Shown: piece by piece, positions 1 to 64,000 of the stretch
Layout of the letters: the number at the start of each line of letters is the position of its first letter
How positions within the stretch are numbered: the first letter of the stretch is position 1
DNA from: Symbiodinium sp. CCMP2592
Taxonomy: Eukaryota; Sar; Dinophyceae; Suessiales; Symbiodiniaceae
NCBI GenBank assembly: GCA_905221615.1
Contig: CAJNDT010003179.1
Coordinates: forward strand, 274,501 to 338,500
Length of the DNA stretch: 64,000 nucleotides
Reading direction: 5' to 3'
Made by a program: the position numbers and the translations under genes
The notes under the pieces: model-generated
The model's input: only the letters and a program-made list of their open reading frames with translations
Databases searched by the model: none
What the model was told of the DNA's origin: nothing

Positions 1-750
1 ACGCAGGGCCTGTGCACAAGCGCATACGACGCATACGACTTGGTTCGAGACTTTTATGCTCTCGAAAGCTGGGATGTGGCGTAGGCTCGGGGTTGAGTGT
101 CTGCGCCCGCACCCCTTCCGCCATGCCAGGAGACTCCTGGGGTAGTATTGCAGTTATACTAATAGGCTGATAAGGTGCAAGTTCCTTTTATGAAATGGTT
201 ACTAATTAGTGGTAGCTTACATCTCTGATTGTGTTCTTTCATGCACTTTTGTGAAAATTTATTATTATCCAAGACAAACACCTACAAGCCCAAAAAACTT
301 GCGCGACACTCCCAGGTCTGATAATTCGGAAACGTTTGTATCCAAATTCAGCGAGAGACTTCATTAATCCTTAGTTAAGGCTGCCTTACCCAGAATCCGC
401 ATTGTGGTCCTTTGGTTTTAGCAGGACTCGTTCTCGGTTGATGAGCTTTCTTCGAGCCTGTAGGTTATACGGCTCCGGCGCATAGAACCTTTCTTGCTGG
501 TTCAGGTCCACCAACATGCCTACGACCTACGATAAGATCGGGCTAGTGTGCCTACTCTGAACCCTAATGAAACCCTGAACCCAAAATAAATAAGCCCTAA
601 TCCCCAAAACCCTGAACTCTAAACCCTAAGTAAACCCCATAGCCTCATCTTCAGGCCCTTGCCCCCGTCATGGACCGGCTATCTGCTCTTCAGGGAGGCG
701 AAGGCGCCAAAAGGGCCTTGGCGCTTGTCTTTGATGGTCGGAATTCCTGA

Positions 751-771
751 CCCTCTCTCTCTCTCTCTCGC

Positions 772-844
<73 letters not shown>
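751..844. repeat. (CT)n-(TA)n microsatellite
   Basis: A pure CT run with a few CG interruptions passes into TA. Confidence 0.95.
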
Positions 845-1610
845 TTCCTGAACTTTCCTGAACTTCTCAGGATCCTAAGTGCTAGCCCTAGAGATCTTAA
901 GCCCCGAATCCCTAGACCTTCAATGAAATCCTTGGACCCTATGAATCCCAAACTCTAAACCCTGAACCTTAAACCCCAAAATCCCTAAACCCTAAACCCT
1001 AAACCAACAAAAAAGGGAGAAAAGGGCAGTCTAAAAAAAAAAATCCCCAAAGGCCCTGGGCTCTGAGCCCTAAAGGCCCCAGGATTCTGGGCATCGTGCT
1101 CTGTGACCCCGGAGGCTTCCTGTAGAGCTTTTGGGGGGGCCTCCGGGTCTGGGGTTTCGGGATGGGTTTAGGATTTATAGAAGTCTAAAGTTTAAGGTTT
1201 CGGGACTGTATAAACCCTGAAAGAAACAGATTTGGGCGGCTTCCGATGTGGGATGGAGGGAAAAGGCGAAACACTTTACAAACAGGGCTTGACAGCTGAT
1301 CGCCGCCATGCGATGCACTCGACACGACTTTGTCGCAAGATACTTTCACCTTCTCAACATTGTTTGGCGGCAAACTCTAAACCCAAGCTCGGAGGAGACT
1401 CTGATTCCCGAATCTTTGCGAGACGGAAAGGGAACGTTACAAAAGCCAAAACCTGAAGCGAGACCCCAATCCCGTCCTTCCATCTGTAGCCATCCGACCT
1501 ATGGACACATGCCTCGCCAGGACTGTCCGAGTGCCGAAACCCCAATCCCTAAACCCTATAACCTCTGAACTCCAAAACCCCAAAAAGCCTAAACCCTAAA
1601 GCCCGGTCCC

Positions 1611-1734
1611 TACTTAAAGGGTCATGGGACTTGGTAACTAGGGTTATAATTAGGGCAACTATACTTATACTTACTTATAACCCCAATTAGGGTACTTATA
1701 ACCCTACTTACTAAGTCCCATGATCCTCCAAGTA
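1611..1734. mobile_element. Family A inverted-repeat element (copy 1)
   Basis: The ends pair as GTCATGGGACTT(G)GTAA and TTACTAAGTCCCATGATCC, with internal ACTTATAACCC repeats. It is about 124 bp, non-coding and MITE-like. Other copies lie near 17.1, 35.3, 51.8 and 57.4 kb. Confidence 0.7.
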
Positions 1735-1854
1735 AGCTCTTCCTGGTGAAGGACAGGAGCTTCGGGTCGAGGGATCCATTCCGCGTGGCTCCGGCAACGT
1801 GCACCCCGGGCAAAATGTAAATAGAAGCCTGGATTGGTCGGGTTCGTTTAGTAG

Positions 1855-1963
1855 AGGGGCCTAAAGAATTGATTACCTGTCCCATTTTGGGTGTTCTTTA
1901 TTGTAATTATCGTATAACGGGCCCCAAAACCCTATTCTAATTATGAAGGCCCCTATACTAAGC
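1855..1963. mobile_element. Family C inverted-repeat element
   Basis: GGGGCCTAAAGAATT at the left and TTATGAAGGCCCCTATA at the right. The interior GGGCCCCAAAACCCTATTC is shared with all family C copies. Confidence 0.65.
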
Positions 1964-2572
1964 GCTCACTTCGCGGATCCATAATAGTTGTCATGACGGC
2001 TGCGGATCTCCGAGCGTGAATGATGAGAAATACTATGCCTTAGTGCTTCGTATCCTAATTCTGGCAGTTACATATATATATATATATATAGAATATGCCC
2101 CAACACCCCGAACTCTGTGTTTGCAATATTTTGCAAGTGCGAAACCTTGATTATGGGCCACGAAGCGCGCTTCGCAGAAGCTTGCGATGTCTCGGCCAAA
2201 CGACCGGAAAAGGGCCTGTCATAACAAGAGCTGACGAGTCCCTCTGGCGAGGTTCTCGATTCCAATGAGACTGCAGGTTTTCGGCCAAGATCCGTCTCTC
2301 GGCAAAGAGGTTGTCAGGGGTCTAGATTTTCCTTAGGTGTTCTTGAATGCTCCCCGAAGAAATAGGTCTTGTCTTGGCAGTGCAGCATAAACGCTGCAGC
2401 CCTGCACTCTGAACTGGATCTGCAACCCCAAATCCCGAAGCTTTCTCTGAACCTCTTCAAGCCTTTATAGCTAGTAGGGAGTGGAAGAATCGTAGTAATA
2501 GTAGTTATAATTATGATTGTACCCCATTCCTCCATTCCCTACTAACCAAGGTTAAGTAATACCACAGCCCCA

Positions 2573-2659
2573 ATGGCAGACGAGGAGCGGGCGCTTGGCC
2601 CCACAGCTTCGAGATCTAGGGGAGCGCCTGCGTCGTACGTGGCTGGGGCGGCATGCAAG
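2573..2659 (+). CDS. Possible first coding exon of the SNF2 gene
   Basis: The ATG lies six bases after an AG (accacag) that could accept cis- or spliced-leader trans-splicing. It opens MADEERALGPTAS... with G/C-rich third positions, unlike the flanks. A GT donor follows at 2660, giving phase 0, which suits the next candidate exon at 3714. It has no recognisable domain. Assignment to the SNF2 gene rests on strand and order only, and it could be an independent short gene. Confidence 0.4.
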
Positions 2660-3713
2660 GTTCTGGGGAGGTAGGGCCTTATAGCCTCAAGGTTTAGATT
2701 TACGGGGCTAACGCTTTTGGATTCTCAGCTTAGGGTTTAGCGTGTTGCTTTGGGTTCTCGGGCATTGGGGTTGGAGTGTAAGCATGATTTAACACGCTGA
2801 AAATTTTCGAGTTTATTGAACGGATAGCTTGGCCATTGCAAACGCCGCCGAGAAGGCACAAGGGCCTATAAACTCCTCAGAAGCTTTCCTGGAAGATTCA
2901 TGCAAGTTCATTTGGAGGGTGAATGTCCAAGTAGCTACGTGCATGTCTGTCGGCATCCCGATTACACACGACCTGTACTAATACCCATCCTATAACTACC
3001 TGTGGTCTCCATTGTGAACCCCGACAAAGCCCCCAGACGCTCAAATCTAAGTGCCAGAAGCCTTGCCGGCCTTGCGCGAGAGTGAGCGACGAAACCCACT
3101 AGCCTGAGCACTACACTCAGATACTGTGCGGCCGCACGTGGTTCTGTGGAGGCTGGTCCCACAGAAATACCATGCGATGTTAAGGTTTCAGAACTGCGGT
3201 TTCAGATTTTCATGTTTGACTTTGAACTGACGTTTCATATTTGCGGTTGCGCGCCTAGGGCCTGAGGTTGAACTAGGGTTTCGGATTTGGGGCCTGTCTT
3301 CAAGCTGTAGATGGCGATCCCAACCTAGTGAATCTCTGTGGCCCGCTCGGCGGCCTTGGACAGCAGACACATTGCAGACTGACCTTTGGCGTACAATGTA
3401 CAAACGGAGACGTCGTTCCGTGGTTGTTCATCCTTTGGTTGCTTCTGTGACTGTCAACCCCAAGCACAAACGGTCGACATCCTTCAAGTCAATAGTAAGC
3501 TACCTAACACCTCTAACCCCTTAAACCCTACACCGACGGTTCGTCATTTTGTTGGCAGCCGCGCGGGCAGACAGACAAAGGAACGTCAACCCAACTTAAA
3601 ACAAAGCCTATATACACCCTTGTGAGCTCCGAAACCCTACCTCAACCCCTAAGCCCCCAAACCCTAAACCGCTGAACTCAAAACTCTCAGAACGTCCCCC
3701 CAAGTTTCTTCAG

Positions 3714-3757
3714 GTGGTGAGCTCGCCACAGGAGGATGGCACGCCCGAGCCCTGTCT
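3714..3757 (+). CDS. Candidate N-terminal exon (VVSSPQEDGTPEPC)
   Basis: A strong acceptor (tttcttcag) precedes the frame GTG GTG AGC TCG. It ends at a GC donor (GCAAAAGG), or earlier at a GA donor after CAG (3731), which would keep phase 0 into the exon at 4196. The polar, acidic content looks like a linker. No domain is recognised. Confidence 0.35.
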
Positions 3758-4195
3758 GCAAAAGGATTACTTAGTCGTTTGTTTGTGTTGGTGGTGCTGT
3801 TGGTTTGGGCAGGGGTTTAGGGTTTAGGGTAGGGGTGCAGAGTTTAGGTAACTGTCGTTCCTGGCTGCTGTCGATACTGTCGCTGTTGCTGTTGTCGTTG
3901 TAGTGCGGCAGGCCACATAGCTAGCCAGGGCGAGTGCGTTTGTGTTGGCTACGTAGCGGCTACTTAGCTGCTTTTGACCCCTGAGCTCCACCATGCTGAG
4001 CATCCTGTGCACTCCGATGCAACAGCCCCCAATGTTTAAAGATAGTAGGTTTGCAAAAATTGACAAACGAATCCCAGGATCTAAGCCCTAAATAAACAGT
4101 TTCCGGCTCCACGGCTTCAATCAGCCAGCCTCAAATCCCGAAACACAAACCCTAAACCCCAAACTCCTGAAACAAAACACAACTCTGCCCACGAG

Positions 4196-4274
4196 GTCGC
4201 TGACATGACGCCGGAGATGTGGCGCAGCATCGCCGGTGGCAAGGCGCTCAAAGTCCCCAAGCCGACAGGGCCCA
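4196..4274 (+). CDS. Candidate N-terminal exon (VADMTPEMWRSIAGGK...)
   Basis: After the acceptor cgag the frame reads VADMTPEMWRSIAGGKALKV, then PKPTGP, with codon-like third-base G/C bias. A GT donor at 4275 leaves phase 1. That fits the exon at 4894, where the split codon becomes Ser before MGDIIE. No domain is recognised. Confidence 0.45.
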
Positions 4275-4893
4275 GTCACTTGGCTCTTCTGTGGGGGGAT
4301 TTACAGTTTTAAAATTAGTGCTTGAACTCTGCCCCCATTCTGTGCCGGTTGGAGAAATCCGTCGCATACTCATATGTAGCCGCTAGTACGACCCCTAACG
4401 CAGACTATTACAGAGTGGGGGCAGAAGTGAATTCTTGTGTGCTTGTGTGTGTATGCTTTTCTCGGGGCGTGAAAAGGTTCAATAAGGGTTGGGTTTGGAG
4501 CTCAGGGCGTGCAGGTGCCTGCCCTGTTCAGCTCAATCTTCAATCTCAAGGCCATGAGACTAAAAATACCCCGACGTCGCTCGAACCTTGCATCAGCCTT
4601 GCATGAGGTACGGCGGCTTAGCCCGGATACTCTGCTCCCATTCCTTCACCCAAAGAGCCACACAACCCCAAAACCCAAAGACCCCGCGTGCTAGAAACCC
4701 AGAACATTTGCCGCCTTTGGCAGCGGGGTATGAGGGCAGCTCTCTCAATAAATGTTTCTTTCTAGGTCCCCGAAATCGTACGGCAGTCTTATAAGAAAGA
4801 ACCCTCAAAACGACCCTAATTTGGTGAACCACCCAAGAACCCTAACCTTAAACTTGGCCATAAACCCCTAACCCTCAACCCATGTGAGTGTAG

Positions 4894-4986
4894 GCATGGG
4901 GGACATCATCGAACGAGAGCTGGAAGGGATCTTCCGCGATCCACGAGGCTTCAAGGGTGGGATGAAGCCGGGGGTTGGGGATGACG
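4894..4986 (+). CDS. Candidate N-terminal exon (MGDIIERELEGIFRDP...)
   Basis: Between the acceptor tgtag and the donor GTAGGT the frame reads MGDIIERELEGIFRDPRGF and then a Gly/Lys-rich tail GGMKPGVGDDG. Both splice sites and the phase (1 to 1) fit the neighbouring candidate exon. It is a charged helix followed by a flexible end, and I do not recognise the family. It stands out because the surrounding 700 bp has stops in all frames. Confidence 0.5.
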
Positions 4987-5774
4987 GTAGGTGGGGTGAT
5001 CCCCTTCATCCCACCTTTTTGATGCTTTTCAGAGGCAAGCTGAGATTTCCCTAAACCCGACCAACTTAACGAACATGCAATGCTCTAACATGTAGCATTA
5101 ATTTGGGTGTCTGTTTTTTTCTGAAACTCAAACTGCTGTTGTTGAGGGGGTCTTTCGGTTTGTTCTTTTTGCAGCGTCTGCAGGGCACTGCGGCTCAATA
5201 TTCACTCACATTTGGAAATGTTACTCACCTTATTGTCCTCTTCTATTTGTTTCAGCCACTATCTGTATTTTGGTCGCGAACCCCGGTCCTGTGTGTGCGG
5301 CTCCGGGTTGGACGTTGTTTTTTGGGCAAATGTTACCATTCGAGGGCTTAGTTACGGAAAGTAGAGTAAGGAAGCCTAAAGGTTGAGGGTGTTTTAGGGT
5401 CATGGGGGATAGCTTTATTCGGAGACCCCTGCTGAGCTCCAAGTTTCTCGGAGGGAGCAATTTAGCCGTTTACGGTCTATGCCAGAGGCTTGTTTCCGAG
5501 TAAACATAAGGACCGTCCTCATAGACAATCCTCTCTGCACCGTCCTGTCAAGCATGACCACCAAATCAACACGAAATGTTGAAATCGTAAGCCCCAAGCC
5601 CCCAAACAGTACCCCTAAAGCCGAAAGTTCGCCGGGGCTTGTCATCGCTGGCTCCCCTGCTACGTATGTTGAAAAACATCGTATCAATTATGAGGCGACT
5701 CTGCTTGGATCCTTGTGCCTGTGATTGCAAAAGCTTGAAAAGCATGAGAAAGCCTCCTAGCAACAGCCCCTACG

Positions 5775-5871
5775 GTTGATGATATAAATCCTGCATTACC
5801 CATAATAAGGAATATACCATAATTCCCATGGTTTAGGGTCCTTAAGGTAATGCAGGATTTATATCATCAAC
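5775..5871. mobile_element. Family D inverted-repeat element with 6-bp target duplication
   Basis: GTTGATGATATAAATCCTGC at the left and GCAGGATTTATATCATCAAC at the right are perfect complements. CCTACG is directly repeated at 5769-5774 and 5872-5877. Confidence 0.82.
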
Positions 5872-5880
5872 CCTACGACC

Positions 5881-5964
5881 CTGCCCACAACGAAGTCCGA
5901 AAGTCCAAATGGCGAGCCCAAAGTACTGCGCCAAGAAGTTGCTGCACCCAGAAAGCCGACCCCC
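5881..5964 (+). CDS. Weak exon candidate, basic Pro-rich linker
   Basis: Immediately after a family-D inverted-repeat element the frame reads LPTTKSESPNGEPKVLRQ and continues to a TAG at 5965. It is low complexity with no conserved motif, and the splice limits are unclear. It could equally be chance. Confidence 0.25.
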
Positions 5965-6335
5965 TAGCTTAAGACAGAGTCACTTCAGGGCTCGGAAGAT
6001 ATTGCGACGCCGAAGCAGAAGCTGCGAGCATTGTGGTAGCGACGAACCAGAGCGAAAGCACCTGTAAGCAGCTCTTGAATAGCCACCCGCCATGAACTAC
6101 GAAGTGAACCGAGGTCTGAGAAATTGGGGCCTTCATCAGCATGTAGTCTCCATATGCTTCTATGAAACTTTACCCACAAAACCTGTTCCCATCATTAGCA
6201 ACGGTCTGTGTATTATGTGTATTACCCTTGATGTCGTCTCCATGATGAAGTTCTACTATCATCTACCCACAAAATCCTACTCTAATCATTACAATAAACC
6301 TTAAACCCTGAACCCTAAACCCTAAACCCCTTGAG

Positions 6336-6422
6336 CCAGCAAGTAGACGCTGCTGACGAGGCTACGAAGCAGCACCCGAAGCCTCGCAGCCGACGGAACT
6401 CATCACTGGCCTCTATCCTCAC
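6336..6422 (+). CDS. Weak exon candidate, basic linker (QQVDAADEATKQHPKPRSRR)
   Basis: The frame after the acceptor cttgag reads QQVDAADEATKQHPKPRSRR then NSSLASILTS, with a nuclear-localisation-like basic cluster, before TGA at 6423. It would suit the disordered N terminus of a nuclear SNF2 protein, but only composition supports it. Confidence 0.35.
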
Positions 6423-7327
6423 CAGCTGAGCCTTGCTATAGTCTCCTTCGGAATTATTTTTGTACTTATTTTGTTCATCTAAAGCCCAAGAGAATATTGA
6501 ACATATGCTTTTTACTGTGGTTCTAAGGGGGTATAGCTTGGAGATCCATGGGTCTTTGGGCCTCTAGGGTTTTAGGTTTTAGGGCTCTAGGGAGTCTTTG
6601 GGTCTTTGGGATTTAGAGCCTGGTCCACCTGTGATTGGAGTCAGGTTTAGGGAGAAAAGGTTTGAGGAACTAAGGAACTGAACAATGAACCTTAAACTTA
6701 AACATCCTTGTCAGACGAATTCCTGAGCCGCTATTGTCGGTATAGTATAGCATGCCTTCATGATCTCTGTGCCATCAAATTGTCTTCGTCTTCGTTATGA
6801 TTATCACCATCGTACAAGTATTGTTCTTCTTGCTGGTGCCGGGGTGTAGAGGTAGGAGTAGCTGTGGTCTTGGTGGTGGCAATCGTCGTCAACCTCGTCG
6901 CCATAGCCATAGATGCAATGCTATCAGTGCCCAAGACAAGTACGGTCAGAGCGTGGGAAACCTGAAAAGGCGCCGGGTTGAAGACTCGGCAACCACTAGT
7001 GTGCAGAAGAGGGCTAAGGGTTTATGCTAGTTTCTGGTTTCAGTTTCAAGCAGCTTGCGCGATGCTGCATGCCGGCCCGGTGGAATCTCTGAAGCTTCTT
7101 GATGTTTCCATATGGACCAAAGCCCCCGTCGACACTGTCATCCTGAAAACATTCAGCCGGCCATGCGGCCCCAGATGTCGCAACATGGGAAGTTCAACGA
7201 TCCGAGACCCAAAAATGACTATACCAAAACTATTTTGGGGGTTCCTTGTTATAATCATGGCAAAATATACCCCAAAAGCCCTATTCTATCAAGTGCCCAG
7301 TGCTGGACCCAGCAGAACTGCACCTAG

Positions 7328-7359
7328 GAAGGCGCTGCACTGGATGCTGCAGCAGCTTG
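7328..7359 (+). CDS. Candidate exon for the start of SNF2 lobe 1 (KALHWMLQQL)
   Basis: AG|G at 7326-7328 and G|GTAAAG at 7359 bound a 32-nt exon reading KALHWMLQQL. HLTF/RAD5 proteins have a Q-motif-like segment of the type HQKQALxWM about here, upstream of Walker A. The match is short, and the distance to the Walker exon (over 4 kb) would require a long insertion, as RAD5 relatives often have. Confidence 0.4.
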
Positions 7360-7973
7360 GTAAAGGGTTCAGCGCAGCAGGCGAAATTTCTGTTACGAAT
7401 GCTGTGCATGGATAGCTCGATCCGTTGTATAAAGTGTAGCGAATCTTCCGTAGTGTAGCATATTCGGAGTACTGCAGGATACTTTCTTGCCACAGTGGAG
7501 CTCAAGGTGAGTGTTAAGCTGTGAAGATATGGCACACGGTCATGCATGCTCTGGCAGTATACCCGGGTCGGCTTAATCTTTGTAAGCCTTGACTTGCTAC
7601 GTTTCTTGTTAGTCTCGGTCCATTCGGAACTACGCGTCTAGCTTCCAACCAAATGCCTTCAGGACTGCAAAGAAGCCAAATGTAGGACCTTCAACAATGA
7701 GTGATATCAGTACAGCATGTTGCCCCACAAGTACGCAGCGCAAACTTTTCACCGAAATCCTCCGCCAGTCCTCCAAACCCCCTTGTGAAAGCCTGCTGCA
7801 GCAGCACAGGAATCTGCACCAGCTCTGGGAAGTCCTACACTTAACAGACGCCTTGTACACTCCGTGGATGCACTTAGGCACGGTGACAACGAAGGCAGTT
7901 TTGGAGAATGGCTCGCCTCGAGGTAGATGCTCCGAGAAAGGTGCTTACAGCCCGACTTACCGTCAACCTACTA

Positions 7974-8093
7974 GAGGGGCCTCTATGTTTACCAATACAT
8001 ACCAATACTATGTTAGGGTTCCTTACTGTAATCCAGCCTAAAATGACCCCAAAGCCCTAATTATTCTAATTATTAAGGCTCCTAAGTACAAGT
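7974..8093. mobile_element. Family C inverted-repeat element (diverged)
   Basis: GAGGGGCCTCTATG at the left and ATTATTAAGGCTCCTA at the right. It shares GGGTTCCTTACT and CCCCAAAGCCCTA with other copies. Confidence 0.6.
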
Positions 8094-8336
8094 CGGCTCC
8101 ATGTTCGGCCGAGTTCCCTGGCCTTGAACCCCCAACCGGGACCACCCGCAGGGCCAAGACATAAGGAGCCACAAATGATTTTACCCCTAGGGGGTTTCCT
8201 GCTCTTCAGAGTTTGATCGTTTACTGGAATAACGAACCCGATTTGCGATATTGCTCAACGCCGGTATCATCACAAGTGAGACCGGATACTTGTGAACTCG
8301 TCTGCATGTGACGGGGACCCTACCGAACTCTAACTT

Positions 8337-8399
8337 ATATAAACTTATATATATATATATATATATATACATACATATATATATATATATATATATGTT

Positions 8400-8437
<38 letters not shown>

Positions 8438-8545
8438 GTAGAAAATATGATGGTTTTCTATTCATATATCATATATCATATATATATATATATATACACA
8501 CATGTATATACATATATATAGATACACATATGTACATGTATATGC
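8337..8545. repeat. TA-rich microsatellite cluster
   Basis: Several TA runs are broken by CATACA and GTTTATATAC, and could fold on themselves. Confidence 0.9.
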
Positions 8546-8566
8546 CCTTACATGGAGTGTTGGCAG

Positions 8567-8626
8567 TTGCAAGTGCCGACGCTCAGGCAGGAGCGCATCC
8601 TGACAGTCGAGGAGAAGTTGGCCGAG
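8567..8626 (+). CDS. Candidate exon (LQVPTLRQERILTVEEKLAE)
   Basis: After a TA-rich microsatellite and the acceptor tggcag the frame reads LQVPTLRQERILTVEEKLAE, an amphipathic charged helix with strong codon-like bias, ending at a GC donor. Without the splice it would stop at TGA 11 codon positions later in the flank. It probably belongs to the N-terminal or inserted part of the SNF2 protein. No family is recognised. Confidence 0.5.
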
Positions 8627-9364
8627 GCTTCCTGAAGACGATCGACACATTAGTATACCAATCGTGGTCTATCGTCGTAATAAGGGTATATAAGGGTCAG
8701 GGACCCTTGCCCTTGTTTTTGATGCTAGACCACTATTGGTATAATATTTGTAAGGGATTTCGATGTTTATTATTGGGTTTCAGGTGTAGGTTATAGAGTA
8801 GAAACCCTCGGGTTCCAGAGAGCACCCTAGCAGCTCTAGCGCGAAACTGAAAACTAGACGAGCTATGATGCCTGCTAAGCAGTCGTCCTATGCGTTCGCG
8901 ATTACGACTACAGCCCTTTCAAATGTAAGTACTAAGGCAGTGCTAAGGCCGCTATATTGCAGCAAGGTCCGCCGCCGTAGTTTCGGAATATGCGAACTGG
9001 GAGTTAAGCTAAGGGCAGAAGCCGGTTCTGACGGGTCTTAAACGCCAAGCTCGTCTTCCCGAAGAAGATCGGAGGAGCCCTCCGCTCTACACCGGTGACA
9101 GTCGTGATCCCACCCTTATGAGGCCTTAAACTATAGTCTCCTTACGATTTTTTTATTTTTGTTCATATAAAACACAAGAGACTATTAAGATTCCAATCGG
9201 AACGCTCATCGAGCGATGCGGCTTATCAATCAGTGGTGTACTGTCCAGTTCCTCGTTGCAGTCGTTTGGGCATGTGCCCATGCAGAAAGCAGGAGGGGAA
9301 CACGCCAGATTGATAGGCAGCTAGATCGCGTGGTAAGCAGTGGGAAGGTTGGAGTATGGTGCGA

Positions 9365-9529
9365 GTGCTCAATGACGCGACAGCAGACGGGCAGCCAGAG
9401 AGCAACCCTAACCCTAGCACTTCCTCGCGACGACCGGAGGCGGCTTCTGAAAGCGAGGGGACCTCGGCGGCTTCATCGGCCCCCCGGGGGCGTACGAAGG
9501 CCTGTGGTCTTCCCCAGACCGTCGGGTTT
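9365..9529 (+). CDS. Candidate low-complexity Ser/Ala/Glu-rich exon
   Basis: A GC-rich open stretch reads ATADGQPESNPNPSTSSRRP then EAASESEGTSAASSAPRGR and runs to TAG at 9530. Its acidic-Ser/Ala linker composition is typical of disordered regions in nuclear proteins, and it contrasts sharply with the CCCTAAA-rich DNA that follows. The exact splice sites are uncertain; an acceptor at 9385-9386 is likely. Confidence 0.4.
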
Positions 9530-10200
9530 TAGGGGGTTCAGGGTTGGGGAAACCCCAAACTCTAAACCCTAAAACCCCTAAACCCCTAAACCCTAAACGT
9601 CCGAGTTGCGGGAGCGTAAACCCTGAACACCTAAACCCGAAACCCAGGAGAAAGGGCCCATTGAAAAAACCCGAAACTCTGAACGCTAAACCGAACAACA
9701 TTTATGATGCGACCATTTCTCAGGATAAAGAGAAGCCGCCCCAGGACACTCAGCCTGTCACAGTTGGCTGTACATGGAGCTACATGGGCAGTTCTTTCCT
9801 TTGGATCCTTTCAAATGGGTGCCGTACTACTTTGGGGAGAGACTGATCCATATAAGTACATCCCAAGAAGGGCTTATTATCCTATCCCCACTTCTTCTTA
9901 TATCCTTGTTTGAGTTAGTCCTCAGGAACTAGGCCGTTTCCACGCGCGCGCGAGTTCAGAAATGAGCGCAGGCCCGAAGCGGAAACGCCAAACCTCTTGA
10001 GCTGGAAGTCCGAGCTCCTCCTCCTGAGCCACGGTTTTAGGGTTAAGGGAAGGGGCATCGTGCCCCAAACCCGAAGCTCTCCACAAAAAGCATTAAACCT
10101 GCAGCCCGCCCGAGGTGGGCTTTCAGGCTTCTGCAGAGAGGACCTTAAAAGGCGTGCAGGAAACAAGAAAAACTTGAAAGTCCTTCGATCGCAACTTCAG

Positions 10201-10244
10201 AATGTGTGGAGGCCGCGAGATCTGCCGCAGCCCCGTTGCAGCAG
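10201..10244 (+). CDS. Candidate exon (VEAARSAAAPLQQ)
   Basis: The acceptor cttcag and the GT donor after CAG CAG flank a short Ala-rich helix, CVEAARSAAAPLQQ. A nearby alternative at 9962-9997 reads MSAGPKRKRQTS with a nuclear-localisation-like core. Both are provisional. Confidence 0.35.
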
Positions 10245-10768
10245 GTTTTCTTTTGGACGAAGGACGGGTCACTGTGCCTAAGTTCGAGGAATTTGAGACG
10301 AACACCGGCCCGAAATCGACGCTCCGACACACTACATTCACTACATGCTTATGACTTTGAAGCTGCCTTAGGCATCCTGATTCTGAGAAAGACCTGGGAC
10401 CTCCCCTTTCGTTAGGAATCCCCGCAACAGCTCAACATGGATTCGAACACTCCATGCCGAGGTCTTCGGATGTCGGACCTACGGACACAAGACTGTAGGG
10501 GCCAGAAATGTCGAGACTGAGGTTTGGGGTACTATAGGAGCCCAAATAATTACCTATACTATGGTGGGGTTGCGACTACAAAGTTGTCAGGCCCGTATGT
10601 GAGATGCTGAAGCCTGGACGGTACTTCGCTCCCAGCAACATCCAACCCTCTGTAGCCGCCACTGGAAGGAATCGCCTTGAGTCACTCAGCCGGTATCCTT
10701 AACATTGACCCAAACCAAATGCCCAAGCTCCCCAGCTAAATCCTGCACGCAAGCTACAAAGCCCTAAG

Positions 10769-10836
10769 CCATGACCTCCGGTATCGCCGCGGAGTTCCAA
10801 ACGGCCATGCAGGAAGTGTCTCCTTCCGGGATTGAC
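10769..10836 (+). CDS. Candidate exon just upstream of the Walker A exon
   Basis: Between the acceptor cctaag and a GC donor the frame reads MTSGIAAEFQTAMQEVSPSG then ID, ending in phase 0. The next conserved exon (11690) begins in phase 0 with VYKNLATN, so a direct join is possible. No domain is recognised, but the codon bias matches neighbouring exons. Confidence 0.45.
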
Positions 10837-11534
10837 GCTTGCCTTTCAAGAGTCTGATGAAAGCTGTGCAGTGCTGATTGGTTTCGCCTGTCGACGACCA
10901 GTCACGGTTGGCACTTCAAGAGCTCGAGGAAAACCTTGTGAATTAAAAAAACTTTCGAAATTGAAAGCCCTAGATGCCCTAAAGCCCCAATCCCACACAC
11001 AAGAAAAGATAACACAGCCTGGGTTTTAATTCCTAGTCACAAGAACTTGCAAAGCTACTTGCGGAAACTAGTATGGCACATGTGTGCATCCGGATCCGAC
11101 TCTGAGGTGTAGGAGTTGGAGCCTTTTTATGTTTGAAAGGGTTCTTGGGTAAGAACCTACGGAGTGAGTCGTAATTATGGACTTAGGATTTGAGTTTCGG
11201 AGTTTAGGCTCCAGGTCTAACGATGTGGGTTCATCCCGGGCTCTCCTCGTCTGTGTGTGTCCCAGTCGTCCCAGAAGAGTTTGCGTTTCGGCTTCCCTAC
11301 GCTACGGGATCCTAGACTCGACACTAGAGATCCTGAATCAGGAGGATTTCTGGAGTTTCTTGGAGCTTATGATAGCTTTAATGCAGAAAAGACTTCACAG
11401 CATGTCCCTTAAACGCCTCCCAGCGCTCTGCCGAGCCTCTGCCGACAACAAGCCCGAAGTTTCCAAATCCATGGCTCTAGGCTCAAAACTTGGCTGGTCC
11501 CAGGCTTCAACACAGACCTTAGGCCTGAATTAAG

Positions 11535-11628
11535 ATAGGGGCCTTAAACAGATTATCTATAATAGTTTGGGGGTTCCTCATTATAGTTATAGTAAAGTGG
11601 GCCCCAAAACCCTATATATTAGGCCCCC
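11535..11628. mobile_element. Family C inverted-repeat element
   Basis: TAGGGGCCTTAAACAGATTA at the left and ATTAGGCCCCCCT at the right. It ends about 60 bp before the Walker A exon (11690). Confidence 0.65.
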
Positions 11629-11689
11629 CTTGCTGAAACCTCATGCCCAAAAGCTTGAACCTCGAAGCGGAAAGCCAAAGAGTTCTGAG

Positions 11690-11781
11690 GTGTACAAGAA
11701 CCTGGCGACGAACTCGGCATTTAAGAAGCCGCCGCGGTTGCCGCGAGGCGGCATCCTTGCCGACGACATGGGCCTCGGCAA
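11690..11781 (+). CDS. SNF2 exon with Walker A (motif I)
   Basis: The acceptor tctgag precedes [18 protein letters not shown] followed by [13 protein letters not shown]. The last codon of GK is split: the exon ends GGC AA, a GC donor (GCGACT) follows, and the next exon supplies G ACG, restoring GLGKT. Reading straight through would replace the essential Thr by Arg and run into a CT microsatellite, so the GC donor is well supported. Confidence 0.9.
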
Positions 11782-11799
11782 GCGACTCTGCTGCATCAA

Positions 11800-11848
<49 letters not shown>

Positions 11849-14800
11849 GTACAAATATATATATATATATATATAGACAGAGTAAGCAAACTATTTCCAT
11901 TTCATGGCAACATCAAATTAAGAGCCACGACAAGAATGCAGTTTTCTTGCAAAGTGCCTCAGATGCAGGTGGGCCAGGGGATACTCTGAGGAGACTTGGC
12001 AACCTCAACCCTGGGCTGCAAACCCCAAGCCGTATTACAGAGGCCAGAATAATTAGTTGCCAAATTTATTCCTTCGGGTTCCTAATACTATAGAGGAGCC
12101 CCAAGGCCTATTCTAATTATTAAGGCCCCTACATTACTCGTGAGCGGTGACACTTTGTTGGCTCTGCTGAACTCAAACCACGCCCGAAAGGTTCGGTTCG
12201 AAGGCTAAACCCAAACCTGAACCCCTACTATAGAGGCCTCAATATTTACCTATACTATTTTTGGGGGGTTCCTTATCTTAAATTATAGCATAGTATACCC
12301 TCCCAAAACCCTGTTCTAAGTCTTAAGGCCGTTATATTCCACCGTGAGCCGAGGTCCCCTTCAGCAGCAACAACAAGAAAGCCAACACAACGGCAACAGC
12401 AACAGCAAACAGCTGCAGCCGCAGAAACGAGAAGCGGCACCCGGCACCACAACAACCAACCCCAAAGCCCGCAGCCACCAGAACCATGTACCAACAAGAA
12501 AGTCATGAAACCAATGCTGCAACCACAGGCCCGGCAGACCCCATTTTGCTGAAGAGCGGAGGACGATCACGACCATTGCCTTGATCCTTGCCAGCCCACA
12601 GCGGGAGTCTCGTGCAGCAGCCGGGAAGTCACCAGGCCGGGGAAGACACCGTCAGAGCCATTTGGGAGTTTCCGAAAATTAGGGGTACCTTGATTGTTAT
12701 TTTGGGGTCGTTATAATAAGGATCCTACTATTTAGGGCACGATATTCGGGTCCCCTGTTTTCGGAAATTCCCATTTGTTGAAAGAGCCCTGACGTGGATG
12801 CCGGTTGAAACGGGGTTTCGGTGGCAGGGTGTGCGTGTATTTGCGCTCTACTTTCGAGCTTGTTTCCAGGGCGAGAGCCTTGGAGTTTTGTCTTAATTAA
12901 TTTGGGCATGCTGCAAGCTTTGCTTGAGATGTCGTGCAAAAAATGTGCATGTTCTTTCGGACGACGTCCAACTACGAAATAAGTGGAAAGCACCTTGATG
13001 ACTGCCTTAGGGGCGGCCCAGCTGTTGAATCCCTTTTTCTGCTTTCCGTCTGCTTGCGACCCCCTCCTGCCCCTCGCCCTTCTCTCCCTTCTCTGGCTCT
13101 ATCCTAAGGCCCCGAAGTAGTTCCTTTTTGGGGTTCATATTTTATTCTGCGAGGTAATCCCAAAAAGGAACTACTATCGGGCCTCTGGGTATCTTGCTGC
13201 GATTCAGGCAAAAACCTTGTTGTTTGCCCGCTGTCGGTGCTCTACAACTGGTCGGAGCAGCTGAAGTTGCATGCGCCAAGCCTTCGAGTCAGGACTCGTC
13301 GGCGCCGCGGAGGGATTGGGGCCTAAGGCCTAAGATTTGTATTGTAGCAGATTAATAAAACTTACGCGTTTGGTGTTTTGGGACTTGTATTGTAGAGTCT
13401 GGGAGTTAAGATTCCGAATTGGTTCCGAAGATGTGGAAATCACGCACAGGCAGGAACAAGATGCATCACGTAAACCACGTAAGTTTATCGCCGTCGTCCT
13501 CCACCATGTCTGCCCTTGCCCCATGGGCTAGGTTTCAGAATCCACCTTTCTAGCGGGTTCTTGCAGGTTTATGTGGTCTCATATTGTTTTAAATGCCACG
13601 TGTGCGAGGACGTATCACGGTCCAGACCGCGATCGCCACCCGAAGACTTTTGGTCTGCATGACGTGACATTGAGCCTTTGCTGCATCACAGCTTCATGTC
13701 TGCTGCCGGACGCTGAGAAGCTGAACCCTGACGGTCTAACGCCGTCGCTAGCGCCCGAAATCTTACAGACGGAGGACGTCACTGAGGTTCGTGTAGTCAT
13801 GATGTGCGCAACCTGTTGAATAAGCACTCACCTCACACCCGTGCTTGAACGTAGGATCTCGTGCAACAACACCGAGTTCTTCCACATTCCCAGCCAGGAC
13901 TACCTATGATGTTCTTCGGGCGGAAGCCAGGGACAAGAGCCAGGCCTGATTTGGAGAGGGGGTCAGGATTCTGGTGCAACGGGGGTTGGCCCCATCACTG
14001 CGCTGATAATGGAAGACGGCTGCAAAGCCTAAGCCGTAAAACCCTGAAGCACGAAGCCATCCGAAACCCCTGTGCAGACTTTCCGCGTCGAGGGGAGTGA
14101 CGTATCAGTTGTTGCACTCAGCCACATGTCACCGTAGATTGCAGCATGCCCTTGAAGTGGTAGTCTCTGATGTTCTGCTCTACTAATTACATCTTATTTG
14201 GAAAGTTGTAGACGTAAGTACGCAGTTACCACATCTTTGTCGTTTGAGCTCTTTCATCCATCCAGGCTCCTCGTGCCGACAAGGCTTCATTCCTGAAGCA
14301 TGAATATATGAAGATCAGTGGAATGTCCTTCCTTTAGATAGTTCGAAATTCCTTTCAAACGGGAGGGTCGGCATAGCAAGGAACTCAGCACATGGGCTCT
14401 GAAAAGAAGGATCCCCGATTGTCTCCAGCCCTCAGATTCTTTCGGATTCTCGCGATGGGCTTTCGAACCTGCGCACTTCCGGTTGTAGTTTCGTTTCTGT
14501 TTGTCGGTGTCCTTGTTGTCCTGCAGGATACTAACCCTAACCTGGTCAACTGAGCAGGGGATCACGTGGTCGAGAATAGGAAGTTAGCCCCCGGATCACC
14601 TAAAGATGTACACTGTGCAACAGCTTCAAGCATAGCTTTAGGGCCTGGGCTCCGTTGCTTGGCAGCGGGCTGTTCTCGATGAGGCTCACGTGGCCAGGCA
14701 GCATATTCAAACACTGGGTCATGCATGTTGAGCCGCACCACTTCAGGCTGTTCCTGTTGTGAGTTTTGGGCCGGGTGAACGGGATGTAGGGTTTTGCGAG

Positions 14801-17800
14801 TTGAGCTTAAACCCCCGAGCTTTGTAACCCTCGCCCACCACAGCTATGCAAGCTGGAACTGCAGATGTGGAAGTTCAGGGCCTACAATTTTGGGGCCCAG
14901 GGGTGTGGGCTCGGTTTAGTCTTAGGGGCTTGGGGTTTACAGCTTAGGGAATAAGGAATATACAATAATTCCCATATAGGGTCCTTAAGGTCATGCAGGA
15001 TTTTTATCATCAACCGTAGTCCAGTCTGCAGAGCCAGGCGAACAGGACGCGAGGAGAGGGGCCAGGAACACCATGACGGATGTGCACCAAGACTGCTGCC
15101 AAGATCCTATCTCCCCACAGTGTGTGCCGCTGACTAGGCTAAGTCGCTTAAAAAGATGCCTGAACTGGACACCAGTTTAGGCTTCAGCCCTTAAGGAACA
15201 ATCGTAAGTTGCAGAGTATACACCCCAGAGCTGGGAACCTTCAGCTGATGAGCTGCATAGGACCGTTGTTTGTCAGTAAGCATCTTAAGCTATGGTCTGT
15301 CGATGGCTAGTGCTCCTAAGCCTTTTTCGAGTCTCTTAGATATATTTGGATACTGCAAGGTTTTGCCAGTCTGCAACAGGTGATCAAGGGCCATCGGCAA
15401 GCGACGGCGCAGGCTGCAGCCTACCCGCACTTAGATATGGGAGTTTCCGAAAATTAGGGGTACCTTATTTTGGGGTCCTTATAATAAGGATCCTACTACT
15501 TAGGGTACTATATCAGGGTCCCCTATTTGCGGAAAGTCCCGTATAAGCCCTTGAGGGGTGCGGTTCCCAGGAGGTTGGAAGTTGAGGGGAGGTGCTTCAG
15601 GCTTCCGGAACCCCTATAAACACCTGAGCCTAGGCCCAAATCCATATACCTTGACTGGCCATGGGTTCTAGTAGTACTATAAACTATATCATAATATCTT
15701 GTTAGTAGTGTTATAAACTATATCATAATATCTTGTTAGTAGTATTATAAACTATATCACAATATCTTGTTAGTTGTCACAGTTTAAGTCTGCTGGCCAG
15801 TTGGCTTCAAAGGTTCATGGCTCGGACCGGAGTGCTCCCGAGATCCCCATGAACCGAAAAGACGGAATCCAGAACCCCAAAGCCCAGAAACCACGAACTC
15901 CGCCCTCGCTTGTGAAGCTTCGACCCTCAGCCCTCTCCAAAAACTTCAAAGCTAAACCCAAAGCTGCACTCTTGTATAGCATTGATGTGCTTGCTTTCGT
16001 GTGGACTGATGACCTTCACACTTCTTTCAGCCGTGCTCTCTGACTTAACCCTGCAACCCGGGCTTGTCGGTCCTAGCAAGATGGAAGGCAAACCACCCAA
16101 AAGCACCGGAACCCAAACCCACAAACGCACGACTGCTTGAGGCCTGAACCCTAAGCCCCTGAACTATGCCCTCAACCTCAGGTGTTCCAGCTCATCACTG
16201 CTGAATGCAAGTGGTGCCTTACCGGGACGCCCATCCAGAACTCCGTGGAGGCTCCGCAATGCCTGTGTTTCGCGTTTACATGTCGGGGCCAGGGGAATGC
16301 AGTCAGTTCATTGTTCAGTTCGAGACCAGTTTGTTTGAATACGCTTTGTACCCGGGTTTTCCCTTTGAGTCGGGGCGTGTTCATGGATGTGTGTTATCCT
16401 TCTGTTCTCCCTTTGGCTTTACATAAGTCGATAGACTCCTTGTTGCATCAGAGAATATGGTGCTGTAGCAGCAAGCCCTGCACTAAAACTTTGAACTCCA
16501 GCGTAACAGGGTGGAATCCGTGGGTTGAAGATGCTTCAGAGCACATACGAATGTTTGTTCCACCGTAAGCCTCGACCCTCAATCTTGCAGTCGAAGCCCC
16601 TCAGGCCCTAAACTTTCAACTAAAAAGCCCATCCCATCTCACCTGGCTGGCTGAGGACCTCTTCTCCTTGGCCCGTTTTCTGAAGCTCGAGCCCTTTGAT
16701 CAGTTCGATTGGTTCAACAGGAGCCAGCTTGTGGATTTGAGTGTCAGGTCTAGGGAGGCAAGGTTTGGAGGGAGTTAGGGAAGCAGGATTTGGGCTGAGA
16801 ACTTCGCATTTTGTGAAGTAGTTTACATAGCCCCTGAAAACTCTATGTAGTCCGAACCCTTAACCTGAATCCCAAATCCTAAGCAAGAGACAGAGATTGA
16901 ATGCCCTGGGCTCGGATTGATAGCTCGATGAGTCTTCTGAAAGCCTTCTAAGATCTTAAAAGGAACTTATCAGCCTAAAGCCCCAGTGTCCGAACCCTCA
17001 AACCGTACAGTTCGAATCCCCGAGCCGCTTGCTTGGAGGGTCGGGAGTCTTCATAAATAGGCAATACGTAGACTTAACTTGTAAGTACCCCAAAAGGCAT
17101 CTTAACTGGGGTTATGGTACTTGTAAGTCTCTACAATAACTACTTACTAAGTCCCCCGACCCTCCAAGTCAGGGGTCATGCAAAGGATCTGGGAGGTTTG
17201 AAAGTCTGAAAGTGGTGAAGGTTTGCGGTGCACGCAGCTTGCAAAGTTGGAATATAATTATCGTATCCCCTTTAAGGTAAATTATAGTGGATCCTACCAT
17301 GAAACCATATTCCAACTTTCTGGAGTTCCCTGTAGGTGTTTCAGAGGCAGTTTTGTATACCTTTGCGGAGTTCAGAGTTCGCAGGCTGGATGGTTGTCAG
17401 TTTCCGGAGCGGACTTTGTTGTTAGGGAAATGTTGCGAAAGCAGATCGTCGGTTTCAATCGTGCACAGCCCTACAGTCCTAAAGGCACGAGATGTCCCCC
17501 CCCCCCCCGCCCGAATCATTTAAGCGTTTGCTCATTGTTCGCTTCCCTTACTTGAGCAGAAAGGCTCCGTACTGCTAGAATGCTAGAACCTATGGTTTAT
17601 GGCCTCCCAAGGCAAAAGGGGCACAAGGCTTTAGATGGGCTTCACAGAACCTAGTAAGGCAGAAAATCAGTGTGAACGGCCAGGGTGCCCGCTACTATAG
17701 TGGGGCCTGAATAATTACCGAGACAATTCGGGGGGCTCCTTATGATAGTTGCAGTATAATGGGCCCCAAAACCTATTCTAATTATTAAGGCCCCTATAGT

Positions 17801-20800
17801 ACTTTCTCCTGAAATCCCGACCTGGACGTCCACAGCCCTTGCAAACCCTTACCTGCGGCTTGGTGAATTTCCAGGTGGGTTGGTTACGAGACCCTCGAAG
17901 ACGAGCAACATCCTTTTCCCAAAGCACTCCTAACCATGGGCCACGGCAATGCATGTGTGTGTGTGTGTGTCTGTGCGTGCGCATGCCCCTGCATCCGTAC
18001 AACGGCATAGAATCAGTAGGTACAGAAGCCCATGCATACACCTACGGATACATGTATGTGTTTACGCACATGTACACACGTGCAAGCTGGCAGGAGTCCT
18101 TTCAATCATGTTGGTGTGCGACTGTAGGCATTGCATGCATGGAGGTACTAAGTAGACAGATGGCAACAATGGGTAGCAGTTTCTACAATCAACTTCTGCG
18201 GCCCACTGGAAACAGGACCATCCTCCGACCTCTGAAGAACCGCGATGCGTCCTGGCTGAAATTTAATTTAGGCAGAAAGCTGCTGCCCAAGACAAAACCA
18301 TGATCATAATGCTAATGCTGGAGCCGAAAGTCAAGCGGTAGCAGTCCTTCATCATAACTGGAACAGCTGCCAAGTGGAGTACACGCGTCTTAGTTGAGGT
18401 CCGCCGGCGTTGGGTTGCTCTCACAGACAGCCTTAGTTAGCTAGAGGTATGCCCCTATACTGTGAAGAAGAAGGCAGCATTGTAATTTCGTTATGATGCT
18501 GACATGAGCGCGAGCTAAGACCAAGACACACTTTCCGCTCGCTGCTTCACCTCAGCAGACTTTGGCCCCCCTAAGGGTCCATGTATCCATATGAGTATAC
18601 ATTGAACCCCAACGTACCTATATAGGGACTAGTTTATGGCCAAAGTATATACTATTTAGGTACATGGACCCTCAGGGTCCGGTGCTTCTGCTCCAAAACC
18701 CGGTGTTTCAGCAGGTTTCCGCTTGTTCTGAGTACGCCAGGTGTGTTGGTTGAATAGGATGTTCAACTCTCATTTCTTTATATATTCCGAGGAGAGACAC
18801 GTTTCTTGACAGCCGCCGGCATGTCAGCTACTGACATACGCCATACACCGAGGGATATTGCATCGTAATATGCGTGTACCGTTTTGGGTAAACGAACTCC
18901 CAGACCCCCGGGAGGATCTAGAAAGTGGATCCCTAATTTGGGGCCCTAAACTATTAAGGGTACTTTACAGGAACCCCCCTTAAGGGATCTACTTTTTGGA
19001 TCCTCCCGGGGGTCTGGGCTAAACATTTCGTTCTGCGAAGGTCTCGGGTTTCGAAAGGCTTCAGCTGCTGTTGCGGACCTGGTGTTTGCGGCGGACCAAG
19101 GACTGCGCAAGCTCAACCCTAAACCCAAACTCTACAGAGTCTAGGTTCCTGAGATGTGCCCTTTTTCCGTGCTGGTTTCTGGCTTCACTTAATAAGCCCA
19201 AACAGTAGGATTAAGGGTACCCTTATTAATTATTAACGGGCTACTCAGGAGCCGAGTTAGTGTGTAAGTAGGGCTCTCGTTTTGCGCTTCGGGCTTTTGC
19301 TTTGGATTCGAAGTGTCTGGCGTCAGACCCGCGATCGAACTTTTTAGGGTTTCGGGCTTAGGGCAGTTTAGGGGTTAGGGCTAGGGTTTAGGGTCGTTTA
19401 GGGTTCAGCGTTTAGGGTTTATTGGCGCTTAAGGTTCAGGGTTTAGGGTTTAGTGCCGTTTAGGATTCAGGGTTTAGGGTTTAGAGCCGTTGAGGGTTTA
19501 GGGTTTAGGGCTTCAGTTCGACGGGGCTCTTGCTGTAACCGGGCTGCTGGACAACGAGGCCTGCTGCACAAAAGGGCTTCAGTGCGGGGTTCAACACTAA
19601 GTGTGCCTTGTTGGCAGAAAGACTCAGCGAGGTTGTCCGAGTTTGGCAGAAACGTTGGGATGTTTGGTTCCGGCTTTAGGTTGACAAGAAACTTAGGGAC
19701 GAAATGAACCTAAAAGGGTTTAAGGCTCCTATACCATTCTGGGGATTCATAGTATAAGGGTATAAGAGCAATACTTAAACGGGTCATCTGGTCCCCAAGG
19801 ACGGGCACGCAACGTAGAAAGTTAGTTTCACTTTCCCGTGCTCCAGAAATCCATAACCTGCTCATGCACTATCAGCTTGTCTAATCGCATACATATTGCG
19901 ACTGTCTGACGTAACCTCAGTGAAGCACAAATCGCAGGCTGTCAGGGAAGTTTTGCATACATGAAGCGTGTAACCTGGAATACACGAAAGTAGAGGAACC
20001 GACCAAGAGCCGTCAAGCAGATGAAGCTTGCATGAAACTCAAGCGGCTGCTTCCACACATATTTCAATTGTTATCATGTTCTCAATTCATAAATGCAGCG
20101 AGCATACCCAAATTTCATGCATACTGCTTGTGACGAGGGCGCAGTGAACCAACGAGACCACAAGCCAGGACATGAGCATTCAGGATGCTGAGACAGGGCT
20201 TTCCCGGCCACTGTTGATGCTGCCCCGGAAGACGCTGGAGGCAAGATCTTTGGATTTAGAGGTTGCATGGGTTTCTTTAGAGATGTCAGGTTTCTGTAAT
20301 ACAGGTGTTGCGCTTATGCTTTGATTGCAAGAGTCACCGGCATCCTCACAGCCTTTTTGACCGGTGCACAGGCTTTAGCTTTGCTGTGCGATTTCGACAA
20401 ACAGAAGAACACCGCTTGACTCATGCGGCAAGCATGCGAGCCGGGGCACTGACTTTACAGATACCAGCCTGAGTTGGCAACGGAACTCCGTTTTGAGCGC
20501 TAAGTCTTGCTGCGTTCTGATGCAAGCAAGGTTGTCAAGGTGCCACTGGACCCCGGCGATCGGGTGCTCTATGATCGTGCTTCGTCTGAACCTAGGGCCA
20601 GAACTCCCAGTGAGGGTTCTTGGAATTAGAATGTCTGTTCGAAGCTGCGCTGGTGAGTATGTTTCGGCTTTGGCAAATCTGCCCTTCGTGTTAGGAGGAG
20701 AAGGCTTTCTAAGCACAACATGTTTGCTCTCTGTCGACCCGTATTATTAATAGTATTAGTAGTATTAGTCGTGTTACTATTATTATTATTACTGTTATTA

Positions 20801-23800
20801 TTATTACTATTATTATTATTATTATTATCATTATTATTATTAGTAGTAGTAGTAGTAGTACTGAAAGTCTCCGAAGCATTCCGAAGCCTCAAGCCGGACT
20901 CTTCTAGCCGCCTGATGCGCTGACTCGCAAAGCCAAGAACTCTGACCGTTCAACCCCCTAGTAGTAGAGTAGGGTAGTATAGTCCCTAAATACCCCCAAC
21001 ATGACCAAAAAGGTTAACCTTTAGTTCCCCATGATACCCGACAAGTAGGACCCGCAATAAGGTTTGTTCAACTGCGCAGCGGAGCGTGTCAAAGAGCTGG
21101 AGGCGAGCCATGAGTGTTGATATCCTTTATATGGTGGGGGTATAGAAACCCCAAAAAGTTAAAGGTTACCTAAATTCAGATTCCGGACGTTATGCTTTCG
21201 GGTGGTTTGAGATTTGGTTTATGAGGTTTTGGCGCATAGCTGTTGGTTTTGAGTGTTTTAGGTTTACATTACGGTGTGTGGAAAGGCTACTGCTAACAGA
21301 TTGAAAGTGCACCGTTGTTATCGTGGGGCTGGCTTACGGATCAATTTGTTTGACAGCATATAGCACAGCGTGATGAAACCAATCCGCTGTGCCATTAGTG
21401 CGTCGATGAACCAGTATCGCTGCAGACCTTGCAGGCTTAGTCCGAGAGTGAGTGTCAACAAAAGCCAAAGACCACATGTTCGCCCAAAATGGAAGCCTGT
21501 GCCTAAACCCTAAACCCTGAACCCTAAACCCTAACTGTGGGGTCGGGTTTGTCAGTGATTTAGCAGATAGCAGGTTTCTGTTGCGAGCTCTGGTGGATCC
21601 CGGAGTGGTGGTCTAGAGACTTTTGCGAGTCTTGTGCCATTTAGGAGCACTCCTCCAGCAAGAGGGGAAGTTGGTGGTGTTTGCATGGACATAGCCAGGA
21701 TGGTGGTGATGCTGTCGTTGCTGCTTCTGGTGACGAGGATTCTGCTTGCCCTGTTGATGATGCTGCTGGTGAAGATAGCCGTGAGGAGCCCGATGACGAA
21801 GCCAGTGGTGCAGGCGATGCTGATGCAGATACATGTGCTGGTGGTAGGGATGGTGATGATTACGATGGTGAGGATGAAGATGAGGATGAGACTCAAAACT
21901 CAACCTCGTACTAACCAAGTGGTAGATAGAAGTGAGCCCGACAACCACAAGGTACAAGATGAAGAGGAACTTTGGCATTCCAGCGCGAAACTAGCACAAC
22001 GGCAGCACACAGGAGAGGAGCCAGCTGGGCCAAAACTTCTCGCAGGTGCCTGGCCAGAAGGTTGAGTTGGTCAATAGGGGCTCAGGGTTTAGTGGTTGAG
22101 GGGTCCGGGGTTCCGGGTTTAGGGTTTATAGGATTTACAGGGGTTACTCGGAGCACGGGCATGGCTGACTTCCCATCTGAACAGGCTTAGAGCCTGGGTT
22201 CTCAAAAAGGGGTCTTAGGTTCATATAATGAGGGTGAGGAGTTTAGGGTTTTCGTGAACCATAGTTGGGTTTCAAGGATTTGTGGGGGTTTCGGGTTCGA
22301 AGCGAACCTAGATGCTTCAAGTTTAGGTTTTGGATGTCATGAGCACAGGGTCACCAGCCTGCCAAAGCCAAGTCTGCGCAACTTTTCAGCAAGGCCGTAA
22401 AGAGCAAGGCTCAATGCACTTTGGAAGCGCGTATAAGACTTATCTTCGCATGCAGCGGGAGATCAGGTGCCGTGGGTCACAGACCCGGGCGGCACAAGAG
22501 CGATTATGAACAGGAGAGGATCACCATCTGGCATCGTAGAATACACGACCAAAGCAGACAACATACAACGTAGAGGCATAAACTGTGTGTATATATATAT
22601 ATATATCACCATATATATATATATATATATTTATTTATTTATTCACAGGTGCAGAGAGAAAGAAATACGTAGGGTCTTGAAAGACATTGGTTTGGAGAAC
22701 AAGAGCTGGAACCCCTCAAGGTGCTGTCCCTGCTTGTTCGGCTCCGCCAGCAGCTTGTCCTGCTATAGTCTGTCCATTTGGGCTTAGGGGGTTTTAGGGT
22801 TTAGGGTTTTAGAGTTTGGAGGGGTTCGAGGTTTACTAGGCCACGTTGTGTCATGCTTTGCGTTCCCTGCTTTTTCAGTCCTAGAACCCCAAACCTACAG
22901 TTTACACTCCCATATCGTTTTCATTTGGAGGGGTTGAATTTTTAATCAGAAACGTTCACAGGCAGTCTAGCGCAGGATGAGTGATGATAAATTTCTTTAA
23001 CCCCACGGAATGCAACACCCCAAACACCCAAACACCCATCAGCAAGATCCAACCCCACTCACAACATCGAATCCCAAGCCTTCACCATATCAACCGAAAA
23101 CCTTTCAGCAAGTTCCAGCTCCCCAATGGCCCAAACCCCAAACTCTCCAGCGTGACAAGCTGCTAAGTCCCAACACTTCCCCAAACTCGGAGCCCAAAAT
23201 CCTTCAATCAAGACGTCAGAACCTACTCCCAAAGCCCTACTCTAAACATAGACCCGGAACCCATCTCTCCCAAAATCTCCTATGATTAAAGCTCATCAAG
23301 GAGCTATCTATGACATTTGTAAGACCCTCTGCGCACCTCACTTGCAAGCCCGTAATTCAGGAACCCGAAGGCTTGGCAATACGATGTGTTAGGCGTTTAG
23401 GGTTCCTTATTAGAGGTAAATCTGAAAAGCGCATACCCCAGAACCCAACTTGACATCAGAAAGGACCTTAATGTAGGGGCATGTTGGGGGTTTTTTAAAA
23501 GGTTTTTCTAGTCTAATATGCCCCAAGGTTTTACTTTAATTATTAAGGCCCCTACATTATACACTATGTTCGCCCCAGGCTTTGCTGTGCCAGCTCCTTG
23601 CTCCCGTCTGCGCTTCTGACCGAACTGCGGCAAGGGAAAGGCTTCCGTGGGCTTGGGGCTTTGGGGGGTTTAGAGTTTGTTTAGAGTAGGAGCCCAAAAG
23701 TTGGAAACCCAATAGCCTCAACCCTTAAGAGCAAGGTATAGGGAATCCCAGCACTATTTGGCCTTAATCCGGTTTCCAACTCTACAGGGTTGACTGTAGG

Positions 23801-26800
23801 GTCATCGGGTTTAGGGTGTTGGTTCCACGGTTCAGGGGCTTGAGGATCGCCGACCTTTTCCGGCGGGGTGACGTGATGGCTGATGTAGGGTTTCTGCTAC
23901 CGCACAGGATCGCAGTGCTCTCATCGGTTGTTGGCTTCTGGAGTGCAAGGTAAGAAGCCTGCGAATCATCGTAAGAAGTCGTATATGGTTTACGGTCTAT
24001 ACCTTCATTATGGGTCCTGTGAACACGGTCAAACCCTCTGCCCTAACAAAGCCACAACAAACCCTGTAGGCACTCGTGGAAAGCCCTTCGCAGTCTTCAC
24101 AGGGGGGCCGGAAATAATACGAGACTACTTCTCGCCCCTGTAGTCCACATATTCACATATAATTATCAAATGCCGTGACCGACGGACCTTATTGTATCTA
24201 CTATATAAGGCCACTGTTGTAGAATCCACAAAAGGAGCCCTTAGCAGACCCTTGCACGCAAAATCATGCTAAGGATCCATCTGTAGTTCAAGTACGGTAC
24301 ATACTCCCTAGAGGCCAAATGCTTGAAGGGCTCCTTTAAGAGAACTCGACGGTGTCCGTTAAAGGGTGCCTCTAAAGGTTCCTTTGAAGGACCCCCTGAA
24401 GGAGCCCCTATAGATGAAGGAGCCCCTGTAGATCCCTTAAAGGACCCCTTGAAGGAGCCCTACTAGATCCTTTAAAGGACCCCTTGAAGGAGCCCCTATT
24501 GATCCCTTAGAGGACCCCGTAAAGGAGGCCCTATAGATCCGTTTAGGGACCCCTTGAAGGCGCCCCTATAGATCCCTTAAAGGACCCGGAAGGAGCCCCT
24601 ATAGATCCAGATCCCTTAAAGGACCCTTGAAGGAGCCCCTATTGGGCCCTATAGTTAAAGAACCCCTTATTGGAGCCCCTATAGATCTAGATCCCTTAAA
24701 GGACCCCTTGAAGGAGCCCCTTTTGATCCAGATCCCTTAAAGGATCCTCCGAAACAGCTGCAGCTGAAGAGGCGATGCTGCCCGGGTCCTCGAAGCCGCC
24801 ACAGCTGCCCTGGGCAAGGACAAGGTGAAGCTTTCGGTGTAAGAGTATAAGCATATATATATATATATATATATATATTTTTATGTATGTATATATATAT
24901 AGATCGTATTATAGGGTTTAGGGTTTAGGGTGAAGTTTTCCTAGTAGCTGAGTAGGTAACCTTTAACCTTTTGGGTACCTCTTGGGGTTTTCATGATCCT
25001 AGCATAACTGAAAACTGAAAAGGTTGACCTGTTTTGGCTAGGATACCCAGCCCCTAAGGTGTAGTGTATTTGTGTAAGAATGCATAGGCAATACAGAGCT
25101 TGAGGGTGCAGTAACAGCAGTGTGTAGGGTCGGAGTCGTTGTACTATAAGCTTCCAGTTATTAAGGCTCCCACAGTCAGAAAATTGCAGGGCTCGGAATC
25201 TTTAGTGCATGTGATGGCTAGGGCTCCTGATTACAAGAATGTTTAAACCTGTACCTCCCCGTCCAACTATAAGGGTTACCGAAACAGGTATTTTATGGCT
25301 TCAGGGTAGATGTTCCTGAAGAATCATGATTTCAAAAGCTTGGAGTACTTCACATCTGGACAGCGTAAACCCGACGGGTTAGTAAGACTTTGGCGTCACA
25401 GGCACTTCATGGCACTTCTAGACATTAGGGCATTAGGGTTCTTGAAGGTGCAGCACGGGCTTTTGCTCTCGCAAGTCGGTTCGCATCCGCACTGCAGGTG
25501 GTGGCAGTTCGAGTGCATGTACCACCAACAAAGAGGCTTGAAACGAGCCTGGGGTAAACCTGAGCATAGTATGTCAGCAGGAAGCCCCAAGCATTAGAAC
25601 TGCCGGGACCGCTTTGCACCCCACAGGCTCGCAATCCCAGTCACTTGCAAAACATACGCCAAAGCATAGAACGAGCAAGTCAGGGCTTTGTAGGGTTACG
25701 GTTGAGGCTTTAGGGCATGCTTTCAAAATCTCAAGGCGGCGAACTCTTGGGCTTGGCTTACCTGAAAGCACCTTCCATTAGAGTTGCGAGAGCGTACCAT
25801 GGGGGCCTTAATAATGACCGATACTATTTCGGTGGTTCCTTACTATAATTATATTATCATATATCCCAAAACCCTCTTCTGATTATGAAGGCCCCTATAT
25901 CCCAAAATTCCTTATATAGAGCTCTTATGAACCCTCTTAAGGGGCCCTCTGCCCTGGAAGGTTGAGCATCTGCTTCGCAATCTCGCCCAAGCGCAGGAAG
26001 ACGACTGCCTCCTGACGATGGTTTTGACTAGGACCCAGAGTAGGCCCTTATTCCCATTTTTAGGGTTTAGGTTCCCTTATAACCCACTTTAACACAAAAA
26101 GGGCACCCTTTTTATCCCTAGGTTACTCTTAGGTCTAGTTGAGGTTATTTCCACGGACCCTCAGCCCGAAATTGAAAAAAGGGGCTGGACCTCCAAACCG
26201 CCACCTTGGCCTTAGTCGCTGCAGGAATCTAGGAGCTTGATACTTGATTGCAATACGCGGTGCCCCAAAACTTGTTTGCCATCTTGATGTCTTGAAGATA
26301 CACTGCCGATTCCGTTCGCTGCCTTTTCGTTTGTCTCTGAAGGTGCCCACAACTGCAGGGAATTTCGGGTTTAGGGTGTCTTGGCGCATTAGGGTTCAGG
26401 GGTATAGGGCTTATGCACGGAAGCCGAGGTAGCATCTGTATGGAGTCGGGCTGTGATATCGTCACGCGCTGCGGTCACGTATTTCACCGTGCGCCTGGGC
26501 TTATTCACGATGTCAGTTTCAGTGTTGCTGGAGTCTTGACGGGCCTGAAAAGCTAGAGTACGGATAGTAGGGTTTGGGGGCCCGGTATACATTTAAACAT
26601 AGACAGGAACCCCCAAATAGTGTAGTATTGAGATGAAAGAGAACCATGAACTCCATAACTAGGTGTCTCGTTACCCCCACGCTCAATGCTGGTTCGCTTC
26701 ACACGTTTGGCGGCGGGCCTCTAACATGTACTGCAGTGACAACCCAACGAGCAGCCTCGAAGCAAAGGCCTCCTGAAGTCCTGAAATGGGAGTTTCCGAA

Positions 26801-27872
26801 AATGGGGGTACCTTATTTGGGGGTCCTTTTAATAAGGATCCTACTATTTCTGTTGCTATATTAGGGTCCCCTATTTTCGGAAAGTCCCAAATGGCAGCAG
26901 TCTTGGCCCAGATAGTAGCAGAAGTTCGGGGCTGCCGGCCGCCCCCGGATAATTTAGGATCCCGAATAGGCTTTGGGGTATATCATAATGTCATAGCGTA
27001 GGGAAACACGCCACGAAAGGTGCACCAGTAAACTGATGCCAGATATGCCGACCCGCATATTTGCTTGTCGGTGCATGGGCGGCAAAACACCCCAATTCCG
27101 AAAGAACAGAAACAACTTGACAAACATATCTTGGAGGCAGATGTGCAGTTTCGTCTCTAGGTCCAGGTAACCTTCTAGGTTCCTGAGTACTAACCTTTTG
27201 CCCTTTTTGTTTTGGCATTCCCTTATTAACGCCGAATAGTAGAAAAAGTGTAACCTTCGTATTAAGGGGCTACTCAGGAACCTATGCTTGGTGAGGGCAA
27301 GAGCAAGTACCGTACGAACAGCGATAAGTGGAACGGCAGAAATATTCATGAACCATGATGCTTTTTACAGTCTTGGTAGCAAGGATCAACATATGGCATT
27401 AGTCGTCAGTAAGCATGACAACAGACAGCCCAACAATGTCAGCAAAAACAGTGAGTGTTTGTGGAAGTGCCACTTTCAGACGGACGAGAAAGCAGGGAAC
27501 ATGGACGATAAACACTAAGTAACGCTTGTAATAGCCCGTTAAAGGAGCCCTTGAAAGGGTCCCTACTCCAATTATCAAGGCCCCTTCATCAAACACCAAG
27601 GGCTGTATCGAAGCCGCGCTGCGCCAACTCGGCCAAGGAAGTGCCTCGACCCGGTTTAGGGTGGGTATTGGGGTATTGGGCTTTGGGTTTGGGCTTGGTG
27701 TGCGAGGCTTTGGGGTTTGGGTTTAAGGATTTAAGGTTGGTGCCGGGTTTTCGGGTTTGGGGTTTAAGCGTTTCGGTCTGGTGCCGGGATTTTGGGTTAC
27801 GAGTTTAAGGGTAATCGTGTGTCACGTGGGACCATCTGTGTCCTGCAACCGGGCTTGACGTTTCGAATGCCT

Positions 27873-27963
<91 letters not shown>

Positions 27964-30900
27964 CGAGAGAGAGGGTCTTTGCTGCCTGGCGTTCCCGAAA
28001 GTGGCCCTACCGGGGGAACATGTGCAAGCGAGCCCTGCGGGGGATGTGGTAGCCACAGGGGCGCGGAGATGAGGCCGGGACCCAGGTGGTTTAGTGTTAA
28101 GGGCGGGGCTCGCTGCATGAAAACCCGGGGCACACTCTGTAGTTCCCTGCCACACTCAGGATGAACCCCAAAGCCGACCGCTCACTAACACAGTGGGTGG
28201 GTTGGGCGGGCCGATGGCCTGAGGGTCTTGACGACCCCTAAGCCCAGCAGAAAGAAAAAAAAGAGAGGGTCTTGGGAACTCCTGTCTGATGCCGTTGTAT
28301 TTTTACTGGTGGTGCATCGTCTTCAGAGTGTGGGATTTGAAGCTTGGTCGTTAGTGCATTGGTTTCAAGCTTCAGGGTTGGCACAGGTGTGGTCACGGAG
28401 CTCGAACAAGAAGCAGCTAAAAACCCTCCTCAAAGCCTAAATCCTCAAGGCGTCTATTTTGAATCGTCACTGAGGTGCCGGGTTGTGCCCTCTTTGCCGC
28501 GGCCCCATCAAAAAGTCGGAGCTCTTGGAGAAGCCTGCTGCTTCTCGGCTTAAGTAAGGCGCCAGTTAAGGGGTCAGGGGTTTCGGGCAGTTTCGGGTTT
28601 TAATAGTATTACCTGCGGCAGTAATAGGCTTCTTCGCAATCGAAAAGGGTTCAAACGGGGTCTTTCATTGTCTACAGGGGTGCACTGCACTTTGGGATTT
28701 GCGGAGTTGTTCGTGAAGGCTCATGGACAGCTGAGTCGGCTTGATTGTCGCACAGCTTGGCTATGGCGTCAGTTGCGTATCTTCCGTTTTCTACACGGGT
28801 ACCTGTTGTCAGCCAAGACGAAGCATTGAAGCTTGACTACTTCACATTCACAAGTGGTCACTAATGAGCATAGTGACTGCTCCTTTGCTGTCCCCATGTT
28901 CCCCTGCTCTCCCCATGTACGCGGACACACCGACAGACAGACACACATACACACCCGCGAGTATGTACGTCCTGCTTAGGTCTTGTCATCGGGTTAGAGC
29001 CCTGCCTTCTGTCGGCACTCCTTTCTTGAGGCCCCTCCAGTTTTGAACAGATGCTCTAGGGCCCCAAAGTTTACGAGTCGAAGTTGGTACTGAATTCCAT
29101 TCGGGTGTTCCCGAAGGAGGGTTCAGGGAGAAGTCTCAGAATTGGCGACTGCTTCGTGGCATGTGGCATTGATGCAAACAGCTTCGGGATCCTCTCCACT
29201 CGTTGGTGTATGGTACGTCCTAAACTGTTAGCTGGGTATCGCGCAGCCGCAGGCATTCGCAACTGTTGTGCGACGGTTGATGATATAAATCCTGCATGAC
29301 CCATTATAAGGAATATGCCATAATTCCCATAGTTTCGGGTCCTTAAGGTAGTGCAGGATTTTTATCATCAACAGGATCAGTCTCTCAGGCTCCTCCCATC
29401 AGGATGCAGGCTACCCTGGTTTTGCTAAGGAATACCGCCATTGATTCAGAGACTTGTTGGTTCTATCTTCGGGTGGAGCTCTGCGTAGACATGTTGAGAA
29501 AGACGACGTTACCCCAACCCATATCTAGTGATAAGATATCTTTCGACATGCTTAGGGTGTCTGGGCCGTTACTTCTTACTCCCGACGGGGGAGCACAGAA
29601 CCTGCTCCTTCAAGTAGGGCCTTGTATTCAGCGGAGGCAGCACAGTGTCAAATCTCTGACAGGGCCTCCGGCCCTGCCCTTTGAATATGGGAGATTCCGA
29701 AGGTTAGGGGTACCTCATTTTGGGGTCCTTATAATAAGGATCCTACTACTTAGGGTACTATATTGGGGTCCCCTGTTTGCGGAAACTCCCATACTGAAAT
29801 AAGGATTAGGAGATGTTAAACGTACACTGGTTTAACCCTGTTGAGAGCCGCCTTCAAATCTGTCGGTATGGAGCTCCTTCGTCCTTAACCGGCCATCAAC
29901 TGGCCGTTAAGCGTTTGAGTCGGAGAGTATGAGGGTCGATTAAAGGAACAATAAGACTTCGCCCTGAAGTCCTTTGCGCGTCCCCGCGAAGTAGGAAGCA
30001 AAGAGAAGCACAAAGGAGCTGGAGGTGGTAGAGGGAGACGACGGCAGCGATATCCATGCGGGCGCAAGCGCCAAGATCAAGGTCTGGAGAGGGTTTCCTT
30101 TAAGGGCCAAGTTCAGGGATTCATCAAAACATATTGGGGGTTCAGGGTTTAGGGTTCAGGGGTTGGGGAGTGTTTGCTGGCACAATCCAAGTCCATGCTG
30201 AAAAAAAGGTGTTCAGCGAAGCATAATAGGGGTGTAGGGTTTAGGGATTCATCAGAGCATAATAGAGGGTTAGGGGTTTTGGGCTTGGGTTGAGGGCAGT
30301 AGCTTTGACACTGGGGTTCGTTTTGGACCCGATGGAAATATGGGTGTTGGTAGGTTTCAGGGGCTAGAACATTTTGTGTTGTTTAGGATTTCTGGTGGTC
30401 CGACCCGAACTGTTCAATTTCAACCGCTTTAAAGAAGAATCCGCGTGTCTTGTTAAAGTCTTAGTGGAGGCTCTTTGGCATGATTGAGTCCTGATGGATG
30501 TGCTTTTGCAAGTTCCTGTAGCCGGCTTGGAGTTTAGGGCACGGGCAGATGCCGTGTGGTTCCATGTGCCTCATATGGGGGCATTGATGAATATTCTGAA
30601 CTGACTACCCCTCGTATTTTAACTTGCCACGGACCAGCATGTATGGACGGCCTGTGGAACACGAACAATACAGTAGAAGCTGGCGAACTAAGGAGGCGGA
30701 ATGAGCTCTGCATGACATTTGGGATCAGGATGCAACAAGTACTACGATTGAGCACGAATTTTCACGAAGGTTAAGCTAGAACATTGTGCTCGCATGAGCA
30801 TGCGCGACTCACAGGTTAGATCTAGATGCCGTCGCCGTGCACGTTATCACCCTCGTGCCACGAATACCTTGTGGGGAACCGAAACGAAGTTCCTGTAGGA

Positions 30901-33900
30901 CCTGGAAACTTCATCACGAACCCCCTGTTCCAAGTCTCCGGGCTCCATATATGACACCGTGCCGCAATCGCAAAGGTGTCCTGCAAAGACTGACGCTGTT
31001 CTTAGAAGAACAGGTTTAGGACTTTGAGTTTGGCAGTGTTCCTAGTGACCTAGTGTTGGGATTTTGGAGGTTTAGGCTTTAGGGTATTCTGCAACTGAAA
31101 GGCTGTGCTGGCCTTTTTGGTGGAGAACGTCTTCAACAAGTCGCTTGGCAGCTGCCGAAATCTTCATCTCACTGACACGTCGAGTCATGTTTTCTTCAGA
31201 AAAGGGTAGCCTCGAAAGCTATGGCTTGGCAATCATAGTCAGTGTAGCTACAGCAACTGCACGGAATAGGGAAGGTAACTGCAATATTCATCCTGGAAGG
31301 GAACGTGTCACCTTGCCAAGGATTTTGGTCAAGTTGCACTGCATCTTTTACTTTTCCACTACCACCACCCCCCCCCCCCCCCAGGTTGTTTTTAAATGCC
31401 TGGGTCAAGACGGAACCATCAAGCTTTCAAAACCGGCCGGGCTAGAGGTTCCCGGCTTGCGGTTCGCATAGGTTTGAAGGTTTAAGGCGCAAGGGTGCGA
31501 CGTTTGTGTCCTGCAGGCAGCGCAGAGTTCCCCGTCTCCTAAGCCCAATGGTTTCTGCGTCCATGCAGTCGGGTCCCAAACCGTGACTAGAACTTGAGGG
31601 GCCTGGCTACTTAGACTTGGTCTTGGGTTTTCATCATACTTACAAAGGGAGTATAAACGGGAATTCTCCCCACGATCAGGCCGCTATGGCACCCAAGGGC
31701 TTGATCCAGAATTCCTTGGCATACCTGAGCCAGGGGCCTGCTTACTTCTGTGCTTTCCTATTTCTAGGTTTGAGCGTATGGGGAGCGAAGGATGTGGGTA
31801 GCTGCAGATTCTTTTCGGTGGGCTCATGACATGAAGCGACCAAACCCGAACCCACAGCTTATCCCCCCAAGCTTAAGCCTCAACCTAAGAGCCCTCAACC
31901 CAGCATCAACTCGCACCTGCCACCCTCAGACCCTGAACCCTAAAGCTTTCCTTGCTAAGTAGGAGGGAAACAACCCCAAACCTAAATCCTAAACCCTGAA
32001 CCCTAAACTGCCCCAAACCGGACGGAAAAAGGTGCTCAAAAAAAAAACTGCCCCAAACCCTGAATTGAGCCTAAACGATCAGGAGCGACGAGCACCTTCA
32101 AAAGCCGCACAAGGCTTGGACAAGGGCTGTTAGCACCGGCGCACAGGTGTTTAGGGTTGATAGGCTTGGGTGTTATAGTCCTGAACCTAGAACCCTAAAC
32201 CCTAAACTTCTTCTACTGGCTGCTGCCTCTTGGGAACAAGGAGCTCAAAACAAAACTTTGAAGACGTTCGGGGGCTTTATGGACGGGGTGCTACGGTTGA
32301 TGATATAAATCCTGCATGACCCATAATAAGGAATCTACCATAATTCCCATAATTGAGGGTCATTAAGGTAATGCAGGATTTATATCATCAACCGTAGTGC
32401 TAAAGGGTTTGGCTGATGTTGGGTGTCTCTCGGAACCGTAGCTCCAAAGCTGCCAACTCTCGTCTTGGCACTACAGGGGGCCTTAGGAATTACCTGTACT
32501 ATTTTTTGGTGGGTTTCTTAATGATACTACGTTCTAGTATAATATACGCGAAGACCCTGTTCTAAGTAGTAAGGCCCTGTATTATGACTTTCTCTTGGTA
32601 GTGACAAGGCCGTGTGCCATCGACACTGTGCATCGACACGTCCGCATCGCAGGTTTCCATCGGTTTGAGCCTGCAGCCCTAACGCTTGAAGTAGTAATGG
32701 AAACTGTTGTAGAAGTTAAAACAGCAGCAGGGATAAGGAGAAGCATGCCAGAGGTGCAGCAGGACTTATATGTATAGCAGCAGTCATGGCGGGTTAAACT
32801 GCTACGGCCCCTCCTGCTCAGCAAGCCTCAAGCCCCAAATCCGTGCTTTTCATGTAGACGCCCACTATTGCTTCATATGATTCCTCCAGCGTTCCAACTC
32901 GTACAAAAGAATAAAGGTACCGCAATCCCGTTTTGTGTTAAAAGGCCCGAGTACTGGTGTTCATTATGGCATGTCGTGAGAAGCTCGGTGTGACATGCAG
33001 CTGGAGTCTGGAGATTAGCCTGGGAAGGTCTATCACTTTGAACCCTCTTATTCGTGGCTTAGACCCCAAGCCTGAACTTAAACTCTAATTCTGTATTCCC
33101 CACACAGGTGCGTCTATGGCAATGACAAGATACCAAAACCCAGAGGGCTTAGGATTTCGGCCCGTAGAAGTCCTGTTTCAGTGTTTCAGGATCAACCTGA
33201 TTTCTTGTACAAGACCTTGCGGAGACATTTGTGGAGAGCGCAATGTAGAGTTCCGACTCCAGACTGTGGAAGACTGTGCTGGTGGAGTTTGCTTCAGCAG
33301 TACTTGTTGCCAAGCCCTAGATGTGGATGTAAAGGCTCCTCAGTGCTTACAGGTCTGCCGTGACTTCAACTCACGGTCCACTCTAATCTACACCCGGAGA
33401 TGCAAACCTGAGCACCCAACCTGCAGCGCAATCCAGGCCGTGGTGTTCTCCCAGTTCACCAACATGCTGAACCTGGTGCAAGCAGCGCCTTGCATAGAGC
33501 AGAGAAGCAGTGATGCCCCAAACTGCTACAGTAGCCAGAGGGTATGGCCATGCAAGCCTCAACACATCAATGTTGCTTCCCTTTGCATCCCTCTCCCTCT
33601 CTCTCTCTCTCTGTCTCTCTGTCTCTCTCTGTCTGTGTCCCTCTCACTGCTTGCATGCACGCAGTTGTGGATATAATCAAGCATGTAAGAAGGTATGTAA
33701 TGTATGTATGTACGTCTGTATGTATGTACATACGTACATACATAAATACATGCATACATGCATATATACAAACACATGCACACACCCACCGCTTAAACTT
33801 AAACCTTGGTCTCTGTATGTGCTTTGCAGGTTTTTGCCCTGTAGTCATAACGTATAGAGTCTCCCAGGATGTGGATTCGGAACACCCCCAATCTACAAAA

Positions 33901-36602
33901 GCTTGATACACCATGCAAATCCTCGCGAAAGCCTCACGAAGGTTCGACTCACGATATAAACCCTATTAAAGCCAATAAAGCCCGTCAAAGAGACTTCAAC
34001 AGCTTAGGAGCTCCTCCGGCGGAATTTGCCTTTCGTCCGCTTAGACGGCTCCCTGAAGCACGAGCAGCGAGTACAGGCCCATGGTTTAGGCTGTTGTGAG
34101 TTTGCGTAATGTTGGGGCCTGTATATGTAGAATAGGGTTTCGGGGTTTCCTTATTATAAGTATACTACAATATGTCCGCGAACTCTGTTCTATTCATTCT
34201 AGTATATAGGGTTTAGGAACAGAGTTGAGGTCTGTCGGCCTGCAGGGTTTAGTGCTTCTCTAGCTTCTTTATGAATTTCGGGACTCTTATCTAAAGTTAA
34301 AGCCGTGTAGTAAACATCAGCCGCAGTTTGCGATGCATGATGCGCCAAACTGGGCAAACCCTACATCTCAGACCTTCCGAAAGCGGGCCGTTATTTGCGA
34401 GGAAACTCCAGACGCTCCCCCACAAGACACCGAAAGGAGCAGGGCTTCAGCTGGGCTGCAACGCCTTATGATTCTTAAGGCTGTTCTATTTCCTAACCAT
34501 CAACACCTCCTTCGGACAACTTCCATGTTGGTTCAGACTTTTCCCACAGCCTTGACACAATCAGGCGCAGCAGAGCTTCGCGGGGCATGGGCATATTCAG
34601 GCTGGCAATCTGAGAAGTGTGTACAGGGGCTGCGCTGACCAAGCAGCATGTGGGTGGTTGTCAAAATTATGGGCCCTTTCTGGGTCCCTTATATAGTACG
34701 GCACATACTATTTAGGGTACCCAAAAGAGGACCATAACTTTGACAACCACCCATGTGCTTGATGTGCAAAGGGTATTCTGTGTGTTGCTTGAATCCGGGC
34801 CTGGTTTTAGGGTTCTGGTTTAGAGTTGGGAGTTTCCGAAATAGGGGACCCTAGTATAGTACCCTAACTAGTAGGGCCCTTATTTTAAGGACTCAATAAG
34901 GTACCCCCCCCCCCCCGATTTTCGGAAACTCCCAGTTGGAGCCTTGGAATGAAGTGCCAAGCAGGTGACTTCATTCATTGTCGCTGCAGGCCTCTAGCCA
35001 ACCCTCTTCATGCTTGCCGATGGTTAAGCCGCCAAGTGCAAGGGGGGCGATATGGTTTGAAAGTAGTGGTACTTGTTTGTTGTTGTCCGTCCCAAGAAAG
35101 TCTGCTGAACTGTGTCAATGAAGCCGAGCTGGCTAAAAACCCATGGATCAAAAAGCAAAGCCGGTTGAACAACCTAAACCCTAAACCCTAAGCCTAAACC
35201 CCTACTCCTTATCTCGTGACTTTCCGGGTTCAGTAGGCATGCATTGCCCAATCCCTACTTGGAAGGTCGACTCATAAGTACCATAACACCAATTCGGATC
35301 CCTTTTAGGGTACTTATAACTCTACTTATTACCTATTACTTACTAAGTCCCCCGACCCTCCAAGTAGACCCAGGGAGCCTTCCGCTGAATTCCAGAGCCC
35401 GCATAGGTCATGCTATGCAGCCTTAAGGCGGCTGGCACAGGTCTGGGCGGTGTTTAGGGTTTAGAGTCGGGATCTTCTTCATGGATTGGGGCTTTGTGCG
35501 ATGAGGTTGCATTTCTGGTTCAATCTGCTGGTGACTGAGTGTTTGACAGCAGAGTCTTTTCTGGCGTGGCGGCTTTGTCTGCATCTGGGCTGAAGGATAC
35601 CCGAGCACCGAGGCATAAAGAGCGATTCTGCGTTGCAGGATGTCGGAGCGGTTCGGGAAGCATTTCTCGTCGTTACTGTAGTAGTTTGTCGCCTGCGGCT
35701 CTCTTCATCAAGCCCAGAAGTACTATAGGGGCCTTAATAGTTACCTATACTATTCTGGGGGTTCCTTATTCTAGTTATAGTATGATGGGCCCCAAACCCA
35801 AGGCCCCTATATTAGGCCTGAGCCAGAGCCCATTTTTACAGAGGCAAACAGCGTCAGCCGATCGATTTCGAGTGTGTCCTCACAGGTTCCCGACTCCTTC
35901 AGGAGCGTTCTTCGGCTTTTTTCTTTTCCACGGCGAGCACAATTTGACAGATATGCTGGATTTCACATCCTAAAGCTCCGGAGAACGTGGAATACAGTCT
36001 CGATGGATGTCTACTTACAGTGTAGGAGACCAAGCATATACTAATGCACGACGGTGGGTGCTATGCCCAAACACGTAAATAGTAACCACAAGAGCTTGCC
36101 TGATGGAATGTAGTGCTTTCGCTTCGATCCGGGTGAGTGTTTCACAGAAGCATGCACGAGGCAAACTCTTAAAGAAATGGCCTGCGAACGGGAGCTGGGA
36201 AAGCTCCAAATGAGTGGTCGCAAGGTCTGTTTCTCTTTCTACAAGGCCGCCATATCAAGCCTCGAGACGAAGCGCCCTACTGTCGGAAAACGCAGGATTG
36301 AATCTCACGGCCGCAGACTTCGTACTTCTAATCGACCCGCGCCACGGCTGAAAGCTTCGAGGTCTCACTCAGCTGCTTGATGGGGTTCCGGTTTTTGAAT
36401 TTTGGGTATGTGGACTTGCTGAGCAGGGCTTGGATGTTCGGGAATCGCATGGCTGTAACCGACACCACTCCCTCTCGCAAGTCCTCGATTCCACCGCGTG
36501 TCTTTAACCAGCAGTGTGTCGGAACTGTAGAGCGGTTCGGAACCTACTTGCAGATTTTTGTGCTGCAAGGTAGTGTTGCTGCGGTGTTTGGGGCCCTTTA
36601 TG

Positions 36603-36637
<35 letters not shown>

Positions 36638-37813
36638 ATATGTATATATGTGTGTGTGTGTGTTGTGTGTGTTTGCGTGTGTATCTGAAAAAGGCGTATG
36701 TATGTACAAGTTATGCTGCGTGCAGGTATACATCCACACACCCACTCGCACGCACAGACCGTCGTACATACATGCACGAAGACAATGTCAAACCTGCAGG
36801 TACAGCGCAAATGCACACATACACGCATACATACATTACATGCATGCATGCACACATGCATACGTGCGTACATGCATACATATGCTTGCATACAGACAGA
36901 CGGACGGAGCGACGCGCGGTTTGGCATTCGATTGTTTACATCTGGTGGTTTTACTACTGGGATTCACAGACACATGTTCCATGGATGACTTGAGCAGAAT
37001 CCCTTCGCGGGTTGCAGTCTCTTCAGGTTCCCTCCTCCACACAATTCTAAACCATTCGGCTCCCAATGCCCGATTCCTTGAACCTTTAAGCCATGCATCA
37101 ACAAACCCTTACAGTAAGCCCAGGACTCGACACCCTCCGAACAGCGCGAAAACCAGTGAAGTAAACCCTAAGCGCTGAGCTCGAATCGGTGTGCCAATAC
37201 TGCCTACATCGTTCAGGAATGCACATGAAGTCAGAACAACTTCCCTCTGTGGGAACCACTCCCCGAATCCTGTCTGGTTTCCATGCCAGGTCGTGCGAAT
37301 GACAAGACTTGCTGGGGTTCATGTAATCTTTTGCGTCCTGCTACATAACTCCAGTAACACATACCTCAGTCGGACAGCGAGTCAGATTTTGCATGCTTCG
37401 CCCCAATGCCAAGTTAAGCCCAGTAAATACCAGTCGCCCGAGGTGGTGGAATCCTGCCGTGGAGGAGCGTGCCAGAATCATTGGGAACCTGGTTGAGGGT
37501 GCGCGATTTCGGGGGATTTGCGTTGCCAGCACAATCTCGATCTACTGTGGGCAAACAGTGAGTAGGTCAGCATTGGTCAGAGCTTAAGCAGTGGTGTCTT
37601 GAATTCTCGGAAGCTCTAGCCACGGCTATTTATCTATGTGGTCTATGATAAGAGCATAAGAAAAACAAACTATAATAGTACAGCATAACCCTACATGTAT
37701 ATGTACATATGTATATATATATATATATATATGCATATATATATATATATATATGCATATATATATATATGCATATATATGTATAGCCGAAATATATACA
37801 CATATTTATATAC

Positions 37814-37849
<36 letters not shown>

Positions 37850-40800
37850 ACATATATATATATACACATAAATACAAACATAGGTATGTATATATTGTAC
37901 CCCCCAATGGATCTACCATATTGTGGCTGGGTGAACCCCACCACACGAAAACAAAGCTATTTGAGGCGGTGGGTACTGACCTGCTTTTTTGTGGCTGGGT
38001 GAACACCCCAAGGATCCGTGGTAGAGGCCTCGGCCCCGGTACAAATCGGTACCCGGTGTCCAAGATTCCAAGATCCAAGACTGCTGCGGAGCCTTTTCTT
38101 GGCATCTTGGATACCGGAACCTGGTCCGGTACAAACCGGTACAAGTTGCACCGGCCTGGGCTCTGGTATCCAAGATTTCCAAGAAAAGACTCCGCAGCAG
38201 TCTTGGATCTTGGAATCTTGGATCCGCTCTGTACCCGCTGTGCCGGTTTTAACTTGGCCAGGGCCCATATCCAACATCTAGTAACTTTGAAGCATCTAGA
38301 CTGTAATGGTAGGAGATGAACTGGAATAAGAGGTTGATAAAAAGTTCTATGTGTGATATCTGAGTCCTTTGTTCCTGCTTTAGGTTTTGTTTTGTTATAC
38401 ATGTTTGAATGGAAGCCAAGAAAGGAACACACTGAGTAAATGCAAGCTTTATTCTTTTCATTAGACGAACACCACTGGAACCCTAACAGAGCTAACTGGT
38501 TTGTAACGAAACAGATGAACATGCGTTTCTCTTTCGCTTGTTCCATTCCAACTCATGTTCTTAATTTGGTAGAAACTATCGCCTGTGTAATTTTATCTAT
38601 AATGAAGTAAACAGGCATACACTTTGTTACCGTGCTTTGTTTCATTGAACTAAACACAAAAGCGAACCCTACTTTACACATAATTCATCATCGTGCTCTT
38701 TCATAATTCAGTCCTTGAACCTAGAATGTTGCTCGATAAAGGATAACTGTCGCTTTCTTCATGCCTTCCTTACTCTTATTTTAATTGAACAAAGGGCCAC
38801 ATGACAAATCTCAAGACCAAAAGATACACATGAAAAGCAAACACACCAATGAAACAAAGAAATGGAGTGAAGAAAAGGCACGTTTTGTTTCATTGTGCTA
38901 TTCTCTTTTCAGCTTGCTCTGCCCTCTTCTGTTGACTCCCTTTCTTCGTCGTTTCCACTTTTCGTTGATAGAATTATGACACAGAATATCTGGTCGTTTC
39001 TCTTAAATTTACGCCCCTCATTTTTCGCAACAATCAGACCACGCATACGCTTCATTTCATTCTACTCCATTGTGTCATCCTTTAAATAAAACAGGGCATC
39101 AGTTGTGATCCCGTTCACGTGCGTTTTGCTTGAACAAACCAAATATTCACTTCTGTTTCCTTCGTCTGTTGTTAGTTGTCGAAGCAAAATACACACTCAC
39201 TACAAACCTGGAGCTGTGTTTAACTGAAAGGAACACGCATCACACTCGGTTTCGCTTGTCTCTCCTTCATTGAACTACATCCCATCAGAAGCTTTCCATC
39301 TCCACGTCCACTCCTTGTTTTGAGTCATCTTCGTTCGTTCGTTCTGTTGCGCTCGCTACCTGAGCACACTTGACTCTGTGACACCGTGCTAAGTTATCAC
39401 GCACATAGGCTATATACAACAGGACTCACTTCAAGGATTTCTAAAGGGTAAATCCTTCATGAACGACTCCTGGTTCCGTTCCTGTTGTTCACAGGCGTTT
39501 TCGCTTAAAGCACGCATTGATTTCTCCGTTTATATTGACGACAAAGGTCAACGAAAAACCGTCTTCATATGATTAACCTCTAGGCCTAGATACGTAGAAG
39601 CAGAAACAGAGCATAAGGGACAAACAGGAACGAACAAGTGACGGAGCGAAATCACCCATACAATGTAATGTTAAACATAGGTCATACGATGTGCCATTAA
39701 AAAGAGGGCCCTTGTCACTCGGCTATGTGCCCTTTGACCGCGCATATACGCGTTGTTTCCTTGCATTAAGTTCGAAATTTAAAGGCACCGCGCGCAAGGT
39801 CAAGAAATCGAAGAGCAGAGCGTGCGATTGTTTCTCTTCAATTGCCGCTTTTCGCTTCTTGAGTTTATGTTGGGTCTTTTGTCGTTTGCCAAGAATCCAT
39901 CCCACCCGCCATTCTTGTTTCCGTCGGTTTAAGTGCAATAAATGCGGAATCACGCGTGTTCAACCTTTCGCATTCTCACCAGCTCTTATGCTGAAATGAA
40001 CTTAGTTATATATATATATATGTATACAGAGGGAGGGAGATGTATATATCTAGAACTTACCTGGTTACTGAATCGGATAATTAGCCATGGAATGAGTCAG
40101 TAAGTCTTCCTGTTAATATGTGAGTTTAACATATACATATACACACATGTTCCTTAGCTTCAGCTGTGCGAGCTGTGGAAGTTGAAGCAGTAGAGCGCCA
40201 TAGAGTACTGCTCAACTTGACTTGCCTGTGCCAGAGAGCTGGTTTGTGCCTGGCGCATCAACTGTTCAGAACTCGAAGTTCGTGTGGTCGTGGACGCTGT
40301 TTGTGTCAGGCTCAAGGACGATGCAGTAGGAAGTATTTGGTTCTTTGGGCATCATCCCATATAGCAGCAACGTGTCAAGGCATGTGACGTTATGTTCTGT
40401 AGTAGGGACACCATCCACAAGGGACAGCCAGACGTAGGTGCAAAGGCACATATATTTGCTCGTCCGAGCCATGGGTGCCTCGTTGTGCCACCCAGCTTGT
40501 GGGGAAGGCGAAGATGCCGTACTGATGCAAGTACCTGCATGTACCTCCGTGTTTCGCCGAATAAGTATTCGTGGTGTAGACGTTCAGTCCACCGTACATG
40601 AATGTCGGTATCCTCTATGGGCCGTCAAAGTCTCGGACTTCATGCGGATGAGCGGCAAACCTGAAGCCCATAGCATTTTGCTGGCGCGGGGTTTGCTATA
40701 CAAGTGGTTCCCAGGCATGTTCCTGATCTTCGTCTCGCACCAGTGGTTGAGCAAAGAACATCCGGACCCCGACGGAAAGCAAATGGAAGTTCTTCAGAAG

Positions 40801-43800
40801 GCAATCCGGGGAGTCATCGGTGGCTCACTTCAGGTGCACGAGGACATAGCTTGCCGCACCGCAGACAACAGCATCTCAGCAAGTACACGCCAGCAGATTG
40901 CCGATGGCTATATCTTTCTCGACTGGTTCGCAATCCCGCAAATTACCGTGCGAGAGGCAGGGGTGAATGAAGAGACAACGAAGACGGATGCAGCTTTGGC
41001 GGTTCAAAGCATTCCAGCCTATGTCGAGCTCTCCAACATGTTCATCGCGTTGGTCCCCGAGCTGACTCACAAAGACTCAAGGCTGTTGGCGAATTACTCA
41101 ACGTGGCTTTCCCGAGGGTGGCTGGGTCTCTGTTTAGCGGCATTTTCAGAGCATAGAATTTGGGGCTCACAGCGTTTAGGGGGAAGTCTTAACGGAAACT
41201 TGATCCTACACCCGCCCCTACGGCTGCTTTTTTACCGGCTGTCAGATAAAACACTAAGGTGGTGTCGCGCTGAACTGTGGTGCCGCTTATTGTCAAACAA
41301 AACCGACACCACGGTCATCGTCGTCTACTCAAACGTGCAGGCCGAGTTCATGTACCCGTTAGATTGGCAGAGCAACAGCATCTCAGAACACTGTTCAGCA
41401 CGCTTGGGGGTTAAGGATGCAAAAGGCTTTCGGATTGTATCTTGGGATTTTTTGTTTAAAGGTTTCTTGTTTTGACACTGGGAGAACCACCCGTTTTCAC
41501 CACATTCCAGCAGCAGGTACTATTAGTAGTTAGAAGTAGTGGTCGTCCAAATATGGGCAAGAGACAGTCGAGGAGCAGGTGACTAGGAGTAGGATGACTA
41601 AGACTAGGACTATAACAAGTAATTACTTGTAGTAGTGGCGGTGGTGGTAGCAGCAGCCGTAGCAGTAGCAGCAGCAGCAGCAGCAGGAGTAGTAGTAGTA
41701 GTAGTAGTAGTAGTAGCAGTAGTAGTTGTACTTGTAGAAGCTGCAGCAGAAGCGTGGCAGTGGTCGTAGTGGTGGTGGTAGTAGCCGTAGTAGCAGCAGC
41801 AGGAGTAGTAGTAGTAGTAGTAGTAGTAGCAGCAGTCGTGGTGGTGATGGCGGGGGTGGTGGTGGTGATAGTGGTAGTGGTATCAGTAGTAATAGTCGTC
41901 GTGGTGCTACTACTGCTACTACTGCTGCTACTACTACTACTACTACTTCTACTACAGCTACTACGACTAATTGCAGGGTCGGGGGATTCAGTAAGATGTT
42001 ACCTTGTAGAGTTGTGAGTATCATGGTGGTGGTGGTGGTCGGGTGGTGGTGGTGGTGGTGGTGGTGGTGGTGGTGGTGGTGGTGGTGGTGGTGGTGGTGG
42101 TGGTGGTGGTGGTGGTGGTGGTGGTGGTTTTGGTGTTGGTTTTGTTGTGTTTTGTTGTTGGTGGTGGTGATTGCACGTGTGTCTGCCACCACGCGGGGTG
42201 GAGCGATTTCAGGGCTGTCATGTGCTGAAACTCGAGTTTTGGCACGTTCCTCGCCCGGAATTGAATTTGCGAATTTGCTGTGTTTTATCATAAGAATTGT
42301 GTACAAAATTAAGCTGAGCTCTCCATTTCGCAGCGATTTTTGCAGACTCTCGAGTTTTTGCACATGCCAGCTTAGACTTCCGTTCGTATTTCAGCTCCGT
42401 GCAGGGGTGGGGGGCGATGGGGATGGGGGGCGATGACGTCCATGTGAATGCGGATTCTGTGTTGTGTTTCTTGTGTTGCTTCCTACATTGGGGGGAGGTC
42501 CGGGGGGTGATGATGTCCATGCAAATGTGGATTCTGTGTTGCGTTTCTTTTCGGTAACAATGAACACGACAATGTTGCTCCCTGTTGCCGTTCTTGCCCG
42601 TTGTTGTTACCTGACAGTTGAAACGTCACCAATACAAAAACACTCGTCTTTTCCAGGCTTTCTAGGTATAACCTTCGCAACTGAGCCCAGCAATCTACAC
42701 AAACAAGGACGATCAGATCAGCATGGTATTTGCCAAACCAAAACACTAGGGGAAGAACAAGCTGCGAAACATCATCTTGTTCACGAATCCCACACAAAAT
42801 TTGAGGTTTCCAGGCTTTTGACCAAGAACCTCCAAAAAAGAAACGACACATCCCGCAAGGCTGCCTACTCACCTGCCACCCTTGTTGTTCTTGCTGTTGT
42901 TGTTGTTGTTGGTGTTGTTGTGGTTGTTGGTGGTGGTGAGTCGTGGCGGCGGCGGCGGCGGTGGTGGAGGTGTTGTTGGTTTGCTGGGTTGCTAGCAGTG
43001 GTGGGTCTGGTGTTGCTGCTGGGGTTGGTGTTGTCGTCGCCCTGCTGCTGCCGCTGCAGTTGCGGTCGTTGTTGCACCTGTAGTTTGACGTACTGTAGTT
43101 GGAGTCGCCATCGTCGGCCTCGCACCCATCCTCACCATCTGCATCAGAAGACAAGAATCATTACTATTGAGCCCAAGAACCATAGCATCCTAAAAAACTG
43201 GGACGGCCAAGGCATCGCCAAAGGCGAGTTCACAGTGGAATCAGATTGCGCTCAGGCAGTCGAGTTGTCCCAAATGGCCTTGGAGAAGAAGATTCAGCAC
43301 CTTCAAAAACGGGGTCCTTTGAGTCACCACCGTTTCTACACGGCCTTGTGGTTGAAACTCCACGGGACGCAGGGCAGGGATCTCCAGAGCTTCTTATCGC
43401 ACTTCGGCTTCGACGGCTTGCAGGACGCCGCCCGAGATAAGGCAAGCATGAATGCCTTGATGTGCGCCATTTTCTCCGACGACGCGGGCATGGTTCGCCT
43501 GCTTGCGGAAAGTCGTGCAGACACGAATCATGTGCTCACTGGCTTGACGGAACTGGGGTACTATGACTCTCAGACGGCACTTATGGCAGCTATGAAATCA
43601 ATGCAAGGACCAGATGTCTTGACAGCATTGATCGAGCATCGTGCAGAGGTCAATAAGAAGGATCGGTTGGGCCTGCCGCCCCTTTACATGAGTCGCACGC
43701 CAGAGCATGTGAAAGTGTTGCTGGACAACCGGGCCGAAATGCCACCTTTCGTGTTGGAAGGTCCGGCGGCTTTCGGTAACCCGGAGACAGTTCAGGCACT

Positions 43801-44990
43801 TCTTGCCTACCGTTGCAATCCAAGCGAAGATCCCCGGGCTAGCCCATTGCACGCGCTTTCCCTGCTCTCGAGGGGGAATCGGACAGTGCTCGAGACTGCC
43901 AAGCTCTTGTTGACGAACCGAGCCGATGTGAATGCACGTGCGGCACGGCCAAGCGACAACACCATGTGGCAGTATCATTCGGCCCGTGCTCAGGTGGCCA
44001 TCCTTGGCTTTACTCGCTGCAGCATGATGACCCGCTTGCAGGCCATCGCCCCGGGCATTTCGCCTCTGGGCTATGCCGCCTTGGTAGGGCATGAGCAGCT
44101 TGTGAGACTCTACTTGGAACATGGGGCAGAGTCATACCCCAACGATGGAGGAGATCTGCCTGAGGATTTGGCGCGGAGTAATCACCACTATCACCTTGTG
44201 CCCTTACTGGCTACCTTCGCCACGTAGATGCCAAAGAGCAGCCGGCCTCATCTATTGCGACGAAAATTCCGTCGGATAAGTACATTTAAATAAATGTTTG
44301 CATTCTCCGCTTTTCGCAGCACCTTGGCGCCTAGAAAAAAAGAAGTGCCCATACTGCAGTGGATTCGCCGACGCTTTGTCTGAAGTGTATGGAGGCTAGG
44401 TCATTGATGCGCTCTCTGCGCTGGGCATCGTGCTCGATTATATACATTTGATCAAGATTCGCAAGCAAACATCCGAGCAAGATGCTGCCAGGACCATGCA
44501 CGCATCCGAAGACTTTCGAAGTCACCAGTTGCTGATTACAGCGTACTCGCTGATGGTATCTGGTTCCAGATCGCTGGTAGGTCGATGGCCGGGTGGTCAT
44601 CTTCTTACAGTAGTTGTTTTCTGTGGTCGAGTAGGAAACCGTTAATCGATTTAGGTCCTATGGTCTGTTCCCCTTCTTCTCATTATTGTTAGCCTCAAAC
44701 GTCATTGGGCCATAATGGGCTGTTGCGAGGACCAGGCCATCGACCGACTCCACCGCTTGGGCCAACGTCGCCCTGTGCGTGCCCTCCGCTTCGTTGCCGA
44801 GCGAACAGTGGAGGAGCTGACCGTGTCTCCGGGTTTAGGAGTTTAAATCTTAGGGTTTGGGGATGTTAAGGGTTGCCAGGAATTAGGGCTGCTGGCACAC
44901 AGTCCAAGTCCATGCTGAAACAAAAAAGGGATTTAGAGTTTAAGGGTTTCCATCTGTGTCCTGCAACCGGGCTTGACGTTTCGAATGCCT

Positions 44991-45060
<70 letters not shown>

Positions 45061-45922
45061 TCCAGGCATATGCATAATCCAGGTGCAAAACAGGGGTTTA
45101 GGGTTAAGGGGTTTTAAGCGCTGAGTCCATTAGCGAAAACGGTGCTCTAAGCGCTTTGGAGTTTCAGGTTCAGGGTTTGTGCTTGTTGTTCAGGCTCTAC
45201 TAGGCTGGCAGGGTTTAGGGCTGAATCCAAGCAGCCTGTAGAGAAGGATGCATACCGTCACAAGTTTCTGTGGCGGAAGACGGTTCGACAGTGCAGAAGC
45301 ACGGCATGCACGGTTACATGGGTACATGCACACACGCCTGCATACATAGCGTGGGGTTCAAGAAGATCCACAGCAATCCCAGAACCCAGACCTTGCTTTA
45401 CGCATCACACAAGATAAGGCGTATCGCGGTGCAGGAGTTGAAGCATTGCGATTTTCCCAGGTGTTTGTTGGTTTTGATTTTCCTGAGACACCCATCTTTC
45501 GCTCTGCAAGCAGAGGTTGCCAGCTTAGGGCTGCAACGTTAAAAGGCACGGAGGTTTCCGAGCTGTAGGACGGTGCTTCGTTGGGGCCGTCGGGTGTCGC
45601 ATCCGCTGTTCTGCATCGCTATGGCATTTCTTTTGGCATCCCACTCCGAGCACTGTCATCCACAAACCCTAAAAAGAGTCCGAGTGTGAGCGCCGAAAAA
45701 GAGACCTCAGAAGCCCTTCCTGCATTGTGCGAGTGCGCGAGTCGAAACCCTAAGATACAAAAGAGGCCCACAATCTAAGTCTCCCAGGGAGCGTGCGAGT
45801 CGAAGCTGTTGATTAGCTTGAGAGCTTCCACATTCCGGTGACATCAGCATGCATGCGTACATACGTGCACACACACAGAGGGAGAGAGAGAGAGAGAGAG
45901 AGAGAGAATAATATAAAGATAC

Positions 45923-45982
<60 letters not shown>

Positions 45983-47013
45983 GTATAAACTGCATATACG
46001 AGCACTCGCACACTCACGCACGTACATCGACACATTTATGTCCGCAGTTTGTAGTGTTCATATACGCCTGTATTCTCAACATAAGATCTTGAGTATAGCA
46101 TGCGACGTCAGAATACTCCGGGTCACCAAAACTCATACAAAAGACGACTCGCAAACGCACACCGCCCTCACGTCCTATTCTGTATTCATACATCTCTATA
46201 GCTGTATTATTACCTATGCACCCATCTACTCGAAAATGTTTGTCTATACATGTATCCACTTGTAGTTACTTTGCAGATACCTGCACACGCAGATATGTAA
46301 ATTTGTTTACGGGTATAGATGTGGGTTATGTGCGGAACAGTGGAAGCACTATTAGCAGGAGCGTATCCTGGATGTGCAGAAGCAGAAGCGGGCCATTGTT
46401 GAAGGAGCTCTTTCCAAGAAGTCTCGCAGCTCTGCATGGTTTTCGGCTCTAGCTAGGGGCTTTGGCTTCCGGTGGGGTTTCGGTGTCGTGTTATGAAACA
46501 GTTCCCTTAATGAAGCTCCCAGGAAGCCAGACATGCTAAATCCTGAGTGAACCTGAACCGAGTCTCTCACGCTACTACAGGGGCTTAAATAATTGCCTGT
46601 AACTATTTTGGGGGTTCCTTGTTGTATTTATAGTATAATGGCCCCCAGACCCTATTCCATTTATTAAGGCCCATATAGTAATCTCTTTGTTGTTGCCACC
46701 TTTCCCTGGGAGTCTGGGTACGTAGTTAGAAGTAATGTTATCCCCTCATGCCGTTATACTCCTCCTATGACACGACGACCGAGCCAAAGAGGACTTCAAG
46801 CGCTACTCCAAATTCATGTTCAGGCCCTTAAACATACATCGATATATACATATATACGAAGATGTATGTATGTATGTGTGCATATGTATATGTGTATGTG
46901 TTCATATGTGTATGGACATACACACACATAGGCAGACCGGGGGATTTTGGCTGATGACTCCGAGGCGACGAGATTCAGAAGATCCGCTTGGAGATGATGG
47001 CTTCCATCTTTGA
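11690..47013 (+). CDS. RAD5/RAD16/HLTF-type SNF2 helicase with embedded RING finger (conserved part of a split gene)
   Basis: Phase-compatible exons spread over about 35 kb spell the diagnostic order of a RAD5/RAD16/HLTF protein. SNF2 lobe 1 carries [12 protein letters not shown] (Walker A), [17 protein letters not shown] (Walker B) and CLTGTPIQN, followed by LRRTKD and LLVRLRQ. A RING finger comes next, then lobe 2 with [36 protein letters not shown] and HRLGQRRPV. Known relatives are nuclear, ATP-driven DNA translocases whose RING acts as an E3 ligase in PCNA polyubiquitination and replication-stress tolerance; that role is inferred here from family membership. Inferred introns use mostly GC donors, several GA and a few GT. 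At least three short pieces could not be placed: after the YHGPDR exon, after FDWFN, and the lobe-2 segment normally containing Lys-Ala-Gly-Gly. The gene may be intact with missed exons or slightly decayed. A separate gene lies inside the intron 37465-44729. The frame closes with TGA at 47011-47013. Confidence 0.85.
11802..11875. repeat. (CT)n then (TA)n microsatellite
   Basis: It starts 20 bp after the Walker A exon's GC donor, inside the intron. Confidence 0.95.
12033..12134. mobile_element. Family C inverted-repeat element (diverged)
   Basis: AGAGGCCAGAATAATTA at the left and TAATTATTAAGGCCCCTACA at the right, in the intron after Walker A. Confidence 0.6.
12227..12338. mobile_element. Family C inverted-repeat element
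   Basis: ACTATAGAGGCCTCAATA at the left and TCTTAAGGCCGTTATA at the right. It is a second copy in the same intron. Confidence 0.6.
12562..12635 (+). CDS. SNF2 exon completing Walker A ([11 protein letters not shown])
   Basis: It begins after gcggag and reads (K)[16 protein letters not shown] then RAAAGKSPG. It ends CCA G before a GC donor (GCCGGG), phase 1. The next exon restores Gly-Lys. A family-B hairpin element begins 28 bp downstream, inside the intron. Confidence 0.88.
12664..12772. mobile_element. Family B inverted-repeat element, 4-bp target duplication
   Basis: GGGAGTTTCCGAAAATTAGG at the left and TTTTCGGAAATTCCC at the right, flanked by ATTT on both sides. It lies 28 bp after the SNF2 exon ending at 12635. 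Confidence 0.8.
13117..13175. mobile_element. Short inverted repeat (GTAGTTCCTTTTTGGG ends)
   Basis: A 16-bp perfect inverted repeat around a 27-bp centre, 33 bp before the SNF2 exon at 13208. Confidence 0.65.
13208..13292 (+). CDS. SNF2 exon with motif Ia ([11 protein letters not shown])
   Basis: After the acceptor ttcag the frame reads [17 protein letters not shown] then [10 protein letters not shown], the typical motif Ia of SNF2 ATPases. A GA donor (GACTCG) gives phase 2, joining exactly to the next exon as V-R-T-Y-H-G. Confidence 0.9.
13609..13663 (+). CDS. SNF2 exon (YHGPDRDR)
   Basis: It reads [18 protein letters not shown], the 'YHGPxR ... xxxD' segment between motifs Ia and II in RAD5/HLTF proteins. 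It starts at AG|G after a 316-bp GA-AG intron and ends at a GT donor. The following short piece, expected to resemble VVLTTY, could not be placed in 13,664-14,641. Confidence 0.85.
14642..14689 (+). CDS. SNF2 exon with DEAH box (motif II, Walker B)
   Basis: After ctttag the frame reads [20 protein letters not shown] is the Mg/ATP-hydrolysis motif. The exon ends at a GT donor (GTGGCC) in phase 0. Confidence 0.9.
14943..15017. mobile_element. Family D element, 5'-truncated
   Basis: It starts inside the element (AATAAGGAATATACAATAAT) and has a complete right end (GCAGGATTTTTATCATCAAC). The left inverted repeat is missing. Confidence 0.7.
15380..15412 (+). CDS. SNF2 mini-exon ([11 protein letters not shown])
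   Basis: This 33-nt exon after caacag reads [11 protein letters not shown] and corresponds to 'IKN..(S/T)..A' just after the DEAH box. It ends at a GC donor. A family-B hairpin begins 26 bp downstream. Confidence 0.82.
15439..15540. mobile_element. Family B inverted-repeat element
   Basis: GGGAGTTTCCGAAAATTAGG at the left and TTGCGGAAAGTCCC at the right, 26 bp after SNF2 exon 15380-15412. The duplication is imperfect. Confidence 0.8.
15668..15775. repeat. Three tandem copies of a 35-37-bp AT-rich unit
   Basis: The unit contains TATAAACTATATCATAATAT followed by CTTGTTAG; the three copies differ by a few bases. Confidence 0.8.
16182..16250 (+). CDS. SNF2 exon with motif III (LTGTPIQN)
   Basis: After cctcag it reads [20 protein letters not shown] then SVE. 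It ends before a GC donor (GCTCCG) in phase 0, so the next exon continues directly with DLFS, the expected sequence. Confidence 0.93.
16656..16720 (+). CDS. SNF2 exon ([20 protein letters not shown])
   Basis: After gctgag the frame gives [20 protein letters not shown] then N, a hallmark of the segment after motif III. The most likely end is a GA donor after AACAG. About nine residues expected before the next exon are not located. Confidence 0.9.
17032..17169. mobile_element. Family A inverted-repeat element (copy 2)
   Basis: CTTGGAGGGTCGGGAGTCTT at the left pairs with AAGTCCCCCGACCCTCCAAG at the right. The interior has GTAAGTACCCC and GGTACTTGTAAG. Confidence 0.75.
17243..17332. mobile_element. 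Family E inverted-repeat element
   Basis: AAAGTTGGAATATAATTATC at the left and ATATTCCAACTTTCTGGAGT at the right. Confidence 0.68.
17693..17803. mobile_element. Family C inverted-repeat element
   Basis: TACTATAGTGGGGCCT at the left and AGGCCCCTATAGTACT at the right are almost perfect complements. It is one of the best-preserved copies. Confidence 0.75.
18572..18676. mobile_element. Unique inverted-repeat element (GGGTCCATGTA ends)
   Basis: CTAAGGGTCCATGTATCC at the left and AGGTACATGGACCCTCAGGG at the right; TATA-rich interior. Only one copy was seen. Confidence 0.6.
18899..19018. mobile_element. Unique inverted-repeat element (CCCAGACCCCCGGGAGGATC ends)
   Basis: The 20-bp left end and GATCCTCCCGGGGGTCTGGG at the right are perfect complements. 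It ends 22 bp upstream of SNF2 exon 19041-19106. Confidence 0.75.
19041..19106 (+). CDS. SNF2 exon (LRRTKD region)
   Basis: It reads [20 protein letters not shown] then DC, matching the 'RLQxLL...LRRTK' signature. It is bounded by gcgaag and a GC donor (GCAAGC). A 120-bp inverted-repeat element ends 22 bp upstream of the acceptor. Confidence 0.9.
19341..19512. repeat. Compound TTTAGGG array
   Basis: TTTAGGG/TTCAGGG units alternate with GCCGTTTAGG-like spacers, giving about a 31-bp higher-order unit in three to four copies. It resembles dinoflagellate telomere repeat but is interstitial. Confidence 0.75.
20184..20261 (+). CDS. SNF2 exon ([19 protein letters not shown])
   Basis: After ttcag it reads DAETGLS then [19 protein letters not shown], matching the 'LPPKxxE' strand after LRRTK in SNF2 proteins. 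A GT donor follows; the exon is phase 0 to phase 0. Confidence 0.82.
20744..20862. repeat. (ATT)n/(AGT)n trinucleotide repeat
   Basis: Interrupted TTA and TAG triplets; it encodes poly-Leu or poly-Asn frames that are not genes. Confidence 0.92.
21080..21114 (+). CDS. Weak exon candidate ([13 protein letters not shown])
   Basis: A short charged helix, [13 protein letters not shown], lies where SNF2 proteins have 'S..ER..Y..L'. Splice limits are not resolved, and it is supported only by position and composition. Confidence 0.3.
21699..21908 (+). CDS. Possible acidic exon (Asp/Glu/Ala-rich)
   Basis: After the acceptor agccag, 70 codons stay open with marked Asp/Glu/Ala/Gly content, for example [18 protein letters not shown] and [18 protein letters not shown], up to a TAA at 21912. 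It may encode an acidic loop inserted in the SNF2 protein, or be a decayed GATGGT-type microsatellite that happens to be open. Confidence 0.35.
22706..22749 (+). CDS. SNF2 exon (LLVRLRQ)
   Basis: It reads [14 protein letters not shown] plus a split Gln codon, matching 'LLLRLRQxCCHP'. A GC donor follows CA (GCAGCT). The next exon begins with G, restoring Gln, then LCCASSLL. The 5' limit is uncertain by a few bases. Confidence 0.85.
23469..23562. mobile_element. Family C inverted-repeat element
   Basis: AATGTAGGGGCATGTTGGGG at the left and ATTAAGGCCCCTACATTA at the right. It ends 16 bp before the SNF2 exon at 23579. Confidence 0.65.
23579..23629 (+). CDS. SNF2 exon ([16 protein letters not shown])
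   Basis: After gccccag it reads (Q)[16 protein letters not shown] and ends CG before a GC donor (GCAAGG). It corresponds to 'CCHPxLL'; the His-Pro pair is Ala-Ser here. A family-C inverted repeat ends about 17 bp before the acceptor. Confidence 0.8.
24361..24750. repeat. Minisatellite, about 35-42-bp units
   Basis: About nine to ten diverged copies of a unit like GATCCCTTAAAGGACCCC followed by TTGAAGGAGCCCCTATA. It stops about 20 bp before the acceptor of SNF2 exon 24770. Confidence 0.8.
24770..24824 (+). CDS. SNF2 linker exon ([18 protein letters not shown])
   Basis: After ctgaag it reads (R)[18 protein letters not shown], a helix leading into the RING. A GT donor follows; the exon is phase 2 to phase 0, consistent with both neighbours. 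A minisatellite ends about 20 bp upstream of the acceptor. Confidence 0.75.
25798..25903. mobile_element. Family C inverted-repeat element
   Basis: GGGGGCCTTAATAATGACC at the left and ATTATGAAGGCCCCTATA at the right, 57 bp before RING exon 1. Confidence 0.7.
25961..26006 (+). CDS. RING exon 1 ([15 protein letters not shown])
   Basis: After ggaag it reads [15 protein letters not shown] plus the first base of a Cys codon, then a GC donor (GCCTCC). Joined to the exon at 26429 it gives EDDCSICMES, the first Cys-x2-Cys of the RING. An unspliced reading would destroy that pair. Confidence 0.8.
26429..26490 (+). CDS. RING exon 2 (CSICMES...TRCGHVFHR)
   Basis: After gccgag it completes Cys and reads [20 protein letters not shown]. 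It supplies the second Cys of the first zinc pair plus Cys-x-His-x2-His. A GC donor follows in phase 0. Confidence 0.87.
26788..26888. mobile_element. Family B inverted-repeat element, 4-bp target duplication
   Basis: GGGAGTTTCCGAAAAT at the left and TTTTCGGAAAGTCCC at the right. AAAT is duplicated exactly at both flanks. Confidence 0.82.
27176..27285. mobile_element. Inverted-repeat element (TAGGTTCCTGAGTA ends)
   Basis: TAGGTTCCTGAGTACTAACC at the left and TACTCAGGAACCTA at the right. Related sequence occurs near 19200-19260, 26036-26137 and 59270-59475, where TIRs are less clear. Confidence 0.6.
27601..27637 (+). CDS. RING exon 3 ([12 protein letters not shown])
   Basis: After accaag it reads [12 protein letters not shown] plus a split Gly. 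The Cys lies two residues after the His of the previous exon (H-R-G-C), completing the middle zinc ligands. The exon ends G|GAAGTG, a GA donor. Confidence 0.8.
27822..27974. repeat. Dispersed unit plus (GA)n, copy 1
   Basis: The phrase CCATCTGTGTCCTGCAACCG continues GGCTTGACGTTTCGAATGCC then TGG and a long GA run. The same phrase plus GA occurs at 44950-45058. Confidence 0.88.
28475..28520 (+). CDS. RING exon 4 ([11 protein letters not shown])
   Basis: After ctgag it reads (G)[15 protein letters not shown], the last Cys-x2-Cys pair, of the CPLCRxxI type found in RAD5/HLTF RINGs. The 3' limit is ambiguous: a GA donor after TCG (28508) or slightly later. The next exon starts with the same GAGCT sequence. 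Confidence 0.85.
29276..29372. mobile_element. Family D inverted-repeat element
   Basis: GTTGATGATATAAATCCTGC at the left and GCAGGATTTTTATCATCAAC at the right. No target duplication is visible. Confidence 0.78.
29689..29790. mobile_element. Family B inverted-repeat element
   Basis: GGGAGATTCCGAAGGTTAGG at the left and TTGCGGAAACTCCC at the right. The interior, with TCCTTATAATAAGGATCC, is as in other copies. Confidence 0.8.
30016..30081 (+). CDS. SNF2 lobe-2 entry exon (ASAKIK)
   Basis: It reads [20 protein letters not shown] then IK, ending at a GT donor (GTCTGG). 'SSKI' just before lobe 2 is characteristic of RAD5/RAD16/HLTF; here it is ASAKIK. Confidence 0.82.
31102..31140 (+). CDS. SNF2 lobe-2 exon ([13 protein letters not shown])
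   Basis: After ctgaaag it reads [13 protein letters not shown], the helix after SSKI. The 3' end is uncertain: a GT donor after AACAA (31139) would join in phase to a start at 33428 just before AVVFSQF; other donors are possible a few bases on. Confidence 0.7.
32290..32400. mobile_element. Family D inverted-repeat element, extended palindromic ends
   Basis: CTACGGTTGATGATATAAAT at the left and TTTATATCATCAACCGTAGT at the right; the complementarity extends beyond the GTTGATG core. Confidence 0.78.
32474..32584. mobile_element. Family C inverted-repeat element
   Basis: ACAGGGGGCCTTAGGAATTA at the left and AGTAGTAAGGCCCTGTA at the right. Confidence 0.65.
33437..33481 (+). CDS. SNF2 lobe-2 exon ([15 protein letters not shown])
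   Basis: It reads [15 protein letters not shown], the motif IV region of SNF2 lobe 2, and ends at a GC donor (GCAGCG). The exon may start at 33428, a few codons upstream (AIQ). Confidence 0.92.
33590..33785. repeat. (CT)n and TATG/TACA tetranucleotide repeats
   Basis: A CT-rich run, then GTATGTATGTAC-type repeats in the intron after VVFSQF. Confidence 0.9.
34008..34076 (+). CDS. SNF2 lobe-2 exon (FVRLDGS)
   Basis: After cttag it reads [20 protein letters not shown] then RVQ, the 'RLDGSxxxxxR' motif. The donor is GC (GCCCAT); the exon is phase 0 to phase 0, joining LVQ directly to ELL. Confidence 0.92.
34647..34757. mobile_element. Family K inverted-repeat element
   Basis: CATGTGGGTGGTTGTCAAAA at the left and TTTGACAACCACCCATGTG at the right. 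A second copy's left end reaches the window end. Confidence 0.75.
34828..34933. mobile_element. Family B inverted-repeat element, reverse orientation, 4-bp target duplication
   Basis: GGGAGTTTCCGAAATAGGGG at the left and GATTTTCGGAAACTCCC at the right. AGTT is duplicated exactly. It contains a run of C. Confidence 0.82.
35256..35366. mobile_element. Family A inverted-repeat element (copy 3)
   Basis: TACTTGGAAGGTCGACT at the left and AGTCCCCCGACCCTCCAAGTA at the right. It shares the interior GGATCCCTTTTAGGGTACTT with copy 4. Confidence 0.7.
35639..35677 (+). CDS. Possible SNF2 lobe-2 exon (DVGAVREAF)
   Basis: After gttgcag the frame reads [13 protein letters not shown], a plausible continuation of 'QRVxA..xxF', ending at a GT donor in phase 0. 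The following segment with the expected Lys-Ala-Gly-Gly motif was not identified with confidence. Confidence 0.45.
35722..35814. mobile_element. Family C inverted-repeat element
   Basis: TACTATAGGGGCCTTAATAG at the left and AAGGCCCCTATA at the right, with the interior GGGCCCCAAACCC. It follows the possible exon 35639-35677. Confidence 0.72.
36296..36338 (+). CDS. SNF2 lobe-2 exon with motif V ([15 protein letters not shown])
   Basis: After acgcag it reads (G)[14 protein letters not shown], motif V. It ends GAC CC before a GC donor, phase 2; the next exon begins G TGG TGG, restoring P-W-W. Confidence 0.93.
36601..36890. repeat. TA/TG and CATG-rich microsatellites
   Basis: TA and TG runs, then ATGCATGCATGCACACATGC-type repeats, in the intron between motif V and WWNPAVE. 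Confidence 0.9.
37443..37464 (+). CDS. SNF2 micro-exon (WWNPAVE)
   Basis: This 22-nt exon after gcccgag encodes (P)WWNPAVE, the sequence between motifs V and VI. A GA donor (GAGCGT) is needed; the next coding piece, DQAIDRLHR, is 7.3 kb away beyond the nested gene. Confidence 0.88.
37696..37885. repeat. Long interrupted (TA)n
   Basis: TA runs are broken by GCATAT and CATATTT; they produce poly-Tyr/Ile frames that are not genes. Confidence 0.92.
38059..38222. repeat. Long inverted repeat (about 52-bp arms, about 59-bp loop)
   Basis: Arms 38059-38110 and 38170-38222 are near-perfect reverse complements, sharing the core AAGACTGCTGCGGAG and its complement. The loop carries shorter GGTACCGG-like repeats, as does the 5' flank (GGTACAAATCGGTACC). 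It lies in the large SNF2 intron. Confidence 0.85.
38290..40160. other. AT-rich island without telomere-like motifs
   Basis: About 1.9 kb differs from the rest of the window. It is A+T-richer, has almost no CCCTAAA/TTTAGGG and none of the inverted-repeat families. Recurrent phrases such as TTTCATTGAAC and GAACAAA occur. The longest frame (39691-39999, 102 codons) has no recognisable domain. It may be the upstream region of the nested gene or part of an insertion. Confidence 0.5.
40588..41117 (+). CDS. Nested gene exon 1 (FVSHQW domain)
   Basis: A possible acceptor is cgttcag. The frame gives [40 protein letters not shown] and [14 protein letters not shown], ending NYSTWLSRG at a GT donor. 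The frame extends upstream to 40438, but that part lacks the same character. Confidence 0.7.
40588..44227 (+). CDS. Nested FVSHQW-domain and ankyrin-repeat protein gene (joined 40588-41117, 41259-41377, 43212-44227)
   Basis: This gene sits on the same strand inside an intron of the SNF2 gene. Exon 1 has a hydrophobic core [10 protein letters not shown], then [12 protein letters not shown] and [20 protein letters not shown]. Exon 2 gives [13 protein letters not shown] and [11 protein letters not shown]. Exon 3 begins [12 protein letters not shown] and holds ankyrin-like repeats ([64 protein letters not shown]), ending LLATFAT and TAG. The 'SHxW ... DxxxxPQ ... W.R.WCRxE' pattern with C-terminal ankyrins resembles a protein type I associate with Symbiodinium genomes; its biochemical role is unknown to me, perhaps signalling or protein interaction. 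Introns: 41118-41258 (GT-AG, 141 bp, no stop codon) and 41378-43211 (GC-AG). The 5' end is unsettled: the frame is open back to an ATG at 40438, and further upstream exons are possible. Confidence 0.75.
41259..41377 (+). CDS. Nested gene exon 2 ([13 protein letters not shown])
   Basis: After cactaag it reads [20 protein letters not shown] and then [11 protein letters not shown]. The split Ser codon at a GC donor (GCATCT) is completed by the GC that opens exon 3. Confidence 0.72.
41378..43211 (+). repeat. Nested-gene intron 2 packed with trinucleotide repeats
   Basis: The inferred GC-AG intron contains interrupted GTA/GCA/GTC-type repeats (about 41630-41985), an almost pure GTG run (42023-42128, about 35 units) and GTT/GGT runs (42890-42990). 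These generate long spurious frames on both strands (poly-Trp, poly-Val, poly-His, poly-Thr). Confidence 0.8.
42023..42128. repeat. (GTG)n, about 35 units
   Basis: Nearly pure GTG in intron 2 of the nested gene, with one GTC interruption at the start. Confidence 0.95.
43212..44227 (+). CDS. Nested gene exon 3 (ankyrin repeats, C terminus)
   Basis: After gccaag it reads (S)[18 protein letters not shown] and is open for 338 codons to TAG at 44225. Several degenerate 33-residue ankyrin-type units carry 'A.....G....V..LL...A..N'. The open frame continues upstream to 42464, but that part is microsatellite translation and is not counted as coding. Confidence 0.85.
44730..44813 (+). CDS. SNF2 lobe-2 exon with motif VI (HRLGQRRPV)
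   Basis: After ttgcgag it reads [20 protein letters not shown] then FVAERTVE. Motif VI provides the arginine finger. It ends at a GA donor (GAGCTG), phase 0, and the next exon starts ERIL. Confidence 0.93.
44950..45058. repeat. Dispersed unit plus (GA)n, copy 2
   Basis: It is identical over the 43 bp before the GA run to copy 1; the sequences after the GA runs differ. Confidence 0.88.
45879..45981. repeat. (GA)n ... (CT)n inverted microsatellite
   Basis: A GA run and a CT run in opposite complement flank 24 bp, followed by TA, so the two arms can pair as a hairpin. Confidence 0.9.
46359..46425 (+). CDS. SNF2 C-terminal exon ([20 protein letters not shown])
   Basis: After ttagcag it reads [20 protein letters not shown] then KS, the 'E.IL.LQ.KK' brace helix that follows motif VI. 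A GC donor (GCAGCT) leaves phase 1. Confidence 0.9.
46574..46683. mobile_element. Family C inverted-repeat element
   Basis: TACTACAGGGGCTTAAATAA at the left and TTATTAAGGCCCATATAGTA at the right, in the intron before the penultimate SNF2 exon. Confidence 0.72.
46784..46823 (+). CDS. SNF2 C-terminal exon ([12 protein letters not shown])
   Basis: After gaccgag it reads (P)[12 protein letters not shown] and ends AG before a GC donor. Phase 1 to phase 2 fits both neighbours. A family-C inverted repeat lies about 100 bp upstream. Confidence 0.65.
46965..47013 (+). CDS. Last SNF2 exon and stop ([15 protein letters not shown])
   Basis: After actccgag, phase 2 continues as [16 protein letters not shown] followed by TGA. 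An alternative frame reads [18 protein letters not shown] and ends TAG at 47022; it would need a different upstream donor. The phase-consistent reading is preferred. Confidence 0.6.
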
Positions 47014-49500
47014 GCCGCTTTAGTGGGCCTGAGGATTTACAAAGGGTTTGTAGGAGTTAGGGTTTAGGGTTTCGTGTCTGAGGATTTGGCTTGGCACGTG
47101 GGGTAAAATGCCACACTGATACCTTCTAGTCCTTATTCCCCTAAGAAATCGCTCAATAGAGCTCGTTGCTCAATACTAATTCTCAGTATTGATATGTTTT
47201 TGGGTTTTGATCAGGCTTTCTGAAACTCCTACTTGCTAGGGAAACTCTTCTTATCAAACGGCAGGAGCGGCAAAGCGGCCCAGGCAGTCATACTATCCTA
47301 CAGGGAAGGTAAACCCGACAAGGTCATCAGGGGTTTGGGGTTTAGGGCTTGGGGTATCTAGACTTCAGTCCAGTGGCAAAAAGGGCTTGGGGTATAGGGT
47401 TTATAGGGTTAAGGGAGGCGGGCAGTACGTTTGCTGCGCTAGCAGGTTTCGTCACTGCTGTCCATGCTAACTTCTGCCAGGGGTTTATTTTGGAGTGTTT
47501 CACCATAAGCATATTGCTGGAAAGTTAACGCCCAAGCCAAAGGCAACTTTGCATCAAAGCAAAGCTAGCGAAGCTGCCAGCATCACTTCAAGCGCCTGGC
47601 AGTTTAGAGCCGAGAATAGCAACCAGGTCATCCAACATCTTCGACCCCCAGCCTGGATTTGACCTACAGGGTTTATGATATCATGATTTCTATGCTGAAG
47701 ACATACCGCCCCTGTGCGGGGCAGTCTGTCTGCAATCGCTGAGACTCGGTGAAGAGTATGTTTCACTCTATCACAGCACCGTAGTCCTGAAGCTTTCTGC
47801 GGAGTGTATGGCTGCATACTCGGAGCCTCATCTGTGACCCCAACCAGGGTTGTTTGGAAGGCAACTACATCTCGACATGTACGGAATATCGTAACTGTAT
47901 ATGTAACTCTATACAGAGAAAAAAAAGGTAAGCGGTTTTTGGATCATTTGTTCATATAATTACAGCCATACGCACGTTAGGGCCCTTCTTAGAACTATTT
48001 ATGAATCGGCATGAAGTGAATCGAGATCCCACGAAGCTCTGTGTAGAATTGGCTCATATTGGCTCTAAACCTGCTCCGACAGCTTCCACCCAGCATCGGC
48101 TACCCAGGGCTTCGTGTCCCTGAACCCTGTAAACCCAAAGGAGCGTGTTAAACTCATATGCGGCGATCGGTTTTCTCAGCCACGCCTTGGCACAGAACTC
48201 CGAGATGTGTCCGGCTTGAACCGCGTCTGTGGGGGGAATCGCAGCCGAACAAGAGGGTTCGGATACGTCTGCACCTCGGTACCTCAAGCCTAGCCCTGAC
48301 CCCCTTTCTAGTCAAATAATCAGGGGGACTTCAATAGTTGAAAGACGGGTTGTTGCTTCGTATATGGGCTGCATGTCGATATAGTTGCACGTTTAGGGCA
48401 TGGACTGAAAGGGGGGTTTTCTGAACAGTACCTAAACCCGAAACCTCAAAACCCGGAATCCCCGAACCCCTAAGCCGGGCTCTCTAAGCCCTACTGTTGA
48501 TGATAAAAATCCTGCATTAGCCTAAGTACCCCAAACTATGGGAAGTATGGTATATTCCTTATAATGGGTCATGCAGGATTTATATCATCCACCGTAATCA
48601 AACCGCCTCTAGATGACTCAAAAGAGTCGAGCCAGGACGTCCGAGTGTGCTCCGGGGAGCAGACGACCGGGACAAGCGAACGCGAAGCTCCCTAGTCCCT
48701 TGGAGAAAGGCATAGGGTTTAGGGTTTATAAGGGCATTGGAGACAGCAGCTGTAAGAGATCTATTCGAGGGATTCTTGCTGAATTTAAGGGTGTTTTGTG
48801 GGCCGTCCTCATTTTCGTCAAAAGGTCTTGCTGAAACAGTGAAATTCGGGGTCCTTTTTGGGCGGTCCTCGTAGTCGCTTGCCTGAGTGGATCTATGCAG
48901 GAGGTTCTTGCGAAAATTAGAGTCATTATTGGGCGGTCCTCGTTTGCTTCAAGACGTTCGTCTATTCCGGGGCTTCTGTCACCTAAGGGTTTTGTTGGGG
49001 CGGTCCGAGGTCGTTATGGGGGATTGGGGGTCCTGGTCCATGGCAGTATCGCGAAATGCTACTTCCGAATCGCTACCCCGTTGATTATGGTGGCCTATCA
49101 CACCCCTCCCCGAAGCTCGTACGAAATCTCTCAGCACACAATACCCAATACCCCCTGCGATGCAAAACCCTGAACCATGGTTTTCCTTGGTCTGTGATGA
49201 TCAGGACTCGTTTCGGCACCTGCGCACTGTCCAGCATAACTTAGGGGCCTTCAAAGCTTTAACTATAGACTATAGAGATATGCAGGGACGCTGAAGGGAT
49301 ATTATATATATATATATATATGCATTCAATCTTCTACTCTGCATGTGCCTAAATTTCAAATCCGGCTGATTGAGGGCATGCATAGATATGGTACAGTCTG
49401 AAGCGCTACATCTTGGAACCTGTGGAATCTCGCGCGGGCAGTACTTGAAAAGAGCATAATTCATGCGGTTAATCAGGATGAAGCCCAAAGGCTTTTTGGC
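47014..49500. other. Intergenic or intronic DNA after the SNF2 gene
   Basis: This stretch holds TTTAGGG-type motifs near 47050 and 47340-47410 and a family-D hairpin at 48496-48592. One weak open stretch around 47560-47661 reads KASEAASITSSAWQFRAENS. I support no gene here. Confidence 0.5.
48496..48592. mobile_element. Family D inverted-repeat element, reverse orientation
   Basis: GTTGATGATAAAAATCCTGC at the left and GCAGGATTTATATCATCC at the right, with the interior as the complement of copies 1-4. Confidence 0.75.
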
Positions 49501-49587
49501 TTGCTGCCATATTGGACACCCACCACAGACAGCGCTGAGGCGCAGAAGGCCTCTGACGTGACGCGCTTGCAGCCCCTTGCACGGAGA
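49501..49587 (+). CDS. Weak exon candidate (LLPYWTPTTDSAEAQK...)
   Basis: The frame reads LLPYWTPTTDSAEAQKASDV then TRLQPLARR before TGA. Codon-like bias and a possible acceptor at 49531-49532 support it. No family is recognised. Confidence 0.3.
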
Positions 49588-49833
49588 TGACGGGCTGGCA
49601 TGCTCAGTGGAGTTTAGGACTAGATTCCGTGGTACCTTTGCCTTCTGTTTGGTTAAAACCCAAGGTTACTCAACCTTGGAAAATGTCGTCATAGTTCGAT
49701 CGCAAGAGCCCCAAGTTTGGTAAGTGAAATGATTCAGTATCATGTGAAACCAAGAACGGCCGCTCAGACAGAAAGCGCGCATCTACATATGTGTATTTTG
49801 GACTCATGCATTTCACATTCCACCTATTTGTTC

Positions 49834-49857
49834 CTCTCCCTCTCCCTCTCTCCCTCT

Positions 49858-49890
<33 letters not shown>

Positions 49891-50060
49891 GAGCTATCTG
49901 TCTGTCTAGCAGCCTCTCTGTCTATGTGTCTTTCTGTCTGTTTGCCTGTCATATCTCTCTGTCCATACATTCATGTCTGTTGATATCTCTCGCGATCTCC
50001 CTTTCGGTCTACTTATCGATCTGTCGATCTATCTATGTAGCTGCCAATCTATCGGTCTAT
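49834..50060. repeat. (CT)n and TCTG/TCTA-rich tract
   Basis: CT dinucleotides grade into TCTGTCTG and ATCTATCG tetranucleotides. Confidence 0.9.
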
Positions 50061-51086
50061 ATTTCTTTCCATCAAATGTAATTCCTCCTGAGACCTTTAA
50101 ACCCTTCTTGCTAAACCCTGACCCGTAAGTCCCAAGCCTCTAAACCCTGAACCCTAACCAACCCCTAACTCCTAAGCCCTATATGTCCTTAACCCTGAAC
50201 CCTCTTATTGATGGTTGCTTCATGTGTTTGGGCATTGCACACTCTTAGTTGTGGTTCTGTGGACTATGTGGAGCCTTGCCTGCCTCGTGCGAGTGTGAGC
50301 GTCGAAACCCTTAAATCCTAACCCTTTAAGTCCCAAGCCCCCAAGCCTGAGGTTTGGCGTCCAGGATCCTGGGATCTCGCTCCCCACAGGCCGGCTCAGG
50401 TTTCGGGAAATCTGCGGTTTGTAGTTTGTGATTGTAAGGTTTGTGGTTCAGGATGCTGGGGTTAGTGGTATAGGGTTTAGGGTATTCGTCTCGTGCTTCA
50501 GGGAAGCAGATATGGGGGATTACAGTTTGGGGGAGATCTGTCCTAAGATTTTGTACTCAAGGCTACTAAGAGGTACCGACTCGGCATGATGGAGGACTGC
50601 GGCAGGCCTTCACATACAATACATGTTCGAGGTCTGTGGCTGAAAGGGTGTAGCAAGTGACAAGTGATTGGCATGGGCCCTATACACAAAGACAGCTCGA
50701 GGACTTTATTGTTTTCAACCCTCCCTCTGGATGATCAGCGGGTACCGCATGACATGGAGTTTGCGATGAAACGGGTTGCCCTAGACGTGTGCAGCAGCAC
50801 TAGTTTACCTGAAGCGGCAATCTTGGCGTCGTGCATGCGAGTCGTGAAGCCTGCATTGCAGGCACAGTCCCCCAGGCAGGAGAGAACAAATCAACCGAAG
50901 TCCCAAACCACTGAGTTCCGAGGCAGGTTGAGTGTCGCCCGTATACTCCTCACCTCGAACCATATGCCTCGCCTGGATTGTCCGACTGTGAGCGCCGAAA
51001 CAAACGTCCTGAGCAGGTTCAGCTCTGATCTCGCTTCTCGTGGGTTATGGTAGACCTAAACACCCAAACTTCAAACCCTAAAGGGA

Positions 51087-51172
51087 ACTCCAGAAAGTTG
51101 GAATATGGTTTCAGGGTAGGATACCCTATAACTTGCCATAAAGGGTTTAGGATAATCATATTCCAACTTTCT
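51087..51172. mobile_element. Family E inverted-repeat element, reverse orientation
   Basis: ACTCCAGAAAGTTGGAATAT at the left and ATAATCATATTCCAACTTTC at the right. The interior matches the complement of the copy at 59027. Confidence 0.7.
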
Positions 51173-51196
51173 ATCTTTCACTATAAACTCGTAAAG

Positions 51197-51280
51197 CCGA
51201 AGCAGGTGTTGTTCGGGGACAAGCCCCGCAGCACTTCGCCGTTCCTGCACCTCGGAGCCTGGAGCGATCCAACCTGCTCT
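51197..51280 (+). CDS. Exon candidate (PKQVLFGDKPRSTSPFLHLG)
   Basis: After gtaaag the frame reads PKQVLFGDKPRSTSPFLHLG then AWSDP, with good codon bias, directly after a family-E hairpin element. A GA donor near 51254 or later is likely. No domain is recognised. Confidence 0.42.
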
Positions 51281-51330
51281 GATCAGGGTTCCCAACTTTG
51301 AGGTTTCAGGGTTAGGGGGGGGGGGGGGGG

Positions 51331-51404
51331 TACTATAGGGGGCTTAATAATTACACAGAGTATAATGGGCCCAAAACCTTGTTATTATTAAGGCCCCTAC
51401 ATCA
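51331..51404. mobile_element. Short family C derivative
   Basis: TACTATAGGGGGCTTAATAA at the left and TATTATTAAGGCCCCTACAT at the right with a reduced centre, directly after a run of 12-13 G. Confidence 0.62.
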
Positions 51405-51571
51405 GCCTCTGTAGGGTTAGGGGAGATGTCTTCGCCAGAGCTTCTCAGCTGGTCGGCAGAGTCTGGGTTCAAAATGCCTTCGCCAAAGATCGAAGGTTAT
51501 TCGCTGGGACTTCTCTTACTCATCGCTGTCATTTGCCCAAGTATGAACTTTAGCGTCACTCTTGCTGGGCT

Positions 51572-51735
51572 CTTGTTAAGGAACTTAATCTAGTTTAAGT
51601 TACCATAATTCGACAAGCATATTTTTTTCTATAGATCCCATTATGGTAAGTATGGTACCTTAAATTAAGTTCGTTAAAATAACAAAAGTTAAGTTCCTTA
51701 ACAACAATGGTAACTTAAATTAAGTTCCTTAACAA
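51572..51735. mobile_element. Inverted-repeat element (TTGTTAAGGAACTTAA ends)
   Basis: TTGTTAAGGAACTTAATCTA at the left and TAAATTAAGTTCCTTAACAA at the right. The motif recurs inside (51675-51705), suggesting internal duplication. Confidence 0.68.
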
Positions 51736-51780
51736 CCCTAAACCCTAAACCCTATTAAGAGCCCAGCCTGCTTATGGCCT

Positions 51781-51938
51781 AGGGGGGCCGGAGGATTTAG
51801 GAACTAGCTATTTTAGAGACTTATAAGTATCATAACCCCAATTAGGATCCCTTTTAGGGTACTTATAATTTAGGGTTTAGGGTTTGGGGTTTAGGGCTAC
51901 GTATGACCTACTTACTAAGTCCCCCGACCCTCCAAGTA
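51781..51938. mobile_element. Family A inverted-repeat element (copy 4, with telomere-like insert)
   Basis: The right end ACTAAGTCCCCCGACCCTCC matches the other copies; the left end is diverged (GGGGGGCCGGAGGATTTAG). A TTTAGGG stretch interrupts the right half (51870-51897). Confidence 0.65.
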
Positions 51939-51980
51939 GGCGGGGTCCTGCTGGACCGACCTGAGCCTCACCTTTTGAAG

Positions 51981-52020
51981 TCCAGCGGATCGGTCCTTGC
52001 CAAGGAGTGCTTCGAGAGAA
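51981..52020 (+). CDS. Weak exon candidate (SSGSVLAKECFER)
   Basis: After tttgaag it reads SSGSVLAKECFER. It lies 40 bp after a family-A element and just before a family-C cluster. Confidence 0.3.
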
Positions 52021-52029
52021 CGCCTGATA

Positions 52030-52250
52030 TAGGGGCCTTAATACTAACTTCCTGTTCCTAAGAATTACCTAGTCCTCATTATAAATACTACAATAAGGGC
52101 CATACAATTTGGGGAATTCCTTATTATAGTTATCGCAGAGCATCCACCTATACGATTTTTTGGGGGGACGGGGGTGGGTTGGGGTCCTTATTATAGCTAC
52201 GTAGAGTATACCCCAAAAAACCCTATTCTAATTATTAAGGCCCCTACATC
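52030..52250. mobile_element. Compound cluster of family C elements
   Basis: One left end (ATAGGGGCCTTAATACTAAC) is followed by two family-C interiors in tandem (52100-52140 and 52155-52220), and a single right end (ATTATTAAGGCCCCTACATC) closes it. This suggests nested insertion or partial duplication. Confidence 0.6.
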
Positions 52251-52282
52251 AGGCACCAGCATCTGCTGCACCATCACCTCAT

Positions 52283-52380
52283 GGTTTCCGAAAATAGGGC
52301 CCTAATATAGTACCGTAGATAGTAGGATCCTCATTATAAGGACCCCCAAAGTAAGGTACCCCTAATTTTCGGAAACTCCC
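52283..52380. mobile_element. Family B inverted-repeat element, reverse orientation
   Basis: GGTTTCCGAAAATAGGG at the left and CCTAATTTTCGGAAACTCCC at the right. The left terminus is slightly shortened. Confidence 0.75.
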
Positions 52381-52779
52381 ATGTAGGTCACACGACGTTC
52401 AGTGCACAGACATCTTAGAGCTAGAAAAGTCAGGCAATGTCAGGCATAAGCCGGGCCGGGCTGAGAGACTCAAATCGTCTGGCACACACTTGACACATGA
52501 TCCTAAAACCAAGGGCGCGCAGGGATGTACCACAAAGAATAACCCCATCCAAAATGAGGAAGCCATTCCCCAACACCTACAGTACATCTCTCCGCAAGCC
52601 AACAACCCCGAATCAGCCAAACCTCACACCCCTGGACGCCCTCTTGGCCCCAAGCCTCAAAGCCATTTCACCGATGAGGGGGTCACGCACCTCCGACCCA
52701 GTAGACCCAGTAGATCTTTGTCTCGGGTCGGGGAAAGGGCTTTAGGCAGAAACCCCAAACCCAAATATTGCCTGCTGAG

Positions 52780-52842
52780 GCGCAACAAGCGGAGGAACTC
52801 GAAGTCGATGGGGCACCTCGACAGCCATACACCTTTGCTTGG
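52780..52842 (+). CDS. Exon candidate (AQQAEELEVDGAPRQPYTFA)
   Basis: Between gctgag and a GC donor (GCAGGT) the frame reads AQQAEELEVDGAPRQPYTFA then W. Splice sites and composition look real. The family is unknown. Confidence 0.42.
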
Positions 52843-53289
52843 GCAGGTGTTCTGTGCTCCTTTTATGTTGAGGTCGGAAGAACCTTATCTAGCAGTCCTG
52901 ATCAAGGGCGATCTTCGCAAACTCCGACTGATTTCTTAATTTGGTTCGTAGCAGCATGTTTGAAGCATTGCGTATTTGACCTGTGTCAGTGTGTTGGTTC
53001 AGAGACAGAGAATGTAGGTACGCCATGTTAGTAAGTTGTCAATGACCTTGCCTACTACCGTATGTCCCCTGGTTCTTAATTAGACTGGGGTTTGGGTTTC
53101 TGGCCTCTGACTTTGGGCTCACCATAGAGGCCGGAACAATAGAGTAATGTCCATGACCTTAATGCTGGTAGCAAGTAGCAAGTAATAATGACAGTCCCAG
53201 ACCCCTGTCCTAAGTATTTTGGCCCTTATGTTCCACAGGGTGTGGCGGGCTTTTAGGCTGGTAATTATGGAGCTACCGCGAGATCTGGT

Positions 53290-53532
53290 GCCCCCCCCGA
53301 AACCCCTAAACCCCTAACTCCTAAACCCAGCCCAAAATCGTAAGCCCGAAGCTCGAAACTCCCCAAGCAACAGGGAGCCGAAGGGTCTTTAAAGCCGTGA
53401 AGCCCTGAGGCCTCAAAGCCCTAAAGCCCCAAAACTCTGAAGATCTAAAGCCCCCTCAACCCTAAAGCCCTAAACCCGAAACCCCAAAACCCTAAATCTT
53501 AAAACCCTAAACCCTAACACCCTAAGCCCTAA
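53290..53532. repeat. CCCTAAA/CCCCGAAG-type degenerate telomere-like tract
   Basis: Continuous short units of the CCCTAAA, CCCCTAAA and CCCTGAGG type, mostly one orientation. Similar tracts occur at 540-640, 930-1005, 9548-9690, 27650-27800 and 62790-62870. Confidence 0.75.
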
Positions 53533-53605
53533 ATGACAAACCCGCGCAAGGTCACCTTGGTTCGTGGAGCCTTGAAGGACGCTTTGCAGAAGCAGTGGCT
53601 TGAGG
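53533..53605 (+). CDS. Exon candidate with possible start (MTNPRKVTLVRGALKDALQK)
   Basis: An ATG opens MTNPRKVTLVRGALKDALQK then QWLE, ending G|GTTTTG. It follows a 250-bp CCCTAAA-rich tract. It could be a first exon of the gene continuing to about 63 kb. Confidence 0.42.
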
Positions 53606-53998
53606 GTTTTGGGGGGGGTGGAAAAGTCTGGTCGTTTAGGGTTTCGGGTTGGAGGGTCTAGGGTTATATTCGCAGTCGCAATAATAGGCCTGGATGCACA
53701 AGGGTCCATGAAAAGCCCATCCTTGCATTTTGGAACCCTCCCAGTCGGCAATATTGCATGTTTTGTGTTGTATTTTGTAGCATATTGTACCTCAAAAGCC
53801 CCAAGCTCGGATCCAAAAGTTCGAAACCTCCGGACATGGAGCCCAAGAGTTTCTCCATACTCCCCAAGGGTCCAAGTATGGAATAAATCGCATACTCTTG
53901 CAACTACCAAGTTGCATAACTACTATCCTAAACCCGAGTACCTACGGATAGACCTGAAACCCCAAACCCTGAAGCCACCGAAGAGTTGAAGAGTTCAG

Positions 53999-54118
53999 GA
54001 CTGGGTCGGCTTCCTGCGAAGTGTCACCGACCATCAGGCGAGGAGGGCTTGGGAGTCGGATCGCTTGCTTAGGGGTTCGGAGGGTGGCCTGCTTCCCGGC
54101 GCTGAGTTTCTGAGTGTT
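53999..54118 (+). CDS. Exon candidate (DWVGFLRSVTDHQARRAWES...)
   Basis: After agttcag the frame reads DWVGFLRSVTDHQARRAWES then DRLLRGSEGG. All three frames are open here, so the choice rests on protein-like composition. Its 3' end is unknown. Confidence 0.4.
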
Positions 54119-54185
54119 TAGGGTTAGGGTTGCGGGCTTACGGTCCAAGGAGAGGGTGTAGGAGTTTGTAAGGGTTTGACAACAG

Positions 54186-54219
54186 AATGAAGCTGACCGC
54201 GGCTACAAGCAGCGAGGGT
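54186..54219 (+). CDS. Weak exon candidate (NEADRGYKQRG)
   Basis: After gacaacag the frame reads NEADRGYKQRG. It is short, with good composition only. Confidence 0.28.
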
Positions 54220-54709
54220 GTACCCCGATCTCCAGCATCCGAAATGCACCGTCTGCCCTCATTCAGATTCGCAAACCGAAGAAAATGATCGCAAGTTACA
54301 GAGGGCCAGGCCCCTAAAGGCCGCTACGGTTCAGCCGCGAAGCCCCAGCCGTAAAGTTTGGAGCACTTTGGAACCTTGGTGGCTTCATTCGGCCCGCCCG
54401 AACATGTCTTGCACGACTCGCGGCCGCATGGATCGTCCGAGTTGCGAGAGGGAAAAATTAAAGTTCAACAGAGTATACCTTACTCAGTGTAATCAGTGTA
54501 ATCTAGAAAGCCAAACTGAAAATAGTATCTTGAACCGTAAACAGGTGGGTTCCAATCCTGACAAAAAAGCCTCAACACTGAAAGCCCAAGCTCAGAGCAC
54601 TGAAGCGAGGTGGAACATCCGCACTTCTGGTCGCTAGTGGGCAGAGGCGGCGACAGTCCCTTGACTTTCGTTGTGTTCGCTCCCGATGCAAACTACAGAT
54701 GAACGAATA

Positions 54710-54815
54710 TAGGGGCCTCAAGAATGAGAATAGAGCCCATTATGCTGTAGCTATAACAAGGAACCCCTCCCCCCGAAAAAAACAGTATAGTCATCATTAT
54801 GCCCCTATAGTACTG
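54710..54815. mobile_element. Family C inverted-repeat element, reverse orientation
   Basis: ATAGGGGCCTCAAGAATGAG at the left and CATTATGCCCCTATAGTA at the right; the interior reads as the complement of other copies. Confidence 0.6.
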
Positions 54816-55569
54816 GGTTTGGCGCAGAGTCTTTGAGGCATGGGGTTTAGGCCATAAAACTGCAGCGCCCCATCTGCCTCGTTTCGGAGGGCTTAGGTGT
54901 ACTTTACGTTGATGCGACATAGTATACTATACGATAATATATGGATTACAATATGCTCTCATCTGCTACACTATAATATTGTACTATGCTGTAATATACT
55001 ACAGCATACTATACTACAACATGATAACGTAATGCTTGCTCCTGGGCGGTCTGGGTTGGAGCCGGCAACAGTCCCGAGCCAAGTGCTATAAAGGTACGAT
55101 GAGGGCACTGGAAGGGTGGTACAATAGTAAGATACTACGAGTGGGAGGGGTGATTTTCTTAACGGATCCAGCAATTGAGGGTGAATGTTTCCACGATTCG
55201 GGTTTGACGCACCCTGGTAGGTTGATACATGTTGCTGTCCCGATGAGGCTACGACTATATCCAACGCAATGTCTGGATGACAAACGATGGCTTCCGAGAC
55301 TTCATGCACTTGGGCTTGCCACGAGGGCTTTGGCCCTGGCAGTGTTCTGCAGAGCTGGCCTTCCCACTTGCCAGGTTCAGCTTTTGTGCAGTGCTAATCG
55401 GCTCAATTGCCAAAATCTCGATTCCCATGAGGTTGTCCGAATACCGTTGACGGGTCCTTGTATGATCCTATGGTCGGGATCGTATAATTTACGGTCTACT
55501 TCAGCACGCCTTGTTTTCGCAACTCCCACGCCGATGAAGCGTTACCCGTGTGAGCAGCGAATCTGAAAG

Positions 55570-55700
55570 GTATTATTCGCCCTTGACACACGTGATCGCC
55601 CAACTGGCAAAGACAGAGGAGGTGCGCCCCACCACGGACGTGCTGATCGTCAACCCCAACGAGGCTTGCCTGGAATTTCGCCTTTCCGTGCATTTCAACC
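55570..55700 (+). CDS. Exon of an unidentified gene (LTHVIAQLAKTEEVRPTTDV...)
   Basis: Between tctgaaag and a probable GA donor (GAGTAA) the frame reads YYSPLTHVIAQLAKTEEVRP then TTDVLIVNPNEACLEFRLSV HFN. Strong third-position G/C and balanced hydrophobicity make it one of the more convincing exons after 47 kb. No family is recognised; it could precede the dioxygenase-like exons below. Confidence 0.55.
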
Positions 55701-56977
55701 GAGTAATTACAGGAGATAAGGCTCAGGAGAAGAGAATCAGCCCGGCGTTCGTGCATGCGATGCATCTCGCGCGTTTGAATCAACTCTGCATCATCAACGC
55801 ATGAGATTCTGATGAAAGTAAAGTACTAACTCGAAGCGATTCTCAGTTCTCAGCGGTCCCGCTTCAATCGCAATGAACTTGAAGCCGGGTGGTTACTTCT
55901 CGAAATACGTGCGATCGGCAATCCATCAGCCATATAGTCGCAGTTTGGAATTCGCTTTCAGCCGTCTGGGGCCCGGTGACATCACGTACCTGGAGAATGC
56001 CACAGACGATTTAGGTTTTAGGGAAAGGAAGCGAGCGCAAGAAGCAACTGGGAAGGGAATGCTAACGAGACCTTACAGAGACCTCGAAGCGCGCCCAAAA
56101 GTCAAGTCGTCGCGTATAGTCGTCGGGCACCCACGAGCAGGGACGTCTGACCCAGTTGGCTTAGGTCAAGAACCAGTCTGCACTCATAGGGTGCTGGAAA
56201 TTCGATTAAATGTGTACCAATTTCCCTATTTGCTACAACCACGAGGGGTTTCGAGCGTAAGTGTTGCGATCAGGCCGTAAAGGTGCTCCCGCAGATAGAT
56301 TTGGGCTACAAGATCCTAAAAGCTTCACATGACAAAGTTGCCTGAACGGGATTTCTCAGCGTCGCTCCCAGTTACGGCATGTAGCTGCAAAAGCAAGCCT
56401 GCGCGAAGAGCAACGCCAGCAGTAGTGATCGGTCTAATTCATGGCGAAAGGAACTGCAGCGTCATGGCTTTAAGACCCGAAGCTCGCACGGCTTACTTTC
56501 TGCGAAGGATGAGAAGCCTTGGCCACATGCGCTGCCTTGTCCAACCGTGAAGCCCGAAACACAACTGACATCAAGAGCAGCTGACATCTAAACTCCATTG
56601 CTAACATCCGAGGATGGCATCGGCTGGCACCAGGACAATCAGAATGGGCCCATCGAGTCAGATTACGTGCTGTGGCGCTGAGATATCCGTTGCTTTGCTT
56701 TCGTCTCGTCTCAGACAAGTTGAGCTGCGCATTAGGGATCGGCATGTCAATCGCATCGGAGTTGTCAGAAATGATGCCTTTCACCACAGTCCTTGTTTAT
56801 TTGAGAATAAAAGGCATTAAAGTATGAGTCAGTCTCTGAACTGTTGATAAATCGTTGGAACGACCGACATCCACTGTCGCACCTTAAACCTTTCAGTAGA
56901 ACAAACCCTTAACCCCTACGGTGGACACTGTAGACCTTAAATAATTGTGATTCATACGTACATCTCCCCTTTTTGAG

Positions 56978-57022
56978 GCCATTCGGTGGTGGGTCGCCAT
57001 GGACAAGTGCGGGGAGAACAAG
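56978..57022 (+). CDS. Possible dioxygenase exon (AIRWWVAMDKCGENK)
   Basis: After tttgag it reads AIRWWVAMDKCGENK before a GT donor. Phytanoyl-CoA dioxygenase-like proteins have 'W.ALD....ENG' about here, before the 'PGSH' turn, which is not seen in the adjoining sequence. This is a tentative family link. Confidence 0.42.
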
Positions 57023-57193
57023 GTGGGCGTGCCAGAGCCCTGCGGATGTTTATGAGGGTTTAACTTGGGGTTTAGGGTGTTGGTTTAGGGTTTAAGGTAA
57101 TTGAGCTTCCGGCCTAGGATTCGCAGGTTATTTTTGTGCAGGGCATCATGGTTCAGGCTTTATGGGCCTCGGAAGTCTATGCAAGCAAGACCT

Positions 57194-57308
57194 ATTATAG
57201 GGGCCCAAATAATTAATTAGCTAATTATACTATTTTGGGGGCTCCTTATTATTATATTTATAGTAAAATTGGCCCCAAACCCTACTCTAATTATCAAGGC
57301 ACCCCCTA
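57194..57308. mobile_element. Family C inverted-repeat element
   Basis: TATTATAGGGGCCCAAATAA at the left and TAATTATCAAGGCACCCC at the right, running into CCCTAAA motifs. Confidence 0.65.
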
Positions 57309-57403
57309 AACCCTAAACCTATAATAGGTTGTAGGAGGTGACGGGTTGCGGAAGTTGGGGTTCAGCCCTCTGAGCCCGGCCTTCGACCCTTCGCGAAACG
57401 CCT

Positions 57404-57548
57404 TACTTAGAAGGTCGGGGGACTTAGTCAGGAGTTAACAAGTTTAGAGTAATAAGTACCCTAAGAGGGATCCTGATTGGGGTTATGCTAAATACTTGTA
57501 AGTCTCTAACATAACTAGTTGCTAAGTCCCCCCCCGGCCCCCCAAGTA
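57404..57548. mobile_element. Family A inverted-repeat element (copy 5)
   Basis: AAGGTCGGGGGACTTAGT at the left and TGCTAAGTCCCCCCCCGGC at the right. The interior is in the reverse orientation relative to copies 3 and 4. Confidence 0.7.
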
Positions 57549-57614
57549 AGTTAGAGCCTGAAAGTGCTGAACTCCTAAACACTAGGTCCATGCCTGCATC
57601 AAGCCTCATTGCTT

Positions 57615-57703
57615 GGGAGTTTCCGAAAATTCGGGGTACCTTCTTATTAAGGATCCTCATATTTAGGGTACTATTTTAGGGTTCCCTATTTTCGGAAACT
57701 CCG
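57615..57703. mobile_element. Family B inverted-repeat element
   Basis: GGGAGTTTCCGAAAATTCGG at the left and TTTTCGGAAACTCC at the right. The centre has a small deletion. Confidence 0.75.
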
Positions 57704-58305
57704 ACTTAGACCCAGACACCCCCCCATCTCCACGATGTTCTCAATGCAACAAAGCAAGCGGCAAGTCTGCCGAAGGCACTCCAGAATCTGAAAGCCCTAA
57801 GTCGGAAATAGGATTGCCCAACAGCGGCCCAAAGATCACAAGCTTCATATTTCGCGCATGCTCGCATGCCTACGGGCGTTTGGTGTCAAGGCTTCGCCGT
57901 CGACAGCCCTGAAGCACAAACCTATCCTACAGACACTGCAAAGTCTGCCCAGCATGAGATGCACTTCACGCGCCTTTGTCCTCGCAGTTCATGTTTTTCA
58001 GGCTGACTGCGAACCAAGAGGCCGCAGCTCAAACTTTTATGGGATAAAGGGAGACACTGCCTCGCAACCAAGGAATACCTGATCGGCTCACATCGCAACA
58101 CCTCCGTATCTGATGCCGTCGCCGTAGATGTCACTTCAGGTGACCTTGCACAGAGCCTTGGCATGTTATCATCAGAGCGCCCCGTATCGAAGGTTCCTAA
58201 TGCCGACCCGTTACACTCATGTTTGAAAGACCTGAGTTCACAACAATCTTGTTACACTCTGGCCTGCGCCATGGTCCATGTCTCGAAGCTGTCTTTAAGG
58301 TTTAG

Positions 58306-58384
58306 CAAGTGCACCGACTACGTGGTGGAGCCCGGGGACCTCATCGTGTGGAACACGCGATCCATCCACAGAATCCGAGACTCG
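58306..58384 (+). CDS. Possible dioxygenase exon (YVVEPGDLIVWNTRSIHR)
   Basis: After ggtttag it reads KCTDYVVEPGDLIVWNTRSI then HRIRDS, ending at a GT donor. 'GDLxxWxxRxxH' resembles the strand carrying the distal iron-binding His of phytanoyl-CoA-dioxygenase-like 2-oxoglutarate/Fe(II) oxygenases. The proximal HxD motif was not found, so the assignment is tentative. Confidence 0.5.
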
Positions 58385-59026
58385 GTCCAAGGAGCTTTTG
58401 TCGGGGAGGGTTTAGGGTCCAGCTGCAGGGTGCGGTTTCAGGGTTACGATGCCTGCAGCATCCTTCAGCTACAGTACAGGGTTGGCTTAGAGTTTGCAGG
58501 GCTTCTGTAGGTCTCGATTGGTTCCTCTTTCCTGTGGCAGGTCAGGCTTGCCATGTAGATATAGTGACAATGATGAGATAGTGCAATAGTACATATGATC
58601 ATAGCAAAATTACCATGCACGAAACTCTACAAATGTCGAAATCGGGGCCATACCGATTTGGTCTTGCTTGCGAATAACTTCTGTAGTCGCAACAAGGAGC
58701 ATTGGCGGTAGCGGTGGTAGTACTTGTACAAGTTCCTCCAGACGCCATCGCAGCTTGGACGCCTGCTGCTTCCCTAAGTGGACGAGCAACGGTACATTAC
58801 ATCGCCAGTAAGCCTAAACCTTTAACCCTTATCTCTGCAAAGCCTGTTCCCAAATCCTCGGAGATCAGGTCCCCATCCTTCTGGGAAGTGGCCTGAGGGA
58901 ACACAGCTCCTCTTCGCAGTTGGAAAGATTTCTCGCTTTGCGGTGTAGAACTTGCAGGGACTTCGGGTTGAGAACTTCAAGGTTCTGTTGAAAGTTTCGT
59001 TTTCGGTCTGGCGGTTAAAGTACAAG

Positions 59027-59112
59027 TTGGAATATGATTATCCTAAGCCCTTTATGGTAAATTATAGGGCTATAGGGTATCCCATATTCCAACTTTCTGG
59101 AGTTCCCTTTAG
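59027..59112. mobile_element. Family E inverted-repeat element
   Basis: AAGTTGGAATATGATTATCC at the left and CATATTCCAACTTTCTGGAG at the right. Confidence 0.7.
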
Positions 59113-60305
59113 GGTTTTGCAGTTGGAGTGATTGCAAGCAGAAGCATCGACACTTGCACGGGTCTCACCATTTGTACCATGTGGTCTTCAAGACGCGGGG
59201 CTCGCTGCTCCGTGATCCGACCGTGCGTCGAAAGTACTGCTTAGGGGCGAGGCTTCAGGGCCTAGGGTGCCCAGTAGTACCCTTAGGGATCTATAAGGGT
59301 TCCTTAAAGGGATCTATAAGGGTTCTATAAAGGGTTTAGGGTTTCCGAAAATTAGGGGCTAGGATGCCCAGTAGTACCCTTATTCCCGTTTTGTAGTCCT
59401 AGGTTCCTTATAAAGTTACCCAATACCAAAAAGAGAGGCCTTTTTATTCTTAGGTTACTGGGTATCCTAGGGGCAGTGGGGCTTCAAGAACTCATGACAT
59501 GATTACCGTTATCGTTGCGAGGGGAGACTCCCATACCAATCGTCGCCACCCGTGGTGCTGGGCATAAGAGACTAGAAGGATCCTTACAGAGCACTTGGGA
59601 GCTGTTCTAGAGTATGAACAATGTTCGCAGCTTGCGATTGTTAGATCAAGGGGTGGAGCATTGTTTGGAACCGCCCTCTTAGCGCTCCCATGCCGCGTGC
59701 CGCATGTGCCGACAAGAGCTACAAGCTACGGCCGTGGAGTTTCTGACGAATTAGCAGTTGCACTGACGTCCCAAGCTGCAGCCCAGGAGACGTGCGCACA
59801 GTGGGACCATGGCTGTCAAAGGCCAGCAATGCCGTCTTTGTCGATGTCAGGAGGAGAATGGTTCGTCACATAATCATAAAAATGGACCTTAGTGCTGAGA
59901 ATAGTGTTCATAATGGGTGTTTAAAAGGGTCACTATAAGGAAGGACTCGACAGATGAATTCTGACCGCTACATCTTTGTATCAGCCCGCAATCAGACTCT
60001 AAACTCTGCTGAACCCGAAACCTAAACCCCATTGGTGACTGCATGTTGAATGACGACTATCGACCACCTCATGGAAGCTGGAAGCTATGATTGGGATATC
60101 TGCATATATTTGCATTTTTCTGCATGGAATGCTTCGTGAGATTACTCTGCAGGCCGTTGCACCATTAACCTTGCTTGGCTTGTCCGAAGGTGAACGCCGA
60201 AGCGCTAGACTGTAGAGGCCCTTAACTCCAAACCCTATACGCCTCATAAATAAACCCCAAAAAGTCTCTACACCCAAGCCGTAGAACCCCCTAAAGCCCC
60301 TACAC

Positions 60306-60396
60306 ATGGGAGGCGCCAGCTACGCTCCCCGGGGAGCCGCGAGCTCCATCAGCGACGTCGCAGGGCACTCGCTGGAGTTGGGCCAACCACTGGGAG
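60306..60396 (+). CDS. Exon candidate (MGGASYAPRGAASSISDVAG...)
   Basis: The frame reads MGGASYAPRGAASSISDVAG then HSLELGQPLG and ends at a GC donor (GCAAGC), immediately before TTTAGGG repeats. It may continue the same gene or start another. Confidence 0.45.
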
Positions 60397-61646
60397 GCAA
60401 GCGTTTAGGGTTTAGGGTTTATCTGAAATTATGTTTCTGATAATAGTCGTTGGGATTCCTGCGTAGTGGTTTTATTGAGAGTTTTAATGAGTACATCCCG
60501 CAACCCTAGTGTAATGCAGGTACATGATATAGTTGATTGTTAAGGGATGTTAGGGCTGCTGTAGATCCCAACTGGCAAACGGTCTTTAGGGCACCGAGCT
60601 GTGCTTCTTATAAGGCTTATGGATGTTTTAGGTTTAGTTATGGATGTGATTTATGGGTTTCAGGGGAACCCACTGCATATATGATGGTTTTGCGAAAGAT
60701 ATTCTGGAATCAGGGGCTTACGCTGCATTGGCCACCTCAGCAACACCTTCAAGTCTGTTCATGGGAGGTTTTGTTTTGGACGCGGTCCGTTGAAACGCGT
60801 CGTATTTGTCAGTCATGACCTGGTGGTATTTTATACATGCGATTGACCAACACATCAAGACCCTTTGGCTTATGCTGAAGTTGTTGAGCTATTTCAACTT
60901 CCAGGGATGAATTGAGAACGTACACTGCACCCTCAGCTCTGTGCTTTAGGCTTTGGACTTTGTTTGTGGCGCAGGGGTGGCATGAAGGGCTGAACCCTCG
61001 ACCGCAACTTCGGGGGTCTACTGCATGTAATACGAAAGCCTTATCAGACACCACAGCCACTGTCGAAACCTATACAAAGCCCGTTTATGACCTTTCAAAG
61101 CCTTGACCAACAGCCAACAGCTTTATGACACCCTAGAAGCCCGTTAAGACTCCGCTTATTATTCGGTTAGGGATTAACTTCCCGGATTCAGTTGCTGCTC
61201 TGGTGGTATTTCATACTTACAGAGTTGATGGTTTCGGGCTCGTGGGCTTCGAGTTCGGCAGTCAAGGTCCATCTCAAAGGCTTCCGTGTGTCGACTCAGA
61301 TTTCCATTGCAACAGCTACAATCCGCAGAAAACTCCCTGAACCGGACCTGCGTAAGAAATCCGTGATAGCTTGCTTCTTATAACCATATATGTTCAGATT
61401 CTGAGTTCGGAGTCGTCCGTGGTTCTAAGCCGGACACCTCTTGACAAACAGGAGGCCCCAAGACCCTGAACCTTCAGTTGCTGGGTTCCTTGGTTAGTAA
61501 TAACAGTAATCATAGTAATACTAATAACAATAATAATAATAGTAATAATTAGTAATAATATACTATACATATCTTTGTGGGCTCAGGATTTAGGGCTGCT
61601 TTCCAGGGCCTGGCTACGGGTTTTGCCAGGCCCCTATTTTCCACAG

Positions 61647-61709
61647 CTCTACCCGGCGCGAATCGCCGAGGAGGATGAACAGTGTGCGACCATGGGGTTG
61701 AGATACTTG
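61647..61709 (+). CDS. Exon candidate (LYPARIAEEDEQCATMGLRY)
   Basis: After ttccacag it reads LYPARIAEEDEQCATMGLRY then L, before a GA donor (GATTCG). It has good codon bias and a clear acceptor. The family is unknown. Confidence 0.48.
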
Positions 61710-62666
61710 GATTCGTAACGGGGCTTCAGGAGACTTAGGAGTACCTTTTCACGGGGCCCGGCATCCCATGGCAGCCACGCTGAACGTGGGGTCGCCGCAT
61801 CCGTACCATGGAGTAACACCCATTTCAAGAAGATGTTGCGCAGAATAGGACGGAAGAGCAGGTGTTGAACATGTCGCGCTAACATCCCTGATTGCTCCCA
61901 TGCCTGCGAGAGCATTTGGGGACCTAGTAGGAGTAGAGTAGAGCAGAACCCGTGAGGAGGAGCACAGAGCATGATCCGTTATGCTAATGATTGGTGACAG
62001 TATCTCAACAGACATGGTTCCATCCGTCAAAAAATTGTCCGTACTATCCGGTGCCTTAAAGTATCTAAAAGCGACCGAAAACCGCAGGAGGAAGCGCGGA
62101 CGCGTGGCGAACTGGTTAGTCGATCCCCAGACACCTGTCACTGTTGGGGCTCTCCGGTTGGGGGTATGTGGCTTTATGAAACCTTTTGGGGGGCTTTAGG
62201 GTTCTAGACGCGGCCTGATCGGGGTTCGTTTGGGTTCTATAGTACAAGGCTATCAGGGTTCTTTTCCAGGCGTTTAGGAGTTTGGGGCTTCTGGGGCTTA
62301 GGCTTCAAAAGGTTCCGGGGAAGGGGCAGTCAAAGTTTGATGTACGGGAGCTCAGGGTTGGAATACTCGACTACAGAGATTGGTTGAAACTGTGGGAATC
62401 TCGTTGTCCCCATACCCGGCCATACCCTAAAGCGAAGAATGGGGTATACCGGCACTAATCCATTTTCTCGGGGGAGCCGCGGAACTGAGACCCTAACCCC
62501 TGGGCCATGACCCTGTCGTGTCTATGCTTCTTACGAATTGGGGTCCTGTAGGGTACCTTGCTTCTGGGGCTTTTGAGCGGCAAAGGGCGAAAGGTGTAAG
62601 AGCCGTGCGAAGCCGAGCGTCCTTGCGTTCGCCAAGTTACTTGCAAGTCCGAGTCGTGAGAGCGTA

Positions 62667-62790
62667 ATATAGGGGCCTTAATAATTGCCCATATGATTAT
62701 AAAGGCCCTTAAACCCCCTATAGAGCCCTTATAGAATTATAGAACCCTCAAAAGACCCTTTGAAAGGAATCTCACCATAAAGGCCCCTAT
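62667..62790. mobile_element. Degenerate family C-like segment
   Basis: ATATAGGGGCCTTAATAATT begins it and CCATAAAGGCCCCTATAA ends it. The centre is a run of short CCCTTATAGA-like repeats resembling the 24.4-kb minisatellite. Confidence 0.5.
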
Positions 62791-62872
62791 AACCCTTAAA
62801 CCCTAAGCCCTTAAGCCCTTAAACCCTTAACCCTAAACCCCTAAATCCCTAAACCCCAAACCCCAAACCGAG

Positions 62873-62938
62873 GCAGGTCTGGCTCGGAACCTTCAGCCCC
62901 TCCTCGATCGACTCACGGGCTCTGATGGCTTCGTTGCG
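62873..62938 (+). CDS. Exon candidate (AGLARNLQPLLDRLTGSDGF)
   Basis: After aaccgag it reads AGLARNLQPLLDRLTGSDGF then VA before a possible GA donor. It follows a CCCTAAA tract. The family is unknown. Confidence 0.42.
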
Positions 62939-62970
62939 AAGACGTACCAGCGATGAGCACAAAACTGTGT

Positions 62971-63077
62971 AATATAGGGGCCTTAATCATTAGCTGTGTT
63001 GCAATCTCTGGGGGTTCGTTATTGATTGAGAAATATAGTATAATAAGCCCCAAAACCCTATTCTACTTATGAAGGCC

Positions 63078-63080
<3 letters not shown>
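62971..63080. mobile_element. Family C inverted-repeat element next to a GT microsatellite
   Basis: AATATAGGGGCCTTAATCAT at the left and CTACTTATGAAGGCCCCT at the right; the (GT)n run starts at the right terminus. Confidence 0.68.
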
Positions 63081-63122
<42 letters not shown>

Positions 63123-63267
63123 GTGTGTGTGTACATATTCACAGACACATACTTATTCGTTTACGAACAAACACACATGTTTCAACACAAATACATACAT
63201 AGGTATCTACATATGCATTTTTCAGTATAAGCCAGTGTGCAGTATATATATATATATATATACATGT

Positions 63268-63310
<43 letters not shown>

Positions 63311-63360
63311 CATATATGCATTTATACACAATATATACATATACATATACACATACATAC
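63079..63360. repeat. (GT)n, (TA)n and ACAT-rich microsatellites
   Basis: A GT run abuts a family-C element, followed by TA/CA repeats. Confidence 0.93.
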
Positions 63361-63975
63361 ACATGTTTATGTACTGTATTAGTCGTTTAGTTATGAAGCT
63401 GTATATGCTTCGGCATATGTACATGTTGTTGCTCATGTCTAGGTATGCATGCATGCATGTATGTCTGCACACAGTGCGGTCAGTCATATGGTCAAACTCA
63501 ACTTCATGAACTCTGCAGTCTTGAGCAATACACTACACCCTCGAGCCCCGAACTTACGCGTCCATCCGGCATCTATCCTGCAGTGCTGAATTTCCACCCC
63601 TAGTCGCACATAGACAATAGGATGTGTGTTTGTGTTTTGCAGTTTGGTGTTCGACACGTTCCTCTTTGTCTGCAATTCAACTGTGTTTCAATCTTCAAGG
63701 GTCAAGCCCGTGGCCCAAAGACCGAGTAGCAGAGTGAAGGAGCCCGGAAACTCCCAAGCAAAACCAAGCACTTAAACCCTTTTGCCCAGATCGCACATCC
63801 TTCCAAAAACTGTCTGAGGATCTCTACCCTCAAACCTAAACCCTAAACCCTAGCTGGGCGTGTGGCAAAAAAGCCCTAAACCCTAATTAGATCGTGTCCT
63901 GGCCTTTCGCTGGAGCACGTTCCTTGCTGGCAGATCGCTGGCCGAAGGCCGGAACGCCTACAGCCTGTTAAAACT
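63361..63975. other. Trailing region
   Basis: CCCTAAA motifs near 63830-63880 and a weak open stretch at 63890-63950 (VLAFRWSTFLAGRSLAEGRN) that may be an exon. Nothing else is supported. Confidence 0.35.
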
Positions 63976-64000
63976 ACATATGGGTGGTTGTCAATATTAG
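63976..64000. mobile_element. Left end of a family K element cut by the window edge
   Basis: The sequence CATATGGGTGGTTGTCAATA matches the left terminus of the 34.65-kb element; the rest is outside the window. Confidence 0.55.

Follow-up and report, generated by a model that had tools for sequence, protein, structure and literature searches.

Can a complete gene lie on the same strand inside an intron of another, unrelated gene, and if so, how did it arrive there and how might its message be made? A locus of the dinoflagellate Symbiodinium sp. CCMP2592 raises this question, in that an intron of a SNF2 gene appears to hold a second gene encoding an FVSHQW domain and ankyrin repeats. We analysed a window of 64,000 nucleotides (the whole stretch of DNA under study, C3179:274501-338500) and searched the genome to which it belongs, which comprises 1,098,105,373 bases in 5,383 contigs. 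We hold with high confidence that a complete FVSHQW-ankyrin gene is nested in parallel in an intron of an unrelated SNF2 gene; most likely, it arrived at the level of DNA, and it would give its own mRNA while the host removes the intron in the ordinary way. Both gene models, host and nested, derive solely from homology.

The host gene and its long intron

The host is modelled as a Rad5/HLTF-like SNF2 gene on the + strand, running from a motif I exon to a QERIL exon (11747-46421; the outer limits are those of homology). Searches by tblastn with the helicase parts of yeast Rad5 and human HLTF gave 17 collinear pieces in the correct order on the + strand from 11747 to 46356, including motif I at 11747, motif II at 14642, LTGTP at 16194, RING-like pieces at 26431 and 28486, FSQF at 33431, motif V at 36274 and 37444, motif VI at 44727 and the tail at 46356. 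The list of matches was long, covered both strands and was weak for the most part; the 17 pieces were selected from it by eye, and their best E-values ranged from 0.003 to 44, with one exception at E 2e-6 (the two RING pieces reached 0.34 and 5.1). Because the matches are individually weak, the evidence for the host lies in the order of the pieces and not in single E-values. The host resembles SNF2 ATPases of the Rad5/HLTF type in its motif order and, if the two weak RING-like pieces are real, may also have a RING between the helicase lobes; it differs from them in its small exons, which are spread over about 35 kb.

The C-terminal part of the model is further supported by unbroken splicing. 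The last five host exons join into 82 residues without a break and in consistent phase, across introns of 855, 1,104, 7,265 and 1,545 bp, whose donors are GT, GC, GA and GA. Among them, an exon of 15 residues begins motif V (36296-36338, + strand, joints GT-AG before and GC-AG after) and is followed by the WWNPAVE exon of motif V (37443-37464, + strand, phase-consistent joints), the motif VI exon ending in RTVE (44730-44813, + strand) and the QERIL exon of 21 residues (46359-46421, + strand), the last two placed by tblastn pieces and splicing. The residues WWNPAVE are encoded by just 22 nt. Across 37465-44729 (7,265 bp, + strand, GA-AG), the exons carrying motif V (WWNPAVE) and motif VI (DQAIDRLHR) join at VE|DQ with zero residues gained or lost and with an AG|G acceptor. 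The joined motif V-VI peptide matched Rad5 (6l8n), its closest PDB entry, at E 3.3e-10.

An earlier note on this DNA had placed a 7.3-kb intron between these two motifs, and its coordinates proved right. The note had also allowed that the SNF2 exons on either side might belong to different genes, which is contradicted by the residue-exact continuity and by an apparently single-copy locus: the C-terminal half of the host gave 13 matches in the genome, two of them to its own locus (83% and 88% identity) and the other 11 at 27-55%. The VE|DQ position was unbroken in all seven other SNF2 matches read, out of the 11 non-self matches, so SNF2 genes of this genome do not in general carry the intron. 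All six introns checked in the host and nested genes have an AG|G acceptor (donors GT, GC, GA, GA, GT and GC). These donors and acceptors point to a dinoflagellate, in agreement with the splice table of PMC10666404, in which GA donors make up 17.4-23.8% in five of the seven species tabulated and AGG acceptors 79.7-97.1% in six of the seven.

The nested FVSHQW-ankyrin gene

The coding part of the nested gene (40471-44227) lies wholly within 37465-44729 on the same strand, with every host and nested exon on +, as the earlier note had proposed. Its three exons encode 593 amino acids closed by one stop, comprising the FVSHQW domain and then ankyrin repeats. Exon 1 (40471-41117, + strand) holds the start methionine and the FVSHQW domain; it is separated by intron 1 (41118-41258, 141 bp, GT-AG, + strand) from exon 2 (41259-41377, WCRAELWC...DWQSN, + strand), and this in turn by intron 2 (41378-43211, 1,834 bp, GC-AG, + strand) from exon 3 (43212-44227, + strand), which carries the ankyrin repeats and the stop. 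The spliced protein matched the Pfam ankyrin models at up to E 3.8e-16. Intron 1 is open in frame, so that a naive ORF call takes it in and would add 47 residues if it were left unspliced. Around exon 1 and exon 3 the reading frame stays open for at most 313 and 355 codons, the first of these runs including the in-frame intron 1; when each region was shuffled 500 times at first order, the longest runs reached 266 and 325 codons. Intron 2 is rich in three-base repeats, and GCATC forms the first five bases of both intron 2 and exon 3, as a target-site duplication might leave.

The model was compared with the gene's relatives in the same genome. The family is large and partly tandem. Counted exon by exon and with the gene's own exons included, it has at least 83 genome matches, several each on C1450, C4950 and C4557; no relatives were found in viral contigs. 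The spliced protein was aligned to 21 of 66 fetched loci; it aligns with paralogs over its length, and the best-matching stretches reach about 51-63% identity. Ten alignments, representing nine distinct paralogs (L038 and L045 show one and the same), cross both splice joints (codons 216 and 256) without a gap at the joint, and single-residue gaps occur near the joints in L042, L050, L051, L052, L059 and L063. Because the stretch matched in L038 contains stop codons, this locus was excluded from alignment A1. The start of the protein resembles MGNRACSPACG in L061 and MGSALCRPAG upstream in L044. These paralogs back the frame, both joints and the start methionine of the model and, together with its own start and stop, indicate a protein-coding gene independent of the host, which bears out the claim of a separate gene that joins FVSHQW to ankyrin repeats and has introns and a stop of its own. 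About 20 N-terminal residues after the start have no counterpart in L044 or L061; they could hide another small intron, and the exon 1 model may be incomplete in this respect.

Identities to L044 at first, second and third codon positions were 0.73, 0.79 and 0.36. Third positions are thus far less conserved than first and second, pointing to a family protein under long constraint; this contrast reflects the history of the family and is not a proof that the nested copy works today.

Pfam, read to E 1 with the unspliced nested frame, had no match for the FVSHQW domain, and a PDB sequence search with the first 272 residues of the spliced protein, read to E 10, likewise gave none. A whole-family profile matched 431 PDB sequences (E up to 0.01), of which the 60 listed are matched in the ankyrin part. 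HET was matched weakly in two of nine family members (best E 0.013), and a single-sequence fold of the unspliced frame had a mean pLDDT of 32. The family alignment is invariant at S89, H90, W92 and a WC..E stretch. These residues are reminiscent of TIR and HET folds, and a TIR/HET-like role would be a matter of resemblance only.

Origin of the nested gene

A reading that we consider improbable is that the nested copy is silent or decaying: it would have come in recently together with other inserted DNA, and splicing would simply remove it with the rest of the intron. A dispersed repeat adjoins the gene at about 37844-40000 (no strand assigned). It is low in G+C and about 2.1 kb long, part of it matches other copies in reverse, and copies at 65-78% identity lie on at least four other contigs (C5377, C2258, C4423 and C5095). 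All four are missing among the contigs listed for the nested family, and the repeat therefore does not appear to travel with it. The intron is also poor in a telomere-like heptamer that is common elsewhere in the window. TTTAGGG/CCCTAAA occurs 118 times there (68 + 50), compared with a mean of 6.4 for TTTAGGG in ten second-order shuffles of the window, and at a mean of 0.68 per kb in the 66 fetched loci, some of which overlap. The 7,265-bp intron holds one copy, where about 15 would be expected from the rest of the window, and this copy is the only one between 35453 and 45097; under uniform placement, a gap as long as 35453-41175 arose in 31 of 20,000 trials. This gap was noticed post hoc in a clustered heptamer, and the poor stretch starts about 2 kb before an intron that is itself partly coding, so the scarcity is no more than suggestive of inserted DNA over much of the intron. 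The unmatched N-terminal residues could likewise be taken as a sign of decay. Against this reading, no stop interrupts the 593-residue frame, and its match to paralogs extends over the full length, with about 51-63% identity where it is best; it is therefore not a recent, near-identical copy that simply had no time to decay.

In the most likely history, the nested gene was duplicated at the level of DNA and retained an old family intron. The position of intron 1 (SRG|WCRAEL) is common to the nested gene, L023 and L044, and L046 and L049 break close by. At the position of intron 2, L023 is unbroken and L044 breaks elsewhere, while the copy on C5037 (L049, L065) breaks within a few residues of it. 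The shared position of intron 1 favours a DNA-level copy over a reverse-transcribed mRNA, although it could also reflect parallel gain of the intron. Retroposition of leader-capped mRNAs has been described in dinoflagellates (PMC7245778), and several paralogs are unbroken over both nested joints, as a retrocopy history might leave them. The retained family intron nevertheless disfavours retrogene status, as does the lack of a DinoSL or relic in the window (0 matches to the full leader with up to three mismatches or to its last 12 bases with up to one), and we regard a retrocopy as highly improbable. The missing leader neither supports nor denies the dinoflagellate reading itself.

We give very little weight to an assembly artefact, in which an ankyrin gene was wrongly joined into the SNF2 intron. 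No longer intron was found in the host, and this one is rich in simple repeats, features that could invite such an error, but the window contains no N letters, the exact nested sequence occurs at just one place in the genome, and residue-exact host exons flank the nested gene on the same strand and in order. That the SNF2 gene uses the FVSHQW-ankyrin exons as alternative exons of its own is scarcely credible: they share its strand and lie within its intron, but they have their own start methionine, resembled in paralogs, and their own stop, and family members elsewhere in the genome have none of these SNF2 exons matched beside them.

We also scanned large introns of the host for further genes. 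Pfam showed no second nested gene at E up to 0.01 in 16725-26430 (both strands, all frames), 28537-33430 (- strand, all frames) and 37466-40470 (five of six frames), nor at E up to 1 in 30001-36000 (+ strand, three frames) and 36001-39000 (two + frames); these scans did not pick up the short SNF2 exons, and genes with small exons would escape them. Two matches from the intron scans were rejected as below cut-off, namely Sporozoite_P67 (E 0.00031, 19.5 bits against a cut-off of 28.9) and DUF765 (E 0.12). An 81-residue frame 3' of the nested gene (44400-44645) had itself as its sole genome match at E up to 1 (residues 3-62 matched), and the window had no Rfam match at gathering scores.

Expression of host and nested genes

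Under the preferred reading of a DNA-level arrival, the host would splice out all 7.3 kb like any other GA-AG intron, at a joint that we place from protein continuity and not from cDNA. The nested gene would most likely be expressed as its own mRNA, with its 5' end at an AG upstream of 40471, probably through DinoSL trans-splicing, and with cleavage within the host intron forming its 3' end. Should the nested gene lack a start site of its own, one primary transcript could yield either the host or the nested mRNA but not both.

A further reading would make the two mRNAs alternative fates of one primary transcript. Leader trans-splicing and cleavage within the intron would release the ankyrin mRNA and spoil the SNF2 message, and the choice of splice would couple an ankyrin-family protein to an ATPase of the DNA-repair type. 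We put this forward tentatively and think it unlikely to hold. In principle, leader trans-splicing could part two genes from one transcript, and this clean and checkable same-strand pair would be a good test case for such leader-based separation of nested genes.

Comparison with known nested genes

The earlier note implied that the nesting is surprising, an impression not supported by a published dinoflagellate genome. In two isolates of the dinoflagellate Polarella glacialis, 4,898 (8.4%) and 3,359 (6.5%) genes lie within introns, and full-length transcripts back the nested structure (PMC7245778). As here, these are whole genes within introns of multi-exon genes, a likeness drawn for nesting and not for strand. 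Its gene-combining step, as described there, sought intronic genes only in introns above 10,000 bp. A 7.3-kb case like the present pair might be missed by that pipeline, and nested genes in introns below the limit may be under-counted. The locus is a sound new example of an already known arrangement and is not novel in kind. We found no paper on this gene pair in the literature on nesting, introners, spliced leaders and Effrenium, and the word 'nested' was not found in the main text of a review of dinoflagellate genomics (PMC11453091) or of the Effrenium genome paper (PMC11114475).

Nesting is also found in animals with spliced leaders. In a glass sponge that uses a leader, nested genes make up 12.4% (PMC10282587). 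The ctenophore Hormiphora californensis combines same-strand nesting with trans-spliced leaders, as proposed here, and 1,109 of its 2,357 nested genes have transposable elements next to them on one side or both (PMC8527503). It differs from the present locus in being an animal, with other genes and another leader.
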